A DNA stretch of 64,000 nucleotides from Streptomyces dengpaensis (lineage in GTDB: Bacteria; Actinomycetota; Actinomycetes; Streptomycetales; Streptomycetaceae), in contig NZ_CP026652.1 in the NCBI RefSeq assembly GCF_002946835.1, forward strand, positions 1,674,001 to 1,738,000, written 5' to 3'. Of the stretch, positions 1 to 64,000 are shown piece after piece. Position 1 is the first letter of the stretch. Each line of letters opens with the position of its first letter. The translations under genes were made by a program, and so were the position numbers. The notes under the pieces are model-generated. The model ran no database searches and was not told the DNA's origin. It saw only the letters and a list, made by a program, of their open reading frames with translations.

Positions 1-45
1 CCGTATCCCGTCGGCGGTGAGCCCCGATCGAGAGGAGCCCCGCTG

Positions 46-459
46 GTGTCTCCATCGATGCGGGCCTCTTCGGCGGCACCGCCTACCGCGCCGCCCTCGC
101 CGCATCCTCAGCCCGAGCACCGGCATCCGCGCCCGTGGTGGCTGCCCCGCCCGCGCCGCGCCCTCGCCGTACGCACTGACCACCCACCGCACCGGCTCTT
201 TCCTACGGGGCCGGCCCCGCCCTCGCCTGGAGTTCCCGTCACCCACGACACCGACCGCAGACCGCCACCCATAACCGCCGACCGCAAACCCCGCCTGGCC
301 ACCGCCCTGTTCCGCCGCTACCTGCGCGCCATCACCACCGGCAGCCGCACCCGGACCAACCCGCTGGCCGGCGGGCACCCCGAGGCCGCCCTCGACGAAG
401 CCCGACGCCGGGACATGTTCCTGCTCGTCGACAGTTACCGCATCTGCCACCACGACTAG
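46..459 (+). CDS. hypothetical protein, 137 aa
   Basis: I do not recognise this protein. The first 65 residues are proline/arginine-rich and look like non-coding GC-rich sequence. The last 55 or so (from about residue 80) are a more protein-like, helical, charged segment ending in DSYRICHHD. The true start may therefore lie downstream, but no good in-frame ATG or GTG with a Shine-Dalgarno sequence is visible there. It lies just upstream of the DUF317/coupling-protein cluster and on the same strand, so it could be the first small gene of that operon. Low confidence that the whole frame is translated. Confidence 0.3.
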   Translation: MSPSMRASSAAPPTAPPSPHPQPEHRHPRPWWLPRPRRALAVRTDHPPHRLFPTGPAPPSPGVPVTHDTDRRPPPITADRKPRLATALFRRYLRAITTGSRTRTNPLAGGHPEAALDEARRRDMFLLVDSYRICHHD

Positions 460-488
460 CAACCAAATCCGGCCTGTTCAGGAGGCTC

Positions 489-876
489 ATGCCCAACCCG
501 TCCCTCTCCTCGGTACGGCTCGCCGACGACATCTGGCGCCAACTCGACCGACTCACACAGCTCTTGGACCTGTCGCCCGCACGAGACTGCACAGATTCTC
601 GGCAGGGTGCTCGACTACGACGCGGGCGTGCTCGGACGAGTCACCGAACTGGTCGCCGCCGCATCCCGCTACGCCCAGGACCACTCTCAGCGGGGCAACC
701 TGCCTCCCGAGGTGTGGCTGGCCCTGGGCCGCGCGGCCAATGAACTCGACAACATCAACGAGGACCTCAACGAGCACACCGGCACGATGAAACAGCTCGC
801 CACGCCCGCCGTCCCGTCCACCGGCCCGGTGGCGCCGCCCGCCGGATCGGCGATGGTCGTCAGGCGGCACCGGTGA
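489..876 (+). pseudogene. small plasmid-type hypothetical gene, apparently frameshifted
   Basis: A strong Shine-Dalgarno sequence (AGGAGG, about 480-485) precedes ATG 489, but that frame stops looking protein-like after about 35 residues and ends at 743. A second frame, whose first start codon is GTG 607, encodes a convincing alpha-helical segment (VTELVAAASRYAQDH, then NLPPEVWLALGRAANELDN). Upstream of GTG 607 that frame is still protein-like (HETAQILGR). The two frames would join by one indel near 575-590. The gene ends in a GTGA overlap with the DUF317 gene at 873. Either the short form 607-876 (89 aa) is translated, or the gene is broken. The small gene at 2569 has the same size and the same position before a DUF317 gene. 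Confidence 0.5.
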
Positions 877-1679
877 GACAGAACAGGCAGTGGGCCGGCC
901 GGGGCTCCGCCGATCAGCAGGCCCAGCAGCACTACCTCGTCGAGCCCCGTCATCTCGCAGGTGGCGGCGACCTGCGCTACGTCACCGAGTACCTGCGCGC
1001 CTCCGGATGGAAGGACAAGTCCAAGAGCGGCCGACCGGCCGTCTTCGACAGCCCAGACAAGTCCGTGCGCATCGGATATGACCCGTTCACCCAGCCCGGC
1101 GGCTGGACGATCAGCGGGAAGCAGACCGCGCACCAGGAAGCGTGGCACGCCACCTTCGGCCGGCAGACTCCCGTCGAAATCGTCGCCGGTGTCACCGACG
1201 CCCTGTTCAAGGAACGCAAGGCGCACGCCCCCAACGTGTGGGAGCCCCTGCAGCAACAGGGCTGGGTTACCGAGCGAGGCCAGCACTTCACCGCCCACAG
1301 CCCGGACGGAGATGCCTTCGTCCGCTTCCACCAGTCCGGCCCCGGCCAAGCACACTGGTGGGCCGGCGCCCGCAATGAACACGGCCGGGTGTGGGAGGCG
1401 ACGTTCACGCCGACCACCCCGATGCACTTGGTGCAGGCGTTCAGCACGGCGCTCGCGGATCCGCAGCCGGTGATGCGGCCGCTTGGCCACGTCCCGCTCT
1501 CCCAGCGGATCCGCACCACCTCCGTGTCCGTCCTGCCGTCCCAGCTCGGCGCGTGGCAGCAGGCCCGGATCGCTGCGGCCCGTGCCGCTACCTGGGCGGG
1601 CAACGCCTTCGCCACCAACAAGGCCCGCACGCCTGGACCGGGCGCACGCCCGTACGCCAAGTCGGGGCGGATGCGGTGA
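873..1679 (+). CDS. DUF317 domain protein, 268 aa
   Basis: Contains the recognisable DUF317 signature near residue 25 (PRHLAGGGDLRYVTEYLRAS) and the second hallmark TPVEIVAGVTDAL at about residues 100-112. A degenerate second copy of the module fills residues 120-205, ending in a helical, basic tail. GTG 873 overlaps the stop of the previous gene (GTGA). DUF317 proteins are widespread in Streptomyces plasmids and integrative elements but have no established biochemical function. The fold is a tandem of small alpha/beta units with no visible catalytic motif. It is the first of four such proteins here, all upstream of a VirD4-like ATPase, which suggests a role in mobile-element biology; that is inference. 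Confidence 0.85.
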   Translation: MRQNRQWAGRGSADQQAQQHYLVEPRHLAGGGDLRYVTEYLRASGWKDKSKSGRPAVFDSPDKSVRIGYDPFTQPGGWTISGKQTAHQEAWHATFGRQTPVEIVAGVTDALFKERKAHAPNVWEPLQQQGWVTERGQHFTAHSPDGDAFVRFHQSGPGQAHWWAGARNEHGRVWEATFTPTTPMHLVQAFSTALADPQPVMRPLGHVPLSQRIRTTSVSVLPSQLGAWQQARIAAARAATWAGNAFATNKARTPGPGARPYAKSGRMR

Positions 1680-2362
1680 GCCACGAACGCTTCTACTCCC
1701 GCGTCAACGGCCCGACCCTTCACCAGTTCAACCACGTCCGATGGCTGGACGAGGTCACACCACGGCATCTGGCCGGTGGCGGCGACCCGCGGCACGTGAC
1801 CGAGTACCTGCTCGCTTCCGGGTGGAGCAACCATTCGGTGCCTGGCTATCCGCATGTCCTGCTGGACAGTCCCGACCACCGGCTGCACCTCACGCTGGAA
1901 CCCGAGGCCGACGAGTTCATGGCCTCCTGGCGCATCCACCCGGCAGAGGACCGTGCGTGGTCTGCCCAGTTCGGCGGCAACACGCCTGTGGAGATCATCG
2001 CGGGCTTCACCGACGCCCTGAACAGCGCAGGCCCACGGCCACAAGAGGCAGATCTGTGGCGCCTTGCCGCCGACCGGGGGCGGGCCATGCAGCTGGCCGG
2101 CAGCGAGCGGGCCGCTCTGTCCCCGGATGAGACCGCCTGCCTGGCCCGCGTCTCCTCCCTCGCCGAAACACCCATCTGGCGCTGGACGGTCCAGGTCTCC
2201 GTACCGCGTTCCGACGGACGGCACCGGTGGATCTGGAACGCCTCCATCGACGAAGCCGCTCCGCCCGCCGCGCTCACGGGGTTCGTCGCCGCGCTCACCG
2301 ATCCCGCCCCGCTGCTCCGCGGCGAGGGACAGACACCGGGCTCCGCCTTCGGCTTCCTCTGA
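1676..2362 (+). CDS. DUF317 domain protein, 228 aa
   Basis: GTG 1676 overlaps the previous stop (GTGA), so the pair is probably translationally coupled; an upstream in-frame start at 1391 would read through the preceding gene and is rejected. The DUF317 signature TPRHLAGGGDPRHVTEYLLA sits near residue 28, and TPVEIIAGFTDAL follows at about residues 103-115. The C-terminal half repeats the module in weaker form (APPAALTGFVAALTD). There is no signal peptide or membrane segment. It is a paralogue of the 873, 2919, 4395 and 23359 genes. Function is unknown. Confidence 0.85.
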   Translation: MSHERFYSRVNGPTLHQFNHVRWLDEVTPRHLAGGGDPRHVTEYLLASGWSNHSVPGYPHVLLDSPDHRLHLTLEPEADEFMASWRIHPAEDRAWSAQFGGNTPVEIIAGFTDALNSAGPRPQEADLWRLAADRGRAMQLAGSERAALSPDETACLARVSSLAETPIWRWTVQVSVPRSDGRHRWIWNASIDEAAPPAALTGFVAALTDPAPLLRGEGQTPGSAFGFL

Positions 2363-2568
2363 CTCCCACCGGAGCCTCGGCACACCGCAACAGCACCGCC
2401 TGCGCCACCTGCAGCGGCTCAAAGACGTTCAGCGCCGCGGCCCCATCGAACAGTCCCCGCCGACACCGCCCCCTGCTCAGGGGCCGCCACGCCACCGCAC
2501 GCACTGCTGACCCCGCGCCCGCCCAAGACGACCGCCCCCCCTAATTTCCCCTTCACGCAAGGACGTTG

Positions 2569-2922
2569 ATGCCCCACCCCTGTGTTCCCCGCGACGACCA
2601 GGTCGCGCAGGCGACCGCCACCCTGGCCCTGGTCAAGGACTACCTGCGCGCCAACCCGCCCGTATCCGATGTGCTGCCGCTGCTCGCCAGCCTCCTCGAC
2701 GAGGCCACCGGCGTCCCCATCCTGCTCGGCGACGTCCTGCGCAGCGCCGCCCGCCTCGTCGCCCAGCAGGCCACCAGCCCCGAGACCGACGAGATCCGCC
2801 TGGTCATCACCGGGCTCCGGGAAGCCGCCCAGGAGGCCACGGACTGGCATGTCCTGCACTGGGACGTGCAGCGCCTGAACGGCCACGCATTCGAGCCCGC
2901 AGGTTCGCCGACGACGTCGTGA
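2569..2922 (+). CDS. hypothetical small helical protein, 117 aa
   Basis: ATG 2569 has an AAGGA Shine-Dalgarno sequence at 2559-2563; an in-frame TTG at 2566 is less likely. The product is almost entirely helical and acidic, with the segments VKDYLRANPPVSDVLPLLAS and DEIRLVITGLREAAQEA. It ends in a GTGA overlap with the next DUF317 gene, the same arrangement as the 489-876 gene with its DUF317 neighbour. This suggests a recurring small-protein plus DUF317-protein unit. I do not recognise the family. Confidence 0.65.
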   Translation: MPHPCVPRDDQVAQATATLALVKDYLRANPPVSDVLPLLASLLDEATGVPILLGDVLRSAARLVAQQATSPETDEIRLVITGLREAAQEATDWHVLHWDVQRLNGHAFEPAGSPTTS

Positions 2923-3734
2923 CCCTCCCCTACATCGCCAGCAAGGCCGACGACCCCTGGTCCCGGATCTGGTTCGACACCAGCCCCCGTCATCTCGCCG
3001 GGCCCGGCGACCCGCGCCATGTCACCCAGGCACTGCGGGCCGGCGGCTGGAAGAACTACGCCGACCCGGAGTTCCCCCACGTCGTTCTGGCCAGCCCCGA
3101 TTACCGTCACACGCTCGTGCTCGAGCCCGCTGCGGACACGTACTCCTCCTGGTGGCGGATCTCCTCGGAGCGCTGGCATGCGTCGTTCGGCGGCAACACG
3201 CCCGCCGAGATCATCGCCGGATTCACCGACGCCCTCCTGCTCCCCGCACCGGCCGCGGAGCAGGACGTGTGGCCGACACTGCAAGCAGCGGGCTGGATCC
3301 ACGAGCGCGACGAGCGGGGCAACGACAGTGCGCGCCACCCGGACGGCGTCACCACCATGGAACGGCGGGCGACGCTGACCAGCGACTACTTCAGCTGGAC
3401 CGCCGACGTCGCGCTCCCCACCGGGCTCGGCGGCCACCAGCGGCTGTGGCACGCGTACTTCGACGACCGAACCCCCCGTCACCTGCTCGCCGCCTTCGCC
3501 ACCGCCCTCACCGACCCCGCACCCGTGCCGCGCGGCCACTACGACGTCCCGCACTCCCACCTGGTCACCCAGGTGGAACGGGGCGCCCAGGGCGAGCAGC
3601 TGGCCGCCGCCCATGACGCACGTCTCAAAGCCGTCCGGGCCGCCGTCCGCAAGGCCCGCCCGAGCGCCGCGCCGAACACCCGCCCCGCGCCGGCACCTGC
3701 CACCGAGACGGCTGCGGCGGCACGGGGCCGCTGA
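2919..3734 (+). CDS. DUF317 domain protein, 271 aa
   Basis: GTG 2919 overlaps the preceding stop (GTGA). The first DUF317 unit has SPRHLAGPGDPRHVTQALRA at about residues 25-44 and TPAEIIAGFTDAL near residues 98-110. The second unit runs through TPRHLLAAFATALTD near residue 200. The tail after residue 225 is alanine/proline-rich and probably disordered. It belongs to the same gene array as its upstream paralogues. Function is unknown. Confidence 0.85.
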   Translation: MTLPYIASKADDPWSRIWFDTSPRHLAGPGDPRHVTQALRAGGWKNYADPEFPHVVLASPDYRHTLVLEPAADTYSSWWRISSERWHASFGGNTPAEIIAGFTDALLLPAPAAEQDVWPTLQAAGWIHERDERGNDSARHPDGVTTMERRATLTSDYFSWTADVALPTGLGGHQRLWHAYFDDRTPRHLLAAFATALTDPAPVPRGHYDVPHSHLVTQVERGAQGEQLAAAHDARLKAVRAAVRKARPSAAPNTRPAPAPATETAAAARGR

Positions 3735-3798
3735 ACCGCGCGTACCCACGCCCCACCGCGCCGCGCTTCCATCAGAACTGCACGCCCAAAGGCCCCTC

Positions 3799-4398
3799 TT
3801 GACCATTTCACTTGAACCCGCGAGCCCGGCGCACCGGCTCTACCTGAGCCAACTCGCCATCTACCTGCGGCACAGCAGGCAGATCCTCGCCGCCTGGGAC
3901 GCCTACTACGACAAGCACTCCGGCCCGGAGGCGTTCCAGCCCTACGACGAGAACGCGTACGGCCGGCGCCCGCAGCAGCGCGACTCCGACACCCTGAGCG
4001 CCTTCGGCCGGGTATACCACCACGCCGACGAGCTGGTGCACGTCGCCCAGCAGCAGCTCGCCCAGCTGCCCGTCTCCGGCCGGACCCGGCGCTACGCCTG
4101 GCAGGTGCGGGAGCTGCACGAGGCCACGCAGCTGCTGTACGCCGTCCACGACGACTGGCTCGCCGTGCGCCGCGCACTGCCCGAGACCGCCAGGCCCGGA
4201 ACGAAGGCGTTCGAGGAACCGCTCGCCGAATGCTACGCGGAAGCCTGGTCCTACCTCGACCAGTGGGCGACCCACGGGCAGGCACTCTTCGCCGTCAACG
4301 CGCTCACGCAGCATCAGTCGCAGGTGTCCTCGCCGCTATCGGCCGCGGCGCTGCCCGTGCCCAAGGCCGCCGCAGCGTCGTCTTCGGCCCGGAGGTGA
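3799..4398 (+). CDS. hypothetical helical protein, 199 aa
   Basis: I chose TTG 3799 because AAAGG lies a few bases upstream (3788-3792) and because the longer frame back to 3613 would overlap the previous gene with low-complexity sequence. The product is soluble, all-helical and rich in Tyr, Gln and His (SPAHRLYLSQLAIYLRHSRQ; later DELVHVAQQQLAQLPVSG). No motif is recognisable. It ends in a GTGA overlap with the fourth DUF317 gene, so it is co-translated with the array. Function unknown. Confidence 0.65.
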   Translation: MTISLEPASPAHRLYLSQLAIYLRHSRQILAAWDAYYDKHSGPEAFQPYDENAYGRRPQQRDSDTLSAFGRVYHHADELVHVAQQQLAQLPVSGRTRRYAWQVRELHEATQLLYAVHDDWLAVRRALPETARPGTKAFEEPLAECYAEAWSYLDQWATHGQALFAVNALTQHQSQVSSPLSAAALPVPKAAAASSSARR

Positions 4399-5162
4399 CG
4401 CCCGTGAGCGACACCGTCGAGCAAGCCTTCATCACCCCGCGGCATCTCGCGGGCGGTGGAGACCCCGGGTGGATCACCGTTCCGCTGCACCGTGCCTCCG
4501 GCTGGAGCTACGGACACGACCCGCTGATGCCGCGCGTCCTGCTCACCAGCCCGGACCAGCTCACCCAGCTCCGCCTGGACCCTGCCCCGGACGAGCCGGA
4601 CTGGTGGACCATCCGCCATGCGCGTTCCGCAGATCACCCCGGCTGGGCGGCCACCTTTCAAAACCGCACTCCCGTCGAGATCATCGCCGCCTTCACCGAC
4701 GCCTTGACCGACCCATCCGGTCCGCCCACCACAGCACCCGACCCCTTCGCCCCGCTGCGGGGGGCCGGCTGGGTCACACCTCACCACCTCGGCGGCCTCG
4801 CCTCGCCCGACGGCGTCGCACGCGTCGAACAGCTCGGCACCCCCGGCAGCGACCTGTGGCACATCGAAACCGGGGTGTTCCAGGACCCGACGATCTGGCG
4901 AGCCGTGTTCACCGGCACCACCCCGCCCCACCTGATCACCGCCGTGACGCAGTCGCTCGCCGACCAGACCCCCATCACTCGTGATCCACAACGGGTCCCG
5001 GGATGGTCCCGCAACCGCATGACCGTGCACCTCCATCACGTCCCCGCGCCGGACATCGCCTTCGCCCTGGAGCGACGCGTCAGCGCCCTCGCCGCCCGGC
5101 ACCGTCCAGCGACCGCTGCCCCGCCCGTGCCTCCCAGCCCATCACCGCGTCGCACCCGCTGA
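4395..5162 (+). CDS. DUF317 domain protein, 255 aa
   Basis: Start GTG 4395 overlaps the previous stop; a second GTG at 4404 is also possible. The signature ITPRHLAGGGDPGWITVPLH is at about residues 14-33, TPVEIIAAFTDAL is near residues 92-104, and a second-unit hallmark TPPHLITAVTQSLAD is near residue 177. The C-terminal tail is Pro/Arg-rich. It is the last of the four DUF317 genes before the coupling protein at 5212, with a 49-bp gap. Function is unknown for the family. Confidence 0.85.
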   Translation: MTPVSDTVEQAFITPRHLAGGGDPGWITVPLHRASGWSYGHDPLMPRVLLTSPDQLTQLRLDPAPDEPDWWTIRHARSADHPGWAATFQNRTPVEIIAAFTDALTDPSGPPTTAPDPFAPLRGAGWVTPHHLGGLASPDGVARVEQLGTPGSDLWHIETGVFQDPTIWRAVFTGTTPPHLITAVTQSLADQTPITRDPQRVPGWSRNRMTVHLHHVPAPDIAFALERRVSALAARHRPATAAPPVPPSPSPRRTR

Positions 5163-5211
5163 CCGGCCCCGTGCACGCCGTACTCCTCACCCCACGTACC
5201 TGGAACAACCC

Positions 5212-7008
5212 TTGCCCCAGCCCTCCTCCACCTCGTCCACCGACGGCTACGACATAGCCTTCCGCGTCCTGGGCGCCCTCCTCGCCGTCGCCGTCCCGCT
5301 GTCCAACCTGGCCTGGCTGGGCGGCAACCTCACCGCCTGGGCCACCGACACCGGTCCCCGCGCGCCCTATCAGCCCGTGCAGGCCCTGCTCCATCCCGAT
5401 CAGCTTTGGCCCCACCTCGGCGAAACGTCCCTGCTGTGGGGCACGCGCATCCTCCCCGGCGCCGTACTGCTCTCACTCGGGATCACCGCCGCCGTGCTGT
5501 ACAAGCGGCACAAGGACGCCAGCGGCAGGCGCAAGAAACGCGTCGCGGGGATGGCCAAGCAGCGGGACATCGAACCGCTCATGTCCAAGGCCATCACCAA
5601 CAAAGCGCGTTCGCTGCGCCCGAGCCTGAAGGACGCCAAGCACATCGACGCGGCCGACACCGGCATCCTGCTCGGCAACCTCCAGGGCACGAAGCACGAA
5701 GTGCGCATGGGGTACGAGGACGTCGCCGTCGCCATCATGGCGCCGCGCTCCGGCAAGACCACCTCGCTGGCGATCCCTTCCATCCTCAACGCACCCGGTC
5801 CCGTCCTGCTCACCTCCAACAAGGCCGCGGGCGACGCCTACACAGCGACGCTCGACGCGCGGGCGGCGGTCGGCCGGACCTGGTCGATGGATCCGCAGCA
5901 GATCGCCCATGCCGAACGGGCCATGTGGTGGAACCCCCTCGCCGACGCCAAGACCCTCGACGGCGCCGGCCGCCTCGCCGGCCACTTCCTCGCCGCCAGC
6001 GTCGACGCCTCCCAGCAGGGCGACTTCTGGTCCAAGGCCGGGTCCAACATCCTCAGCCAGTTGCTCCTGGCCGCTGCGCTGGCCGAGCGGCCGATCACCG
6101 ACGTGATGCAGTGGCTGGCCTTCCCCGCCGACCGGACCCCGCTGGACATCCTGCGGGACCACGGGTTCGCCGCCGTCGCGGCCCAGTTGAAGGGGACCGT
6201 GGAGGGGCCGCCGGAGACCCGCGACGGGATCTACGAGACGGCCCGCCAGTACGCTGCCGCGCTGCTCAACAGCGAGATCGCCGCGTGGGTGACCCCGCAG
6301 AAGGACGTGGCCGAGTTCAAGCCGAGCGAGTTCGTCACCTCGAAGGACACGCTCTATCTGTTGTCGAAGGACGGCGGTGGCGGCGCCTCGGCCCTCATCG
6401 CCGCGTGCGCGGACAGCGTAATGCGGGCCGCGACCGCCCAAGCCGAACGCGCCGGCGGACGCCTCGACCCGCCCATGCTGGCGATCCTCGACGAGGCCGC
6501 GAACGTCTGCAAGATCTCGGACTTGCCCGATCTGTACTCCCACCTCGGCAGTCGCGGGATCATCCCCGTCACGATCTTGCAGAGCTACCGGCAGGGCCAG
6601 AAAGTCTGGGGCGACGCCGGCATGGACGCCATGTGGTCCGCCTCCACGATCAAGGTCATCGGGTCCGGAATCGACGACCCCGACTTCGCCGACAAGCTCT
6701 CCCGGCTGATCGGCGATCACGACGTCGAGACCACCTCCACCTCGACCTCCGAGTCCGGCAAGTCCACGTCCGTCAGCATGCGGCAGGAACGGATCCTGGC
6801 CGCCGACGCCATCCGCGCCCTGCCCAAGGGCACCGCGCTCGCGTTCGCCACCGGCATGCGCGCGGCCATGCTCGACCTGCGCCCCTGGTATCTCGAGCCC
6901 GGCGCCGACGACCTGTCCGCCGCCTCCGCCCGCGCGTCCAAGGGCATCACCGAGCGTGCCGTCGCCAAGGCCGCCCCGAAGCAGTCCGACTTCGGCAAGG
7001 CCGCATGA
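5212..7008 (+). CDS. VirD4/TraG-family conjugal coupling ATPase, 598 aa
   Basis: A type IV coupling-type ATPase that would sit in the membrane and pump DNA during conjugation. Two hydrophobic stretches near residues 16-38 and 75-95 form the N-terminal membrane anchor. A Walker A motif (APRSGKTT, A177-T184) and a Walker B motif (LAILDEAAN, D427/E428) mark the RecA-like motor. The region from about 420 to 520 (DLPDLYSHLGSRGIIPVTIL, then QKVWGD) matches the TraM-recognition/TraD-type C-terminal motor. TTG 5212 is the start. Its place downstream of four DUF317 genes supports a conjugative-element origin; Streptomyces plasmids more often use FtsK-like TraB, so a VirD4-like protein points to an integrative element or linear plasmid. 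Confidence 0.85.
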   Translation: MPQPSSTSSTDGYDIAFRVLGALLAVAVPLSNLAWLGGNLTAWATDTGPRAPYQPVQALLHPDQLWPHLGETSLLWGTRILPGAVLLSLGITAAVLYKRHKDASGRRKKRVAGMAKQRDIEPLMSKAITNKARSLRPSLKDAKHIDAADTGILLGNLQGTKHEVRMGYEDVAVAIMAPRSGKTTSLAIPSILNAPGPVLLTSNKAAGDAYTATLDARAAVGRTWSMDPQQIAHAERAMWWNPLADAKTLDGAGRLAGHFLAASVDASQQGDFWSKAGSNILSQLLLAAALAERPITDVMQWLAFPADRTPLDILRDHGFAAVAAQLKGTVEGPPETRDGIYETARQYAAALLNSEIAAWVTPQKDVAEFKPSEFVTSKDTLYLLSKDGGGGASALIAACADSVMRAATAQAERAGGRLDPPMLAILDEAANVCKISDLPDLYSHLGSRGIIPVTILQSYRQGQKVWGDAGMDAMWSASTIKVIGSGIDDPDFADKLSRLIGDHDVETTSTSTSESGKSTSVSMRQERILAADAIRALPKGTALAFATGMRAAMLDLRPWYLEPGADDLSAASARASKGITERAVAKAAPKQSDFGKAA

Positions 7009-7175
7009 GTGCGACACCACGACGCGCTCAACCTTTAGCCCGCTGGCAGTACCGAGCCTGATCCGGCGGTGCAGAGGTCACGGCGAGCCCCGAACGCCGC
7101 GCCGATCGGCCGGGCTTGGCGAAGCCGCGCACCACATATGGCCAGCAAGACGATCCACCACGCCTGGAACCGCCC

Positions 7176-7439
7176 ATGCCACAGATCCACGACGTCCCCG
7201 ACGACTGGAACCCCGCTCACCGCTGCTGCCTGGAATGCGGCAACAGCGCCCCCGACGTCACACTGCGGGCAATCACCCACCCCGCAACGAACCACCAGGC
7301 TCTCGCCTGCACCCGGCACATCTCGCAGGTGTCCGCCGTCCTCGATTCCTTTGCATCCGCGCCGGGAGCACCGGCCGAGCAAGCGCCGGCGCCACTACCC
7401 TCGCCGCCCGGTTCGCCCGGCCAGTCAAGACATCGCTGA
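7176..7439 (+). CDS. hypothetical Cys/His-containing small protein, 87 aa
   Basis: ATG 7176 begins a protein with a possible small zinc-binding motif: HRCCLECGN (CxxC) near residue 12, then ACTRHI about 30 residues later. The C-terminus is proline/alanine-rich. An upstream in-frame ATG at 7116 would add unlikely sequence. The family is not recognised; similar short Cys-pair proteins are common in actinobacterial mobile elements. Confidence 0.5.
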   Translation: MPQIHDVPDDWNPAHRCCLECGNSAPDVTLRAITHPATNHQALACTRHISQVSAVLDSFASAPGAPAEQAPAPLPSPPGSPGQSRHR

Positions 7440-7494
7440 CCGCCCCCGCCCCTGGGAGACGCACTGCACACCTACACCCATCGATCTGCAGGAC

Positions 7495-7965
7495 ATGGAA
7501 CCGCACGAAGCCGTGGACGCGGTCGCCGCCGACCTGCGCGACCACCAGATCCCCGGCGACCGGCACGGCCTGTTCACCGCCAGCCGCCACATCGAGCTGT
7601 TGTGCACCCTCGCCGGCCGCCTGGCATGCGAGGCCGGGTACCTCCACAACCACGACAGCGCAGGCGGACCGGCCACGCCATCGGCCGAGAACCTGAGCCA
7701 GACGGCGGCGCACGTGGGGCGCGCCATCGCCCACTACACCCAGGCCCTCGCCCCGCTCGTCACGCTCGCGCAGCCCGGGTCACAGGCCACGCTCCAAAAG
7801 CAGCTCGACGCGATCGACCTGCACAGCCGCCTGCGTGTCCACCTCGACGACGCCGGTCGGGCCATGGCCGAAGCCCGCGCTTGCCTTCGCCCGCGCCGTT
7901 CCACGACACCCCCCGCGACCGCCACCGTGCCCGTGCGGGCCCCGACCGTACGACGCCGCTCATGA
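7495..7965 (+). CDS. hypothetical helical protein, 156 aa
   Basis: Starts at ATG 7495 (MEPHEAVDAVAADL). It is mostly alpha-helical with a clear central region (ENLSQTAAHVGRAIAHYTQA, then LDAIDLHSRLRVHLDDAGRA) that resembles the helical-bundle small proteins found beside conjugation genes in Streptomyces elements. The tail is Arg/Pro-rich. Its stop overlaps the next start (ATGA). No function is assigned. Confidence 0.6.
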   Translation: MEPHEAVDAVAADLRDHQIPGDRHGLFTASRHIELLCTLAGRLACEAGYLHNHDSAGGPATPSAENLSQTAAHVGRAIAHYTQALAPLVTLAQPGSQATLQKQLDAIDLHSRLRVHLDDAGRAMAEARACLRPRRSTTPPATATVPVRAPTVRRRS

Positions 7966-8726
7966 CCACGCCGCCCGCCGAATCCCTGTTGTTCGACGTG
8001 CCGACACCCGTCGAGCGGCTGCTCCACCTCGCTGGCCAGTACACCCGGCACAACGACGCGCTCGACCTCCACCTTCGCGCTGCGACCGAGCCCGAGCCGC
8101 ACGCCCATGCCGCCTCCGCGCAGCGACTGGCGGCCGACACCCGCATGGCCGTCCGAGCCATCCACGGTCAACGGCTATACAAGAGCACCGAGTTGGCGGA
8201 GACCGTTGCGCGGCTGAAGCAGCTCGCCTTTCTCAGCGCCGCATCAGCGGACCACGGCGTGCAGGTGGCGCATGAGCTGACCGCCCTGGCTCCCGAGACC
8301 GCGGTGGGCTGCGCAGTGAGTCTCGCCGCGGACACGCGGCGCCGTCGCGGGGCGAGCATCATCGCGCCAGGTGTACGGCTCACTTCCGACCAGCACTCAG
8401 CCCTGGCGCAGATCGCCTGCGGTCACGTCGTGGCCAGCAGCTCCCTGGGACGGGAGTTCACGCGCTCCCGCGAACCCAAGGTCCTGATGAGCATCCTGCG
8501 GACGCTGGAGTCGAAGGGCTTGGCCGAACGCACCCCGAACTCCGCACTACCCGCCTACCGCGGCGGCCCGCCCCAGGACCGCGTACGCCTCACACCCGCC
8601 GGCATCACCGCCCTCGCCGTCGGCATCGCAGCCGCCTGCGCCGCACGCTCGCCTGGTTCATCGCCCGTCGCCCCCGCGGCCTGGTCGCCGCCGCGATCCA
8701 GTACGGCCACGTTCGCGTCAACATGA
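7962..8726 (+). CDS. hypothetical protein with winged-helix-like C-terminal half; altered C-terminus
   Basis: ATG 7962 overlaps the preceding stop. Residues 1-120 are helical. Residues 140-215 (LTSDQHSALAQIACGHVVAS, then ILRTLESKGLAERTPNS, then VRLTPAGITALA) look like a winged-helix DNA-binding domain of the MarR type. The last 28 or so residues are low-complexity and are an out-of-frame reading of recombinase sequence that begins near 8636, so the native C-terminus was probably lost at that junction. This gene marks the edge of the conjugation module against the scar region that follows. Confidence 0.55.
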   Translation: MTTPPAESLLFDVPTPVERLLHLAGQYTRHNDALDLHLRAATEPEPHAHAASAQRLAADTRMAVRAIHGQRLYKSTELAETVARLKQLAFLSAASADHGVQVAHELTALAPETAVGCAVSLAADTRRRRGASIIAPGVRLTSDQHSALAQIACGHVVASSSLGREFTRSREPKVLMSILRTLESKGLAERTPNSALPAYRGGPPQDRVRLTPAGITALAVGIAAACAARSPGSSPVAPAAWSPPRSSTATFAST

Positions 8727-9256
8727 CCCTCGGCTACTCCGGCAACTACGCCTCCGGCTTCCCCGACGACCTGGTCTTCGAGGAATGGCTCGCCCGCCTC
8801 GAAGCCCTCGCCGAAGCCCACGACCAGCTCCAGGCCGGCGAGCACATCAGCGGCCCCGCCGCCGACACCTACCGCCACCGCGTCGCCGCCTCCGCCAAGT
8901 TCACCGGCCGCATCCTGCGCACCACCCGCGAAGCCCACGCCCTGCTCACCAACCCCGACCTGCAGATCTTCCCCGGCCAGGGCATGACCTGCGTCCTCGA
9001 CCCCGCCCGCGCCGCCTGCCGACTGAGTGCGGACGAACGCAGCAGTCGCCGCACCCCCGACATCGACGACTGCAGACCCTCCTGCGTCAACATCGCCCGC
9101 ACCGACCGCGACATCGCGTTCGTCCAGGCCCGCCACGACGAACTGCAAGTCGTCGTCGACGACCCGCTCACCCCACCCATCCGCCATGCCCGGGAACATC
9201 ACGAGCTCGCCCGACTCAAGCAGATCATCACCGCCCACCAGGAGACACGAGCGTGA
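8636..9256 (+). pseudogene. C-terminal remnant of a tyrosine recombinase (TnpB-like)
   Basis: From 8636 the frame reads RTLAWFIARRPRGLVAAAIQ, then YGHVRVNMTLGYSG. It aligns with the catalytic HxxR/Tyr region of the intact recombinase at 17093-19228 (TLAWHIARRPGGL, then YGH and EGYGS) and continues to the same Cys-containing tail (CRPSCVNIARTD versus CKVNCANIARTD). The N-terminal two thirds, including the first catalytic Arg, are missing. In this remnant the residue matching the catalytic His is Phe (WFIAR). An internal ATG at 8723 could start a 177-aa tail protein. It ends in a GTGA overlap with the TnpC-like gene at 9253, preserving the operon order of the intact element. It is the relic of an older, related transposon. 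Confidence 0.75.
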
Positions 9257-9675
9257 GCATCAACCGCGAAGCCGAACGAAACGCCATCCAAACAGCGATC
9301 CAGCGCCTCCTCGCCGGCGCCCCCACCCGCTCAACCGGAGCCCTCACCGTCGTCCAACTCGCCGCCGAAGCCGGAGTCAAGCGGTGGGTCCTCACCCACA
9401 AACACCCCGACCTACGACAGGAATTCGAAGCAGCCCGAGAGAGTGTCAACGGAATTCCCGCCGCATTCCAACGCCTCCAGGCCAAAGCCGACGACCTCGA
9501 AGCCGCGAACAGCCGGCTACGCCAGCACAACAACGAACTGACCGAACGAAACGAGATCTATGCCCAAGTCATCCACGCTCTCACCACCGAACTCACCGAA
9601 CTCCGCCAAGACCACGCACTCCCCACGAACGTCCACCGCCTCCCAACCGCGACCACAGCACCACCACGGACATGA
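9253..9675 (+). CDS. TnpC-like (DUF6262-type) transposon protein, 140 aa
   Basis: GTG 9253 overlaps the stop of the recombinase remnant. The N-terminal half is a compact helical domain (LTVVQLAAEAGVKRWVLTHK) resembling a helix-turn-helix; the C-terminal half (LQAKADDLEAANSRLRQHNN) is a coiled coil. It is homologous to the intact gene at 19225-19638 in the Tn554-like element, and about 90 percent identical by eye at DNA level to the broken copy at 12.8-13.2 kb. In Tn554, TnpC is a small accessory protein affecting insertion. This copy looks intact although its recombinase partner is truncated. Confidence 0.75.
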   Translation: MSINREAERNAIQTAIQRLLAGAPTRSTGALTVVQLAAEAGVKRWVLTHKHPDLRQEFEAARESVNGIPAAFQRLQAKADDLEAANSRLRQHNNELTERNEIYAQVIHALTTELTELRQDHALPTNVHRLPTATTAPPRT

Positions 9676-9733
9676 CGCTCCGGCGCTCTGACCGGGAAGG
9701 TTCGCCGGGTTGGCACGTCACGCGCTCCGCAAG

Positions 9734-10920
9734 CACGGCCGTTTCAAGATCGCTTGAGAGACGCCTGATGTGGCGCGGGGCGCGTGTCGGCTGGCAGAAC
9801 GTAGCGGAGCTCCGGTAGGACGAGGGTTCTCACACCGGTGGCGGCGGTGTTGGCCATGGCAGCGGGGGCGGTGGTGGCTGGGATACGGTCTTTCTCCGCC
9901 ATCGCGAGCTGGATCTCGGACGTGCCGGGTCCGTGGTGCCAGTGCCGTACGGACGCGCGGGCGCGCGGCTGGTCGCGCCGGAGCCGCCGTCGCGCAGCAC
10001 GGTGTGGCGGGTGGCCACGGGCGCGGACGCGTCGGCCCTGGACCGCGTGGTCGGCGGCTGGCTGCTGGAGCGGGCCGCGGAGCTGGACGCGGGGACGGAC
10101 TGCGGCGCACTGACCGCGTGGAGCGTGGACGGCAAGGCCCTGCGGGGCGCGAAGCACGGTGCGGACACGGAGGTGCGGCTGTTGGCGGCCGTGGAGCATG
10201 GCCGCCAACTGGTCGTGAGTCAGGTGCAGTTGGCCAAGAAGAGCAATGAGATCCCCGCCTTCCGCGAGCTGTTGAAGGGGCTGGCCGCGCAGGCCGGCCT
10301 TCAGGACGTGGTGTTCACGGCAGACGCACTGCACACTCAGCACGGGCACGCCCGAGCCCTGCACGCGGTCGACGCGGACTTCGTCTTCCAGGCCAAGGGC
10401 AACCAGCCCCGGCTGTTCGCCGCGCTCGACGCGCTGGGCTGGGACGCCGTGCCGGTCGGCCACGAGGCCACCGTCCGCGGCCACGGCCGCGTCGTGCGGC
10501 GCACCATGCAGGTCATGCCCAGCACCACCCGATCTGCCGTTCCCACACGTCGAGCAGGTCTTCCTGTGCGAGCGCTACGTCCACGACCTGCAGGGCCAGC
10601 CGGTCAGCGCGGTCGCGGTGCTGGGCGTCACCAGCCTCACCGCCGCCCGCGCCGGAGCGGCCGAACTCGCCGGCCTGGTCCGCGGGCAGTGGCAGCAGGA
10701 GGTGCTGCACTTCCTGCGGGACACCCTCTACACCGAGGAAGCCTCCCGCGTCCGCACCCGCTCAGGCCCCCGCGTCATGGCCACCCTGCGCAACCTCGCA
10801 TCGGCGCCCACCGCCTCGCCGGCCGCACCGGCATCACCGAAGCCACCCGCTGGGCCGGCCGGGCCATGCACCGCCCCTTCGACCTCCTCGGACTCCCGCA
10901 TGGATCTTGAAACGGCCGTG
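9734..10920 (+). mobile_element. ISAs1-family insertion sequence (decayed), 1187 bp
   Basis: The ends are an 18-bp perfect inverted repeat: CACGGCCGTTTCAAGATC at 9734-9751 and its reverse complement at 10903-10920. The interior encodes a broken ISAs1-type transposase. No direct target repeat is visible (left flank GCTCCGCAAG, right flank ACTTCGCGGG), which suggests a later rearrangement at one end. A solo inverted copy of the right end lies at 12616-12683. Confidence 0.85.
9800..10908 (+). pseudogene. ISAs1-family transposase, multiply frameshifted
   Basis: The N-terminal part (MAAGAVVAGIRSFSAIASW) is in one frame. The catalytic core is in a second, starting near 9960 (WSVDGKALRGAK, then LLAAVEHGRQLVVSQVQLAK, then FTADALHTQ). 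A third stretch from about 10525 returns to the first frame (PFPHVEQVFLCERYVHDLQG). The last (HRLAGRTGITEATRWAGRAM) is back in the second frame. At least three indels therefore separate recognisable parts of one ISAs1 transposase, so the element should not move by itself. The DDE residues would be the D of WSVDGK and the D of FTADA in the core. Confidence 0.85.
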
Positions 10921-11030
10921 ACTTCGCGGGCGTGGCTGCCAGCGTCAGCGCATGGCTGTTCAAGCGCGCCGTACGCCGCATCCGGGGCCGCTTGGCCGCG
11001 CTGTGCTCCGCGCGGCGTCGTGGTGATCTG

Positions 11031-12035
11031 TTAGCAGTCGTCGGAGCCAAGTCCGTCGCGAGATGCCAGTTCGATGCCACGGATGCCACGGAGCCACGCC
11101 GCCAGCATGTAGAGCGCGCCAGCGCATGCAGCGCACCAGCCCCATCCCTCGGTCACGAGCGTGTGGAACCCGTCGTGCGCCTGGATGTAGATAGCCAGAG
11201 AACCCACGCACAGCGCGATGCCCGAGTTGGTCCGCGTCTTCACCGCCAGCAACCAGTCGACCGGCCGCCACAGCGGGGAGACGGCATCGTGCACGCGGAA
11301 CCGAACGGCCGCAACGATAAATCCTGCGGCGTCGAGGAGCCGCCTACGACCCGCAACTTCGAGCCCTTCCTCGGGCGCTCCTGCAAGGTGCGCGTGCCAC
11401 TCATCTGCGATGGAGCGCCGACCGGCGCCCGCGAGTGAAATTGCGGCAGATGTCAATCCGTTCGCAACTGCGCCAGAAACTTCACCCTTTGTCCACCGTC
11501 GCAACCGGCGCGAAGGAACGCGCATAGAGTGGCCATCCAGGAAGCGAACCGCCTCTTCCAATTCGCCCCGGAACAAACGGACCTTTGGCTTGAGCTCTAG
11601 GTATCGAGCGTTGCGCTGCTCCCAAGTCTCCCACTTGCCCTCGAACCACCAATCCAGCGCGGCAGCATCCGCTGGATCATTGGGATTGAAGTGACCTTCG
11701 CACTGGACGGCCATGGCCGCCATGGCGTCTGCCCACAACTTCTCGCGCTCGCGCTCGGCCGTGGTCTCTAGTGGCTGAAATTCTTTCATAGCGGCGCTGA
11801 ACGCGACGTGCGCTCCCCTAATTGCGTCCATCGCCTTGACCACCTTGAACTTTGACGCCCCTTCCAGCAAGATCGCCAGGTGGAGGCCGATCGACGCGCA
11901 CAGAAGTGCCAGATTGCCCACGCTGGGGTCGTGGGTGACGCGGAGCGATGCCCAGTACAAAGCAAGTGCACACCCTAGGGTTGCCGTCCCATAGGCGAGT
12001 ACGAAGGCTGCGAGTGGACGCATCAGTCTCGTCAT
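11031..12035 (-). CDS. hypothetical membrane protein, 334 aa
   Basis: Two N-terminal hydrophobic segments (about residues 8-30 and 39-58) and two C-terminal ones (about 275-293 and 300-320) flank a large soluble, charged, Trp-rich middle (KWETWEQRNARYLELKPKVR). It starts at ATG 12035 in an ATGA overlap with the PadR gene, so the two form an operon. PadR-type regulators often control an adjacent membrane protein gene. The family is not recognised. Codon use is slightly less GC-extreme than the neighbours, which fits acquisition. It lies between a complete IS and an inverted IS end. Confidence 0.7.
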   Translation of the reverse strand: MTRLMRPLAAFVLAYGTATLGCALALYWASLRVTHDPSVGNLALLCASIGLHLAILLEGASKFKVVKAMDAIRGAHVAFSAAMKEFQPLETTAEREREKLWADAMAAMAVQCEGHFNPNDPADAAALDWWFEGKWETWEQRNARYLELKPKVRLFRGELEEAVRFLDGHSMRVPSRRLRRWTKGEVSGAVANGLTSAAISLAGAGRRSIADEWHAHLAGAPEEGLEVAGRRRLLDAAGFIVAAVRFRVHDAVSPLWRPVDWLLAVKTRTNSGIALCVGSLAIYIQAHDGFHTLVTEGWGWCAACAGALYMLAAWLRGIRGIELASRDGLGSDDC

Positions 12036-12349
12036 GCTGAGCCCCCGGCAAAGCCAGGCAGCGCGAAGCGCCGGGCGCGACGTGCTTCTAGAGCCTCGGA
12101 CGCCTGGAGGCGACCGCCACCCGTGAGCAAGTAATAGGTCCGAGGGGGACGCCCGGGGTGCGGCTCGGCCTCGGTCCAGGTGGTCACCCAGCCAAGGCCC
12201 TTGAGCCTGTCGAGAATCGGGTACACGGTGCCGGAGCCGAGATCAGCCTCACGGCAGATGCTAAGGCCCCACGCCGGAGAGTCGTCCCTGGAGGCGAGCA
12301 GCACCTCCAGTACGGCGATGGTCGGCTTGGTCAGCCTAGGGACTGTCAT
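12032..12349 (-). CDS. PadR-family transcriptional regulator, 105 aa
   Basis: Short winged-helix regulator. The N-terminal DNA-binding domain reads KPTIAVLEVLLASRDDSPAW, then ICREADLGSGTVYPILDRL and a wing with GWVTTWTEAE followed by PPRTYYLLTGGGR, which are PadR hallmarks (GTVYP, YYxLT). The start is ATG 12349; an extension to 12454 is unlikely. The gene overlaps the downstream membrane protein gene by 4 bp. It probably represses its own operon through the tandem repeat at 12366-12391. The protein ends soon after the winged helix, so it has only a minimal dimerisation segment. Confidence 0.85.
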   Translation of the reverse strand: MTVPRLTKPTIAVLEVLLASRDDSPAWGLSICREADLGSGTVYPILDRLKGLGWVTTWTEAEPHPGRPPRTYYLLTGGGRLQASEALEARRARRFALPGFAGGSA

Positions 12350-12365
12350 GTCGTCAGTTAACCAT

Positions 12366-12391
12366 GTGTCGAGTACGAGTGTCGAGTACGA
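12366..12391. promoter_or_regulatory. tandem 13-bp repeat, candidate PadR operator
   Basis: The 13-mer GTGTCGAGTACGA occurs twice back to back (12366-12378, 12379-12391), 17 bp upstream of the PadR start codon at 12349. Tandem sites in this position are typical of autoregulated small repressors. Binding is inferred from position and repetition only. Confidence 0.5.
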
Positions 12392-12615
12392 GGTATGGGA
12401 GTCGGGTCTGTTCGGAGGGTGCACTGCGCGCACCGAACAGACCAGTCGGCCCATGGCCGAGTAGGGTCGTAGGTCTGGGTGCTGGCGGCCATGCCCATGG
12501 AGCGCCCGGGCGGCGCTGGATCTGTACAGCCAGCAGCCGTCGGCCCTCCTCCCGATGTGTCACTTCGCCGAGTCGTCGCCACAGGACTGGACTGGCTTTA
12601 CCTCGGGCATCGAGT

Positions 12616-12683
12616 CACGGCCGTTTCAAGATCCATGCGGGAGTCCGAGGAGGTCGAAGGGGCGGTGCATGGCCCGGCCGGCC
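12616..12683 (-). mobile_element. solo right end of the ISAs1-family element, inverted
   Basis: These 68 bp are the reverse complement of the right end of the IS at 9734-10920, beginning with the same 18-bp terminal repeat (CACGGCCGTTTCAAGATC at 12616-12633). No transposase sequence accompanies it. With the complete copy it brackets the PadR/membrane-protein pair in inverted orientation. Confidence 0.8.
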
Positions 12684-12789
12684 GCCATCCGTGGTGAGCT
12701 CCAGCTTGCAAAGCGCAGTCGGGAAGTGAAGACCCACCCCGCGCAGTCTGCCGACTCAACAGCGACGAACACAGCAACAGCCGCACCCC

Positions 12790-13190
12790 GACATGCCCTT
12801 CGCACCGCGATCCAGCGCCTCCTGGCCGGAACCCCCACCCGCTCGGCCGGCGCCCTCACCGTCGTCCAACTCGCCGCCGAAGCCGGAGTGAAGCGGTGGA
12901 TCGTCACCCACAAACACCCCGATCTGCGACAGGAATTCGAAGAAGGCCAGGAACCCGCAACGGAATTCCCGCCGCGTTCCAACGTCTCCAGGTCAAAGCC
13001 GACGACCTCGAAGCCGCGAACAGCTGGCTACGCCAGCACGACAACGAACTGACCGAACGAAACGAGATCTATGCCCAAGTCATCCACGCTCTCACCACCG
13101 AACTCACCGAACTCCGCCCAGACCGGACCCTCCCGAGGAACGTCCACCGCCTCCCGACCGCGACCACAGCACCACCACGGACTTGGCGCT
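12790..13190 (+). pseudogene. second TnpC-like gene copy, frameshifted and lacking its start
   Basis: From about 12799 the frame reads AIQRLLAGTPTRSAGALTVV and continues to the region of RQEFEEGQEP. It then shifts at about 12955 into the frame that reads GIPAAFQRLQVKADDLEAAN through the coiled coil to PTATTAPPRT. It matches the intact copy at 9253-9675 closely at DNA level. A deletion just before the GIPAAF segment (the intact copy has ARESVNGIPAAF) explains the shift. The upstream 5' end is replaced by unrelated sequence. Confidence 0.8.
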
Positions 13191-13214
13191 CCGGCGCTCC
13201 GCACCGAAGCGAGG

Positions 13215-13784
13215 ATGCAACAGCCCCGAACAGGTGACAGAGGTGCGGGAGTCCAATCCAGCACCCTCCTCGCCTTGTCCGCCGCAGGCGCCCTTCCCAC
13301 GGTCGACTACGCGATATTCGCCGACACCGGATGGGAACCCCGCGCCGTGTACGCGCACCTCGACCGCCTGGAGCGCGAGATAGCCGCCCCGGCCGGCATC
13401 CCGGTCCTGCGCGTGTCCACCGGCAACATCCGCGACGACGCGCTCGACCCGCACCACCGGTTCGCCTCAATGCCGCTCTACATCCTCAACCAGGACGGCA
13501 AGGCCGGGATGACCCGGCGGCAGTGCACCGGCGAGTACAAGATCAAACCGATAAAGAAGCAGGTCCGCGCTCTCCTCGGCTACCCCTACCCCGCCCGGAT
13601 CCCGCGGGGGGTGTTCGTCGAGCAGTGGGTCGGCATCTCGACCGACGAGTTCCACCGCGCCAAGGACGCGGACGTGAAGTACATGCGCAACCGGCACCCG
13701 CTCATCGACATGGGCTGGTCGCGATCCGACTGCATCCGCTTCCTGACCTCGCTCGGGCTGGCCGACACACCGAAGTCGAGCTGC
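13215..13784 (+). pseudogene. PP-loop ATPase / PAPS reductase-like protein, N-terminal half
   Basis: Encodes the N-terminal half of a phosphoadenosine phosphosulfate reductase-family protein of the kind found on actinobacterial mobile elements. The PP-loop motif is GAGVQSSTLLALSAAG near the N-terminus, followed by FADTGWEP, then CTGEYKIKPIKKQ and IDMGWSRSDCIRFL. The extreme N-terminus is abnormal (MQQPRTGDR replaces the usual short strand before the loop) because it is joined to the TnpC-like relic. The frame is cut after KSSC at 13784 by the Tn554-like element. The C-terminal half resumes at 20553 with GCPFHG. Confidence 0.85.
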
Positions 13785-13817
13785 GGACCGTTCCCTATTG
13801 AATCTTCGTGTTGCAGC

Positions 13818-13847
13818 GGGACGTGTTGCGAGCGAAGAGGGACGTGT
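13818..13847 (+). repeat. direct repeat of 9 bp at the left transposon end
   Basis: GGGACGTGT occurs at 13818-13826 and 13839-13847, 21 bp apart (two helical turns), just inside the left end and overlapping the start of the first recombinase gene. Arm-type recombinase binding sites or an operator would look like this. The role is inferred. Confidence 0.4.
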
Positions 13848-15348
13848 GAGCAAGTTCTGGCAAGTGCACTGGGTGACGAGACGGCACGCCGCAGAGGTGA
13901 ACGATCACCCAGTGTTGAAGGGGTGGGCCGACCTCGACGTACGGGAGGAGGCCGCCCGGATCGACCCGGGGGACGTGTTCTTGACGGACCCGAACTACCA
14001 GGTGGACCCGCGGCTGACGCTGTACACGACGCGTTCGGCGTTCGCGCATCTAGCCAGGGAGACGCGGCGGAACTACGCCGGGGACTGCTGTCTGTTCTTC
14101 AACTTCCTGTGGCAGCGGGGCAAGAACTGGTGCGATGCGGAAGTCGAGGACCTGCTCGATTTCGAGGACTGGCGGCGGTGGTCGCCTCGGAATCCTCGGC
14201 GGATCAGCGGCTCGAAGTGGGATCGCGAACTGTCCGCGCTGGCCCGGCTCTACAAGTGGGCGGCGGCGAAGAGGTACGTCGCGGCCAACCCGGTAGTGAT
14301 GCGGGAGGTGTTGGGCCGCCACGGCGAGATGGTCAGCGTTCTGGCCCAGCGGGCGAAGGACGCGAGGTCGAGCAACGTGAAGTGGCTGACTCCGCGGGCC
14401 TACCGGTTGTGGAGGGACGTGGGTCTGCGCGGCTACACCGCCAACGGGCGTCGGGATCCGTCGTTTCGGGGCCGGAACGACGACCGCAATGCCGCCTACT
14501 CCGATCTGCTGTTTTCCTCGGGGATGCGCTTGTCGGAGGGCGGTTCGTTGCTGACTTTCGAGGTACCGGCTCTGGAGGAGAGCGTGAAGCGCTTCTTCGA
14601 CGGGCGGCTGGCGAAGGCGGCCACGAAGAGCCGGCGCGAGCGGACGTTCTACGTCGCGGTCGAGGATCTGCGGTCGGTCGCCGCCTACGAGCGGACGACG
14701 CGGCGGGCGGTGATCCGCCGCGCTCAGGCCAGGGGCGTCTACGAGGCGATGGACGACGTCTGGGTCCTGGAGAAGCGGTCCGGTCGGCAGCGGTCGATCC
14801 TGCACTTCTGGGACGAGAACGGGCAGTCGGTCCAGCGGCCTCTGTCGTCGCTGGACGTCGAGGACCGTCAGCGCCTGTTCGTTGAGGGGGATGGCGGTCT
14901 GGAGCCGTTGTGGCTGTGGTTGTCGCAGGACGGGCGCCCGTTTCAGCCGCATTCGTGGGAGGCGGTTTACCGGGCGGCGTCCGAGCGCTGCCGCAAGGTG
15001 CTGGAGGGCAAGGTTGGCCAGCCTCCGTACTTCACACCCCATATGGCCAGGCATTCGTTCGCGTTGAAGATGCTGGTCGCGCTGATGCACGCGCTGGACA
15101 AACGGTTCGGGCTCACGCCGGAGGAGCGGCGGGACTTCCGCCTGCTCTATGGGGATGCCTGGCGGATGGTCAAGGACCTCCTCGATCACGCGAGTGAGGA
15201 GACCACCCGCAAGATCTACCTCGCTCCCGTTTCGGATCTGCAGATTAGGTCGCTGCTGCTGGACGAGGCCGATCCGGGCACGACCGAGCTGCTGGGCCGG
15301 ATCGCGAAGATGTCGGAGCGCGTCCTGGACAGCGAGGCACTGGTATGA
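13846..15348 (+). CDS. tyrosine recombinase, first of three (Tn554 TnpA-like), 500 aa
   Basis: Site-specific recombinase that cuts and joins DNA strands through a tyrosine. GTG 13846 is chosen because AGAGGG lies just upstream and earlier frame sequence crosses the transposon end. Catalytic residues are visible: R228 in SGMRLSEG, H399/R402 in PHMARHSF, and Y458 in RKIYLAPV, with the LLDHASEETT helix between. An N-terminal SAM-like arm-binding domain covers about residues 60-170. The stop overlaps the next start (ATGA). Confidence 0.85.
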   Translation: MSKFWQVHWVTRRHAAEVNDHPVLKGWADLDVREEAARIDPGDVFLTDPNYQVDPRLTLYTTRSAFAHLARETRRNYAGDCCLFFNFLWQRGKNWCDAEVEDLLDFEDWRRWSPRNPRRISGSKWDRELSALARLYKWAAAKRYVAANPVVMREVLGRHGEMVSVLAQRAKDARSSNVKWLTPRAYRLWRDVGLRGYTANGRRDPSFRGRNDDRNAAYSDLLFSSGMRLSEGGSLLTFEVPALEESVKRFFDGRLAKAATKSRRERTFYVAVEDLRSVAAYERTTRRAVIRRAQARGVYEAMDDVWVLEKRSGRQRSILHFWDENGQSVQRPLSSLDVEDRQRLFVEGDGGLEPLWLWLSQDGRPFQPHSWEAVYRAASERCRKVLEGKVGQPPYFTPHMARHSFALKMLVALMHALDKRFGLTPEERRDFRLLYGDAWRMVKDLLDHASEETTRKIYLAPVSDLQIRSLLLDEADPGTTELLGRIAKMSERVLDSEALV

Positions 15349-17096
15349 GTACGCGAGGACGACGCGCTGTGTTGCCCGGGGATGAGGGGCACCGGCGCAA
15401 GCCGCCGCTGGAGCCGGGTGATCTGCTGGTCTGGCACGTGGCCGGGGACGGGGCGAACAAGGCCAGTTATGACTTCGGCCGGCTGGCGGTCGGTCCGCGG
15501 CTGCAGCGCGAACTGGCGGAGGCGTTCGCCGTTCAGTGCGGGCCCACCGGCACCTGGAAGACGCTGCCTTCCAGCCGGGAGATCTGGCTGATCTTACTCT
15601 ACTTCAGCCGTTTCCTGGCCGAGCAGGAGCAAGTTCCGCAATCTCTGGGCGAGTTGACTCCGGACATCTGGGCGGCCTGGCGGCTGAGCCGCACGCCGAA
15701 CTCCACGGGCAGCCGGCAGGTCCGCAAGGTCGCCCGGCTGCTGAAGCAGTATCCGTTGGTGCCCGAGGAGACCCGGAAGCTGATGAGCAAGCGGATGCCG
15801 AAGGAGAAGGCGCCGAAGGAGACCGCCTACAGCGACGCCGAGTTCGACCGCATCAAGCTGCTTGCCACTCAGCGGTTCCGACCAGCTCTGCATCGCATCC
15901 GTGCGAACCGACAGCACCTCCTTGACTGGCGAGCGGGCCAGTTCGAAAGAGGTACAGACGGCTGGCTCGTGGGTGAGGCACTGGACCAGTTGATCCGCAC
16001 CGGCGAGACGCCGTTCTTCATCCGCCCGGATGGCCGCCACCGCCCCGACCCGCGTTACGCCGAAGTCCTGGGCGGCAACCGGGCCGAGGACACGTGGATG
16101 CGGCTCTTCCTGACCACCGATGAGGGTTGCGCACTGATGATCCTGATCATCGCGGCCTACGGGTGGAACGCGACTCCGGTCATCGAGATGAAGGTGCCCG
16201 ATGCGAGCCCCGACGCGGGCAACGAGGCGCAGATCATCTACCGGGTCGAGCTGGAAAAGCGGCGCCGCCGTCCGGCGGACCGCTATGAGACGAGGAACCT
16301 GGCCGACTGGGGAGCGAACTCTCCCGGACGGCTGATCACGCACGCGATCGAGTCCACCGCCCCAGCACGGGAGATGTTGAAGAACGTGGGGGCACCCACC
16401 GACCGGCTGATCGTTTGGCGGCTCGCTCAGCGGCGGGCCGCCTACGGCGAGGGGACGGCCGGGCTGTTCGACGGCCACTTCCACGCCAACGTCTGGCGCA
16501 ACTGGCGCCAGGAGTTGGGCGGCGAGGTCTCGCTGAACCTGCGGCGCCTGCGCAAGACCGTGGTGATCGCGCATCAGCGGCAGCCCACCCAGCACAGTCA
16601 GGACACCCACGACGGTGCTTATGTCCTGACGGACCCGCGCACGCACGCGGCGGCCCAACCGGTGATCACCGACGGGGTCGAGGAGGCGATCGAGGCGGCC
16701 AGGTCGTCGTTCAAGGCCCAGATCAGCCGGGCGGACACGGACGTGGACCAGGACACCCCGACCACCGGCTGCAGCGACTACATCCACAGCCCGTTCGGGG
16801 AACAGGGGGTGCCTTGCCGGGCGTCGTTCCTGCTTTGCACGGCCTGCCCGAACGCCGTGATCACCCCGCGTCACCTGCCACGGCTGGCCTATCTGCTGCA
16901 CGTGCTGGAGGAGTTGAGGGGGGTGCTTTCGCCGGAGGTGTGGGACCAGGACTGGCGCGAGCCCTTCGCGCGGCTGCGGGACCTGCGCAAGGCCCCCGAC
17001 TTCACCGACACGGAATGGAACGACGCCCTGGAGAAGGCAAGTGCCCACGAACGAGGGGTCATTGACCAGCTGCTGATGAAGGGATTCGACGCATGA
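15345..17096 (+). CDS. divergent tyrosine recombinase-like protein, second of three, 583 aa
   Basis: ATG 15345 overlaps the previous stop and the gene ends in an ATGA overlap with the next, so it is part of a strict four-gene operon. An N-terminal core-binding-like helical region (about 60-160) and a C-terminal domain with SLNLRRLRKTVVIAHQ near residue 395 and THDGAYVLTD near residue 420 resemble the HxxR/Tyr half of a recombinase. The usual first catalytic Arg is not evident (AAYGWNATPVIEMKV). A Cys-rich tail (GVPCRASFLLCTACPNAV) may bind metal. It could be a structural, non-catalytic partner; that is inference. Confidence 0.75.
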   Translation: MSTRGRRAVLPGDEGHRRKPPLEPGDLLVWHVAGDGANKASYDFGRLAVGPRLQRELAEAFAVQCGPTGTWKTLPSSREIWLILLYFSRFLAEQEQVPQSLGELTPDIWAAWRLSRTPNSTGSRQVRKVARLLKQYPLVPEETRKLMSKRMPKEKAPKETAYSDAEFDRIKLLATQRFRPALHRIRANRQHLLDWRAGQFERGTDGWLVGEALDQLIRTGETPFFIRPDGRHRPDPRYAEVLGGNRAEDTWMRLFLTTDEGCALMILIIAAYGWNATPVIEMKVPDASPDAGNEAQIIYRVELEKRRRRPADRYETRNLADWGANSPGRLITHAIESTAPAREMLKNVGAPTDRLIVWRLAQRRAAYGEGTAGLFDGHFHANVWRNWRQELGGEVSLNLRRLRKTVVIAHQRQPTQHSQDTHDGAYVLTDPRTHAAAQPVITDGVEEAIEAARSSFKAQISRADTDVDQDTPTTGCSDYIHSPFGEQGVPCRASFLLCTACPNAVITPRHLPRLAYLLHVLEELRGVLSPEVWDQDWREPFARLRDLRKAPDFTDTEWNDALEKASAHERGVIDQLLMKGFDA

Positions 17097-19228
17097 CCCT
17101 GGCCTTGGGCCCTCGCTTCGCGGCCCCGGCGGCCGACGCCTTCGTGTTCGACCCCGACCGGGCGGTCGAGGGCCGTCGCGACTTCGTGCCCCGCTACGGC
17201 GACGACGGCTGGTCGTTGCTTGCGCTGACCCAGAACCCCTCGCAGACGGATGACGTCATCCGCTGGCGATGGTTCCCCGAGGTCTTCAGGGAGCCGTTCC
17301 GTTACGCATCCTGGACTTTGATCAACTACCCAATGCCCGACAGGGACGTTGCCCTGCGCGGCGCCGCCATGCGCTCCAAGCTCAGCGTCGGCCGGATCAC
17401 GAGGACGGTCAGCGACTGGTCGATGTTCGCCCAGTGGCTCGACGAGCGCGGGATCAAGCAGCTCTCGCTGGTGACGGCCGGGGATTTGTCGGACTACAGC
17501 CACCATCTCGACAAGGTGCGAGGGCTGGCTCGCAACACGGCCACCAGTCATCTGATCGCGCTCTCCCGGCTGCACTACTACGGACGGTTGTATCTGCCCG
17601 GCACCGACCGGCTCGTCACGCCGCCGTGGGTCACGGAGGGCATGGACGACTACCTGCCGGCGGCCTCGCCGCTGGGCGAGAACGTCACCGAGCCGATCGC
17701 CCCGGCGACGATGGGGCCGTTGCTGGTCTGGGCCCTGCGGTTCGTCGAGGAGTACGCCGACGACATCCTGGCCGCCTTCGGGGAACACCGACGGCTGGTC
17801 GAGATCGCGGAAGGGCTGAAGGGCCCGTTCAAGAAGGGATCGGGTCGACGGCTGGTCACCTACCTCGAACAGCTGGAGGCTGCGGGCAGGCCCGTCCCGG
17901 CATTGGTCAGAGACACGAAGATCTCGACGCCCGGGGTGTTCCTGGCCGGCCTGACGGGGACTCCGGCCGTGAGGGTCCACCAGGTCATGAACTATCCGCG
18001 CTGGAAGGCATACAAGGTCCAAAATCCCGGCCGGTGTCTGCTGGATACCCCCGTCACCGCGAAGCTGGGCGGGAAGCCCTGGCACGGACCGTTCGACTTC
18101 CACGACGTCCCCGGGGTCCTGAAACACCTGGTCACCGCCTGTTTCATCGTCCTGGGCTATCTCACGGGGATGCGGACCGGGGAGATCCTGGCGCTGGAGA
18201 ACGGGTGCTGCCCGGATCCGCAGGGACCGCCGGAGGCGGCCCGGCGGCACCTCATCTATGCCCGGCAGTTCAAGGTCGCCCGCGACGACGACGGCAATCA
18301 TCAATCCGCCGGAGTCGTACGCGAAGCTCCCTGGGTGGCAGTCCCGCAGGTCGTCACAGCAGTGCGGGTGCTGGAACAACTCGGCAGGCACGGACTGCTG
18401 TTCGCGATCGAGGTCCACGAGCCGCTCCAACCCGAGCGCCGCAGCGGCAGGTCGCTGGCGATCGCCACGATGAGTAACCGCATCGAGTCGTTCATCGAGT
18501 GGGTCAACACCCATGCTCTTGACCGGGGCCGCCAGGCTGAGGCAATCCCGGGCGACCCGCATGGGCGGGTCGGCACGGGCCGCTTCCGTCGCACTCTGGC
18601 CTGGCACATCGCCCGCAGGCCGGGCGGACTGGTGGCGCTGGCGGTTCAGTACGGGCACATGCGCACGCTGATCAGCGAGGGCTACGGATCGCGCTCGCGC
18701 GGCGGCATCCACGACCTTCTCGACTTCGAAACCGCCCGCAACGTCGCCGAGCACCTCAGCGAGGTCCACGAGGCCATCCAGGACGGCGAGGGCATCTCGG
18801 GCCCCGCCGCGAGACGTCTGATCAACGCCGCCGCCCAGGAACACCACCGCTTCGGCGGTCTCATCACCTCCGTTCGTCAGGCCAGAGACCTGCTGGCGGA
18901 CCCGACCCTGAACGTCTTCGAGAACAAGGAGGCATTTCTGTTCTGCAACTACGACCGGGCCAAAGCGCTCTGCCATCCCGGCCGCAACGCGAAGAGCGAG
19001 GCCCCCAGCCTGGACCGCTGCAAGGTCAACTGCGCGAACATCGCCCGCACCGACGCCCACGCACATCAACTTCGGGAAGCGGCCGATGACTTGGGTCGTC
19101 AGGCCGTCTCTGGCCTGGTTCCCGAACCGCTGGCCGACCGGCTGCGGGAACGGGCCCAGGTCCTGAACGAGCTCGCCGACCAGCACGACCACGACCGCGT
19201 CCTGGCGGCAGCGGAGGCGGACTTGTGA
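17093..19228 (+). CDS. tyrosine recombinase, third of three (TnpB-like), 711 aa
   Basis: Starts at ATG 17093 in an ATGA overlap. Catalytic residues: R361 in LTGMRTGEIL, H505 and R508 in AWHIARRPGG, the YGHMR motif, and Y531 in SEGYGSRSR. A SAM-like domain lies at about residues 100-190. The 180-residue C-terminal extension after the tyrosine contains paired cysteines (FLFCNYDRAKALCH and CKVNCANIARTD) that suggest a zinc-binding module; the same tail is preserved in the relic at 8636-9256. The gene overlaps the TnpC-like gene by 4 bp. Confidence 0.85.
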   Translation: MTLALGPRFAAPAADAFVFDPDRAVEGRRDFVPRYGDDGWSLLALTQNPSQTDDVIRWRWFPEVFREPFRYASWTLINYPMPDRDVALRGAAMRSKLSVGRITRTVSDWSMFAQWLDERGIKQLSLVTAGDLSDYSHHLDKVRGLARNTATSHLIALSRLHYYGRLYLPGTDRLVTPPWVTEGMDDYLPAASPLGENVTEPIAPATMGPLLVWALRFVEEYADDILAAFGEHRRLVEIAEGLKGPFKKGSGRRLVTYLEQLEAAGRPVPALVRDTKISTPGVFLAGLTGTPAVRVHQVMNYPRWKAYKVQNPGRCLLDTPVTAKLGGKPWHGPFDFHDVPGVLKHLVTACFIVLGYLTGMRTGEILALENGCCPDPQGPPEAARRHLIYARQFKVARDDDGNHQSAGVVREAPWVAVPQVVTAVRVLEQLGRHGLLFAIEVHEPLQPERRSGRSLAIATMSNRIESFIEWVNTHALDRGRQAEAIPGDPHGRVGTGRFRRTLAWHIARRPGGLVALAVQYGHMRTLISEGYGSRSRGGIHDLLDFETARNVAEHLSEVHEAIQDGEGISGPAARRLINAAAQEHHRFGGLITSVRQARDLLADPTLNVFENKEAFLFCNYDRAKALCHPGRNAKSEAPSLDRCKVNCANIARTDAHAHQLREAADDLGRQAVSGLVPEPLADRLRERAQVLNELADQHDHDRVLAAAEADL

Positions 19229-19638
19229 GCTACGACAACGAGAGGAAGAACATCAGGGCCGCGATGGACCGCCTGCTGGCCGGCACCCCGCTGCGGTCCG
19301 ACGGAGCGCTGACCGTCCTCGCGCTGGCCGCCGAGGCGGACGTGAAACGGCACGTCCTCACGCACCGGCATACCGACCTCAAGGACGAGTTCTACGCGAA
19401 GGTCCGAGCTCAGGGACGGGTCCCCGACAGCGAACGCAAGCTGCGGGCCGAACTGAAGAAGACCAAGGAGCGACTCGCCAACCTGATCGAGGAGAACAAG
19501 CGACAGCAGGCCGAGATCGAGACATTCGCCCGCGTCGTGAACGTCCTCACCGTTGAAAACCACCAGCTCCGCGGCCAGTCGGGACCCAAACGAGCCCCGG
19601 TGGTGGCCTTGCGCCCGGCCCCCGACACCGACTCGTAG
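19225..19638 (+). CDS. TnpC-like (DUF6262-type) transposon protein, 137 aa
   Basis: GTG 19225 overlaps the third recombinase stop. The N-terminal helical domain (LTVLALAAEADVKRHVLTHR) resembles a small DNA-binding fold, followed by a coiled coil from about residue 65 (LRAELKKTKERLANLIEENK) that continues to about 115. It is homologous to the copies at 9253 and 12790. In Tn554, TnpC is the small third protein and is not a recombinase; a similar accessory role is inferred. The operon ends here, followed by a strong hairpin. Confidence 0.8.
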   Translation: MSYDNERKNIRAAMDRLLAGTPLRSDGALTVLALAAEADVKRHVLTHRHTDLKDEFYAKVRAQGRVPDSERKLRAELKKTKERLANLIEENKRQQAEIETFARVVNVLTVENHQLRGQSGPKRAPVVALRPAPDTDS

Positions 19639-19650
19639 TCGCACCGCCTC

Positions 19651-19685
19651 GTCTCGTCCTGACCGCTCCGCGGTCAGGACGAGAC
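19651..19685. terminator. 15-bp perfect hairpin between converging genes
   Basis: GTCTCGTCCTGACCG (19651-19665) and its exact reverse complement (19671-19685) with a 5-nt loop. It lies 13 bp after the TnpC-like stop and 23 bp before the end of the converging GNAT gene, so it is probably a bidirectional terminator. No T-run is visible, as is usual in Streptomyces. Confidence 0.8.
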
Positions 19686-19708
19686 CACAGGGACTGTCGA
19701 GCACGAGT

Positions 19709-20248
19709 TCAATCAGAGGACATGACGGCAGACCGCATGCCCAGCCACTGCTCGGCGTCCCAGGCATGGAACCGCTCTACCTCGGTGAACCCCAGCTTCG
19801 CCGCGAGGCGCATCGAGCCGACGTTGGCGGTCTGGGTGGTGAGCACCGCCGGCTCGCCGGGAAGGACGCTGTCGAGCCAGTCGAGTGCGGCCTCACACGC
19901 CTCTGCGGCGTATCCGAATCCCCATGCCCGCGGCAGGAACAGGTAGCCGAGATCGGCTTTCCCTACGGCAGCCGGGCGACGATGCTCCGTTGCCCTCCTG
20001 AGCAGGACCTGGCCGATCATCGCCCCATCAAGATCAACAACGAAACTTCCCGGCCGCCGCCCGGGCACCTCGGGCATCTCGCGCTCAAGCTCGTCACGCG
20101 GGCGGGGGCCGCCGAGATAGGTGTGCACCTCCGGCGAGGCGTGCATTTCGATGAACGCCGCACGGTCCCGGGCCTCGGGCTCACGGAGTACGAGCCTCTC
20201 GGTCCTGATCGGTGCAGGGGGCCAGGCGATGGGTCCGAGCTCGGTCAT
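19709..20248 (-). CDS. GNAT N-acetyltransferase (RimJ/RimL type), 179 aa
   Basis: Acetyl-CoA-dependent N-acetyltransferase. The N-terminus TERLVLREPEARDRAAFIEM is typical of the RimJ/RimL subgroup, followed by the substrate region and the core (GKADLGYLFLPRAWGFGYAA) with the acetyl-CoA loop, then TQTANVGSMRLAAKLGFTEV. ATG 20248 is chosen because the longer open frame to 20500 has low-complexity sequence and the domain starts at MTELGPIAWPP. It is convergent with the recombinase operon and is the only cargo gene of the element. The substrate is unknown; resistance-type acetylation or protein acetylation are both possible. Confidence 0.85.
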   Translation of the reverse strand: MTELGPIAWPPAPIRTERLVLREPEARDRAAFIEMHASPEVHTYLGGPRPRDELEREMPEVPGRRPGSFVVDLDGAMIGQVLLRRATEHRRPAAVGKADLGYLFLPRAWGFGYAAEACEAALDWLDSVLPGEPAVLTTQTANVGSMRLAAKLGFTEVERFHAWDAEQWLGMRSAVMSSD

Positions 20249-20510
20249 GTCGGCCAGCCAATCAGCACGCTCGGCAGCGATCAAGACTTGCAGACCGATC
20301 AAGCCACCGGCCCGGGCCCCATCCTCGCCAATGGGGCTGGCCCTACAACCACGCCTGCCGGGGGACGAGATGCCTCCCGTTCTCGTGAGCATCGACTTCG
20401 GCAGCGGCGGGCCGCATCCCGAAGTGCCGATCTGCTTTCGGGATTCATGAATAGAGCCACCTTGTCCGCTATTACGCGGAGTCACCTCAACGACCAACAT
20501 CAGGAGTCAA

Positions 20511-20903
20511 ATGAGAGATCGCTACAACACAGCCAGACTTGACAGGGAACTCGGGTGCCCTTTCCACGGAAACGCCCAGTGGCGCCACATCCGCGACAAC
20601 TCCCCTGAGGAGTGGGAGGACGTGGTGGAGTTCGACGCCGCCATCCGTAGGGGAAATGCCCGAGCCAACGCCACTGGCAACAGGCTACTGGGAGAGGCGT
20701 TTCTCCACCGCTCGCGCGTCCCACTCAGCGAAGCCCCGATCGATCACATCACCGCCGCCGAATGGGCGGCGATGCAGCAGGAACTCACCGACGTCCAACC
20801 GGATCTGGAGGAGCTGGAACAGGGCGTTATCGACGGCTGTTCCCCGTGGGCCTGCCGCGGTGAAGTCGCGCCGGTGCAGGACGACTTCGGGTTGGCTTCT
20901 TGA
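20511..20903 (+). CDS. C-terminal half of the PP-loop protein with a transposon-derived start, 130 aa
   Basis: From residue 15 (20553) this is the C-terminal half of the PAPS reductase-like gene split by the Tn554-like element: GCPFHGNAQWRHIRD, then EWEDVVEFDAAIRRGNAR, FLHRSRVPLSEAPID and DGCSPWACRG. The first 14 residues (MRDRYNTARLDREL) come from the right transposon end, which provides ATG 20511 and an AGGAG Shine-Dalgarno sequence at 20501-20505. The cysteines C16 and the CSPWAC pair belong to this half. The stop overlaps the methyltransferase start (TTGA), so translation of this fragment may keep the downstream gene coupled. Confidence 0.8.
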   Translation: MRDRYNTARLDRELGCPFHGNAQWRHIRDNSPEEWEDVVEFDAAIRRGNARANATGNRLLGEAFLHRSRVPLSEAPIDHITAAEWAAMQQELTDVQPDLEELEQGVIDGCSPWACRGEVAPVQDDFGLAS

Positions 20904-22171
20904 CCGTCCTGGACCTGTTTTCGGGACCGGGCGGATGGAGCCATGCACTTAACGTCCTTGGTGTGCGGGACGTGGGCCTGGAATGGGACGAATGGGCCTG
21001 CAAGACCCGTGCGGCAGCAGGACAGTTGACCATTCGCACGGACGTGGCCCTGTATCCGGTCTGGCCGTTCCTCGGAAAGACCGTCGGGCTCATAGCGAGC
21101 CCGCCCTGTCAGGCATGGTCGATGGCCGGCAAGCGCCTCGGTCTGGTGGACCAGCCGCTGGTTCACCAGGCGGTCGCAGACCTCGCCGCCGGGCGGGACA
21201 CCCGCGCAAAGCTGCTCGCCGCCTGCCGGGACGAGCGCAGTCTGCTGGCCGCCGAGCCCATGCGCTACCTCCATGCCCTGAACACGGTGGGCGAGCCGGA
21301 GTGGGTCGCCATGGAGGAGGTTCCCGATGTTCTGCCGCTGTGGCGGCAGTACGCGGCCATCCTCCGGCACTGGGGATATTCCGTGTGGACTGGCATTCTC
21401 AACGCCGCCGACTACGGGGTACCGCAGACGAGGAGGCGCGCGATCCTGCTCGCCTCTCGGGTCCGTACGGCCGAACCGCCCTCGCCCACCCATGCCCAGG
21501 TCGCCGAGCCCGAGACGCTGTTCGGGCCAGGCCGCTCCCGCTGGGTCAGCATGGAGGGGGCCCTCGGCTGGGGCGCCACCGACCGGCCCGTTCCTACCGT
21601 GTGCGCCGGCGGCGGACCAGGAGGCGGCCCCGAGCCATTCCCCTCTGGCTCACGCAAGGCTCTCTCCGCCGCCCGCGACCGGGGCACCTGGACACCCCGG
21701 GCCAACGGGATCGTCCGGCAGTCCCTCCGAGAAGGAGCAAGCTGGGCCGCCCGGCACGGCCCGCGAGGCAGCAGGCCCGCCGACGCCCCCGCTCCGACCT
21801 ACACCGCGGATGCGCACCGCTGGTCCTGGTCCCTGCGCAGCAACAACCAGGCCAACGCCACCGTCAGGTCGATCGAGGAGCCGGCCGGGACGCTGTTCTT
21901 CGGGCACCGCGCCAACGAGTGCACCTGGATCGCCGAACCCGTTGCCACGCAGCCGGAGGGCGAGCCCCAGGCCGCGCCAGAGCCGATCCGGATCACCGTC
22001 CGCGAGGCCGGCATCCTCCAGACCTTCCCCGCCGACTACCCCTGGCAGGGCAACAAGGGCCAGCAGTTCTCCCAGATCGGCAACGCTGTGCCCCCACTGC
22101 TCGCCGGACACCTCCTTGCCCCGCACCTCCGCTTGCCCCTCAATCCCGACGACTTCGCCCTGGCTGCCTGA
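20900..22171 (+). CDS. C5-cytosine DNA methyltransferase, 423 aa
   Basis: Transfers a methyl group from SAM to carbon 5 of cytosine. Motif I is DLFSGPGG (residues 5-12), motif IV SPPCQAWS with catalytic C70, motif VI EEVPD (139-143, where ENV is usual), motif VIII QTRRRAIL near 173, then a target recognition region, motif IX RSIEEPAGTL and motif X QIGNAVPP near 395. TTG 20900 overlaps the stop of the PP-loop fragment. No restriction endonuclease gene is adjacent, so it looks like a solitary plasmid- or phage-type methylase. It ends in a TGATG overlap with the next gene. Confidence 0.92.
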   Translation: MTVLDLFSGPGGWSHALNVLGVRDVGLEWDEWACKTRAAAGQLTIRTDVALYPVWPFLGKTVGLIASPPCQAWSMAGKRLGLVDQPLVHQAVADLAAGRDTRAKLLAACRDERSLLAAEPMRYLHALNTVGEPEWVAMEEVPDVLPLWRQYAAILRHWGYSVWTGILNAADYGVPQTRRRAILLASRVRTAEPPSPTHAQVAEPETLFGPGRSRWVSMEGALGWGATDRPVPTVCAGGGPGGGPEPFPSGSRKALSAARDRGTWTPRANGIVRQSLREGASWAARHGPRGSRPADAPAPTYTADAHRWSWSLRSNNQANATVRSIEEPAGTLFFGHRANECTWIAEPVATQPEGEPQAAPEPIRITVREAGILQTFPADYPWQGNKGQQFSQIGNAVPPLLAGHLLAPHLRLPLNPDDFALAA

Positions 22172-23298
22172 TGCCCCGCACCTCCGCCCCGGACGAGGAG
22201 AACGACCTCGACGATCTGCCTCCGCCGCAGCCCGTGTACTACGCCGAGCAGGCACTCCTCGGCGCCCTCCTCCTCGAACCCCACCGCCTCGCCGACATCG
22301 TCGCGGTCGATCCAGGCTCGTTCTCTCACCACGCGCACGGCGCCCTGTTCGCCGCGATCCGCGACCTGCCGGCCCCCGATCCGCTCCAGCACGCGCAGGA
22401 CACGACCTGGCTGACCGCGGTGCTCGCCGCCGCCCGCAAGCACGCCCGTGGGCTGACCGCCTCATACCTGCACACGCTGATCCAAGTCTGCCCGTGGCCC
22501 CGACACGCCTCCGCGTACGCCCGGATGATCGAAACCGACCACGCCCGCCGCGCACTGCGCGCCCACGCCCAGCGCCTCGCGCAAACTGCGACGGACGCCA
22601 CGCTCCCACAGCCCATCGACGCGGCCCTCGCCGCAGCCGACGCTCTCGCCGCCTGCGTTGACGATCTCGCCGGCCGGTTCCCCCCGCACCCCGGCCCGCT
22701 GCCCCGCACGCCCGCCCCATCACCGACGAACGCACCCGTCACCAACGACGATGAAGCGATCGACGAGGAGCGGCTGCTGCTCGCGACAGCGACTGCCCAC
22801 CCCGCCGAAGCAGAGCAGATGCGGTGGCTGACCGTCCATGACTTCATCCACCCCCTCCACGCCGGCCTCTGGCAGTGCCTGACCGACCTGACTCGGCACG
22901 GCGCTCCCGTCGATCCGGTCACCGTCCTGTGGGAGGCCCAACAGCGCGGTCTGCTCACCACCGGAGTCGAGTCGGCAGACCTGCTCGGCCTCCTCGCTGC
23001 AACGGCCGGTTCCCCGCAGTACTGGGGCGAGCGCATCCTCCAACGCGCTCTCCTCGCAACCGCGCAGGAAGTGGGCACGCGCATTGAGGCGTTCACCGAC
23101 GATCCGGCGACGACCCCGTACCAGCTCGTCGTCGGCAGCCGCCGCGCACTGGCAGACCTCCACACGCTGCGCATCCGCTGGAACCGCGCCAACACGCCGG
23201 CACCAACGACCAGGCCCGCACCCTCCAGAGCCCCGGCGCCACCGCGGGCGGGCCCGCCGCAGACAAGGGCCTCGTCTGCATCGCGTATCTCCCGCTGA
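22171..23298 (+). CDS. protein with two DnaB-N-like domains and no helicase motor, 375 aa
   Basis: ATG 22171 follows the methylase stop in a TGATG arrangement. Residues 20-125 (PVYYAEQALLGALLLEPHRL, then SFSHHAHGALFAAIRDL) match the N-terminal domain of replicative helicase DnaB, which contacts primase. Residues 190-300 (EERLLLATATAHPAEAEQMR, then FIHPLHAGLWQCLTDL) are a second copy. There is no Walker A motif, so it cannot be a helicase. The C-terminal 50 residues are Pro/Ala/Arg-rich. A replication adaptor or inhibitor role on a plasmid-like element is plausible; that is inference. Confidence 0.75.
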   Translation: MPRTSAPDEENDLDDLPPPQPVYYAEQALLGALLLEPHRLADIVAVDPGSFSHHAHGALFAAIRDLPAPDPLQHAQDTTWLTAVLAAARKHARGLTASYLHTLIQVCPWPRHASAYARMIETDHARRALRAHAQRLAQTATDATLPQPIDAALAAADALAACVDDLAGRFPPHPGPLPRTPAPSPTNAPVTNDDEAIDEERLLLATATAHPAEAEQMRWLTVHDFIHPLHAGLWQCLTDLTRHGAPVDPVTVLWEAQQRGLLTTGVESADLLGLLAATAGSPQYWGERILQRALLATAQEVGTRIEAFTDDPATTPYQLVVGSRRALADLHTLRIRWNRANTPAPTTRPAPSRAPAPPRAGPPQTRASSASRISR

Positions 23299-23309
23299 CC
23301 CCCCGACCG

Positions 23310-23341
23310 CCTGTGGCCGGTCCCTCCGGACCGGCCACAGG
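23310..23341. terminator. 14-bp perfect hairpin
   Basis: CCTGTGGCCGGTCC (23310-23323) pairs with its exact reverse complement at 23328-23341 across a 4-nt loop, 12 bp after the DnaB-N-type gene. A probable intrinsic terminator, although the next gene starts only 18 bp later. Confidence 0.75.
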
Positions 23342-23358
23342 CCGAATCGAGCACCTCC

Positions 23359-24717
23359 TTGACGCCCCGCCCCATCGACGCCCACGTGCGCCTCGACATC
23401 CACCCCGCCCATACCAGTGCCGTCACCGCCACCCTTACCGGCACCCGCCACCGCACCGCCCACGCTCTTCTGACCGCCCGCGGATTCGAGACCGTCGACG
23501 AGCACACGCTGGCCCTCGCCCGTATCGACCACGAGGAGCCCTACTGGGCGAACAAGGCCGCCCAGGCATTGACCGCCGAGGGCATCACCACAGACATCAC
23601 GTCCAGCCTGCGCGAAGCCATCGACGAGGACTGGACTTGGGCCAACTACCCCATGCCCTGGTGCACCCGGGAGGAGATCCGGGAGGTCTCCAACGAAGCC
23701 CAGACCATCTATGACGACATCCGCCACGGCCGCCTCGTCATCCACGCCCACGCCGACGACGGCTGGACCACCGTTGCGGTCGGCACCTACCGAGACGGCA
23801 AGAGCGTCTACCTCCACGGCGAGAACCACCTGCGGCAGATCGCCGACACCTTCGACTCACCCGCCGCAGCCATCGCCGCTTTCGAACGCCTCCACGGCGA
23901 CACCATGCGCCCTGGTCCCGCGCCCATGACCGACACCGAACGCCAGACCGCCGAAGCCCGTACGTCGCTCGACGCACCGGCCGCACAACCGGTCCAGCGA
24001 ACGGAAACGGTGCCCGCTTACGCCGCCGACCCCGGCGACCACGACGCGGCGCTGGATGACTTTCTCACCAAGCACGGCGACTGGCAGAAGTGGCGGACTT
24101 GGACCGACGAGACCACCCATGCCATCCACGAGTCACAGACGCTGCGCATCGAACGCGTCCACGAAGCCGATCCCCGCGAGACCGCCTGGACCATCGCCGC
24201 CTACGAAACCCCGGTCTCCGACAGGATGTGGCACCTCACCATGACCGGCGCCACACCAGCCCCCGTCTTGCTCACCCTGCTGAACATACTCGCCGAGGGA
24301 GACGCGTGGGAGACCGCGGTCGGAAGCCCCGCCACGGAAAAGACCGTCACCGAGGCCACCCGCCCTCTCATCGACGCGGGCTGGAAGCACACCGTCGACA
24401 GACGCTGGATCCGCTGGGAGACCTCCCAAGGCGACGCAGGAGTCCAGTTCGACGCCTTCGCCGCCCAAAGCCCGCACACCACTCTTGCCACCTGGACCCT
24501 GTGGGCCGGGGCCAGCATCGACCGGCCCACCTGGGCGATCCACGCTTCTCCATACACACCAGCGCCGATGATCGCCCATCTGACCGGAGAACTCGCGCAC
24601 GGCACCGGCACCCGCCAGCCCGGCCCCCGCACAACGCAGCAGCTCCCGCAGCTCACCACCACGCCACCGGCCGTCGCACCGACCATCTCCAGCCCGCAGC
24701 CCGCCCGACGCCGCTGA
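23359..24717 (+). CDS. large DUF317-type protein, 452 aa
   Basis: TTG 23359 starts a longer relative of the DUF317 proteins at the left of the window. Residues 1-185 are a distinct N-terminal part (RHRTAHALLTARGFETVDEH, then ENHLRQIADTFDSPAAAIAA). The C-terminal half (about 220-430) is DUF317-like, with TPAPVLLTLLNILAEGDAWE and TPAPMIAHLTGELAHG in the position of the TPVEIIAGFTDAL hallmark. The first signature (PRHLAGGGD) is absent. The tail is Pro/Gln-rich. It shows that the conjugation-type module continues on both sides of the transposon scars. Function unknown. Confidence 0.7.
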   Translation: MTPRPIDAHVRLDIHPAHTSAVTATLTGTRHRTAHALLTARGFETVDEHTLALARIDHEEPYWANKAAQALTAEGITTDITSSLREAIDEDWTWANYPMPWCTREEIREVSNEAQTIYDDIRHGRLVIHAHADDGWTTVAVGTYRDGKSVYLHGENHLRQIADTFDSPAAAIAAFERLHGDTMRPGPAPMTDTERQTAEARTSLDAPAAQPVQRTETVPAYAADPGDHDAALDDFLTKHGDWQKWRTWTDETTHAIHESQTLRIERVHEADPRETAWTIAAYETPVSDRMWHLTMTGATPAPVLLTLLNILAEGDAWETAVGSPATEKTVTEATRPLIDAGWKHTVDRRWIRWETSQGDAGVQFDAFAAQSPHTTLATWTLWAGASIDRPTWAIHASPYTPAPMIAHLTGELAHGTGTRQPGPRTTQQLPQLTTTPPAVAPTISSPQPARRR

Positions 24718-24981
24718 CCGGCATACTCACACCCCGACAGCAAGCAGCCCGCGAACATAGGTACAGCCCCGCGGACGGGGGATACCACGGGGCTGCACCC
24801 GCACCGTACCGCGTGCATGCGTCCCCACAGAGGCTTCCCCCGCGCAAGAAGCCGACGCGGCGCCCTGCCCCTCGCAGCCCGAGACCACCGGACGCTCGTG
24901 CATTCACTCCAAGACGCACTCTCGCCAGAGCGCAGCCCATAGAGTCCCGTGCAGGGACCGGCGTACGGCAGGGGAGCGCAA
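24718..24981. other. 264-bp gap with one weak hairpin
   Basis: No gene is seen. CAGCCCC (24764-24770) and GGGGCTG (24789-24795) can pair across an 18-nt loop that itself contains a CCCCGC/GGGGG pair, a possible terminator for the gene at 23359. The rest looks unstructured. Confidence 0.5.
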
Positions 24982-25842
24982 GTGAAGCGTGAACGGGCAA
25001 CGGAGCTGCTTCAGGAAATGCTCGACAGGCTGGACGAGGCAGAGCGCCCCCTCGACCTCGTGGACGAGGTCCATGTCTTCGGTTCGTATGCCCGAGGCGC
25101 GCTGGAGCCGGGTGACCTCGACGTGGCGGTGGTCCACCGAACCGACACCGAGTTCACCGAAGACGTCGTCAGCGCCATGATGTCCGGGCGGGATCCTATG
25201 GCGGGCATGAAGCGTGCGCTCAAAGGCAACAGGCGTGGTGTCCAGTTCCAGTTCAACCAGAACGACAACCTCCCCGAGGGCTCTGAGCTGAGGCTGCTGT
25301 GGAAGCGCGGTGACACACGCGCTGTCGCCGCGGGTCGATTGCAGGCTATGAAGGTGAACCCGGCCGCCGGCCGGGCGCCCCGCGACGCGATGATCAATCA
25401 GTTCGACGGGCTCGACCGGTGGATTCCCCTTCCCGTACGAGTCCGCCTGGTGGAGCTGCTGGATGCTGGCGGGATCGAGATCCGCCGCATCGAACTGGCG
25501 GATGCCGCACCCACCAGCTCAGTAGCCGTGGCCGCGCTGGCGCGCCGCTGGAAGGCGGACAGCCCACTACGCCGATCCGCCGCTGCCGCCGTGCACTACG
25601 CAGAGGAATCCGGCATGGCCTCGAAGGCGGTATGGGTGCAGGGACAGCCGCTCGGCCCCCGTCGGGACCAGTACGGGGCGGGCGCCCTGTGGATCAATCT
25701 CGGGTGGTATGACTTCGACCAGCTCGTCTACCGGCTCCGTCAGGGAGCCCAGTGCCTGGAGGTCATCCGCCCCACACGGACCCAGCCGCTTCACGCCCTA
25801 CACCTCACCGTGCACGACGCCGCAGCCCTGCCCCAGCTGTAA
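24982..25842 (+). CDS. nucleotidyltransferase-domain protein, 286 aa
   Basis: Pol-beta-type nucleotidyltransferase. The active site GS motif is VFGSYARG (G34, S35), with metal ligands D45 and D47 in PGDLDVAV. GTG 24982 is preferred to GTG 24949 because GGGGA lies at 24971-24975. Residues 90-130 add a charged loop (LKGNRRGVQFQFN); the C-terminal 150 residues are an unrecognised domain with a winged-helix feel (LPVRVRLVELLDAGG). MNT-like proteins of this sort act as antitoxins or as antibiotic- or tRNA-modifying enzymes. No HEPN toxin gene is visible beside it, so the role is open. Confidence 0.75.
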   Translation: MKRERATELLQEMLDRLDEAERPLDLVDEVHVFGSYARGALEPGDLDVAVVHRTDTEFTEDVVSAMMSGRDPMAGMKRALKGNRRGVQFQFNQNDNLPEGSELRLLWKRGDTRAVAAGRLQAMKVNPAAGRAPRDAMINQFDGLDRWIPLPVRVRLVELLDAGGIEIRRIELADAAPTSSVAVAALARRWKADSPLRRSAAAAVHYAEESGMASKAVWVQGQPLGPRRDQYGAGALWINLGWYDFDQLVYRLRQGAQCLEVIRPTRTQPLHALHLTVHDAAALPQL

Positions 25843-25983
25843 CGCTCCGCCCAGGCCGCGGTCGTCACCGTCGGCCGCCCGGCACCTCACAGGAACAGCG
25901 ATGACTGAGGTGAAGCGCCAGCCCCATGAACAGCAAGTATCTGGCCCGGCATCTCAGCAAGGCGGGGCAACATAGCCCGGAAC

Positions 25984-26004
25984 TGCCGGTTAGCCAAACC
26001 GGCA
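25984..26004. terminator. 8-bp hairpin between convergent genes
   Basis: TGCCGGTT (25984-25991) pairs with AACCGGCA (25997-26004) across a 5-nt loop. It lies in the 278-bp gap between the converging nucleotidyltransferase and DUF5655-type genes; nothing else is visible in that gap. Confidence 0.6.
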
Positions 26005-26120
26005 ATCCCGGGCATCATTGATAGTCCACCGCCATTACCTGCCCGCCCGTCGGAAGGCAACGTCGAGACGTCTCCATCACTCCTGCGTGAAAAGCCAATG
26101 GCCAAGGTGACCGCTGCCGT

Positions 26121-27011
26121 TCACGCCGCCGCGTAGCTCGCGCGGAACAGGTCCAGGGCGCGCTCCAGATCCCGAGGGGTGCGCAGCTGCACCTCCAAGT
26201 CGCCCGTGCCGTGGTGGCCGAGCCCTGTCACGTCCCGGGTGAAGCCGGGAACGAGGTCGACCTCCTTCGGGTCGGCCTTGAGGTAGACGAGGAGCTTGCT
26301 CCTCTGAGGCGGACACACGCAGGCGAAGTTCCGCAGACGCTGATACGCCCGGTACTGCTTGCGCTCAACGCAGTTCACACCGTCCCCGAGACCGAGCAAC
26401 GCCTCATCGACCGCGTTCGCCAGCTCGACCATCGACGCACCCTGCACGTCGGCTGCCGCCTGGGCGACCGCCTGCCGACGCGCACGCCGGGGTGCCTGCG
26501 TCCCGCCGCTCACGGATGCCACGGTCTCAAGGCCGATGTGCTCGTTGCCGAAAAACCGGTAACGGACCAGGTCGATCGAGCGGCGGTGCTCGCGCACGGC
26601 ATGAACGTCGTAGCGAGTGAAGTCGCCGGCCACACAGATCAGCCTCGGTGCGCTCCACAGCACCTGGGCCGCGACCGCAGCCCCGAGCCGGTCGCGGACC
26701 AGGTGCCGGAACGCGTCCTTGTGGTCCATCAGCCACGCCATGTAGAAGAGGCCCTGATGGACCACGCCTGCGTCTGTACCGCGCTTGTACTCCACGATCG
26801 CGGGCGCGTTGTTCTCGTCGATGCCCAGCGAATCGATGCGCCCGCCGTGGACGGGGCCGGTGCTGTACTCGCTCGCCAGGAGCCGCACCCCGAGCATCGT
26901 CTCCATGTGCGCCTCGATGAGGTTTTGCACATCTGCCTCGACCTCAGCAAGACGCGGCGTAATCTCAGTCACGCCACTATTCGTTGTGTGGAACAGTTTC
27001 AGGCCCGACAC
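26121..27011 (-). CDS. DUF5655-type protein with PD-(D/E)XK-like N-terminus, 296 aa
   Basis: GTG 27011 is the start because a GAGGAGGGG Shine-Dalgarno sequence lies just upstream; an open frame to 27116 is not needed. The N-terminal 110 residues look like a PD-(D/E)XK nuclease core: D60 in GGRIDSLG and the EYK triad (E74, K76) in PAIVEYKRG, followed by a helix (HQGLFYMAWLMDHK). The C-terminal 110 residues (RNFACVCPPQRSKLLVYLKA, then TGLGHHGTGDLEVQLRT) match DUF5655, a domain often attached to such nuclease-like folds. Proteins of this architecture occur in bacterial accessory regions and are uncharacterised. Confidence 0.7.
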   Translation of the reverse strand: MSGLKLFHTTNSGVTEITPRLAEVEADVQNLIEAHMETMLGVRLLASEYSTGPVHGGRIDSLGIDENNAPAIVEYKRGTDAGVVHQGLFYMAWLMDHKDAFRHLVRDRLGAAVAAQVLWSAPRLICVAGDFTRYDVHAVREHRRSIDLVRYRFFGNEHIGLETVASVSGGTQAPRRARRQAVAQAAADVQGASMVELANAVDEALLGLGDGVNCVERKQYRAYQRLRNFACVCPPQRSKLLVYLKADPKEVDLVPGFTRDVTGLGHHGTGDLEVQLRTPRDLERALDLFRASYAAA

Positions 27012-27170
27012 CTTCCCCTCCTCGGCTCGGAGATCATCAACGCCGGGCGGGTCCAAGATTGTTTCCGTGAGAGCCTTCGAAGCCGTGAAGATAGTGTGAG
27101 ATCCTGCGTACGGCATGACCAGGGAACGCCTGTGTCCCCCCGGTCACCAGGGATCTACGATTCCCCCATG

Positions 27171-27193
27171 TGTCCCCCGCGCCCCGGGGGACA
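27171..27193. repeat. GC-rich inverted repeat upstream of the tRNA fragment
   Basis: TGTCCCCC (27171-27178) and GGGGGACA (27186-27193) flank a 7-nt loop. A related TGTGTCCCCC lies at 27131-27140. It may be a terminator or a leftover of the tRNA promoter region; its role is unclear. Confidence 0.4.
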
Positions 27194-27222
27194 GCGCCAG
27201 GAAGCTGCGTTTTCGCAGGTCA

Positions 27223-27265
27223 GCCCCCGTAGATCAGTGGATAGAGCAGGTGCCTTCTAAGCGCC
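27223..27265 (+). tRNA. tRNA-Arg(UCU) fragment, 5' half only
   Basis: GCCCCCG (acceptor 5' strand), TA, a D-arm GATC/GAGC with the usual AGTGGATA loop, and an anticodon arm GGTGC-CTTCTAA-GCGCC with anticodon TCT are all present. After 27265 there is no variable loop, no T-arm (GGTTCGA) and no 3' acceptor strand. The D-stem has an A where C is expected (GATC instead of GCTC). It cannot make a tRNA. It is a scar of integration or rearrangement at a tRNA gene. Confidence 0.85.
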
Positions 27266-27621
27266 TGCTCTGTCGCGCACAGTCGCCTGCAGGGCCGATC
27301 ACCCTACGAGAGAACTCAAGGCTATTCAGCAATGAGAACGAGGAAACTCGCTGCGGATACCCAATACCACGTCCTCCCTCGCGCTGATGCCATTTCGCCA
27401 GCAGCCCGGACCGGGCTCTTCGCTGCACGATGGTCCGGGTGCGCGCGCCGAGTTGGCCTCGTCGTGCCGGGCAGTCGACTGAATACACCTGCGGGTCTAC
27501 AACAGAGAGAGTCGAAAACTCCCCGATTGCATCCAGGGCTAGTACTCCAGCTGTAGATCGTGATCTTGCTGGTTAGGGCCGGTGCGGGGACAGGTACGGC
27601 CACCGTTGATCATCGTGAGTT

Positions 27622-28938
27622 GTGTGGACTGACGATGAGACGGTGGCCGCAGGTCACAGCATAGATCCCGCTCGGTGGCGGGAAGGGTTCGAGGTGCTCA
27701 TGGGGCGGATCGCAGGTCGGTTCGCGCGGGTCGAACCCCGGTGCCGAGTGCGGCGGTTGACGCTCGGGCTGTTGTCGGACCTGCCGCGCAAGAACTGCTG
27801 GACGATCGCCGAATGGGCCGGGGAGAAGTCCCCACACGGGATGCAGCACCTGCTGTGCCGGGCCGTCTGGGACGCCGACGCGGTACGCGACGATGTCCGC
27901 GACTACGTCGTGGACCATCTCAACGACGAGCAGGCCGTGCTGGTGGTTGACGAGACCGGGGATGTGAAGAAGGGCGTCCATACTGTCGGCGTTCAGCGCC
28001 AGTACACCGGCACCGCCGGGAGAATCGAGAACTCCCAGGTGGCGGTCTACCTTGTCTACGCCGGTCGGCGCGGACACGCAGCGATCGACCGGGAGTTGTA
28101 CATCCCGCGCTCATGGGCAAACGATCCGGATCGCTGCCAGGCCGCGGGCCTTCCCGAAAAGACCGCCTTCGCGACCAAGCCGGATCTCGCCCGGCAGATG
28201 ATCGAGCGGTTCCTGGACGCTGGGCATCGCGCCGCCTGGATTACCGGGGACGAGGTCTACGGCGGGAACCCGAAGCTACGGGCGGCTCTGGAAGCACGCG
28301 GTACGAGCTATGTGCTGGCCATCGCCTGCTCGGCCGAAGTCCCCACCGCTGCAGGCAAGTTCCGGGCAGACAGCCTGGTCAAGCGGCTCCCCAAACGGGC
28401 CTGGCAACGGCTGTCCGCCGGGGCCGGAGCCAAGGGTCACCGCTTCTACGACTGGGCAGTCATCGATCTCACCGATCCGCACCCCGGCAGCAGCCAGCTG
28501 CTGATCCGCCGCAACCGCACCACCGGTGAACTCGCCTTCTACCGTTGTTTCTCGCCCGGCCCGGTGCCCCTGACGACGCTGGTGCGAGTCGCGGGTTCGA
28601 GGTGGCGGGTGGAGGAGACCTTCCAGGCCGAGAAGGGGCTCGCCGGGCTCGACGAGCACCAAGTCCGCCGCTTCGTCTCCTGGACCCGCTGGGTCACCCT
28701 CGCCATGCTCGCCCACGCCTTCCTCGCTGCCGTCCGTGCCGATGAGCACGCCTGGCACCCCGCCCCGGAGGAGCTGATCCCGCTCAGCTGCAATGAGATC
28801 CAGCGCGTGTTCGTCGCCCTGGTCGTGCGACCCGTGCACGACGACGCCCACTGGCTGAGTTGGTCCGACTGGCGGCGACGCCATCAGGCCCGGTCCCGAG
28901 TCGGCCATTATCATCGGCAAGCCGCGCATCAGACCTGA
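27622..28938 (+). CDS. IS701-family transposase, 438 aa
   Basis: Complete DDE transposase. The catalytic aspartates are in LVVDETGDVKKG and WITGDEVYGGN; the glutamate is in WRVEETFQAEKGLAGLDEHQ. The ending SWSDWRRRHQARSRVGHYHR is typical of the family. GTG 27622 is used; no strong Shine-Dalgarno is seen. It is only distantly related to the transposases at 30128 and 32747, although all three elements share the TACTCCAG tip. Confidence 0.92.
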   Translation: MWTDDETVAAGHSIDPARWREGFEVLMGRIAGRFARVEPRCRVRRLTLGLLSDLPRKNCWTIAEWAGEKSPHGMQHLLCRAVWDADAVRDDVRDYVVDHLNDEQAVLVVDETGDVKKGVHTVGVQRQYTGTAGRIENSQVAVYLVYAGRRGHAAIDRELYIPRSWANDPDRCQAAGLPEKTAFATKPDLARQMIERFLDAGHRAAWITGDEVYGGNPKLRAALEARGTSYVLAIACSAEVPTAAGKFRADSLVKRLPKRAWQRLSAGAGAKGHRFYDWAVIDLTDPHPGSSQLLIRRNRTTGELAFYRCFSPGPVPLTTLVRVAGSRWRVEETFQAEKGLAGLDEHQVRRFVSWTRWVTLAMLAHAFLAAVRADEHAWHPAPEELIPLSCNEIQRVFVALVVRPVHDDAHWLSWSDWRRRHQARSRVGHYHRQAAHQT

Positions 28939-29012
28939 TGTGCTGAGCAGGCTGGTTGGCCACTGAGCACACTCGTTGGCACTTCCGTGCTCTGTGGGCG
29001 AAGGGCATCCGT

Positions 29013-29420
29013 TCAGTCGAGGATCGCGGTGGCTTCGATCTCGACCAGATGGTCGGGGACGTCCAGGGCCGCAACACCCAGCAGCGTGGCCGGCGGGACC
29101 GGGGTGATGCCCAGCTTCGCGGACGCCCGGGAGATGCCCTCCAGGAGTGGGGGCATCTTGTCGGGGGTCCAGTCGACGACGTAGAAGGTCAGTTTCGCCA
29201 CGTCGTCGAAGGAGCCGCCAGCCTCGGCCAGAGCGGTGCCGATATTGAGGTAGCACTGCTCGACCTGCGCCGTGAGGTCGCCTTCGCCGACCGTGATCCC
29301 CTCGGCATCCCAGGCGACCTGGCCAGCGATGAAGACTAGCTTCGACCCCGTTGCGATCGACACCTGCCGGTAGACATCGATCTTGGGCAATCCACTCGGG
29401 TTTACCAGGTTGATGGCCAT
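29013..29420 (-). CDS. RidA family protein (YjgF/YER057c/UK114), 135 aa
   Basis: RidA proteins hydrolyse reactive enamine/imine intermediates of amino-acid metabolism or act in catabolic pathways. Visible features: the opening strand region VYRQVSIATGSKLVFIAGQV, the central TLTFYVVD-like strand (AKLTFYVVDW), and PPATLLGVAALDVPDHLVEI near the end. The canonical catalytic Arg (usually in an R-x-C/xxxV-x-xLP strand) is replaced in the PPATLLGV segment, so imine deaminase activity is uncertain. ATG 29420 has a GAGGAGG Shine-Dalgarno sequence. It is divergent from the HxlR gene and sits inside the IS701 unit. Confidence 0.85.
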   Translation of the reverse strand: MAINLVNPSGLPKIDVYRQVSIATGSKLVFIAGQVAWDAEGITVGEGDLTAQVEQCYLNIGTALAEAGGSFDDVAKLTFYVVDWTPDKMPPLLEGISRASAKLGITPVPPATLLGVAALDVPDHLVEIEATAILD

Positions 29421-29561
29421 GCTGCCTGCCTCCTCGTCCTGAGCGCCTGTGGGCCCGTGTCCACGCAACAAGGCGCCTTCGGTCTCTTGTGGTTACTCAG
29501 GAACCGTAGGAGAGTGGACGCTGACATGGAAGAACGCACTTTCCAGTGACTGGGGAACCCG

Positions 29562-29942
29562 ATGGTGACCAAACAGATCAAGGGCCCATCCGAGGAAGCA
29601 GACCTCAGGCGCGCGGACTCATTGGCGCGAGAGATCTTCTCCGACGTTGCCAACAAGTGGGCGTTCCTGATCATCGAGACTCTTGGTGAACGCACCCTGC
29701 GCTTCAGCGAACTGCGCAACGAGATCGAGGGCATCAGCCACAAGATGCTCACCCAGAACCTGCGCATGCTGGAGCGCAACGGCCTGGTCGAGAGAAACGT
29801 GCACCCCACCGTCCCGCCGCGTGTCGAATACACCCTCACCGAGCCGGGCCAGGGCCTACGCGCAACCGTCGACGGAATGTGCGACTGGACGCACCGCTAC
29901 TTCGGGCACATCGAGGCCGCCCGCCACCGCTTCGACGCCTGA
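29562..29942 (+). CDS. HxlR-family transcriptional regulator, 126 aa
   Basis: Winged-helix regulator. The core reads DVANKWAFLIIETLGERTLR, then FSELRNEIEGISHKMLTQNL, RMLERNGLVERNV and PPRVEYTLTEPGQGL, the classic HxlR order. No CxxxG redox cysteine is seen near the N-terminus, where many HxlR proteins have one; the only cysteine (C107 in MCDW) is in the dimerisation helix. It is divergent from ridA with a 141-bp shared promoter region and probably controls it. Its stop lies 5 bp from the right terminal repeat of the IS. Confidence 0.88.
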   Translation: MVTKQIKGPSEEADLRRADSLAREIFSDVANKWAFLIIETLGERTLRFSELRNEIEGISHKMLTQNLRMLERNGLVERNVHPTVPPRVEYTLTEPGQGLRATVDGMCDWTHRYFGHIEAARHRFDA

Positions 29943-29974
29943 CGGCTGATCACGATCTACAGCTGGAGTACTAG

Positions 29975-31555
29975 TACTCCAGCAGGATTTCGCTGTCTGA
30001 CCTGGCCTTTCGCCGGGTGGCGGGAGTGTAGCGGGACTTCGATGGTGCGGGGGCGGTCTCACGGAGACCGCCCCTCGATCGTGCGACAACGCCGCAGGTA
30101 GTGACAGCGGCGGGGCAGCCTCCGAGTGTGATCACCGAGCATGCCGCCGCGCAGTGGGACCTTGAACTGGACGATCTCTTCCTGGCCATCGGGCACCGCT
30201 TCGGCCGGGTCGAGCTCCGCCGCCGCATGCGTGACTACATACGCGGGCTGCTCGCCCCGGTGGCCCGCAAGAACACCTGGCAACTGGCTGAACAGGCTGG
30301 CCACCCCACGCCCGACGGCCTGCAGCACCTCCTCGCCGGATCGAAGTGGGAGTCCGATGACATCCGCGACGACCTGCAGGAATACGTCGCCGACAAGCTC
30401 GGCGAGACGGGCGGAGTCCTCATCGTCGACGACACCGGGTTCATCAAGAAGGGCACCACCTCAGCCGGGGTTCAGCGCCAGTACTCCGGAACCGCCGGCC
30501 GGACCGAGAACTGCCAGATCGGCGTCTTCGCCGCCTATACCTCCGCCCGCGGCCGGGCCCTGGTCGACCGTGAGCTCTACCTCCCGAAGTCCTGGACCGA
30601 GGACCGAGAACGCTGCCGCACCGCAAAGGTCCCCGACGAGCGGGAGTTCGCCACCAAGGGCGAACTGGCCCGGCACATGGTGCTGCGGGCTCTCGCCTCG
30701 CCGCTGCCCGTTACCTGGGTCACCGCGGATTCCGCCTACGGTCAGGACAACCGGTTCCGCCGACTGCTGGAACAGTCGGGTGTCGGCTACGTGCTGGCCG
30801 TTCCCAAGTCCCAGTTCAGCGTGGGCTGTTCACGGATCGAGGGCCTGTTCGCGCAGGCCCCGGACGAAGCGTGGGAGAAGATCTCATGCGGCGATGGCGC
30901 GAAGGGTCCCCGCGTCTACCACTGGGCAGCGGTGCGGCTGCCGGCCGTCGCCGAGTTCGACTATCAAGGCGAGGTCCCTCACCGGATGCGGTGGGCGCTG
31001 GCCCGTCGCAGCATCAGCAAGTCCGACGAGATCGCCTACTACCTCGCCTACGCACCTCTTCAGGTCACCGTCCAGGAGCTGGTGCGGGTCGCCGGGGCGC
31101 GCTGGGCGATCGAGGAGTGCTTCCAGGCCGCGAAGAACGAGTGCGGCCTGGACCAGTACGAAGTCCGCCGCTACACGGGCTGGTATCGGCACATCACTCT
31201 GGCCATGCTCGCGCACGCTTTCCTGGCCGCCACGGCACACCAGCCCTGGGAAAGGGGGGCGGAACCGGTGAGACACCCGGGGCCATGGCTCACAGTGGCG
31301 GAAGTTCGGCGACTCCTGGCAGCTTGTCGTGCCCGGCCCCCGCACCTGAGCGGACACCGAGGACTACACCACGCGCTGAGCTGGTCGAACTGGCGTCGCC
31401 GACGCCAAGCAGTCGCCCGCCGCTGTCACTACCTGCGGCGTTGTCGCACGATCGAGGGGCGGTCTCCGTGAGACCGCCCCCGCACCATCGAAGTCCCGCT
31501 ACACTCCCGCCACCCGGCGAAAGACCAGGTCAGACAGCGAAATCCTGCTGGAGTA
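29975..31555 (+). mobile_element. IS701-family element, 1581 bp
   Basis: Perfect inverted ends (29975 onward reads TACTCCAGCAGGATTTCGCT; its reverse complement ends at 31555). It is flanked by CTAG at 29971-29974 and 31556-31559. Just inside each end is a GGGGCGGTCTC/GAGACCGCCCC hairpin (about 30053-30078 and 31455-31480) that may stop transcription running in from outside. Confidence 0.9.
30128..31471 (+). CDS. IS701-family transposase, 447 aa
   Basis: Intact DDE transposase: LIVDDTGFIKKGTTSAGVQR (first D), VTADSAYGQD (second D), and RWAIEECFQAAKNECGLDQY (E). GTG 30128 is preferred to GTG 30101 because the close relative at 32747-34131 starts at the equivalent codon (VIDERAV versus VITEHAA). 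The C-terminus SWSNWRRRRQAVARRCHYLR is basic. Its sequence is close to the third IS701 copy but clearly not identical. Confidence 0.9.
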   Translation: MITEHAAAQWDLELDDLFLAIGHRFGRVELRRRMRDYIRGLLAPVARKNTWQLAEQAGHPTPDGLQHLLAGSKWESDDIRDDLQEYVADKLGETGGVLIVDDTGFIKKGTTSAGVQRQYSGTAGRTENCQIGVFAAYTSARGRALVDRELYLPKSWTEDRERCRTAKVPDEREFATKGELARHMVLRALASPLPVTWVTADSAYGQDNRFRRLLEQSGVGYVLAVPKSQFSVGCSRIEGLFAQAPDEAWEKISCGDGAKGPRVYHWAAVRLPAVAEFDYQGEVPHRMRWALARRSISKSDEIAYYLAYAPLQVTVQELVRVAGARWAIEECFQAAKNECGLDQYEVRRYTGWYRHITLAMLAHAFLAATAHQPWERGAEPVRHPGPWLTVAEVRRLLAACRARPPHLSGHRGLHHALSWSNWRRRRQAVARRCHYLRRCRTIEGRSP

Positions 31556-32695
31556 CTAGTGTCCTGCGCCAGAGATCCGTCGGCAGAAGCGGGCCAGGGA
31601 GTCGAGGATCTCTTCGGCGGTCTTGGTCCAGATGAAGGGCTTGGGGTCTTCGTTCCAGTCCTTGACCCACGCGCGGATGTCGGCTTCCAGTGCCTGGATG
31701 TTCTTGTGTGCGCCTCGGCGGATCATCTGGTGGGCAAGGTAGCCGAACCACCGCTCGACCTGGTTGATCCAGGACGAGCCGGTCGGGGTGAAGTGCAGCT
31801 CGAACCGGGGATGTTTGGCGAGCCAGGCCTTGATCGCCGGTGTCTTATGGGTGCCGTAATTGTCCACGATCAAATGGATCTGCAGGTGCGCGGGCACCTC
31901 CTTGTCGATCCTGATCAGGAACTTCTTGAACTCCATCGCCCGGTGCCGACGGTGCAGGGCCGTGATGACCTGTCCGGTGGCGACATCGAAGGCGGCGAAC
32001 AGGGTGGTGAGGCCGTTGCGCACATAGTCGTGGGTGCGCCGTTCGGGCATGCCCGGCATTATCGGCAGCACCGGCTGGGACCGATCCAGAGCCTGGATCT
32101 GCGACTTCTCGTCCACCGACAACACCACCGCCCCCTCGGGCGGGTTGAAGTACAAACCCACGACGTCGTAGACCTTCTCCACGAAGAACGGGTCGGTCGA
32201 CAGCTTGAAGGTGTCCGCCAGGTGCGGCTTGAGCTGGAACTGTCGCCAGATCCGACCCACGGTCGACTTCGACAGACCACTGTGCTCGGCCATCGATGTC
32301 CGCGACCAGTGAGTGGCGTTCTTCGGCAGCTGTTCCAGCGTGGTGACCACGACCGCTTCCACCTGATCGACGCTGATGGTCGGCGGCCGGCCCGGCCGCG
32401 GCTCATCGGCCAGCCCGTCCAGCCGCTCAGCGAGAAAACGACGCCGCCACTTGCGGACCGTGTCCGCAGTCACCCGAAGTTCCCGGGCGACCGCGACGAT
32501 CGCCGGCACCTCCGGCCCCGCGCACGCCAGCACAATCCGCGCCCGCAGAGCCAGCGCCTGGGCCGAAGTCGCCCGACGTGTCCATCGCTCCAACACCGCC
32601 CGCTCATCATCAGACAGCAGCAACGGTTCCAGCTTCGGGCCCCGACGAGGAACTGACGCACCAACAGCAGAAGTCACGCAACTACTAACGATCAA
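31556..32695 (-). CDS. IS630-family transposase, up to 379 aa
   Basis: N-terminal helix-turn-helix (AVARELRVTADTVRKWRRRF) and a second one with GLADEPRPGRPPTISVDQVE and HSGLSKSTVGRIWRQFQL. The DDE core follows with VVLSVDEKSQIQAL, HLIVDNYGTHKTP and TPTGSSWINQVERWFG, which are IS630 hallmarks. The start may be TTG 32695 or the in-frame GTG at 32677. The stop codon TAG (31556-31558, minus strand) takes its last two letters from the flanking target sequence, so the host site ends the gene. It is apparently intact. Confidence 0.9.
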   Translation of the reverse strand: MIVSSCVTSAVGASVPRRGPKLEPLLLSDDERAVLERWTRRATSAQALALRARIVLACAGPEVPAIVAVARELRVTADTVRKWRRRFLAERLDGLADEPRPGRPPTISVDQVEAVVVTTLEQLPKNATHWSRTSMAEHSGLSKSTVGRIWRQFQLKPHLADTFKLSTDPFFVEKVYDVVGLYFNPPEGAVVLSVDEKSQIQALDRSQPVLPIMPGMPERRTHDYVRNGLTTLFAAFDVATGQVITALHRRHRAMEFKKFLIRIDKEVPAHLQIHLIVDNYGTHKTPAIKAWLAKHPRFELHFTPTGSSWINQVERWFGYLAHQMIRRGAHKNIQALEADIRAWVKDWNEDPKPFIWTKTAEEILDSLARFCRRISGAGH

Positions 32696-32712
32696 CTACT
32701 GGCGCAGGACAC
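31559..32712 (-). mobile_element. IS630-family element inserted at the TA of a CTAG junction, 1154 bp
   Basis: Ends GTGTCCTGCGCCAG (31559-31572) and its reverse complement (32699-32712), flanked by TA at 31557-31558 and 32713-32714, the TA duplication expected for IS630. The surrounding bases rebuild CTAG, so it entered the CTAG between two IS701-family copies. Confidence 0.9.
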
Positions 32713-32715
32713 TAG

Positions 32716-34283
32716 TACTCCAGCCGCACTTTGACGTTTTCCCTGTTCAGGGGCGGTTTGGGTGAGTGTAGAGGGCTGATGGCCGGCCTGTGTTCTCTTT
32801 CCCGGGCCGCCCCTCGATCGTGTGCAGCCGCCGCTGATAGTGACAGAGGCGAGCGACGGCTTGGCGTCGTCTGCGCCAGTGTGACCACCTCAACGCGCGT
32901 GCGCTGATGTGGGACTGGTGAACAGCGATGGATGAGTGGCCAGTTGCCAAGAGCCGCCGAACTTCTGCCACGGTGAGGGGCGCGAGGCAGGAACCGTTTC
33001 TGCTGCCCCTTTTGCTGCGGCGTCGACGGCCATGGCGGCCAGGAAGGCATGCGCCAGTATGGCCAGGGTGATGTGCCGCATCCAGCCGGTGTAGCGGCGG
33101 ACTTCGTACTGGTCGAGGCCGCATTCGTTCTTCGCGGCCTGGAAGGCTTCCTCGATGGCCCAGCGCATCCCAGCGACGCGGACCAGGTGCTCGATGGTGG
33201 TGCCGAGCGGTGCGTAGGCGAGGTAGTAGGCGATCTCTTCGGGCTTGCTGATGCTGCGGCGGGCCAGTGCCCACCGCTGGTGGGTGGGCATCTCGTCGTC
33301 GAAGTCCTCGATGGGCGTGATCTGCAGGGCGGCCCAGTAATAGACGCGCGGGCCCTTGGCGCCGTCACCGCACGAATGTCTCTCCCACGCTTCGTCGGGT
33401 GCTTGGGAGAAGAGGTGCTCGATGCGTCCGAATTGGGGTACCTGCTGGGACTTGGGAACCGCGAGTACATACCCCAGGCCGGTCTCCTCCAGCATGTGGC
33501 GCAGCCGCCATTCCTGGCCGTAGGCGGCGTCCGCGGTCACCCAGGCGATCGGCAGCGGTGAGGCGTTCGCCCGCAGCACCATGGCCTTGGCCAGGTCGGG
33601 TTTGGTGGCGAAGTTCCGCTCGTCTGGGATGTGGGCGGCGCGGCAGCGGTCGCGGTCGTCGGTCCAGGACTTGGGCAGGTACAACTCCCGGTCCACCAGG
33701 GCGCGTCCACGGGTGGTGGCGTAGGCGGCGAACACGCCGATCTGGCAGTTCTCGGTACGGCCGGCGGTGCCGGAGTACTGGCGCTGCACGCCAGCCGAGG
33801 TGGTGCCCTTCTTGAGGAAGCCGGTGTCGTCGAGGATGAGGATCCCGTCGGGCTCGCCGAGCCGTTCGGCTACGTAGTGCTGGAGGTCGTCGCGGAGCTC
33901 ATCGGCGTCCCAGCGGGCGCCGTTGAGGAGCCGCTGGAGGCGGTCGGGTGTGCGATGTCCGACGTATTCGGCCAGCTGCCAGCCGTTTTTGCGGCCGACC
34001 GGGCCCAGTAGTCCACGGATGTAGTCCCGCATCCGGCGACGCGGCTCGACGCGCCTGAAGCGGTGGCCGGTACGCAGGAAGAGTTCCTCGAGTTCGTCGT
34101 TCCAGATCTCAACTGCACGCTCGTCGATCACGCCGGGAGGCTGCCCGGACCGCTGTCACTACCTGCGGCGGCTGCACACGATCGAGGGGCGGCCCGGGAA
34201 AGAGAACACAGGCCGGTCATCAGCCCTCTACACTCACCCAGACCGCCCCTGAACAGGGAAAACGTCAAAGTGCGGCTGGAGTA
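32716..34283 (-). mobile_element. IS701-family element, 1568 bp
   Basis: Perfect inverted ends (32716 onward TACTCCAGCCGCACTTTGAC; reverse complement ending at 34283) flanked by CTAG at 32712-32715 and 34284-34287. Near both ends a GGGCCGCCCCTCGATCGTGT-type segment is repeated in inverted orientation, parallel to the hairpins of the element at 29975. Confidence 0.9.
32747..34131 (-). pseudogene. IS701-family transposase with a -1 shift near its C-terminus
   Basis: Starts at GTG 34131 (VIDERAVEIW) and is full length in one frame through the catalytic residues: LILDDTGFLKKGTTS, VTADAAYGQE and RWAIEEAFQAAKNECGLDQY. At about 33015-33025 the expected C-terminus (PLTVAEVRRLLATGH, then RWSHWRRRRQAVARLCHYQR) lies in the -1 frame. 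The shift point has the run AAAAGGGG on the coding strand (codons GCA AAA GGG). The unshifted frame ends at 32890 with an unrelated tail. It may be an ordinary indel or may be bypassed by ribosomal slippage; the catalytic domain is unaffected. Confidence 0.75.
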
Positions 34284-34287
34284 CTAG

Positions 34288-34698
34288 AAGCCAAACCGCT
34301 CTGCAGTGGACCTTGCGGGCCGCTTCCAGCCACTCGCGACGTGAGACAACGTCTGCCGCTCGGAGGCTGGTTCCTGGCAGGCCGACTACAGGGGCGTCGA
34401 CCTCGTCGGGAGCTTTCCTAGAGCTGGGACCTTTCCTGGGGCAACTGCCACCAACCCGCTTGATTGTCAGAGGGATTGGCTACGATGGTTGCAGTTGTCG
34501 AGATCTCGGAAGGCAGGGTGCATCAATGCAGGGAGTCAGCTATCGCGGCGGGATGGCCGCGAGCCTATAGGGGCGCCTGGCCGGCGCTCTCCTATGGCGA
34601 CGCCCGTTGGGCGGCGACGCCGTGACCCCGATCCGGCGGTGGGTTGACACCTGCCCCGGCTCTGTGACGGCGCTCTGTCGAAGTTCCGGAGGGCTCCC
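34288..34698. other. 411-bp stretch without a confident gene
   Basis: I see no convincing start codon here. On the minus strand an open frame from about 34469 reads toward the IS pile (VSRREWLEAARKVHCRAVWL near 34350-34290). It continues in frame on the other side of the pile at 27538 and downward, so a small gene may have been interrupted; see the findings. Confidence 0.4.
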
Positions 34699-34908
34699 TT
34701 GACTGCACCCGCTTCTACCTGCGACCACCGCATCTACCACGTTGTCGTCGTAGCTCTGACCTCCATGGTCACTGGGCTCGCCATCGGGATCGGCTCCGCC
34801 GCTCTCGGGCAGGCTCCGTTCACCGCTGTCGCGTCCGGTGCGGCTGCCCTGGCATTCACTTTTGGTGCAGGCATGAGCGTGGTTACGCACGTAAGCAGGC
34901 ACCGGTAG
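34699..34908 (+). CDS. small two-helix membrane protein, 69 aa
   Basis: TTG 34699 follows GGAGG at 34688-34692. The product has two hydrophobic helices (VVVVALTSMVTGLAIGIGSA and AVASGAAALAFTFGAGMSVV) with short polar ends, typical of small membrane proteins of unknown role. It is the only gene between the IS pile and the BREX operon. A holin-like or small orphan protein cannot be excluded. Confidence 0.55.
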   Translation: MTAPASTCDHRIYHVVVVALTSMVTGLAIGIGSAALGQAPFTAVASGAAALAFTFGAGMSVVTHVSRHR

Positions 34909-35293
34909 CAAGGCCCTCGCACGGGGCTGCCCATCGGGGCCGCCCCAGGAGCGCTCGGCCTGAGCGGTCCGCGCTGTCGGTGTGTGTGCCATGGCACTGC
35001 AGGGTCGGCCTCACCGTCTACCTGTCACCTACAGGTGCGGCCTGCGAAGCCGTAACGCTGCCGTGTGACGCCGTGCTCGCCATGAAGCGGGATTCGGAGC
35101 ACCACGCGACATACCCCTGAGCCGATCGGCCAGGCCGAAAGTCCTTTGCCATAACGAATTCGCCCCTCTCTGGTTGTCAGTCCCGCCCCCTAGAATCGGG
35201 CCCGAGGGTCGAGCCTGGCTTCCTGAACGAGTCAACAAGAAGGCAGCAGGCAAAAGCACCCGCAAGCAGACAGAGACGGGGACGGGGAGCCGC
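34909..35293 (+). promoter_or_regulatory. 385-bp upstream region of the BREX operon
   Basis: No gene is seen. The stretch must hold the promoter of pglW. A TAGAAT hexamer at 35191-35196 could serve as a -10 element, but no TTGACA-like box lies at proper spacing. The pglW Shine-Dalgarno GGGGAG is at 35284-35289. Confidence 0.3.
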
Positions 35294-38200
35294 ATGCTGG
35301 ATGGCCGGTGGACGACGGTCACCGAGTCCGGGTACGAGCACGAGCGCCGAGGTCTTGAGGCGATCCGCAAGCGCTTGCCGGACGAGGAGCCGTGGCGGGC
35401 CTGGTCGAACTTCTCGTTCACCGCGAACAGCGGGCACGTCCGCGAAGTGGACCTTCTGGTGGTCGCGCCAGCCGGAGTCTTTCTGGTTGAGCTGAAGGAC
35501 TGGCACGGCTCGGTCCACGGCGGTGGCAACGACTGGGTGCAGACCACGCCCAACGAGACCACCCGTCGGCACGGCAATCCGCTGCATCTGTCGAACCAGA
35601 AGGCCAAGGAGCTGGCGGGCCTGGTCAACGGGGTCGCCGGCCGTCCAGGGGACCGGTCGCGGATCTGGGTCGGTGAAGCGGTCTGCTTCACCGACGACCG
35701 GCTGCAGGTACAGCTTCCGGCAGCCGACATGAATGGCGTCTTCACCGTCAAGAAGCTGGTGGAGATGCTGGCCGTGCCGCCCGGCGACGGTCGTCGCCGG
35801 GTCACGGCCGAGACGTCCCGCCGAGTTGACGCGGCCCTGAAACAGCTTCGCATCGCGCCGATCCGCCGCCAGCACGAGGTGGGCTCGTATCTGCTGGACG
35901 CGAAGGCGTTCGACTCCGGTCCAACCTGGGCCGACTACCTGGGCCGGCACTCCCAGCTACAGGACCTGGCGCGGGTGCGGGTCTTCCTCAGCGAGCGCGG
36001 GGCCTCCGACGAGGAGCGGCGCTCGGTGGAGCGGGCCGCCGCCCGTGAGGCCGCAATTCTCAGCCGGTTCAAACACCCGGGCGCCATACAGCTGAAGACC
36101 TATCTACCTTCGGGTCATCCGGCTGGGCCGGCGATTCTCTTCGACTACCACCCGGAGACCCTGCGCCTGGACGACTATCTGGTGCAGCACGGAGAGCTCC
36201 TCGACCTGCAGGGCCGACTCGCACTGGTGCGGCAGCTGGCGGAGACGGTGCGTTCCGCCCACTCGCGGCGGATCCATCACCGGACGCTGTCCGCACACTC
36301 GGTGCATGTGATTCCGCGTGACCGCGGTCCACGTGGGCGGGAGCTCGGCGAGGAGCAGCGTTGGCTGCGGCCGTGGCCGCAGATCGCGGACTGGCAGATC
36401 GCCACCGGGCAGAGCGTGAGTCGTGGCCGGCCGCTGACTCTGGCTCCGACGAATGTGTCGGGCGTCCATGTCTCGGGCCAGGCCGATCCGTATCTGGCAC
36501 CGGAGCTGAGGATCCCGAAGGCCGATCCGGTACGGCTCGATGTGTACGGCCTCGGTGTGCTCACGTATCTGCTGGTCACCGGGCAGGCACCGGGTGCGAG
36601 CCAGAGCGAGGTCATGGCGCGCCTGGAAGGCGGCGAGACTCTGCGTCCGAGCGCGCTGGTCGACGGACTGCATCCGGATGTCGACGATCTGGTGGAGGCT
36701 TCCACCGCATACGAGCCGGGACGGCGGCTGTCCACCGTCGACGACTTCCTGGAAATGCTGGAGTACGTCGAGCAGGCGTTCGTCGAGGAGATCGCGGACA
36801 GCTCGGATGCTGCGGCCGGCGCAGGTGGGGATGGGAACGGCGGGTCGGCTGCGAGCGACGGCGAGGAGCAGGCCAAACCGGAGAAGGATCCGCTGGAGGC
36901 CGTGGCCGGGGATGTGCTGGGCAGGCGCTGGGAGGTCGTTCGCCGACTCGGTACGGGCTCGACTTCGCGGGCGTTCTTGGTGCGGGACCTGGAGGGCGAG
37001 CCGCGGCGGAGCGGTGCCCTGCCGGTGGCAGTGCTGAAGGTCGCACTGAGTGAGGCCAAGCATACGGTCCTGGACCGCGAGGCGGACGTCCTGGGCCGTA
37101 TCCACCGGGACTCCAGCATCATCGCGCTGTACGAGCGGGAGCCGCTCACGCTGGCCGGGCGGCGAGTTCTGGTCCTGGACTACGTCGGCGACAGCCGGGA
37201 GTTGAAGGACCAGGACGCGAGCGCCGACAAGGGGCCGCGCCGCCGTGAGGACACCGTGGCCCGCCAGCTGCGGGACAACGGCCGCCTGGGCATGGACCAG
37301 TTGGAGGCGTACGGGAAGTACCTGTTCGGCGCGGTAGAGCACCTGGAGGCCGAGGGCATCTGGCACCGGGACCTGAAGCCGGACAACATCGCGATCCGCA
37401 TCCGCCCCAACGGCACCCGCCAGCTGGTGCTGATCGACTTCTCACTGGCCGGATATCCCGCGAAGGAAATCGAGGCGGGCACCGAGGGCTACCTCGACCC
37501 CTTCGTCGGGATCATCACACGCGGCTCGTACGACGGGCATGCCGAGCGGTACGCGCTGGCCGTGACGCTGCACGAGATGGCGGCGAACGAATTGCCCCGC
37601 TGGGGCGACGGTTCGGTCACCCCGCGACAGACGGATGCGAAGGAGTGGCCGTTTCCGCAGCTCGCAGCCGACGCCTTCGAACCGGCCGTCCGCGACGGAC
37701 TGGTGGCGTTCTTCCGCAAGGCTCTGGCCCGGGACGTGAAGGACCGCTTCTCGGACCTCAAGCCGATGGAGCGTGCCTGGCAGCGCATCTTCCTGGATGC
37801 ACAGCGCACGACGGCGCCAAGCTCTGGGCACAGTGAGAAGCCGAGTCGCGGTGCGAAGGGCGGTGCCGACGCGGTCGCCCAGCCTGCGACGGAGCCTCGG
37901 ATCGGGCGGGAGGACGACGACGTCTCCGCCGAGCAGGTCCGCGACCAGCAGGCAGAGCGCGCCGACCGGAAGACGCCACTGTCGGTGGCCGGTCTGACGG
38001 TCTCCGCACAGTCGCAGCTGTTCGCGATGGGGCTCAACAACGTCGGGGACGTCCTGGAGTACTCGGCCAAGAAGTTCCTCACCGCACCGGGCATGGGCTC
38101 GCGCACCCGCGAGGAGATCCAACGCCGGCAGAAGGAGTGGAACGTCCGGCTCGGCAAGGCCGCACCCTCACCGCTGAGCGCAGCAGCCCTCAAGGCTGCA

Positions 38201-40015
38201 AACCAGGAGCGCACCGCCCTGGAACGGGCAGCCGCCGACGCAATCGCCGCGGCCGGTGTGGACGTCACTGCCCCGCAGGTGCTGAGCGGCCTGAGCCTGG
38301 ACGCCCTCGCCGCTCGTCTGGTGCCGAGGCCGTCCGGTGGCAACGCCCGTTCCAACGCCAAGGAGCGCGAAGCCGTACGCCTGCTCCTTCGCCTGCCCGA
38401 CGACGAGGGGCGACTGCCCGGCGGCCTCGCGTGGGTGCGCCAGCGGGACGTCGCCGAAGCCGTGGGCCTGACCGCAGGCCGTATCCCGCAGATCGTGAAG
38501 AAGGCACGCGAGCGCTGGTACGAGGATGCCGCCCTCGGGCTGCTGCGCGATGAGCTGGTGGAGCTGCTCGCCGAGCGCGGCCGGGTCGCTCCGGTGATCG
38601 AACTTGCCGATGCACTGATCGTCCGGCGCGGCACCCAGCACGTGGAGCGGCGCGACCGGCGTGCGCTCGCGCTCTCTCTGTTGCGGGCGTTGGTGGAGCG
38701 CGAGAGCCGGGCGCTGGTGGAGCGCGAAAGTGGGGACGACGAGTCCCCGCAGCTCTTCCGCTACTTCCACGCTCGGATGCCCAAGGGCGCCGACCCGGTG
38801 ATCGGCCTGCTCGCCCTGGACGTCCGGGAGGGCGTGGACGGCCCGGACACCCCATCACTGCCCGCCCTGCAGGAGTACGCGCTGAACCTGGGCGCACGTG
38901 CCGACCGGCTCGCGGCGCTCGAGTCCCTGCCGACGGCGAGTACGGTCCTCACCGAACTGGACGCGGTGCGCCGGCCGCTGGGCAGCCTGGGCTGGGATGA
39001 GCGGCGCACCGCCGAGATCGCGGTCGCCGCCTCGACCCGAGCCGCGCTCACCCCGCGCCTGGAAATCTACCCGCGCGACCTGGACCTGGTACGCGCGCTG
39101 AGGATCACCCAGGCCGGTGTGGTCGCCGTGCAGCCCGGCGTCGAGGAAGACCGCCTTCCGGGCCTGACCGTGGACGCCCTGCACAAGCGGGTCGCGACCC
39201 GCTTCCCCGACCTGGGTACGGATCCACTAGTACCGCGCGAGCTGCCCACGGGAAGCGCCCTGGTCCGCGCTCTCAAGGAGGCCGGCTTCGAGCTGAAGCT
39301 GGCCACCCGCTACGACAAGGTCCTGCGTCTCGTCCCTGACCGCCGGTCCGGGGACGCCACCGCCGGATTGACTTCGGCGAGTTGGGGCGCCTCAGCAGCA
39401 CGTCGCTCCGCACCCACCCAGTACGACGCGGACGCGGCCGTCGCCGCCGCCGTCAAAGCCAACCAGCGGCTTACACACTCGGCGCGACAGGACGGCTTCC
39501 GGGTCCTCACCGTGCCACAGCGACGGGCCGAGGACGCGGTGCGCTGGCTGACCGGTGAGCCGTTCGGCGCTCGGCCGGTATCCCTGACTGGGCTGTTCGT
39601 GGACGAACTGCGCAGCGTGGTCGGCGAGGCTGCCCGTCCCACCTGGGAGACCGTCCTCAAGGCGGACGCCGCCGAACCGGGCAGTCGGCCCCATCAGCAG
39701 CTGCGCATCCGCACCGACAAGGCGTGGGGGCGGATCGAGCCGCAGCTGCGGGAGCGGCTGGCGGAGGCGCGCGGTCCGCTGCTGCTCACCGACACCGCGG
39801 TCCTGGCTCGGTACGACGCGCTGGACCTACTGGGGCGGCTCACGGAGGAGGCACGGCAGGGCGGCAACCCGCTGTGGCTTCTCGTCGCGCAGTCCGATCC
39901 GGCACGGGCGCCGCGGTTGGCCGGGCAGAGTGTTCCGTACCAGGCGGGGTTCGACGAGTGGATCGTCGTGCCGGATGCCTGGGTCGCCCGCAAGCACCTC
40001 GCACTTGACGCCTGA
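35294..40015 (+). CDS. pglW: BREX type 2 serine/threonine kinase PglW, 1573 aa
   Basis: Large signalling kinase of the phage growth limitation/BREX-2 system. ATG 35294 is preferred to an earlier frame start at 35174 because GGGGAG precedes it and the conserved N-terminus (RWTTVTESGYEHERRGLEAI) begins there. Domains: a NERD nuclease-related domain at about 15-180 (REVDLLVVAPAGVFLVELKD); a degenerate kinase at about 215-510 (HHRTLSAHS where HRDLKPxN is expected, near 328); a second kinase at about 545-830 with HRDLKPDN near 691, DFS instead of DFG near 715, and GTEGYLDPF; a helix-hairpin-helix-like segment near 900-940 (LFAMGLNNVGDVLEYSAKKF); and a long C-terminal region. First gene of a six-gene operon, 53 bp before pglX. 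Confidence 0.93.
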   Translation: MLDGRWTTVTESGYEHERRGLEAIRKRLPDEEPWRAWSNFSFTANSGHVREVDLLVVAPAGVFLVELKDWHGSVHGGGNDWVQTTPNETTRRHGNPLHLSNQKAKELAGLVNGVAGRPGDRSRIWVGEAVCFTDDRLQVQLPAADMNGVFTVKKLVEMLAVPPGDGRRRVTAETSRRVDAALKQLRIAPIRRQHEVGSYLLDAKAFDSGPTWADYLGRHSQLQDLARVRVFLSERGASDEERRSVERAAAREAAILSRFKHPGAIQLKTYLPSGHPAGPAILFDYHPETLRLDDYLVQHGELLDLQGRLALVRQLAETVRSAHSRRIHHRTLSAHSVHVIPRDRGPRGRELGEEQRWLRPWPQIADWQIATGQSVSRGRPLTLAPTNVSGVHVSGQADPYLAPELRIPKADPVRLDVYGLGVLTYLLVTGQAPGASQSEVMARLEGGETLRPSALVDGLHPDVDDLVEASTAYEPGRRLSTVDDFLEMLEYVEQAFVEEIADSSDAAAGAGGDGNGGSAASDGEEQAKPEKDPLEAVAGDVLGRRWEVVRRLGTGSTSRAFLVRDLEGEPRRSGALPVAVLKVALSEAKHTVLDREADVLGRIHRDSSIIALYEREPLTLAGRRVLVLDYVGDSRELKDQDASADKGPRRREDTVARQLRDNGRLGMDQLEAYGKYLFGAVEHLEAEGIWHRDLKPDNIAIRIRPNGTRQLVLIDFSLAGYPAKEIEAGTEGYLDPFVGIITRGSYDGHAERYALAVTLHEMAANELPRWGDGSVTPRQTDAKEWPFPQLAADAFEPAVRDGLVAFFRKALARDVKDRFSDLKPMERAWQRIFLDAQRTTAPSSGHSEKPSRGAKGGADAVAQPATEPRIGREDDDVSAEQVRDQQAERADRKTPLSVAGLTVSAQSQLFAMGLNNVGDVLEYSAKKFLTAPGMGSRTREEIQRRQKEWNVRLGKAAPSPLSAAALKAANQERTALERAAADAIAAAGVDVTAPQVLSGLSLDALAARLVPRPSGGNARSNAKEREAVRLLLRLPDDEGRLPGGLAWVRQRDVAEAVGLTAGRIPQIVKKARERWYEDAALGLLRDELVELLAERGRVAPVIELADALIVRRGTQHVERRDRRALALSLLRALVERESRALVERESGDDESPQLFRYFHARMPKGADPVIGLLALDVREGVDGPDTPSLPALQEYALNLGARADRLAALESLPTASTVLTELDAVRRPLGSLGWDERRTAEIAVAASTRAALTPRLEIYPRDLDLVRALRITQAGVVAVQPGVEEDRLPGLTVDALHKRVATRFPDLGTDPLVPRELPTGSALVRALKEAGFELKLATRYDKVLRLVPDRRSGDATAGLTSASWGASAARRSAPTQYDADAAVAAAVKANQRLTHSARQDGFRVLTVPQRRAEDAVRWLTGEPFGARPVSLTGLFVDELRSVVGEAARPTWETVLKADAAEPGSRPHQQLRIRTDKAWGRIEPQLRERLAEARGPLLLTDTAVLARYDALDLLGRLTEEARQGGNPLWLLVAQSDPARAPRLAGQSVPYQAGFDEWIVVPDAWVARKHLALDA

Positions 40016-40068
40016 CCCTCGTCCCCTGATCTTCTTCCGCTCTCTCCCACTCTCCACAGGAGCCGTAC

Positions 40069-43000
40069 GTGATCGACCGCAAGAGCCTCCTCGCCGACCT
40101 GCAGAAGCAGGTCAAGGCGGCAGAGACCGACCTCGAGCAGCAGGTCAAAGCTGTCCCCGAGGTCGGGACGCGGCTGCGCGGCGAGTACGACCAGGCCCGA
40201 AAGCTGGGCCGCACGGCGGCGACGTGGAACGCCTGGCTCGGTGAGCGGATCACGCAGGTCGCCGTGGCGTGGGTGCTCGGCACGGTGTTCGTCCGCTTCA
40301 GCGAGGACAACCGGCTGATCGCCGAGCCGTACATCACGGCGCCGGATGTGGCAGGGCGGGAGACCGCACAGGCACGGTACGAGGAATATCTGGAGAAGGA
40401 TTCCGACCCTACGTATCGAGGGTGGCTGGAGACGGCGTTCGCCGAGTTGGGGGCTGGGCAGGCGGGGCGGCTGCTCTTCGATCAGGAGCACAACCCGCTG
40501 TACCAGATTCCACTTTCGCACGACGGCGCTGGCGCGCTGCTCGCGTTCTGGCGCGAGCAGCGCGCTGGCAAGGGTGCGGTCGGCGCGGGCGATGAGTCCG
40601 GTGGGGGCGGCTGCCCGGCGCTCGTGCACGACTTCAGCGATCCGCTGAGCGAAGACAGCACCAAGGGGTGGGACACCCGGTTCCTCGGCGACCTTTACCA
40701 GGACCTGAGCGAGGCTGCCCGCAAGACATACGCGCTACTGCAGACGCCGGAGTTCGTGGAGGAGTTCATCCTCGACCGGACGATGACCCCAGCAGTGCGG
40801 GAGTTCGGCTTCGAAGAACTGAAGATGATCGACCCGACATGCGGGTCGGGCCACTTCGTGCTCGGGGCGTTCCGGCGGCTGGTGCGAATGTGGGCGTCGC
40901 AGCGACCCGAAGTCGGCCCGTACGAACAGGTGCGGGCAGCGTTGGAGTCTGTGCATGGGGTAGACCTCAACCCGTTCGCAATCGCGGTTGCCCGCTTCCG
41001 GCTGCTGGTCTCGGCGATGGCTTCGAGTGACATGCGAACGTTCGCGGAGGCGCAGAAGTACGAGTGGCCAATCCAGCTCGCGGTGGGCGACTCGCTGCTG
41101 CCGACCGAGCACCGGCAGGAGGGTCTGTTCGGCGACGAGCAGCTGAGCCTCGGCGACAGTGTGGAATCAGGCGACGCCGAAGATCCTTACTACGCGCTGA
41201 GCACGGAGGACGTGTTCGAGTACCCGCAGATCCTGGACCGGGGCCGCTACCACGTGGTGGTTGGGAATCCTCCGTACATCACAGTCAAGGACAAAACACT
41301 CAACGAGCTGTATCGCAAGCTGTACGACGCGTGCGCGGGTACGTACGCACTGTCCGTCCCGTTCGCGCAGCGCTTTTTCGAGCTCGCGGTTCGGGGCGAA
41401 GAGAAGTCCGGGCTCGGCTACGGCATGGTCGGCCAGATCACGGCCAACTCGTTCATGAAGAGGGAGTTCGGGACGAAGCTGATCGAGAGTTTCTTCCGAG
41501 ATCAGGTCGAACTGACAGAGGTCATCGACACGTCGGGGGCGTACATCCCGGGGCATGGGACGCCGACGGTCATCCTCGTCGGCCGCCCGCTGGATTACAC
41601 GGGCGCCCGCCGGGCCACTATCCGCACGGTCCGTAGCGGTCAGGGGGAACCAGCCGCTCCGGAGAAGGCGGAGGATGGACTCGTCTGGCGGGCGATCGTC
41701 GAGCAAGTCGACGTGCCAGGGAGTTCAACCCAATGGGTATCTGTTGATGACCTTGATCGAGTAGGTCTCTTCGATAAGCAGCCCTGGATCCTGGCTGCTG
41801 GCGGCCTGGAAATTAATCGCGCTATCGGCCGCCATGCAACTGCCAAGCTTGAAGAGCTGCAGCGATCTATCGGTAGGTACGCACATACCGGAAACGATCC
41901 TTCCTACTTCGCACCCTCGCGAACCTGGAACCGGTTGGGTGTCACCAACGCGCACGTAATTCCCCTGATTACCGGAGAAGACGTCCGGGACTGGAACCTG
42001 AATCCGACGACAGAAGCGCTGTTCCCATACGGCGATTCCCTGCGCGCCGAGTTGACAAGCGATACCGAGCGCATCCTCTGGCGTAACCGCACACCTCTAC
42101 GGAAGCGCCAGGAGCTCGGAGGGACCCCCGAGGAAATCGGACTCAAATGGTACGAATGGAGTCGCTGGCACCCGGAGCGCTTCTCGGACCCCATGGGAAT
42201 TTCCTTTCCTTTCGTAGCCACGCACAACCATTTTGCACTGACCCGCGGCGGCAATGTATTCAATCGCCACGCGCCCGTAATCAAACTACGGGAGGGGTCC
42301 ACGGAGGGGGATTACGTAAAAGTACTGGGGCTCCTTAACAGCTCCACAGCCGGGTTCTGGCTCAAGATGGTTAGCCAGGCGAAGGGAGGAAGTGGCCTAG
42401 GACGTGGAATTCAGAGCGAAGCCTGGGAGGAGCGCTACGAGTTCACAGGAACTAAGCTGGAAGAATTCCCCCTCCCTCGCGAATACCCTACCGCCCTCGC
42501 CACTGAGCTCGACGCCCTCGCGCAACAACTCTCCCTGACGGCCCCCGCCGCCCTCACTGCCGAGGCCATCCTCACGGCTCCTGAGCTCCGCGAAGCCGAA
42601 GCTCGCTACTACTCGACCCGCGCCCGGATGATCGCCCTCCAAGAGGAGCTCGACTGGCAGGTCTACTCCCTCTACAACCTTCACTCCGAGGACCTGCGTC
42701 TGCCCGGCCTAGAGGCCGTACCGGAACTCGCCCTCGGCGAGCGAGCCTTCGAGATCGTGCTCGCACGCCGAGTCGCCGCCGGGGAGGCCAGTGACGAGTG
42801 GTTCAAGCGGCACGGGTCCACCCCCCTCACCGAGATCCCCACCCACTGGCCCGCCGACTACCGCGCCCTCGTCCAGAAGCGCATCGGCACCATCGAGTCG
42901 AACCGCGCCATCGGCATGGTGGAACGCCCCGAGTACAAGCGGCGCTGGGCCACCGAGGGCTGGGACTCCATGCGCCAGCAGGCGCTGAAGTCCTGGCTAC

Positions 43001-43842
43001 TCGACCGGATCGAGGACCGCACCCACTGGTTCGACGTCAACGACAACCCCACCGTCACCACCCTCGCCCGCCTCGCCGAAAGCCTGTCCGCCGACGAGGA
43101 CTTCGTCTCCGTCGCCGAGCTGTACGCGCCCCGGCAGGACCTCGTGAAGACCGTACGGGAGCTGGTGTCCGAGGAGCACGTGCCCTTCATCCCGGCCCTT
43201 CTCTACAAGCCAGCCGGGCTGAAGAAGCGCGCCGACTGGGAACACGTCTGGGGCCTCCAGCGTGAGGAGGACGCCGCGCACGACGAGCCCGCCAAGCGCA
43301 AGATCCGTGAGCGGATTCCCGTACCGCCGATGTACACCTCCGCGGACTTCTTGAAGCCGAGCTACTGGCGTGCGCGCGGCAAGCTCGACATGCCCAAGGA
43401 GCGGTTCGTGTCGTATGGCACGGTCAACGCGCAGTCGCCGGATCTGTACGGGTGGGCCGGCTGGGATCGCCTGGAGCAGGCCCTCGCGCTCGCCTCGTAC
43501 ATCCAGCAGGCCGGGCTCGGCGGCGACGAGCTCGTGCCGTATCTAGCCGGGTTGCTGGAACTGCAGCCGTGGCTGGAGCAGTGGTACGGCGAATACGACC
43601 CGGAGTTCGGGGCGTCACCGGCCGCCGAGATCCTGGCGTTCCGGCAGTCGAAGCAGAGCGAGCTCGGGCTGACGGACGACGCGCTGCGGGCCTGGCGCCC
43701 CGCAGCTGCCACCGGACGCGGTGCGAAGAAGGCCGCCGCCCCGAAGAAGCGCACCAGCGCGAAGGCTGCTGCCCACACGTCTGACACCGACACCATCACC
43801 GACGCAGCAACCGATGCCGTCACAGGCACCGAGTCCGACTGA
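40069..43842 (+). CDS. pglX: BREX type 2 adenine-specific DNA methyltransferase PglX, 1257 aa
   Basis: N6-adenine methyltransferase that modifies DNA for self/non-self marking. GTG 40069 has ACAGGAG just upstream. SAM-binding motif I is DPTCGSGHFVLGAF (from D255); catalytic motif IV is NPPY (400-403, GNPPYITVKDK). Residues of about 555-800 form the target recognition region, and the DNA for this part is visibly less GC-rich than its flanks. The C-terminal part ends in an Ala/Lys-rich tail with acidic Asp/Thr repeats. A five-G run (40603-40607) sits in the codons for a SGGGGC stretch. In BREX-2, PglX activity is balanced by PglZ and PglW. Confidence 0.95.
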   Translation: MIDRKSLLADLQKQVKAAETDLEQQVKAVPEVGTRLRGEYDQARKLGRTAATWNAWLGERITQVAVAWVLGTVFVRFSEDNRLIAEPYITAPDVAGRETAQARYEEYLEKDSDPTYRGWLETAFAELGAGQAGRLLFDQEHNPLYQIPLSHDGAGALLAFWREQRAGKGAVGAGDESGGGGCPALVHDFSDPLSEDSTKGWDTRFLGDLYQDLSEAARKTYALLQTPEFVEEFILDRTMTPAVREFGFEELKMIDPTCGSGHFVLGAFRRLVRMWASQRPEVGPYEQVRAALESVHGVDLNPFAIAVARFRLLVSAMASSDMRTFAEAQKYEWPIQLAVGDSLLPTEHRQEGLFGDEQLSLGDSVESGDAEDPYYALSTEDVFEYPQILDRGRYHVVVGNPPYITVKDKTLNELYRKLYDACAGTYALSVPFAQRFFELAVRGEEKSGLGYGMVGQITANSFMKREFGTKLIESFFRDQVELTEVIDTSGAYIPGHGTPTVILVGRPLDYTGARRATIRTVRSGQGEPAAPEKAEDGLVWRAIVEQVDVPGSSTQWVSVDDLDRVGLFDKQPWILAAGGLEINRAIGRHATAKLEELQRSIGRYAHTGNDPSYFAPSRTWNRLGVTNAHVIPLITGEDVRDWNLNPTTEALFPYGDSLRAELTSDTERILWRNRTPLRKRQELGGTPEEIGLKWYEWSRWHPERFSDPMGISFPFVATHNHFALTRGGNVFNRHAPVIKLREGSTEGDYVKVLGLLNSSTAGFWLKMVSQAKGGSGLGRGIQSEAWEERYEFTGTKLEEFPLPREYPTALATELDALAQQLSLTAPAALTAEAILTAPELREAEARYYSTRARMIALQEELDWQVYSLYNLHSEDLRLPGLEAVPELALGERAFEIVLARRVAAGEASDEWFKRHGSTPLTEIPTHWPADYRALVQKRIGTIESNRAIGMVERPEYKRRWATEGWDSMRQQALKSWLLDRIEDRTHWFDVNDNPTVTTLARLAESLSADEDFVSVAELYAPRQDLVKTVRELVSEEHVPFIPALLYKPAGLKKRADWEHVWGLQREEDAAHDEPAKRKIRERIPVPPMYTSADFLKPSYWRARGKLDMPKERFVSYGTVNAQSPDLYGWAGWDRLEQALALASYIQQAGLGGDELVPYLAGLLELQPWLEQWYGEYDPEFGASPAAEILAFRQSKQSELGLTDDALRAWRPAAATGRGAKKAAAPKKRTSAKAAAHTSDTDTITDAATDAVTGTESD

Positions 43843-43868
43843 GCAGGGCGAGGAGAAGCAGACACACC

Positions 43869-46800
43869 ATGGCGTTCATGAGCAAGAACAACTCTCGCCC
43901 CGAAGACCGGCCGCTGCTGCGCGAGTTGATCGACATCCCGGAGTCGGTGTCGACCTCCGACTTCGTCCTGAAGCTAAACGAGGCGGTCACCCCCGAGGGG
44001 GCCGAGGCCGCGCTGAAGGACTATGTCGTCACTGACCGGCTGCTCGGCAACTTCGACGAGGCCCTCGACCTGATCAAGTCGGCGCTGGACAGCCATTCGT
44101 CCAAGGCGGCCTATCTGCACGGTTCGTTCGGTTCCGGTAAGTCGCACTTCATGGCGGTGCTGTATGCACTGCTGTCGCGGAATCAGGCTGCCCGGGCCCG
44201 CGCGGATCTCGACCCCGTACGGACCCGGCACTCGTGGCTGGACGCGGACGACCGCAACTTCCTGCTCGTCCCGTACCACATGCTGGGCTCCAAGTCCCTG
44301 GAGCAGCGCGTGCTCGGAAAGTACGTGGAGCACGTACGCAAGTTGCACCCCGGCTGCCCGTTGCCCCAGGTCTACTTGACCGACGGGCTGTTCGAGGACT
44401 TCGCCGAGCAGCGCCGGAGGAACGGCGACGAGCGGGTGATCGAGCAGCTCGCCGATGCCGGGGGCGGCCAGGAGGACGAGTGGGGTGACTCCTTCGCCTG
44501 GACGACCGAGCTGCTCGACCAGGCGGTCGCCGCACAGGAGGAGCACGACAACACCAAGAGTCTTGACCTGGAGAGCCCCTCCACGCCGCAGGAGTTGAGG
44601 GCCCGGCTCGTGCAGGACCTCACCCAGACCCTGTTCCCCTCCTTCGCGCGCAACGCCTCCGAGGACGCCGACGGGTTCGTCTCGCTAGACAAGGGGCTCG
44701 GCATCATCGCCGCACACGCCAAGGAACTCAACTACGACGGCCTCGTCCTGTTCATGGACGAGTTGATCCTGTGGCTGGCCTCCCGTATCCACGACCAGAA
44801 GTTCGTCTCCCGCGAAGCCGACAAGATCACGAACTTTGTGGAGGGTGCCGACGAGCGGCGCGCCATCCCGGTGGTGTCGTTCATCGCCCGCCAGCGCGAT
44901 CTGCGTGAGCTGGTCGGCGAGGAGATGTCGGGGGCCGCCGAGGCCGCTGTGCAGGACACCTTGAAGTTCAGTGGCGGGCGCTTCGACAAGGTGGTGCTCG
45001 AGGACCGGAACCTTCCGCAGATCGCGCAGGCCCGGCTGCTCAAGCCCGCCACCGACGAGGCCGAGGCGAAGGTGGAGGCGGCGTTCGCCGAGGCCAAGAA
45101 GCTCGGCCCGGATGTGTGGGACACCCTGCTCGGTCACGACAAGTCGACCACCGGGGCGGACGAGACCGCGTTCCGGCGGACGTATCCGTTCCCGCCGGCG
45201 TTCATGGACACGCTGGTGCACATCTCGGCCGCGCTGCAGCGCTCCCGTACCGGCCTGAAGTTGATGAGCCAGCTGCTCGTCGATCACCGCGACGACTGGC
45301 GGCTCGGGCAGCTCGTTCCGCTCGGTGATCTGTACCCGGCGATCGCGGGAGGCGGTGACAAGGCGTTCAGCGGGGAGACCAGTGTTCACTTTGAGGCCGC
45401 CGACAAGCTGTACCGGGACAAGCTGCGCCCGTATCTACTGAAGGCCAACCAGGTCACCGAGGATCAGGTCGAGGCGTACCGCCGCCATCCCGAGACTCTC
45501 AACGATCCCCAGCTCACGGCCCGCTGCCGGGACTTCACCGGTGACAGTCGGCTGCTGCAGACGCTGCTGCTGTCCGCGCTGGCGCCGAGTGTTCCCGCTC
45601 TTGCCGACCTCACGCTCGCGCGGCTGCACGCCCTCAATCACGGCTCCATCACCACCCGTATCGCGGGTACCGAGGTCGGCCGCCTTGAGCACAAGGCCAA
45701 GGAGTGGGCGGTGAACTTCCCGGAGATAAAGGTCACCGGTACCGGGCCGGGCGCGGTGGTACGGCTGGAGCTCACCGGCGTCGACCTCGACGCCGTCCTC
45801 GCCAACGCCCAGGTCCACAACAACCAGGGCAACCGCCGTACCAAAATGCGCGCCCTGCTCAAGGACGCGCTCGGCGTCAGCGACGGGCCCGGCGGCTTCG
45901 ACGCGTACGACGTGCTCGGCCTGGTGTGGAAGGGGACCGAGCGGCAGGTCGAGGTGGTCTTCGGGAACGTCGCCGATCCTGACTCCCTGCCCGAGACCAC
46001 TCTGCGTCCCAGTCAGGACGACGCCTGGCGCCTCGTCGTCGACTTCCCCTACGACGAGGGCGAGTTCGGCCCGATGGATGACTTGCAGCGGCTGCGCGCC
46101 CTGCGGGAGAAGCCGGGCGGTGACTCGCGGACCCTTGCCTGGCTTCCCACTCATCTGACGGATGCCTCCCGCGCCGACTTCGAGCGTCTCGTCGTCATCG
46201 ACAAGGCCCTCGCGGACGAAGCCCGCTTCGACGCCGAGTACGCACGGAGCCTCAACGCGGACGACAAGGAGCGCGCCAAGGGCATGCTCCAGTCGCAACT
46301 CCTCGTTCTCACTGAGCGGGTCAACCTGTCCCTGCGGCAGGCGTACGGGCTCGCGCAGAAGCAGGAAGGGGTGGTCGACCTCAGCTTCGAGAACCATCTG
46401 GTCGCCCAGCAGGACGTACCCGATCTGCGGCCCCCGCTCGGCGCGCCGTTGGAGTCCGCCGCCCGCGACCTGGTCGGCAAGCTGCTTGCCCAGCAGTACC
46501 CCGCGCATCCCAATCTGGACCCCGACGGCACAGGCAGGCCCGTGAAGCCTGCCGAGATCAAGACCGTCTTCGAGTACGTCCGCAAGGCCGCCGAGGACCG
46601 TGACGGGCAAGTCGAGGTCGAGGCCAAGGACCGCAAGGTCATGGCGCGGATCGCGGGCGGGCTCGGGCTCGGCGCCATGCGGGAGGCGTACTACCGGCAG
46701 TCCACCGCCTGGCCCGACCACTTCAACGCCCAGGCCCGCCGGGACGGCGTCGCCGAGCCGACCCTGGTCAAGCTGTCCGACTGGAGTGAGCTGCCCGATC

Positions 46801-47762
46801 GGCGTGGACTGCCAGAGCCGCTGCAGCGGTTGGTTGCCGCCGCGTATGCGGAGATGACCGACCGAGTGTGGGTGCGTGGCGGAGTGCCCATCGAACCCGC
46901 GCCCGCACCACACGAGCTGAAGCGGGACTACGCCCTGCGCGAGCAGCAGCTGCCCAGCGAGAGCGACTGGGACGAGGCACGCAAGCGCTTCGAGCCGATG
47001 CTCGGGAAGCGGGCGCCGCAGTTGCGGCGCGGGCGGATCGTTAACCAGTTCGCCGGGCAGATAAGGCAGGCTGCCGCCGCGCTCGCGCAGGACACCGGAC
47101 GGCTCGTCGGGGAGCTGGAGAAGCATCGCGACTTCCTGCGGCTCAGCGACGACTCGCCCCGGCTCGTTCTCGCCCGGCGTGCGCAGGAGTTGGTCAAGGC
47201 GGTGACCGAGGCCGGGATCGATGCGAAGTCCGTGGTGGACCGGCTCGCCCGCTTCGACCTCGGCGACTTCACCGCACATCGCTTCGGCATGTCGCTGATG
47301 AGTTCCGGGAAGGTCGCCAGCGCTATGCAGAACACCGTCTGGGACCAGTTGAGCCTGGCCGATACCCTCGGGGTGGACGGTGCGGCGGTCCTGGAGCGGG
47401 TGCGGGACGCGGCCGCCGGCGATCCCGGTGACTACCCGGATCTGCCGGGAGTATTGACCGCCGCCGGCCGGGAGGTGCTGTCCCTGCTGAGGTCCCGGCG
47501 GACCGCGGCCGAGCAGCCCCAGCCGCCCGTCGAACTGCCGCCCAGCTCCGAGAGCGTGGATCTGAACACCGGTTCAGCCCACCCGCAGGTACTGCCGGAG
47601 ACAGGGCCGGGGCCTCGTACTCCATCGCGATCCGCAGCCCGCTCCGGTGGCGGGCGTACCACCGCCGCCCGAGCCGCCGCCGAACTGCAGGCGGAGATCG
47701 CGGCGCTCGCGGCCGAGAACCCGAACGCCACCGTCGAGGTCGTCTGGAAGGTCGTCGACTGA
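43869..47762 (+). CDS. pglY: BREX type 2 ATPase PglY (BrxC-related), 1297 aa
   Basis: Large P-loop ATPase. Walker A GSFGSGKS spans residues 85-92; a Walker B-like stretch is DGLVLFMDELILWL near 290-303. The long C-terminal two thirds are mostly helical (EYVRKAAEDRDGQVEVEAKD). ATG 43869 is used; an in-frame ATG at 43878 is nearly equivalent, and GGCGAGGAG lies upstream. Related to BrxC of type 1 BREX, it is thought to act with PglZ in the defence complex. The stop TGA overlaps the pglZ start (TGATG). Confidence 0.94.
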   Translation: MAFMSKNNSRPEDRPLLRELIDIPESVSTSDFVLKLNEAVTPEGAEAALKDYVVTDRLLGNFDEALDLIKSALDSHSSKAAYLHGSFGSGKSHFMAVLYALLSRNQAARARADLDPVRTRHSWLDADDRNFLLVPYHMLGSKSLEQRVLGKYVEHVRKLHPGCPLPQVYLTDGLFEDFAEQRRRNGDERVIEQLADAGGGQEDEWGDSFAWTTELLDQAVAAQEEHDNTKSLDLESPSTPQELRARLVQDLTQTLFPSFARNASEDADGFVSLDKGLGIIAAHAKELNYDGLVLFMDELILWLASRIHDQKFVSREADKITNFVEGADERRAIPVVSFIARQRDLRELVGEEMSGAAEAAVQDTLKFSGGRFDKVVLEDRNLPQIAQARLLKPATDEAEAKVEAAFAEAKKLGPDVWDTLLGHDKSTTGADETAFRRTYPFPPAFMDTLVHISAALQRSRTGLKLMSQLLVDHRDDWRLGQLVPLGDLYPAIAGGGDKAFSGETSVHFEAADKLYRDKLRPYLLKANQVTEDQVEAYRRHPETLNDPQLTARCRDFTGDSRLLQTLLLSALAPSVPALADLTLARLHALNHGSITTRIAGTEVGRLEHKAKEWAVNFPEIKVTGTGPGAVVRLELTGVDLDAVLANAQVHNNQGNRRTKMRALLKDALGVSDGPGGFDAYDVLGLVWKGTERQVEVVFGNVADPDSLPETTLRPSQDDAWRLVVDFPYDEGEFGPMDDLQRLRALREKPGGDSRTLAWLPTHLTDASRADFERLVVIDKALADEARFDAEYARSLNADDKERAKGMLQSQLLVLTERVNLSLRQAYGLAQKQEGVVDLSFENHLVAQQDVPDLRPPLGAPLESAARDLVGKLLAQQYPAHPNLDPDGTGRPVKPAEIKTVFEYVRKAAEDRDGQVEVEAKDRKVMARIAGGLGLGAMREAYYRQSTAWPDHFNAQARRDGVAEPTLVKLSDWSELPDRRGLPEPLQRLVAAAYAEMTDRVWVRGGVPIEPAPAPHELKRDYALREQQLPSESDWDEARKRFEPMLGKRAPQLRRGRIVNQFAGQIRQAAAALAQDTGRLVGELEKHRDFLRLSDDSPRLVLARRAQELVKAVTEAGIDAKSVVDRLARFDLGDFTAHRFGMSLMSSGKVASAMQNTVWDQLSLADTLGVDGAAVLERVRDAAAGDPGDYPDLPGVLTAAGREVLSLLRSRRTAAEQPQPPVELPPSSESVDLNTGSAHPQVLPETGPGPRTPSRSAARSGGGRTTAARAAAELQAEIAALAAENPNATVEVVWKVVD

Positions 47763-50680
47763 TGTCCGACACGGTCACCACAGCCCCTGCGGCGGTCGGC
47801 CCCGCCCGGCTGTCCGCAGGAACCGTCCGTCAGTACGTCGCCGCCCGCAGCCGGCTCGGCGACGGCACAGCCCGCGTACTGCTGTTGCGGGCCGCTCCCT
47901 CTTGGGACGCGCCCGCGGTGCAGCGAACTGCCGGCGGACTGCAGGCACGGGTGGCCGTGGGTCCCTCGGTGCTCGCCGTACACGAGCAGATCCTGGGTCA
48001 CCTTGACGCGCCGGAACCCGTCGATCCCAAGGTCCTGATTGTCCTCACCGATCGCGAGGACACCGACCTCGACCCCGGGCTGCTCGCCCGCGTTTACGGC
48101 GGCAGGATCCGGTCTGTCGACAACTGGGAAGTCGTACAGGAAGCGTTCGACGCGCGCGGCCTCGACGGGCGGCTGCGCGGCGAGAAGTGGGCGGCCGAAG
48201 CACTCCTCGACGCTGCGGCAACCCGGGGCTGGCCCTCGCTCGGTCGGGGCCTGCTCTCCCGCGACGAGGCCCTCACCCGGCTGGCCCGGCGGCGCCTGAG
48301 GATCGGCCGTCATGACACGAATCCGCTTGGCCGTCCGGCCGCACACGACGACGGGGACCGCATCGATCCGGTCGCACTGTTCCAGTGGACCCTCACCCCC
48401 GGCGGCCCGGATCTTCTGCGCGACCTGCGCGGCCCGGAACGGGCCGGTCTGGCCCGCTTCCTCTCGGAACCCGAACAGGGCGGGTCCGCCGGCCGGATCG
48501 TCACCGCCCTGGTAGACGCCGAACACGGGGCGGACGCAGCGGCGTACGCGGTGGTGTGCGCTGCGCTGTGGGGGCACGCGGAAGCCGACCACGACCTGTA
48601 CCGGGCGCGCGGGCGGGCCGAGCGGTGGCTCGGCGAGGCACCGCCTGCCCAGGGTGACGATCTCGACAGGCTTCTGACCTCCTTCGGTCAGAGCGGCGAG
48701 GCGTATGTCCGCAGCCTGGTCGACCGGGGAGAGCACCGGCTCGCCGACCCCGTCCTGACTCGGGCCGCCCAGCTCGTCACTCAATTCGGGGCACAGGCTG
48801 CCGCTTCGGCCAGCCCTCTGCTCGAATCCGGACTCGACACACGCTTCACCACCGCGGGCCACGCACTCTCCGACGGAGATGCAGAGAAGGTCACAGTCGC
48901 CATCACCGCACTGGTCGAGCATGCACTCGCCGCGGACGGCACCAACCAGGCCCGTATCGAGCGAGTACGGATGGCTGCACGGTTGCGGCGGTGGCTCACC
49001 GCCGAGCCCGGATCTGAGATCGCCTCGGTGGCCGACGGCACCGCCCGTCAGATCCGCGAACTCGGCTGGGTGGACCGAGCCTTGGAACACCTGGAGGCGG
49101 GCGGCGACGCAGACGCTGCACTCTCTGATGCGTACAGCCGGATCGGCGCCCAGGTGCGCGAGCGGCGCAAGGAACTGGACCGAACCTTCTCCGAGCGGCT
49201 CGCGGTGTGGACCGCCGATGGCACCGATCCCCGCTCCATGCTCACCGTGGAGAGCTTGCTCAGTCGCGTGGTCACGCCTGTCGTCGAGAGTCCAGGCCGG
49301 CGGGTCCTGCTGCTCCTCATCGACGGTATGAGTGCAGCGATCGCCGCCGAGCTCGGCGAAGAACTGCGTGGCCAGTGGGCCGAGTTCGACCCCCACACCG
49401 AAGCGACCGGCCTACCGGCCCGGCGCGCGGTGGCTGCCGCGCTGCCCACCCTGACCACCATCTCTCGCACCTCGCTGTTCGCGGGCACCCTGATGAAGGG
49501 CGACCAGAACGACGAGAAGCGGCTCTTCCCTCTCCATTCCTGCTGGAACGGGGCCCCGGCTGCCGTATTCCACAAGGACGACCTGCGCGGCCCCGACACC
49601 GGCTCGCCCTTCTCAACCGCTCTCTCCGAGGCGCTGTCCGACGAGCGCACCCACGTCGCGGTCGTCCTCAACACCGTGGACGACCGGCTCGGCAAGGAGC
49701 AGAAGCTCGGCGACGGCACATGGGCGGCGAAGGAGATCGGCGGCCTGGAGCCGCTGCTGCGCGCCGCCCGTGCGAACGATATGACCGTGCTCATCACCTC
49801 GGACCACGGCCATGTCGTGGAGCGGCGCGGCAGCAAGCTCGATGCGGCCAGCGGCACCGTCGGCTCGGCACGCCATCGCACCCCTGGCGGACCTGTGATA
49901 CCCGCCGAGATCGAGCTGTCCGGGCCCCGAGTCGTCTGGCCGGAACCAGGAGCGCGAATCGTCGCCCTGCGCGACCACGACACCCGGTACACCGCGCTAA
50001 AGGCGGGCTATCACGGCGGAGCGACACTCGCCGAGTTCACCATCCCGCTGCTCGCCCTGCTGCCGTTCGGCGCCGAGCCGCCCGCAGGTTGGCGCGAGCT
50101 GGGCGACCCTGCGCCCGTGTGGTGGGAGGAGGGCACCGAGGCCGCAGACGAAGTGGAGGCGGAAGCCGCTTCCGCCCATGACACTGCCACAGTGCGCCCG
50201 CAGCGTAAGCAGTCCAAGAAGTCCGCCCTGCCCGTGCCCGAGGGTGTCATCGGCCTCTTCGGCGAAGAGGAGGTGGCGCCCCCGGCACCGCAGGCACCTA
50301 CTGAGCCCTCGCAGCGGACGACTACCGATCCGGCGAAGGAGACGGCGACTGCACCCGCCCCGGCAGCGGACCCCGCCACCACGCTGGTGGAGCGACTCAT
50401 GTCCACCGAGCTGTACCAGGCGCAGCTGGGCCTGCTCGCCCGTCCGCCGCGCGACAAGACCCTCCTCCCGAAGGCGCTCACCGCACTCGTCGAGGCGGGC
50501 ACCCTGTCGATGACCGCCCTCGCCGAGCGCGCCGGCCAGCCAGCCACCCGCGCCCCCGGCTTCGCCGCGACGCTCGCCCAGCTCCTCAATTACGACGGGG
50601 CCCAGATCCTGGAGATCCTCCCCGACAACCGCACCTTGCGCCTACACCGGGCCCAGCTGGTCGAGCAGTTCGGCCTGTGA
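47762..50680 (+). CDS. pglZ: BREX type 2 alkaline phosphatase-fold protein PglZ, 972 aa
   Basis: PglZ-domain protein, the hallmark BREX component. The phosphatase-superfamily metal sites are visible: RRVLLLLIDGMSAAIAAE with D521, and VLITSDHGHVVERRG with D681, H682 and H684; the nucleophile-like TLTTISRTS lies between. Residues 1-430 are a helical N-terminal region; 780-860 is a charged linker (KQSKKSALPVPEGVIGLFGE), and the C-terminus has a small helical domain. ATG 47762 overlaps the pglY stop. In Streptomyces, PglZ protects against PglX toxicity; that is established for the family. Confidence 0.95.
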   Translation: MSDTVTTAPAAVGPARLSAGTVRQYVAARSRLGDGTARVLLLRAAPSWDAPAVQRTAGGLQARVAVGPSVLAVHEQILGHLDAPEPVDPKVLIVLTDREDTDLDPGLLARVYGGRIRSVDNWEVVQEAFDARGLDGRLRGEKWAAEALLDAAATRGWPSLGRGLLSRDEALTRLARRRLRIGRHDTNPLGRPAAHDDGDRIDPVALFQWTLTPGGPDLLRDLRGPERAGLARFLSEPEQGGSAGRIVTALVDAEHGADAAAYAVVCAALWGHAEADHDLYRARGRAERWLGEAPPAQGDDLDRLLTSFGQSGEAYVRSLVDRGEHRLADPVLTRAAQLVTQFGAQAAASASPLLESGLDTRFTTAGHALSDGDAEKVTVAITALVEHALAADGTNQARIERVRMAARLRRWLTAEPGSEIASVADGTARQIRELGWVDRALEHLEAGGDADAALSDAYSRIGAQVRERRKELDRTFSERLAVWTADGTDPRSMLTVESLLSRVVTPVVESPGRRVLLLLIDGMSAAIAAELGEELRGQWAEFDPHTEATGLPARRAVAAALPTLTTISRTSLFAGTLMKGDQNDEKRLFPLHSCWNGAPAAVFHKDDLRGPDTGSPFSTALSEALSDERTHVAVVLNTVDDRLGKEQKLGDGTWAAKEIGGLEPLLRAARANDMTVLITSDHGHVVERRGSKLDAASGTVGSARHRTPGGPVIPAEIELSGPRVVWPEPGARIVALRDHDTRYTALKAGYHGGATLAEFTIPLLALLPFGAEPPAGWRELGDPAPVWWEEGTEAADEVEAEAASAHDTATVRPQRKQSKKSALPVPEGVIGLFGEEEVAPPAPQAPTEPSQRTTTDPAKETATAPAPAADPATTLVERLMSTELYQAQLGLLARPPRDKTLLPKALTALVEAGTLSMTALAERAGQPATRAPGFAATLAQLLNYDGAQILEILPDNRTLRLHRAQLVEQFGL

Positions 50681-50750
50681 ACCGGCACCGCCGACCCAGC
50701 CACTCGTCGAACCGACGGGACCGTGTCATGCCGGATGGGAGACTGTTCGG

Positions 50751-52103
50751 GTGAACGGGTTTGGATCTTCAGCCTCCGGTGCCGCCGCCCCTGTGGGGGC
50801 CGTACGCCGACGCGCAGTGGTGGACGCGCTGCGGCGCGGCGCCGTCCCCGAGAGCGGACTCGACCTGCTCGCCACCGGACTCGGCCGGTTCGAGCAGGCC
50901 GTCGACGAGGAGCTGGACGCGGTCGCTGCCGGCGGCTCGGTGTTCAAGGCCGTACGCGGTGAGTACGGCTCCGGCAAGACCTTCTTCACTCGGTGGCTCG
51001 GCGAGCGCGCCAAGCGGCGCACCTTTGCCGTGGCCGAGGTGCAGGTGTCGGAGACCGAGACACCCCTGCACAAGCTCGAGACCGTCTACCGGCGCCTCAC
51101 CGAACGCCTGAGCACCGCGAGCTTCCCGCCCAGCGCCCTGCGTCCGGTCGCCGATGCCTGGTTCTACGCGCTGGAAGAGGACGCCCTCGCGGACGGCTCG
51201 GGCGAGGAGAAGCTGCCGCAGGCGGTGGACCGGCTCCTCACCGCCCGTCTGGCCGAGGTGTCCCGGCATGCACCCGCTTTCGCCACCGCTCTGCGCGGAT
51301 ACAAGCAGTCCCTGGACGCCGGCGACGAGGCCACTGCCGCCGCGGTGATGGCTTGGCTCGGCGGCCAACCGCACGTCGCAGCAGCCGCCCGGCGCAGCGC
51401 AGGTGTACGCGGCGACCTCGACCACTTCGGCGCCTTCGGATTCTTGCAGGGCCTGCTCACCGTGCTCCGGGACGCCGGACACGCGGGACTCATCCTCGTA
51501 CTGGACGAGGTGGAAACCCTGCAAAGGGTCCGCTCCGATGCCCGCGACAAGGCACTGAACGCCCTGCGTCAGCTCATCGACGAGGTCCACTCCGGCCGCT
51601 TCCCCGGCCTGTATCTCGTCATCACCGGCACCCCCGCTTTCTACGACGGTCAGCAGGGCGTGCAGCGGCTCGCCCCGCTAGCCCAGCGCCTCGCCACGGA
51701 CTTCACCACCGACCCGCGCTTCGACAATCCGCGGGCCGTCCAGATCCGCTTGCCGGGATTCACCGAGGAATCGCTGGTTGGACTCGGCTCCACCATCCGT
51801 GACCTCTATGCCGAAGGCTCCCAGTCCCCCGATCGCATCAAGCAGCTCGCCGATGACGCGTACCTCACCGACCTGGCTCAAGCTGTGGGCGGGGCCCTTG
51901 GTGGGAAGGTCGGAGTCGCACCGCGGCTGTACCTGAAGAAGCTGGTCGGGGACGTACTCGACCGGATCGACCAGTTCGACGACTTCGACCCGCGCACGCA
52001 CTACAAGCTGACCGTGGCAAGCGGTGACCTCACCGCCACCGAGCGGAACTTCGCCGCGCCGGCACCGGCCGCCTCGGCGGACGATCTCGACCTGGACCTC
52101 TGA
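50751..52103 (+). CDS. brxD: BREX system ATP-binding protein BrxD, 450 aa
   Basis: P-loop ATPase with Walker A GEYGSGKT (70-77) and Walker B-like LILVLDEVETLQR near 245-257. It has no membrane segment. GTG 50751 has GGGAG upstream. Separated from pglZ by 70 bp and followed by brxHI after 68 bp. BrxD and BrxHI are the usual accessory pair of type 2 BREX loci. Confidence 0.9.
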   Translation: MNGFGSSASGAAAPVGAVRRRAVVDALRRGAVPESGLDLLATGLGRFEQAVDEELDAVAAGGSVFKAVRGEYGSGKTFFTRWLGERAKRRTFAVAEVQVSETETPLHKLETVYRRLTERLSTASFPPSALRPVADAWFYALEEDALADGSGEEKLPQAVDRLLTARLAEVSRHAPAFATALRGYKQSLDAGDEATAAAVMAWLGGQPHVAAAARRSAGVRGDLDHFGAFGFLQGLLTVLRDAGHAGLILVLDEVETLQRVRSDARDKALNALRQLIDEVHSGRFPGLYLVITGTPAFYDGQQGVQRLAPLAQRLATDFTTDPRFDNPRAVQIRLPGFTEESLVGLGSTIRDLYAEGSQSPDRIKQLADDAYLTDLAQAVGGALGGKVGVAPRLYLKKLVGDVLDRIDQFDDFDPRTHYKLTVASGDLTATERNFAAPAPAASADDLDLDL

Positions 52104-52171
52104 CGGCCGACTCGCCGAAGCCCCACCCCCCGGAGTCCCGAACTCTGACGACCATCGCAGGAGTCACCGAC

Positions 52172-54328
52172 GTGCAGGAGCAGCCCAGCGGTACCGACCC
52201 GGTGGACCGCCTCGACCCGGTGGTCCTGCACCACATCGTCAACACGCTTAGCTGGCCCGATCTGCGCCCCCTGCAGAAGGCTGCCGTAGGCCCGCTGATG
52301 GATGGCGAAGACGCGATCCTGCTCGCGCCGACCGCCGGCGGGAAAACCGAAGCCGCCACGTTCCCCCTGCTCTCCGCCATGCGGGAGAAGCGTTGGACCG
52401 GCACCTCCGTGCTCTACCTCGCCCCGCTCAAAGCGCTCCTGAACAACCTGGTGCACCGGGTCGACAGCTACGCCCAGTGGCTGGGACGCCGAGCCGCCCT
52501 CTGGCATGGCGACACCCCCGAGTCCGTACGCCGCCGCATCCGCACCGACTCCCCCGACTTCCTGCTCACCACGCCCGAGTCACTCGAAGCGATGCTGATC
52601 AGCGTCAAGACCGACCACGCCCACATGTTGGGAGGGGTACGGGCTGTCGTCGTCGACGAGGTGCACGCCTTCGCAGGGGACGACCGCGGCTGGCACCTGC
52701 TCGCCGTACTGGAACGCCTGGAGCGGCTGGCCGGCCATCGCATCCAGCGCGTCGGCCTCTCAGCCACCGTCGGCAATCCCGACACGCTCCTCACCTGGCT
52801 CCAGGGCGCAAGCCCCGCCGACCGGCCCGGCCGAGTCGTCGCACCCGGCGTCACCCTGCCCGCAACCACCGACGCCGCGAGCGCCACCGAACTCCCGCGC
52901 CCCGCAGGGGAAGTGGAGCTCGATTACGTCGGCTCTCTCGCCAACGCAGCCAAGGTGATCTCCGCTCTGCACCAGGGCGAGAAGCGGCTCGTCTTCTGCG
53001 ACTCCCGCAAACAGGTGGAGGAACTCGGCGCCGCACTCCGCGCCCGCGACGTCACCGTGTTCCTCTCTCATGCCTCGCTCTCCACCGACGAACGCGCCCG
53101 TTCCGAGCAGGCGTTCGCGGAAGCACGCGACTGCGTCATCGTCTCCACCTCCACCCTGGAGCTCGGCATCGACGTCGGCGACCTCGACCGCGTCATCCAG
53201 ATCGACTCCCCCGGCAGCGTGGCCTCCTTCCTGCAGCGAATCGGCCGCACCGGACGCCGCGCCGGCACATCCCGCAACTGCCTGTTTCTCGCTATCCGCC
53301 CCGACATGCTGCTCCAAGCAGCCGGCCTGCTCTCCCTCTGGGCCCGCGGGTGGGTGGAACCCGTCACCCCTCCACCCTCTCCCCGCCATCTCGTCGCACA
53401 ACAACTCCTCGCTGTCACCCTGCAGGAACATCGCATCGGCGACCGACTGTGGCCCGAGCAATGGAACGGCCTCGCACCCTTCGACCGCTCCGCCTCTCCG
53501 CTCCTGTCACACCTGGTCTCCGAGGGCTTCCTCGACAGCGACGGCGGCATGCTGTTCATCGGCCCCGAGGCCGAAAAGCACTTCGGACGACGTCACTTCA
53601 TGGAGCTGACCGCCTCTTTCACCGCACCCCCTGAATTCACCGTGCTCGCGGGGCGTACCGAGATCGGCACCACGGACCCGTCCGTCCTCACTGAGGAGCG
53701 CCAGGGTCCACGGCGGCTGCTCCTGGCCGGCCGCAGCTGGCAAGTCACCTTCATCGACTGGGCACGGCGCCGCGCCTTCGTCGAACCGGTCGAGGACGGT
53801 GGCGTCGCCAAATGGCAGGGCAGCGAGGCCCGCGGTCTCTCGTACGCACTGACCCGTGCCATGCGCGATGTTCTGCTCGGCACCGACCCCGACGTCAAGC
53901 TCACCCGCCGCGCCGCAGCGACCCTCGCCGAACTCCGCATGGACCGCGCATCCCACGAAGTACACCCGGCGGGCACCCTGTTGGTCCGAGACGCAGACGC
54001 CGCCCGCTGGTGGACCTGGGCCGGCTACCGTGCCAACGCCACCCTCGCATCTTCCCTCGGCAACCTCGCAGACCCGGTGCAGCGCCCCACCGACGCCCAC
54101 ATCCGGCTCCGCCAGGACCTCTCCCTCGCAGACTGGAAAGCCGCCCGCGCCGAACTCCCCGACTCCCTCACTCTGCCCACGGTCGACCCTCGCGCCGTAC
54201 GCGGCCTGAAGTTCTCGGTGGCCCTGCCCCTCCGCATCGCCACCGCCACCCTCGCCCAACGCCTCGCCGACTTCGACGGCGCCCTCGCCACAGCCCAGGA
54301 GTCCGTGCGGGTCGAGTGGGGCGGTTGA
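52172..54328 (+). CDS. brxHI: BREX DEAD/DEAH-box helicase BrxHI, 718 aa
   Basis: Superfamily 2 helicase related to Lhr. Walker A APTAGGKT (52-59), DEVH box near 162 (VVDEVHAFAGDDRG), motif III SAT (GLSATVG), and a second RecA domain with VSTSTLELGIDVGDLDRVIQ and IGRTGRRAG. A C-terminal domain of about 270 residues follows. GTG 52172 has CAGGAG at the right distance. It is the last gene of the BREX-2 operon; the next defence operon starts 450 bp later. Confidence 0.92.
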   Translation: MQEQPSGTDPVDRLDPVVLHHIVNTLSWPDLRPLQKAAVGPLMDGEDAILLAPTAGGKTEAATFPLLSAMREKRWTGTSVLYLAPLKALLNNLVHRVDSYAQWLGRRAALWHGDTPESVRRRIRTDSPDFLLTTPESLEAMLISVKTDHAHMLGGVRAVVVDEVHAFAGDDRGWHLLAVLERLERLAGHRIQRVGLSATVGNPDTLLTWLQGASPADRPGRVVAPGVTLPATTDAASATELPRPAGEVELDYVGSLANAAKVISALHQGEKRLVFCDSRKQVEELGAALRARDVTVFLSHASLSTDERARSEQAFAEARDCVIVSTSTLELGIDVGDLDRVIQIDSPGSVASFLQRIGRTGRRAGTSRNCLFLAIRPDMLLQAAGLLSLWARGWVEPVTPPPSPRHLVAQQLLAVTLQEHRIGDRLWPEQWNGLAPFDRSASPLLSHLVSEGFLDSDGGMLFIGPEAEKHFGRRHFMELTASFTAPPEFTVLAGRTEIGTTDPSVLTEERQGPRRLLLAGRSWQVTFIDWARRRAFVEPVEDGGVAKWQGSEARGLSYALTRAMRDVLLGTDPDVKLTRRAAATLAELRMDRASHEVHPAGTLLVRDADAARWWTWAGYRANATLASSLGNLADPVQRPTDAHIRLRQDLSLADWKAARAELPDSLTLPTVDPRAVRGLKFSVALPLRIATATLAQRLADFDGALATAQESVRVEWGG

Positions 54329-54780
54329 TGGCTGAGTAGGTGGTTGCATCGCTCCACTTCTTTACCTCTACGGCCCTCGACAGGGCATCCCGTGCAAGAG
54401 GTATCCCGTTGCCTCGGTCGATAGTCGATCAGGCCACGGTCGATGTGCGCGGGCGCCTCGCCCCGGTTTCTTGGACCTGGGCCAGTCGGTCATGCAGGCC
54501 GATCTGCGGCCGTGTCGTCTATGTGTGGCGAGTCCGGCGCTCCGGCAGGCGGTCGCTAAGCCCCTCTATCGGAGAGGTCTGACAATGCGGCCCTGGCCGT
54601 ATTGGGTTTGCGCCAGCTTTCGTTTCCCACCGTGTTCGTTTCCGGTCACCCCTTCGTGTCACCTTGACCATTGCTCCAGGCCAGGAGTGGGTTCCAGCAC
54701 GATGGGAGCCGGTGACTTTTAGGCCGAAAATGGCTCTTGCCCTCAACCGCTGTCAGTGGGTGGGTTCATCATCATCTGCC
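54329..54780. other. 452-bp gap between BREX and the pPIWI-RE operon
   Basis: No gene is supported. The base composition is less extreme than around it. It must carry the promoter of the pPIWI-RE operon, but I cannot pick out a good -35/-10 pair. Confidence 0.5.
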
Positions 54781-55959
54781 ATGACGCAGGAACCATCACA
54801 GGCCGAGAGGCGACCGTCCACGGTGGGGGCGAGTGCAGGGGCCCCGACGGCAAAGCTCGTCGGTGATCTGACCACGACTGCCTTGCGAGCGGCCCGCGCC
54901 TTTGCCACCCGGCACGAGGAGCCTGCCGCATGGCGTGAGGTGTCACGGATGCACGGGGTGTTCCTGAGCCTGCTCCCGCCTGCGGCAGCTCCCCCGACGC
55001 CCTCAGAATTGATTGCCGCCTTGCGACACCCCATGCGGGCATGGGTCCCGCTGCGGTGGGATCTCGTTCCGAGCGAGCTCGGCTCGTTCAGCGTCTTGGG
55101 CCACGATGACCTGTTGACCGGCGAGGCCATCGAGTACGGATCCGATTACAGCGAGGCCCTCTTCGAGAACCACGAAGCAGGGATCGACTGGGTGCCGCGG
55201 TGGGCTCAGCAGACCTTTGAGAAGGTCGAGCGCTCCATCTATCTGGTTCTCTCGTCCGCGGGGCAGAACGAGTACGTCGCCACACGGCAGATGCTGATCG
55301 AAGTGCCCGCGGGCACCGTTGAGCAGGTCAGCGACGAACTGCACGAGCGCGGAGCCCTGCACACCGAGGCGTACGAACCGCTGCCGCCTGATCGCCAGTT
55401 CGTCTCCGGACAGAATGCCTGGTACGTGCCCTGCCCTGTCTGTCGGTGGCCGATGCACGTGCGCGGCTCCCTGCTGGCGTGCCGGTATCCGCAGCATGTC
55501 GGGCAGTTCACCATCACGCAAGAACACGACGCAGGCGGGGCGCCGCGTGTGCGCGGCCCCTTGCCGACCCTCGCGGTCCACGCAGCCGAGACAGTGTGTC
55601 TGCACGAAGCCGTCTGGCGCTACATCACCGTCCCCGGCATCACCGAGGTGTCACTAATGGGCTGGCTGGCCGAGCAGGCCGGCATCGATGGCGACGCAAT
55701 CACGAAGTGGCCGCACAAGGACCGCTGGGACATCAGCGTCCGGGCTGGCAGCAGCGTCTTCGAGGTGGACCTCAAGGACACCAGGTCCCCGTCCCAGATC
55801 GTCGCCAGGCCGCCACGGGCCCGGCACGTGGTCGTGCCCGACTACCGGTCCTGGCAGGTCGCGCAGCTGCGCCGGTCCCTGCCGGCCGGGCGCTACGAGG
55901 TCCGGACCGTCCGCGCGTTCAAGACCCTTGTCGGCAAGGCTCTCAAGGAGGCGCAGTGA
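54781..55959 (+). CDS. pPIWI-RE-associated restriction endonuclease-fold protein, 392 aa
   Basis: First gene of a three-gene operon. ATG 54781 is preferred over an open-frame start at 54664. A small zinc-binding element is formed by C218, C221 (CPVCRWPMHV), C234 and H239 (CRYPQH). The C-terminal domain has a PD-(D/E)XK-like core: D317 in WDISVRAG, E328, D330 and K332 in FEVDLKD, then DYRSWQVAQLRRSL. This is the nuclease component that accompanies pPIWI-RE proteins, recognised mainly by its position and this fold. It ends in a GTGA overlap with the helicase gene. Confidence 0.8.
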   Translation: MTQEPSQAERRPSTVGASAGAPTAKLVGDLTTTALRAARAFATRHEEPAAWREVSRMHGVFLSLLPPAAAPPTPSELIAALRHPMRAWVPLRWDLVPSELGSFSVLGHDDLLTGEAIEYGSDYSEALFENHEAGIDWVPRWAQQTFEKVERSIYLVLSSAGQNEYVATRQMLIEVPAGTVEQVSDELHERGALHTEAYEPLPPDRQFVSGQNAWYVPCPVCRWPMHVRGSLLACRYPQHVGQFTITQEHDAGGAPRVRGPLPTLAVHAAETVCLHEAVWRYITVPGITEVSLMGWLAEQAGIDGDAITKWPHKDRWDISVRAGSSVFEVDLKDTRSPSQIVARPPRARHVVVPDYRSWQVAQLRRSLPAGRYEVRTVRAFKTLVGKALKEAQ

Positions 55960-58900
55960 ACGGTCGTCCTCTCGCCTCGATGAGCGTGCAGCGCTTGAGC
56001 ACTGTGGCCGCGCTCGCCTTGGCCGCCCGGCTGTTTCCCGACCGCAGTGACGACTCCTTCCGGCACGCGACTGCGATCCGGGACGCGCACTTCCTTGTCT
56101 CCGGGCACACGCACTTGTGGAGGGGCTATCCGGATCTGTCGTCTGAGGACACGCGGCGAGTCACCCGACTCCTGCTGCACCGCACCGGGCGGCTGGCGAT
56201 CCTGAGCGCGTTTCGCCGCGCCGTCGAGGAGCTGTTCAACTCCACCGATATTCCTGAGGGGTTCGCTCTCCTCGATGACGAGCTCTACCTGGTGACTGAG
56301 CCGGTCCACCAGCAGCTTGCCGCGCTGGTGGACGAGGCCCTGGAGATCCTGGATGAGCGTGCCGCCGCGCTCGACGAGGGGCGCAGCCGCCCGCTGGCCC
56401 TTCAGGGGCACTTCCGTATCGGCACGCAGATCCCCGATCCGAGCCGGCCAGGCAACGGAGTCATCCAGGCCCACTACGTCCTCGATGTGTCCCACGTCGA
56501 GACGCCGTTGCCGGACTTCGGCAAGCCTCGCGAGTGCCCCGTGCTGTCCGTGCCGGTCGAGGCCCTTCGGTCGATTGCCGACTCGCTGGATCGAGCCTTC
56601 GGCCAAAGCCACCGACGTCAGAGTCTGGACCGGCTCTTCCAGTACATCCGTCACGCCGACGGCTCCTTGCTCACCGAAAAGGACTTCGTGCTCAACGCCG
56701 GGCTCATCAGGGTGCTCAGCGCGTGCACCGGCTCCGGCAAGAGTGTTCTGGCGAAGTTGCTGGCCGAATGGGGGGTCCTGAACGGCTATGTGACCGGGAT
56801 CGTGGTGCCACGCAATGACAGCGTGCTCGCCTTCACCCACGCACTACGCGTGGAACTCAAAGAGCTGGGTCGCACTGACGCGGTGGTTGTGCCGCTGATC
56901 TCACCGAACAGCATGCAGGCAGAGGCGGAGAAGGCCGCCCGCAGTCACCTGGAGGAGGGCCGGCTCGATGAGGCGGATCAGGCGTTTTCCGAGTTCTCCT
57001 ACGGCTGCGGCATGCAGGCGAGGTCCACCAACACCCAGGACGTCGACCTGTGGCAGCCCGGGCGCGAGCGCTGCTCGGACTTCGAAGGTATCGACGCGGA
57101 CACCGGCGAGGTCCGTCGCCACCGCTGCCCCTGGTACGCCCACTGCGGCAAACACCGCCACCAGCTAGCACTCGACAGCGCGAACATTATCGTCACCAAC
57201 CACATCAACCTCATGTCCGGCCGCCTCCATGTCCCGGTGCTGGCCGAGGGGCAGCAGCGCAACCACATGAGCGTCGAGGAGGCACTGCTGCGCCTCGCCC
57301 ATCTCCTGCTCATCGACGAGGCAGACGCCTTCCAGGCCACCGGGTTCGCCAAGAGCGCCCATCACGTCACCCTCGCCCGCTACGGCAGCAGGCAGCCCAG
57401 TGCCCTCCAAGAACTCCACGACCAGTTCAGCGTCCGAGCCGGGGCGTTGATGTACGAGCTCGAGCGCTACATCCACCCCAAGATCACCCAGGCGCGATTC
57501 TTGTCGGAGAGCTACGTGAGCAACGCGGCCAACGGACGCATCGCCCAACGCGGCCCCAACGAACGCAGCCGCCAGCAACTCGCGCGCCGCCGATTGATCA
57601 TCCCGCGCCGCTGGGATGCGTGGTGTACCGCCCGCCTGTGGCGCACCCCGGAGGATTCCTCCCCCACGCGCGAACAGATCGACACTTTCCGCAAGTTGTT
57701 TAACCCTAGCGAGGATGCTCAGCTCACTGAGTCGACCGTCCCGGCCATCCCCGGTCTCGGCGACAGCAGCTGGGACCACCTGGCCCGGCTGCGCAGTGAA
57801 CTGCTCGACACCACGGCCCTACGCGAAGGCGCCGATCCCGTCTTCGACGGCGCGCATGCGCGGATCGGATCCACCACAACTCCGCTGTTGGATACAGCAC
57901 TTGACGATGACGACCGTGAACTCCTGGTCGACCTCCTGGTGCGACGGGCCTACCTGGAGCAGATCCGCGCCCAGATCGAGTACGTGACCCGCTTCGGAAC
58001 CTCTCTGAAGGCATCCGGTATCACCGCGGCCAACCAGCTGGCCGAGATGCTCGACGACAACAAGCAGTGGCACGCCGCCCCCTACGGCCCGCTTGGCGCA
58101 CCGGTCTTCGGCTTCACCGCCATTCATGACATCGAGGACAAGCATCGCACCGAACTCGCCCTTACCTCCTTTGCCGGCGATCCTCACGCCTACACCGCTC
58201 AGCTCGGCGACACCACCGCGCTGGCACTGTGCGGGCAACGCCGCATCGTGTTGGGACTGTCGGCGACTGCGCACATGCCCGGCGGCACCATGCACCACCT
58301 CATCACTCCACCGACCTGGTACGTGCCCGATGACATCACCGGCTCCCTTGTACTGAAGCCGCTGCCCCTGGTGGACGAGCGCAACAATCCCATCCGGATC
58401 TCCGGCACATCAGACATCCACCGGGACCAGGCCCACCAGCAGATGGGACGCGCCCTGTGGTCCCACATCGTGCAACATCTGAAGAAGCTGGGCAGCCGCG
58501 CGAACACCGCGCACCGGGCCCGCATCCTGGTCGCCTGCACCTCCTACGTCGGCGCCGGCCAGCTCGCCGAAGGCATGATTTCCGCCGGCGCCGACCCGGA
58601 CAGCATTGCCGTCGCCGCCCGCGTCGAGAACGAGAATGCCGTACCGGCGCACTTCCGGCGACGCCCCGCCTGGCATGAGATCCCCTCGGACGCTCTGGAA
58701 CGCTTCCCACACCACAACAGCGCCAAGATCCTCATCGCACCGCTCGCCATTGCCGAACGCGGACTGAACATGGTCGACCACAACGGGCGCTCCCTGGTCG
58801 GCGAAGTCATCCTCGCCGTCCGCCCGATCCCACTGATGGACGAACCCGCCCAGCTCCTCGCGCTCATCTCCAGCCGCGCCTACAGCACCCTGAACCGCTC

Positions 58901-59264
58901 GCAAGATCCCGCCGAAATGCTGCGCGAACTCTCCCGCACCTCCAGCACAGTCCACGAAGAGCTCTTCCGCAGCCACCACTTCTTCCAGTCCCTGCCCAAC
59001 CAGGTGCGCCTGTCGATCGTCGCCGAAATGCTCATCGGCATCATCCAGCTCGGCGGCCGCGTACGGCGAGGCGGCGACCAAGGCGTCCTCTACCTCGCCG
59101 ACCACGCCTTCCACAACACCGCAAGCGGCAGCGACCTGCCGCGACTCATCCGAGAACTGCGCAACGGCTGGGCCAAGACCGGGCAGCTCGAACTCCTCCA
59201 GAACATCTACGGCAACACCCTCACCGCGATCTTCAACTTCGCCGACGAAAGGACCAACCACTGA
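55956..59264 (+). CDS. DinG/XPD-like helicase of the pPIWI-RE system, 1102 aa
   Basis: Superfamily 2 iron-sulfur helicase. GTG 55956 overlaps the nuclease stop (GTGA). Walker A is CTGSGKS (257-263); four cysteines C351, C373, C391 and C397 lie between motifs I and II as in the XPD/DinG [4Fe-4S] domain; motif II is DEAD (454-457, LLIDEADAF), preceded by the NIIVTNHINLM segment typical of DinG. The second motor half holds LGLSATAHMPGG, RILVACTSYVGAGQ, IAPLAIAERGLNM and QLGGRVRRGG. An N-terminal region of about 240 residues is specific to the system. It would unwind DNA or R-loops for the PIWI protein; inference from the partner set. Confidence 0.88.
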   Translation: MNGRPLASMSVQRLSTVAALALAARLFPDRSDDSFRHATAIRDAHFLVSGHTHLWRGYPDLSSEDTRRVTRLLLHRTGRLAILSAFRRAVEELFNSTDIPEGFALLDDELYLVTEPVHQQLAALVDEALEILDERAAALDEGRSRPLALQGHFRIGTQIPDPSRPGNGVIQAHYVLDVSHVETPLPDFGKPRECPVLSVPVEALRSIADSLDRAFGQSHRRQSLDRLFQYIRHADGSLLTEKDFVLNAGLIRVLSACTGSGKSVLAKLLAEWGVLNGYVTGIVVPRNDSVLAFTHALRVELKELGRTDAVVVPLISPNSMQAEAEKAARSHLEEGRLDEADQAFSEFSYGCGMQARSTNTQDVDLWQPGRERCSDFEGIDADTGEVRRHRCPWYAHCGKHRHQLALDSANIIVTNHINLMSGRLHVPVLAEGQQRNHMSVEEALLRLAHLLLIDEADAFQATGFAKSAHHVTLARYGSRQPSALQELHDQFSVRAGALMYELERYIHPKITQARFLSESYVSNAANGRIAQRGPNERSRQQLARRRLIIPRRWDAWCTARLWRTPEDSSPTREQIDTFRKLFNPSEDAQLTESTVPAIPGLGDSSWDHLARLRSELLDTTALREGADPVFDGAHARIGSTTTPLLDTALDDDDRELLVDLLVRRAYLEQIRAQIEYVTRFGTSLKASGITAANQLAEMLDDNKQWHAAPYGPLGAPVFGFTAIHDIEDKHRTELALTSFAGDPHAYTAQLGDTTALALCGQRRIVLGLSATAHMPGGTMHHLITPPTWYVPDDITGSLVLKPLPLVDERNNPIRISGTSDIHRDQAHQQMGRALWSHIVQHLKKLGSRANTAHRARILVACTSYVGAGQLAEGMISAGADPDSIAVAARVENENAVPAHFRRRPAWHEIPSDALERFPHHNSAKILIAPLAIAERGLNMVDHNGRSLVGEVILAVRPIPLMDEPAQLLALISSRAYSTLNRSQDPAEMLRELSRTSSTVHEELFRSHHFFQSLPNQVRLSIVAEMLIGIIQLGGRVRRGGDQGVLYLADHAFHNTASGSDLPRLIRELRNGWAKTGQLELLQNIYGNTLTAIFNFADERTNH

Positions 59265-61885
59265 TGGCCACCGGCCCCACCCGCCTCTACACCGCCGACT
59301 TCCCCCTCAGCCCTGAACTGATGGGACAGGTGTGGTTCTACCCGCTCACCCCCGAGTTCGAGGACTTGTGGGAAGTCTGCGAACGCCAGTGGGACCCCGA
59401 CGAAGGCTTCCGCACCCCGCACGGTGCCCTGCGCGTGGCCCTGGGCACCGCCACCGGACGCATGATCGTCTTCACGATCTCGCGGCGACGCAGCACCGGG
59501 CCCGACGAGGCACAGAGCCTGATCGTCGCCGACGGCCCCCTAGATGCCAAGCTCACCAAGCGCTGCTTCGACACGTGGCAGAAGTTGCACTTCCCCAACC
59601 TCAAGCACCAACTCCTCAGCGAGCACATCGACTTCCGCAACACGGCCTGCCGCCCCCTCACCGACGTCCTGCAGCGCGACGACGGCGGCTACATCACCGG
59701 GCCCTGGTGGTGGAAGGACGCCGCAGGCTGGGCCGCCATCCAGCAACTGGCAGCCCGCCCCATGACCGACCAGCAGCACCCCGACCAGCCAGCCACGTCC
59801 TTCCGAGTGGCGCTCGCCCACGACGCCAAACGACTCGTAGCCTGGGACTACCCCTACTACCGCACCATCTACCAGGGCCGAGCCAACGAACGCACCGGCT
59901 GGGCGATGGCCTACGTCTCGGTCACCGGAGAGACCCAACGCGGCCTGCCCGACCCCATCTTGCGCTTCGACTGCCACGTCACCCGCGTCGCCGACCACTG
60001 GCGCAACGTCAAAACCGTCATGCTCAAGCACCCCCAGTTCGACACCCTGCTGCGCGTCCCGGTCCGCCATCTCCCCCACACCGGCCCCGACGGCGAAAAG
60101 ATCACCGACAAGGACGGGCGCCTCACCTGGAAGACAACTTTCCGCGGACACACCGCGGCCATCGTCCAGGCGTGCGGCCTCAAACCCGTCACGTTGCCCG
60201 TCAACGCCGACGGCGCTCTCGACCATGTCCGGGCGGTCTTCCGCAACAAGGGCAAGCACCTGGTCGGCAAGGGCGTCGGCGCCTACTTCACCCTGCGCAT
60301 GACCACCCACATCGCCGAGTCCCTCGGCGTCCAACCGATCATCTACGACGCCTCCCGCCACACCATCCCGGGCAAGAGCATCACCAGCGGCCCCATCCCC
60401 CGCGGCAAGCTGCCACAGGCCGTGGAGGCAGCCGGATGGAAGTCAGTGCGCCTGGTGGCGGTGTACTCCGCAGACAGCACCCCGCACCGGATCCTGCGTC
60501 AACTCCGGGCGGACTACGGGATTGCGACACCTGCCGCACTGGCCGACCGGGCAACGGCTTTCGATGGGCAGATCGTCGACGTCGCCCCCACCATCACACT
60601 GGAATTCCGGAAGATCCCCGAGCTGACCATGCACGGCCGCCATGACCGCGCAGCACTCATCCGCAGCCACAGCGCCCTCCAGGTCAGCGACCCCGACCAA
60701 CTCATCGCCGTCATCTGCGAGACCACCTGGGACGGCAAGCCCGTCCCCCACGACGGCAAGCCCGCCACCCGCAAGGCACTCGGAGCCACCAGGATCGTGA
60801 GCCAGTTCCTCGTCAAGACCGACGCCCCGCCGCGCGAAGAGGACACCGACTTTCCCGCCAGCGCGGCCCTGCGCCACATCTTCCAGGACGCCGGCATCAT
60901 CGACGACCGTCTCTCTCGTGCCATCTGCGCCACGCCCGAGGTGTCCATGGACGCGCCGCTGACAGAGCCCGTAACCGTGGTCGGCATCCACATGCGCCGA
61001 CACGTCTACAAGCGAGTACGAGGCCAGGGCTACCGCAGCCCCAAACTCGTCGCCTGCCTCGTCGCGATGCACTTCACGCCCGACGCTCAAACCCCGCCGT
61101 ACACCGAGATGTACCAAAACGGGCAATGGCTGCGCATCGCGGAGGGACGTGCCCTCTTCCACTCCTCAGAGATCGGCAGCGAACGCTGGGGACGCAACGG
61201 CGACGGTGCTCGGGCCGTCCGAGACCACATCGAGACCGCCCTCGACAACCTCGTCCTGCCCGAGGCCAGCAACCGTGTCGTCCTCGTCCTGGACAAGGAA
61301 GGCAGCCGCAGCATCTACCCGGCCCTCGACGACAATCCCTTCCGCACCGCGCCGCACCCCGGACGCGGTCTCGCTCACGACGGCATCGACGTCGCCACCG
61401 TACGCATCGCCTTCGGACACCATGCAGCACGGCCGGCAACCGTCTACCGCGACGGTGTCGACAACCTCACCACCATGAACCCCACCTACCGGCGCACTCT
61501 CATCTTCGAGAAGCATCACCCCCACGCGACCGTGTGGATGCTCACGCAACAATCACGCCAGCAAGCCGGAAACTCGCCCATGCTGCGCGAGGGCAACAAA
61601 CGAACCCGCGACGACTTCAGCACCCTCACCTACAACCCCATGAACAAGGACCTCCACGCCACCAGCCGCATCGAGCTCACCGTCCCCACGCCAGGCAGCT
61701 GGCGCCCCGGCGACCTCGTCGCGTTCATCGCCCGGCAATGCGACCAGGCCGTCGCGTGGGATCACCGCACGCTACGTCCGGCCCCGCTCCATCTCGCCTA
61801 CAAGACCGACCAGGACCATCCCGACTTCCGCAGCCACGATCCTGGTGACGGCGAGGCCCAAGATGACGAAGATGACCTGTCATAG
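59264..61885 (+). CDS. pPIWI-RE family PIWI protein, 873 aa
   Basis: Prokaryotic PIWI-domain protein of the RE subgroup, an Argonaute relative. ATG 59264 overlaps the helicase stop (TGATG). The N-terminal 450 residues are the family's own region (LTPEFEDLWEVCERQWDPDE, then HVTRVADHWRNVKTVMLKHP). The C-terminal RNase H-like half includes VSMDAPLTEPVTVVGIHMRR, VVLVLDKEGSRSIYP near 670, VATVRIAFGHHAARPATVYR near 710 and RRTLIFEKHHPHATVWMLTQ near 744-765. I cannot assign catalytic residues by eye, so whether it cuts or only binds is open. Last gene of the operon. Confidence 0.85.
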   Translation: MATGPTRLYTADFPLSPELMGQVWFYPLTPEFEDLWEVCERQWDPDEGFRTPHGALRVALGTATGRMIVFTISRRRSTGPDEAQSLIVADGPLDAKLTKRCFDTWQKLHFPNLKHQLLSEHIDFRNTACRPLTDVLQRDDGGYITGPWWWKDAAGWAAIQQLAARPMTDQQHPDQPATSFRVALAHDAKRLVAWDYPYYRTIYQGRANERTGWAMAYVSVTGETQRGLPDPILRFDCHVTRVADHWRNVKTVMLKHPQFDTLLRVPVRHLPHTGPDGEKITDKDGRLTWKTTFRGHTAAIVQACGLKPVTLPVNADGALDHVRAVFRNKGKHLVGKGVGAYFTLRMTTHIAESLGVQPIIYDASRHTIPGKSITSGPIPRGKLPQAVEAAGWKSVRLVAVYSADSTPHRILRQLRADYGIATPAALADRATAFDGQIVDVAPTITLEFRKIPELTMHGRHDRAALIRSHSALQVSDPDQLIAVICETTWDGKPVPHDGKPATRKALGATRIVSQFLVKTDAPPREEDTDFPASAALRHIFQDAGIIDDRLSRAICATPEVSMDAPLTEPVTVVGIHMRRHVYKRVRGQGYRSPKLVACLVAMHFTPDAQTPPYTEMYQNGQWLRIAEGRALFHSSEIGSERWGRNGDGARAVRDHIETALDNLVLPEASNRVVLVLDKEGSRSIYPALDDNPFRTAPHPGRGLAHDGIDVATVRIAFGHHAARPATVYRDGVDNLTTMNPTYRRTLIFEKHHPHATVWMLTQQSRQQAGNSPMLREGNKRTRDDFSTLTYNPMNKDLHATSRIELTVPTPGSWRPGDLVAFIARQCDQAVAWDHRTLRPAPLHLAYKTDQDHPDFRSHDPGDGEAQDDEDDLS

Positions 61886-62350
61886 CCATGCATGGACAGG
61901 GCCAGCCGAGCTCACTCCCGCTGGACAATGCAGTGGTGCACCACCAGCAGTCGGAAACCTGCTTGACGTTCCGCACTCGTAGATCACCGACACCGCTTAG
62001 CGTCAGGAGCCCCTCAACGCCCGGCCACACTCATGTAGTCAATAGTGCGCCTGGCCAGCACATCCAAACACCCGACGCCCCATCAGAACGAGCTTAAAAT
62101 GAGCGTCACGAGCGCCATCTCAGCGTCAAGATATCGCCCGTAACGCCCACACCGCACATAAGGCGCACGAATAAAACCGCAGTTCAGGAGCCCTTAGCTG
62201 CCGGTCAGAGATCGCGACGCACTCCACATGATGGGTCTGCCGCGGACTGTCACGGAACCGCCTGGACACCCTCTACAGCCTGGTATCTCATAGCGGGACC
62301 GTACTCGTCAGGCGAGGTCAGCTGCATCAGATCTGATCGCCCCAGCCTAT
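61886..62350. other. 465-bp convergent gap of lower GC
   Basis: No gene is seen between the ends of the pPIWI gene and gajB. The stretch is clearly less GC-rich than the defence operons, with A/T-containing runs such as GAGCTTAAAATGAGCG near 62090. It may mark a junction between two independently acquired defence modules. Confidence 0.5.
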
Positions 62351-63385
62351 TCACGGCAGCACGAAGGTCACGCTATGCCTCGCCCGTGTCACTGCGACGT
62401 AGAACTTCGCCTGCTCATTGAGGACGTTGAAGTCGCGGGTCTTGTAGTAGGTGATCATGGGCTTCGTCGGGAAGATGAGCACCCGGTCGTAGGTGCTGCC
62501 CTTCGAGGCGCCCATGTTTATCGCCTCAAGATCGCCCGTCTTGGTACGCCGGTCCCACCGCAATACGACCGGCGAGTACTGCGCTACGTACCCCGGCACG
62601 TCCGACCCTCGGATGTCGAAGATGCCGTCATGCCCTGTCAGTTCCGCGTTCTTCGAGATGGTGCGGGGCAGCTTCGGGTAAAGGTCGTCTGCGAAGTCGC
62701 AGATTGCCTGGTTGCAGCGATAACTCTCCACGCGGCTATCGATGACGCAGACGTCCATGCGCTCGTTGAACCAGTCGACGATGGCGCTTCCCCGGTACCG
62801 CCTGTTCCTCGTGGCGGTATTGGTCGCGAACGTCGCCTGTCGGGGGTCACCCACCATCGTGAGACCGACAGGCGACTTCATCAGAGCGTCCAGTAGATCG
62901 AGGTCGTACCCTGCCATATCTTGGATTTCGTCGACGTAGATGTGGTCGTACATCCCCGTAAGGCGGTCCACGACCCTGCCACCGCTTCGCTCGTTGGCCT
63001 CGTGCGCCAAGGCCGCGACCTCATTGCGGTACACGGCGCCAGCGGTATCGAGGTAGTACTGCTTCGGCTTGTCCTTGCGGGTGAACCGGGCCCGCTGCCC
63101 CAGGAAGTTAAGGCCACCCATCAGGCCGGTCTCGCCCAGAACGCAACTCTGGTAGGGGCGAGCGCACTGGTTCATCAGGAAGGTGAACCAGCCCATGACC
63201 GTGACGTGACTCGGCAGGATGCCGGTGCCTTCGCTCAGCCTGTTCACAATCTGGCTGAGGTTCTCATTGGTGTAGGTCGTCACAAGGACCCGCTTCGTCG
63301 GGTCACCGAGGACCCGGTCGATAATGTGCTGGGTCTTGTGCGAGCCGGCCGCCGCGATGATGGCCTGGTTGTTAGGAGACCGCAT
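62351..63385 (-). CDS. gajB: Gabija helicase-like protein GajB, 344 aa
   Basis: UvrD-like superfamily 1 protein. Walker A AAAGSHKT (11-18, with His where Gly is usual), motif II YVDEIQDMAG near 150, GDPRQATF near 179 and motif VI VAVTRARHSVTF at the very C-terminus. It is compact for the family because nothing follows motif VI. ATG 63385 overlaps the end of gajA by 14 bp, so the two are coupled. In Gabija, GajB senses or amplifies nucleotide/DNA-end signals and acts with the GajA nuclease. Confidence 0.88.
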   Translation of the reverse strand: MRSPNNQAIIAAAGSHKTQHIIDRVLGDPTKRVLVTTYTNENLSQIVNRLSEGTGILPSHVTVMGWFTFLMNQCARPYQSCVLGETGLMGGLNFLGQRARFTRKDKPKQYYLDTAGAVYRNEVAALAHEANERSGGRVVDRLTGMYDHIYVDEIQDMAGYDLDLLDALMKSPVGLTMVGDPRQATFATNTATRNRRYRGSAIVDWFNERMDVCVIDSRVESYRCNQAICDFADDLYPKLPRTISKNAELTGHDGIFDIRGSDVPGYVAQYSPVVLRWDRRTKTGDLEAINMGASKGSTYDRVLIFPTKPMITYYKTRDFNVLNEQAKFYVAVTRARHSVTFVLP

Positions 63386-64000
63386 CGATGGCCTCCGTGA
63401 TGTACGACGGCATCGTGATGGTCTGGTCGCTCTCGAAGATGGCCAGCGCGCAGTCAGTCTTGTGCTTGCTCATGTAGTCGAGCAGGGCGGTGTCAGTCCT
63501 GTGGCTCTGTCCGAGGACAGCGTTCAGATCAGTGAGTCCGTTCACCTTGAACAGCTGCGGCTCCAGGGTCTTGTACGTCGCGTCCTCGCCGACGTGGACA
63601 CTGATGTTGGGTTGAGCGGTATACCGGCTGTACCGCTGCTGCACATCCCGGGCGTCGTTCCCGTCGTTGTCCGTAACAACGGCGACGATGTTCTGCGGCA
63701 GCAGCATCGCGATATCAAGGAACCGCTTGAAGGAGAGCCCGCGGACGTTGATGACGTCGATGCCACTCTCAGCTGGAAGCTTGCCGCCATGCGTGTCCAT
63801 GTGGGCTCGCTGGATGACCAGTTCATCCGACGGGCCCTCGACGAGGATCGATCGCTTCGCTAGTACTAGACGGAGGGTGTCGTATCCCGAAAGCTTCCGG
63901 AAGTACTCCTGCGTGCCGGCCGGAAGGCGATCAAGGCGGACGCCTGCGGAGGAGGACAGCAGGACGAGCTTCTCCAGTCCGAGCTTGTTCAGCACGAAGG
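63372..64000 (-). CDS. gajA: Gabija nuclease GajA, C-terminal part (runs off the window)
   Basis: The visible 209 residues or so are the C-terminal TOPRIM part of an OLD-family protein. TOPRIM motifs: ILVEGPSDELVIQRA (conserved E) and VVTDNDGNDARDV (DxD), followed by KTLEPQLFKVNGLTDL and a helical tail. The ABC-type ATPase half lies beyond position 64000. The gene reads leftward into gajB with a 14-bp overlap, the standard gajA-gajB order. GajA is a sequence-specific nicking nuclease held off by nucleotides in the known systems. Confidence 0.88.
   Translation of the reverse strand, partial: FVLNKLGLEKLVLLSSSAGVRLDRLPAGTQEYFRKLSGYDTLRLVLAKRSILVEGPSDELVIQRAHMDTHGGKLPAESGIDVINVRGLSFKRFLDIAMLLPQNIVAVVTDNDGNDARDVQQRYSRYTAQPNISVHVGEDATYKTLEPQLFKVNGLTDLNAVLGQSHRTDTALLDYMSKHKTDCALAIFESDQTITMPSYITEAIDAVS

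Follow-up and report, generated by a model that had tools for sequence, protein, structure and literature searches.

Within the window, the 64,000-nucleotide stretch of a Streptomyces chromosome analysed here, open reading frame calling identified a complete three-gene pPIWI-RE operon on the + strand at 54781-61885. The best explanation, to which we give a probability of roughly 0.55, is a complete clade II pPIWI-RE defence operon docked as an accessory to BREX-2, in which the PIWI protein would be a sensor and not a DEDX slicer, the DinG-type helicase would remodel and the REase would cut. The three genes are:

54781..55959, + strand: nuclease gene, 392 aa, ATG start; Pfam PF18154 1.5e-14, PF18156 8.6e-10
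55956..59264, + strand: DinG-type SF2 helicase gene, 1102 aa, GTG start; PADLOC PprDinG 4.6e-179
59264..61885, + strand: pPIWI-RE protein gene, 873 aa, ATG start; Pfam and PADLOC matches

As the first-pass annotation had described, the three reading frames overlap, the nuclease and helicase genes by 4 bases and the helicase and pPIWI-RE genes by 1 base, and Pfam and PADLOC profiles agreed with its view of an operon for a nuclease, an Fe-S helicase and a PIWI protein. This order with overlapping or close ends (REase, DinG helicase, pPIWI-RE) is the one by which the pPIWI-RE three-gene system is recognised. The same triad was described as a predicted defence system in the relevant sections of Burroughs, Iyer and Aravind 2013 (PMC3702460), so the annotation's statement that the combination had been predicted as a defence system was correct and the window operon belongs to a known, predicted defence family. 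As set out in those sections, the published system and the window triad are alike in gene order, overlapping ends, the domain Y, zinc ribbon and REase of the nuclease, a region before the cysteine-rich DinG, and the presence of X and PIWI domains, the MID match being weak. A limited literature search found no experiments on any pPIWI-RE system, and later ones may exist; a term search of PMC6299218 gave no occurrence of PIWI-RE.

A non-defence reading, in which a common DinG and a nuclease for repair happen to lie beside a degenerate PIWI-like gene, would fit the missing first RNase H aspartate described below, but pPIWI-RE-specific families match all three genes, their order is as published in the triad sections of PMC3702460, and all three are under purifying selection (dN/dS against a second species, G1021: REase 0.17, DinG 0.10, PIWI 0.15), making such an arrangement highly improbable. 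NCBIfam gave no match to any of the three proteins at E 0.01, PDB sequence searches with them found nothing, and scans of viral contigs with the PIWI and helicase queries returned no relative. Around the start of the operon (54200-54850), a sigma-70-type scan found no promoter-like sites, and one terminator-like site was found, at 54451, where 0.4 were expected.

The nuclease comprises three regions:

54862..55317, + strand: domain Y, residues 28-179; PF18156 8.6e-10; R169 conserved in 18/18 sequences of the nuclease alignment
55432..55497, + strand: putative zinc ribbon, residues 218-239; C218, C221 and C234 in 18/18, the fourth ligand variable
55636..55953, + strand: REase domain, residues 286-391, PD-(D/E)xK type; E289, D317, D330-x-K332

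Both the REase and the Y matches (1.5e-14 and 8.6e-10, respectively) lie past their curated Pfam cut-offs, and the REase motif is conserved at E289 (17/18), D317 (17/18), D330 (18/18) and K332 (17/18), in support of the PD-(D/E)XK-like nuclease with a zinc ribbon proposed earlier. The C218/C221/C234 region is read as a probable zinc ribbon after the domain description in PMC3702460. A structure model built from a three-sequence alignment had a mean pLDDT of 37.5, the last 100 residues, which hold the REase domain, averaging 50-77, and a fold search with this low-pLDDT model gave no match at E <= 0.001, the best being Cap4 at 0.057.

Two regions of the helicase stand out:

55956..56690, + strand: N-terminal region at the position of domain Z, residues 1-245; present in 18/18 aligned helicases
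57006..57146, + strand: predicted four-cysteine Fe-S region; C351, C373, C391 and C397 in 18/18

PprDinG spans residues 35-1097 at 4.6e-179, so that the protein is not simply a housekeeping DinG; the match to the type IV DinG was far weaker (2.6e-7), and none of the general DinG families in Pfam, PADLOC or NCBIfam matched at E 0.01. The four cysteines follow motif I (G261-K262) and precede motif II (D454-E455-x-D457), as first noticed, and together with the helicase motifs they are invariant in the 18 aligned helicases, the window helicase included. In contrast, the notion of an extra N-terminal region of 240 residues did not hold: every one of the 18 has a region there, which rules out that it is peculiar to this gene, and judging by the alignment it is a family feature in position. 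The triad sections of PMC3702460 place a helical domain Z before the DinG helicase of pPIWI-RE systems. Pfam domain Z did not match the helicase at 0.01, and a profile comparison of the N-terminal region with that of clade I, in which six clade II rows were roughly cut, one of them at residue 179, gave a weak likeness (p 0.009 locally and 5.5e-4 globally, with 0.39 for the reversed control).

Three domains make up the pPIWI-RE protein:

59312..60376, + strand: X domain, residues 17-371; PF13111 8.2e-21
60683..60910, + strand: MID domain, residues 474-549; PF18157 2.5e-4, below cut-off; K499, Q514
60980..61825, + strand: RNase H-like PIWI domain, residues 573-854; PF13032 1.7e-35; H576, D677, R714, E804, H843

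RNaseH_pPIWI_RE (1.7e-35) and pPIWI_RE_X (8.2e-21) are both past their curated cut-offs and PADLOC PprPIWI matches at 6.9e-104, which makes the gene at 59264 a member of the pPIWI-RE RNase H family, in line with its original identification as a PIWI-RE protein. MID_pPIWI_RE (PF18157) stays under its Pfam cut-off; within this domain K499 (121/123 rows) and Q514 (118/123) are nearly invariant, and D497 is also conserved; the first two are read as putative residues of a pocket for the 5' end of a guide. R714 and E804, kept in 98/123 and 112/123 rows, respectively, are inferred to be the Arg and Glu behind the pPIWI-RE name. Asp was absent from all 123 rows in the column that, by sequence pattern, is presumed to hold the first RNase H residue; the window protein has H576 there and lacks the first aspartate of the DEDX set of a catalytically active PIWI.

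In this lost aspartate, and in its partner helicase and REase, the window PIWI differs from classical Argonaute (Ago2, long pAgo). We take the MID Lys/Gln pair and the place of the C-terminal PxPxH to resemble those same classical proteins, and likewise presume that the positions of H576, D677 and H843 correspond to Argonaute catalytic positions. Because the structure model of the PIWI protein (three-sequence alignment, mean pLDDT 29.3) was as unusable as that of the nuclease, the active-site positions are assigned from sequence alignment and known Argonaute residues. A further difference, according to the domain account in PMC3702460, is that pPIWI-RE proteins have an X domain where classical Argonaute has PAZ.

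Among the 52 clade II rows, H576 was found in 47, D677 in 37 and H843 in all 52, the full H-D-H combination in 37, with G574, R578, R835 and H852 in 52/52 and D849 in 51/52; at the first RNase H position clade I instead has Trp in 57/71 rows. As D677 is often and H843 always kept in clade II, their retention despite the lost first Asp is a hint of a site that may still be active. In that case the PIWI domain of clade II might cut a strand through a remodelled metal site of H576, D677 and H843 that replaces DEDX, leaving the REase as a second cutter, and metal binding by the H-D-H residues, if it occurs, would mean that the Argonaute active site had been rebuilt in an unusual way. We consider such catalysis unlikely, since Ser occupies the D677 position in 10/52 clade II rows and H576 is absent from 5/52, so that the set is not indispensable; His also stands at the first position in 10/71 clade I rows, and the equivalence to Argonaute catalytic positions is a presumed one.

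For a PIWI protein acting as sensor, we infer a defensive role, guide binding, one complex of the three proteins, the order of steps and the REase as effector. The MID pocket would anchor the 5' end of a short guide or nucleic acid, and the protein would sense an invading hybrid or transcribed structure with no canonical DEDX slicing; the DinG-type helicase would be recruited and would unwind or translocate, and the REase would finally cut DNA. This resembles the model of Burroughs et al. 2013, in which, as outlined in the triad sections of PMC3702460, hybrid sensing leads to helicase recruitment and REase cutting. The residues listed above would allow the sensor, helicase and nuclease roles to be separated by mutation. 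Across the whole window no Rfam family attained its gathering score, and therefore no described RNA gene lies beside the triad; a tRNA search found none. This, and the lack of a methylase gene in the triad, would suit a PIWI protein that carries no guide and instead reads the structure of a DNA or RNA end or of a hybrid, with helicase and REase restricting in an unprogrammed, Mcr- or type I-like manner. However, guide genes need not be nearby and K499 and Q514 of the MID domain hardly vary, and we hold a guide-free scheme to be unlikely.

The pPIWI-RE loci of Streptomycetaceae fall into two deep clades, and the window protein belongs to clade II. A long branch separates clades I and II in the midpoint-rooted DinG tree (support 100/100), and 40 of the 109 classified loci are clade II by a hand count that set aside fragmentary or disrupted genes (including L052, which its profile places in clade II), one duplicate contig (G097:C39) and the five places G176, G056:C8, G074:C4, G191 and G197. 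Clade I triads, for example L043, L045 and the Nostoc plasmid locus L066, have the same three genes; their helicases share every invariant residue and their nucleases nearly all conserved ones, and they differ in the Trp noted above. As a phylum-wide query against 396 genomes the PIWI protein hit two, its own and G009, the latter in a single short stretch, but it missed relatives that the Pfam family finds and therefore says little about spread. The triads of Streptomyces sp. NRRL S-340 (L032) and Wenjunlia vitaminophila DSM 41686 (L033) share the gene order and orientation of the window, all three proteins being 75-82% identical. The window offers an intact pPIWI-RE triad in a cultivable genus, with named, 77%-identical relatives.

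Upstream of the triad lies a further defence operon:

35174..54328, + strand: BREX-2 operon of pglW, presumed pglX and pglY/brxC, pglZ, brxD and brxHI; profile matches for PglW, PglZ, BrxD and BrxHI

The genes at 40069-43842 and 43869-47762 are those that we take, by position, to be pglX and pglY/brxC. The last gene, BrxHI, ends at 54328, 452 bases before the triad, and the earlier placement directly after BREX-2 is true for the window. BREX-2 and triad form one block of ~27 kb that is 88-93% identical in G1021, where one sampled backbone stretch was 70-85% identical in longer matches. Such adjacency is not unique to the window: clade II triads stand behind BREX-2 in four separate cases covering five genomes (the window with G1021, G207, G211 and G850), three of them direct, with the triads of G207 and G211 unrelated ones. 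With 40/109 loci in clade II, four of four such cases would be clade II by chance in ~2%, a figure to be read as post hoc because the link was drawn after the fact.

These recurrent clade II pairings, and similar dS across the block shared by G000 and G1021 (0.15-0.22 for the triad vs 0.14-0.29 for three BREX-2 genes), are what would be expected if the triad cooperated with BREX-2, for example by reading PglX methylation as a self or foreign mark. Most triads lie elsewhere, though: adjacency was seen in 5 of 44 sampled genomes matching both families, a hand count in which contig breaks may hide some, and the neighbour survey covered 80 of 91 new pPIWI-positive genomes, the other 11 being G800, in 1,300 contigs, and ten whose matches were only partial or weak. 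L032 and L033 have no BREX-2 match within the bases examined (~5.5 kb upstream, 10 kb downstream), and in G1076 BREX-2 and a similar triad are about 1.7 Mb apart, which rules out obligatory adjacency. The G211 triad is convergent with BREX-2 and two predicted ORFs intervene in G850, whose BrxHI is 87% identical to that of the window, BrxD 68% and PglZ 32% (among listed matches, all of E ≤ 1e-6 over >120 columns), so that exchange at the BREX-2 3' end may link the two cases. We therefore find cooperation rather doubtful, more so than either alternative for the PIWI domain; similar triads with and without adjoining BREX-2 provide material for this question. Restriction- or defence-like genes fill the slot in 5/12 scanned control loci, and because other restriction-type genes occur there, a triad docked behind BREX-2 as an accessory module is likelier than obligatory coupling.

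More tentatively, and with a probability well below even, clade II may be a functionally distinct branch with its RNase H pocket rebuilt as His-Asp-His (H576, D677, H843, with D849 and H852 near in sequence), its PIWI neither canonical slicer nor dead, and its triads docking repeatedly at the BREX-2 3' end and travelling with BREX-2 as one combined defence cassette.

On the other side of the triad, profile matches identified Gabija genes downstream, and these neighbours, with BREX-2 upstream, favour a defensive role for the triad. The stretch just after the triad (62108..62237) is repeated beyond the Gabija genes at 67209-67339 (131 columns, 88%).

Three open reading frames had been annotated in the first pass as a pPIWI-RE triad, and they were found at the same positions, overlapping by 4 bases and by 1 base:

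54781-55959, + strand, nuclease
55956-59264, + strand, DinG-type helicase
59264-61885, + strand, pPIWI-RE protein

Pfam matched the first to REase (1.5e-14) and Y (8.6e-10) and the third to RNaseH_pPIWI_RE (1.7e-35) and X (8.2e-21), with MID at 2.5e-4, under the Pfam cut-off. PADLOC assigned the helicase to PprDinG (4.6e-179) and the third protein to PprPIWI (6.9e-104). The families matched are specific to pPIWI-RE, the gene at 59264 lies within the PIWI/RNase H superfamily as proposed, and the helicase is not restricted to housekeeping DinG; an NCBIfam search with the three proteins at E 0.01 returned zero matches.

In Burroughs, Iyer and Aravind 2013 (PMC3702460), the same gene order is already described, with one protein combining Y, a zinc ribbon and REase, a DinG-type helicase that has a cysteine-rich region and is preceded by a helical domain Z, and an X-MID-PIWI protein. 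Because domain Z is put before DinG there, the N-terminal helicase region, annotated at first as extra, is instead a family feature in position. A Pfam search of this region gave no match to the Z family; against a clade I domain Z profile the local p was 0.009 and the global p 5.5e-4 (reversed control, 0.39), and the N-terminal regions of two clade II groups matched each other at 4.8e-12. In an alignment of 18 helicases, G261-K262, D454-E455-x-D457, S769, Q1031-x2-G-R-x2-R and the four cysteines were present in all. Among 18 aligned nucleases, Y165, R169, C218, C221, C234 and D330 were invariant and E289, D317 and K332 were each found in 17, and the conservation of D317, D330 and K332 therefore defines a D-x12-D-x-K motif.

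The triad belongs to clade II of two deep pPIWI-RE branches in the Streptomycetaceae. The midpoint-rooted DinG tree (36 distinct rows; the tool cautions on long-branch joins) separated 15 rows from 21 on long branches with 100/100 support, and a fully supported five-member group held the window, G1021 (a second species with the same BREX-2 and triad block), Streptomyces sp. NRRL S-340, Wenjunlia vitaminophila DSM 41686 and locus L071. Matches to pPIWI-RE occurred in 111 of 394 sampled family genomes and 111 of 392 genus genomes (overlapping samples), and matches to BREX-2 PglZ in 79 of the 394, 73 of them above cut-off. Loci scoring at least 80 bits were assigned by two clade-specific PIWI profiles, giving 69 clade I and 40 clade II among 109 family-sample loci (hand count), a set outside which stand fragments and broken genes (L052, clade II by profile, among them), the duplicate G097:C39 and the places G176, G056:C8, G074:C4, G191 and G197. 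Among Streptomyces plasmids, 16 records matched the PIWI protein, three covering at least 80% of the query.

The PIWI alignment comprised 123 distinct rows, each 300 residues or longer, of which 71 are clade I and 52 clade II; they come from Streptomycetaceae and two Nostoc plasmids, with only identical duplicates dropped. D497 (122/123), K499 (121/123), Q514 (118/123) and H843 (121/123) were nearly invariant; E804 was present in 112 rows and R714 in 98. At the column that we take to be the place of the first catalytic Asp of Argonaute, none of the 123 rows carried Asp, and thinning at 90% identity (to 63 and 38 rows) left this unchanged; 47 of the 52 clade II rows have His there. H576, D677 and H843 occur jointly in 37 of the 52, and G574, R578, W622, R835, H843 and H852 in every clade II row. 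By these aligned residues the protein is not a canonical slicer, but the pocket has a pattern of conservation of its own. The predicted structures were too poor to use, and the case for the active site is therefore built on the alignment. In 11 of the 52 clade II rows Gln or Arg replaces E804, which we take for the Glu that the 2013 paper called absolutely conserved. The authors of that paper note that catalytic residues are retained in a subset only, and they propose a PIWI protein that senses a DNA-RNA hybrid, a DinG that is recruited and a REase that cuts DNA (PMC3702460). The best supported model would make the pPIWI-RE protein a sensor with a retained 5'-end pocket, the DinG helicase a remodeller and the REase the effector. 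The triad is a known kind of system; our analysis sharpens the ways in which it can be tested and points to an active site that may have been rebuilt in clade II.

As first annotated, the triad directly follows BREX-2, 452 bases from BrxHI. BREX-2-adjacent triads were found in five of the 44 sampled genomes that matched both families at all (28 of the 44 come from the family and 16 from the genus sample, counted by hand; some of the matches are partial and many lie on different contigs), and all five are clade II. Besides the window and G1021, which share one block, the gap is about 380 bases on the same strand in G207 and about 270 bases, convergent, in G211; in G850 it widens to about 3.3 kb, with the triad downstream on the same strand, past ORFs for an HTH protein and a second predicted product. 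Helicase identity to the window is 96% in G1021 and 27-37% in the other three, which argues for four separate joinings in the five genomes. Their full independence is weakened by G850, where BrxHI is 87% identical to that of the window as against 68% for BrxD and 32% for PglZ, a sign, judging from these identities, of exchange at the BREX-2 3' end. G257 has a clade I triad some 40 kb away from its BREX-2. Searches of about 7-16 kb behind BrxHI at 19 control BREX-2 loci gave no triad match with E up to 1e-6 over more than 120 columns. Twelve of these were scanned over one or two genes behind BrxHI, and five held restriction- or defence-like genes:

L084, behind BrxHI, Druantia DruF-like
L085 and L091, behind BrxHI, Schlafen-type helicase
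L091 and L092, behind BrxHI, type IV REase or HNH
L080, behind BrxHI, MTES_1575 REase

The slot therefore docks more than pPIWI-RE; the remaining seven had no such gene among those scanned. The window's own genome has a second BREX-2 PglZ gene elsewhere (G000:C1:2098141-2101002, flank L087).

Window 35143-62237 aligned with G1021 as four segments (88, 91, 93 and 93% DNA identity), with the breaks mainly inside pglX. The one 20-kb backbone stretch sampled from the window's own genome was 70-85% identical to G1021 in its longer pieces, and 1-10000 and 20000-35150 gave only scattered matches (longest 834 bases), nearly all elsewhere in the G1021 chromosome. The triad genes have dS values of 0.15-0.22 and three BREX-2 genes values of 0.14-0.29, and the simplest reading is that BREX-2 and the triad moved together horizontally and recently. 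The triad dN/dS of 0.10-0.17 is most simply read as purifying selection on all three genes. PglX (40069-43842, compared with L070) is 76% identical, as against 92-98% for every other protein compared from BREX-2 and the triad, so that exchange of the specificity gene seems likely. Insertion at a wholly new site is disfavoured, because two left-flank pieces (27244-27551, 68%; 34296-34368, 82%) and the sequence beyond the Gabija genes also adjoin the block in G1021; the loci in the two genomes may represent one island site whose other contents turned over. Between BrxHI and the nuclease gene, about 94 bases (54346-54440) have no counterpart in G1021.

The Gabija genes follow the triad:

62351-63385, - strand, GajB
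63372 onward, - strand, GajA, cut by the window end and continuing into locus L099

An imperfect direct repeat of 131 columns (88%) lies on either side of this stretch (62108-62237 and 67209-67339). In G1021 the repeat sequence is present once, beside the triad, and a Gabija search of that locus (L069) gave no match; it looks as if Gabija was gained or lost between the repeats. Further upstream, 13071-19228 holds a row of large ORFs, possibly another defence cluster; those scanned with Pfam (604, 583 and 711 aa) had no match, and the first matched SspD weakly in PADLOC (8.3e-8). The ORFs at 27622-28938, 30101-31471 and 32890-34131 are probably paralogues, since one and the same relative (L037, 2423-3865) is matched by all three at 26-27% identity.
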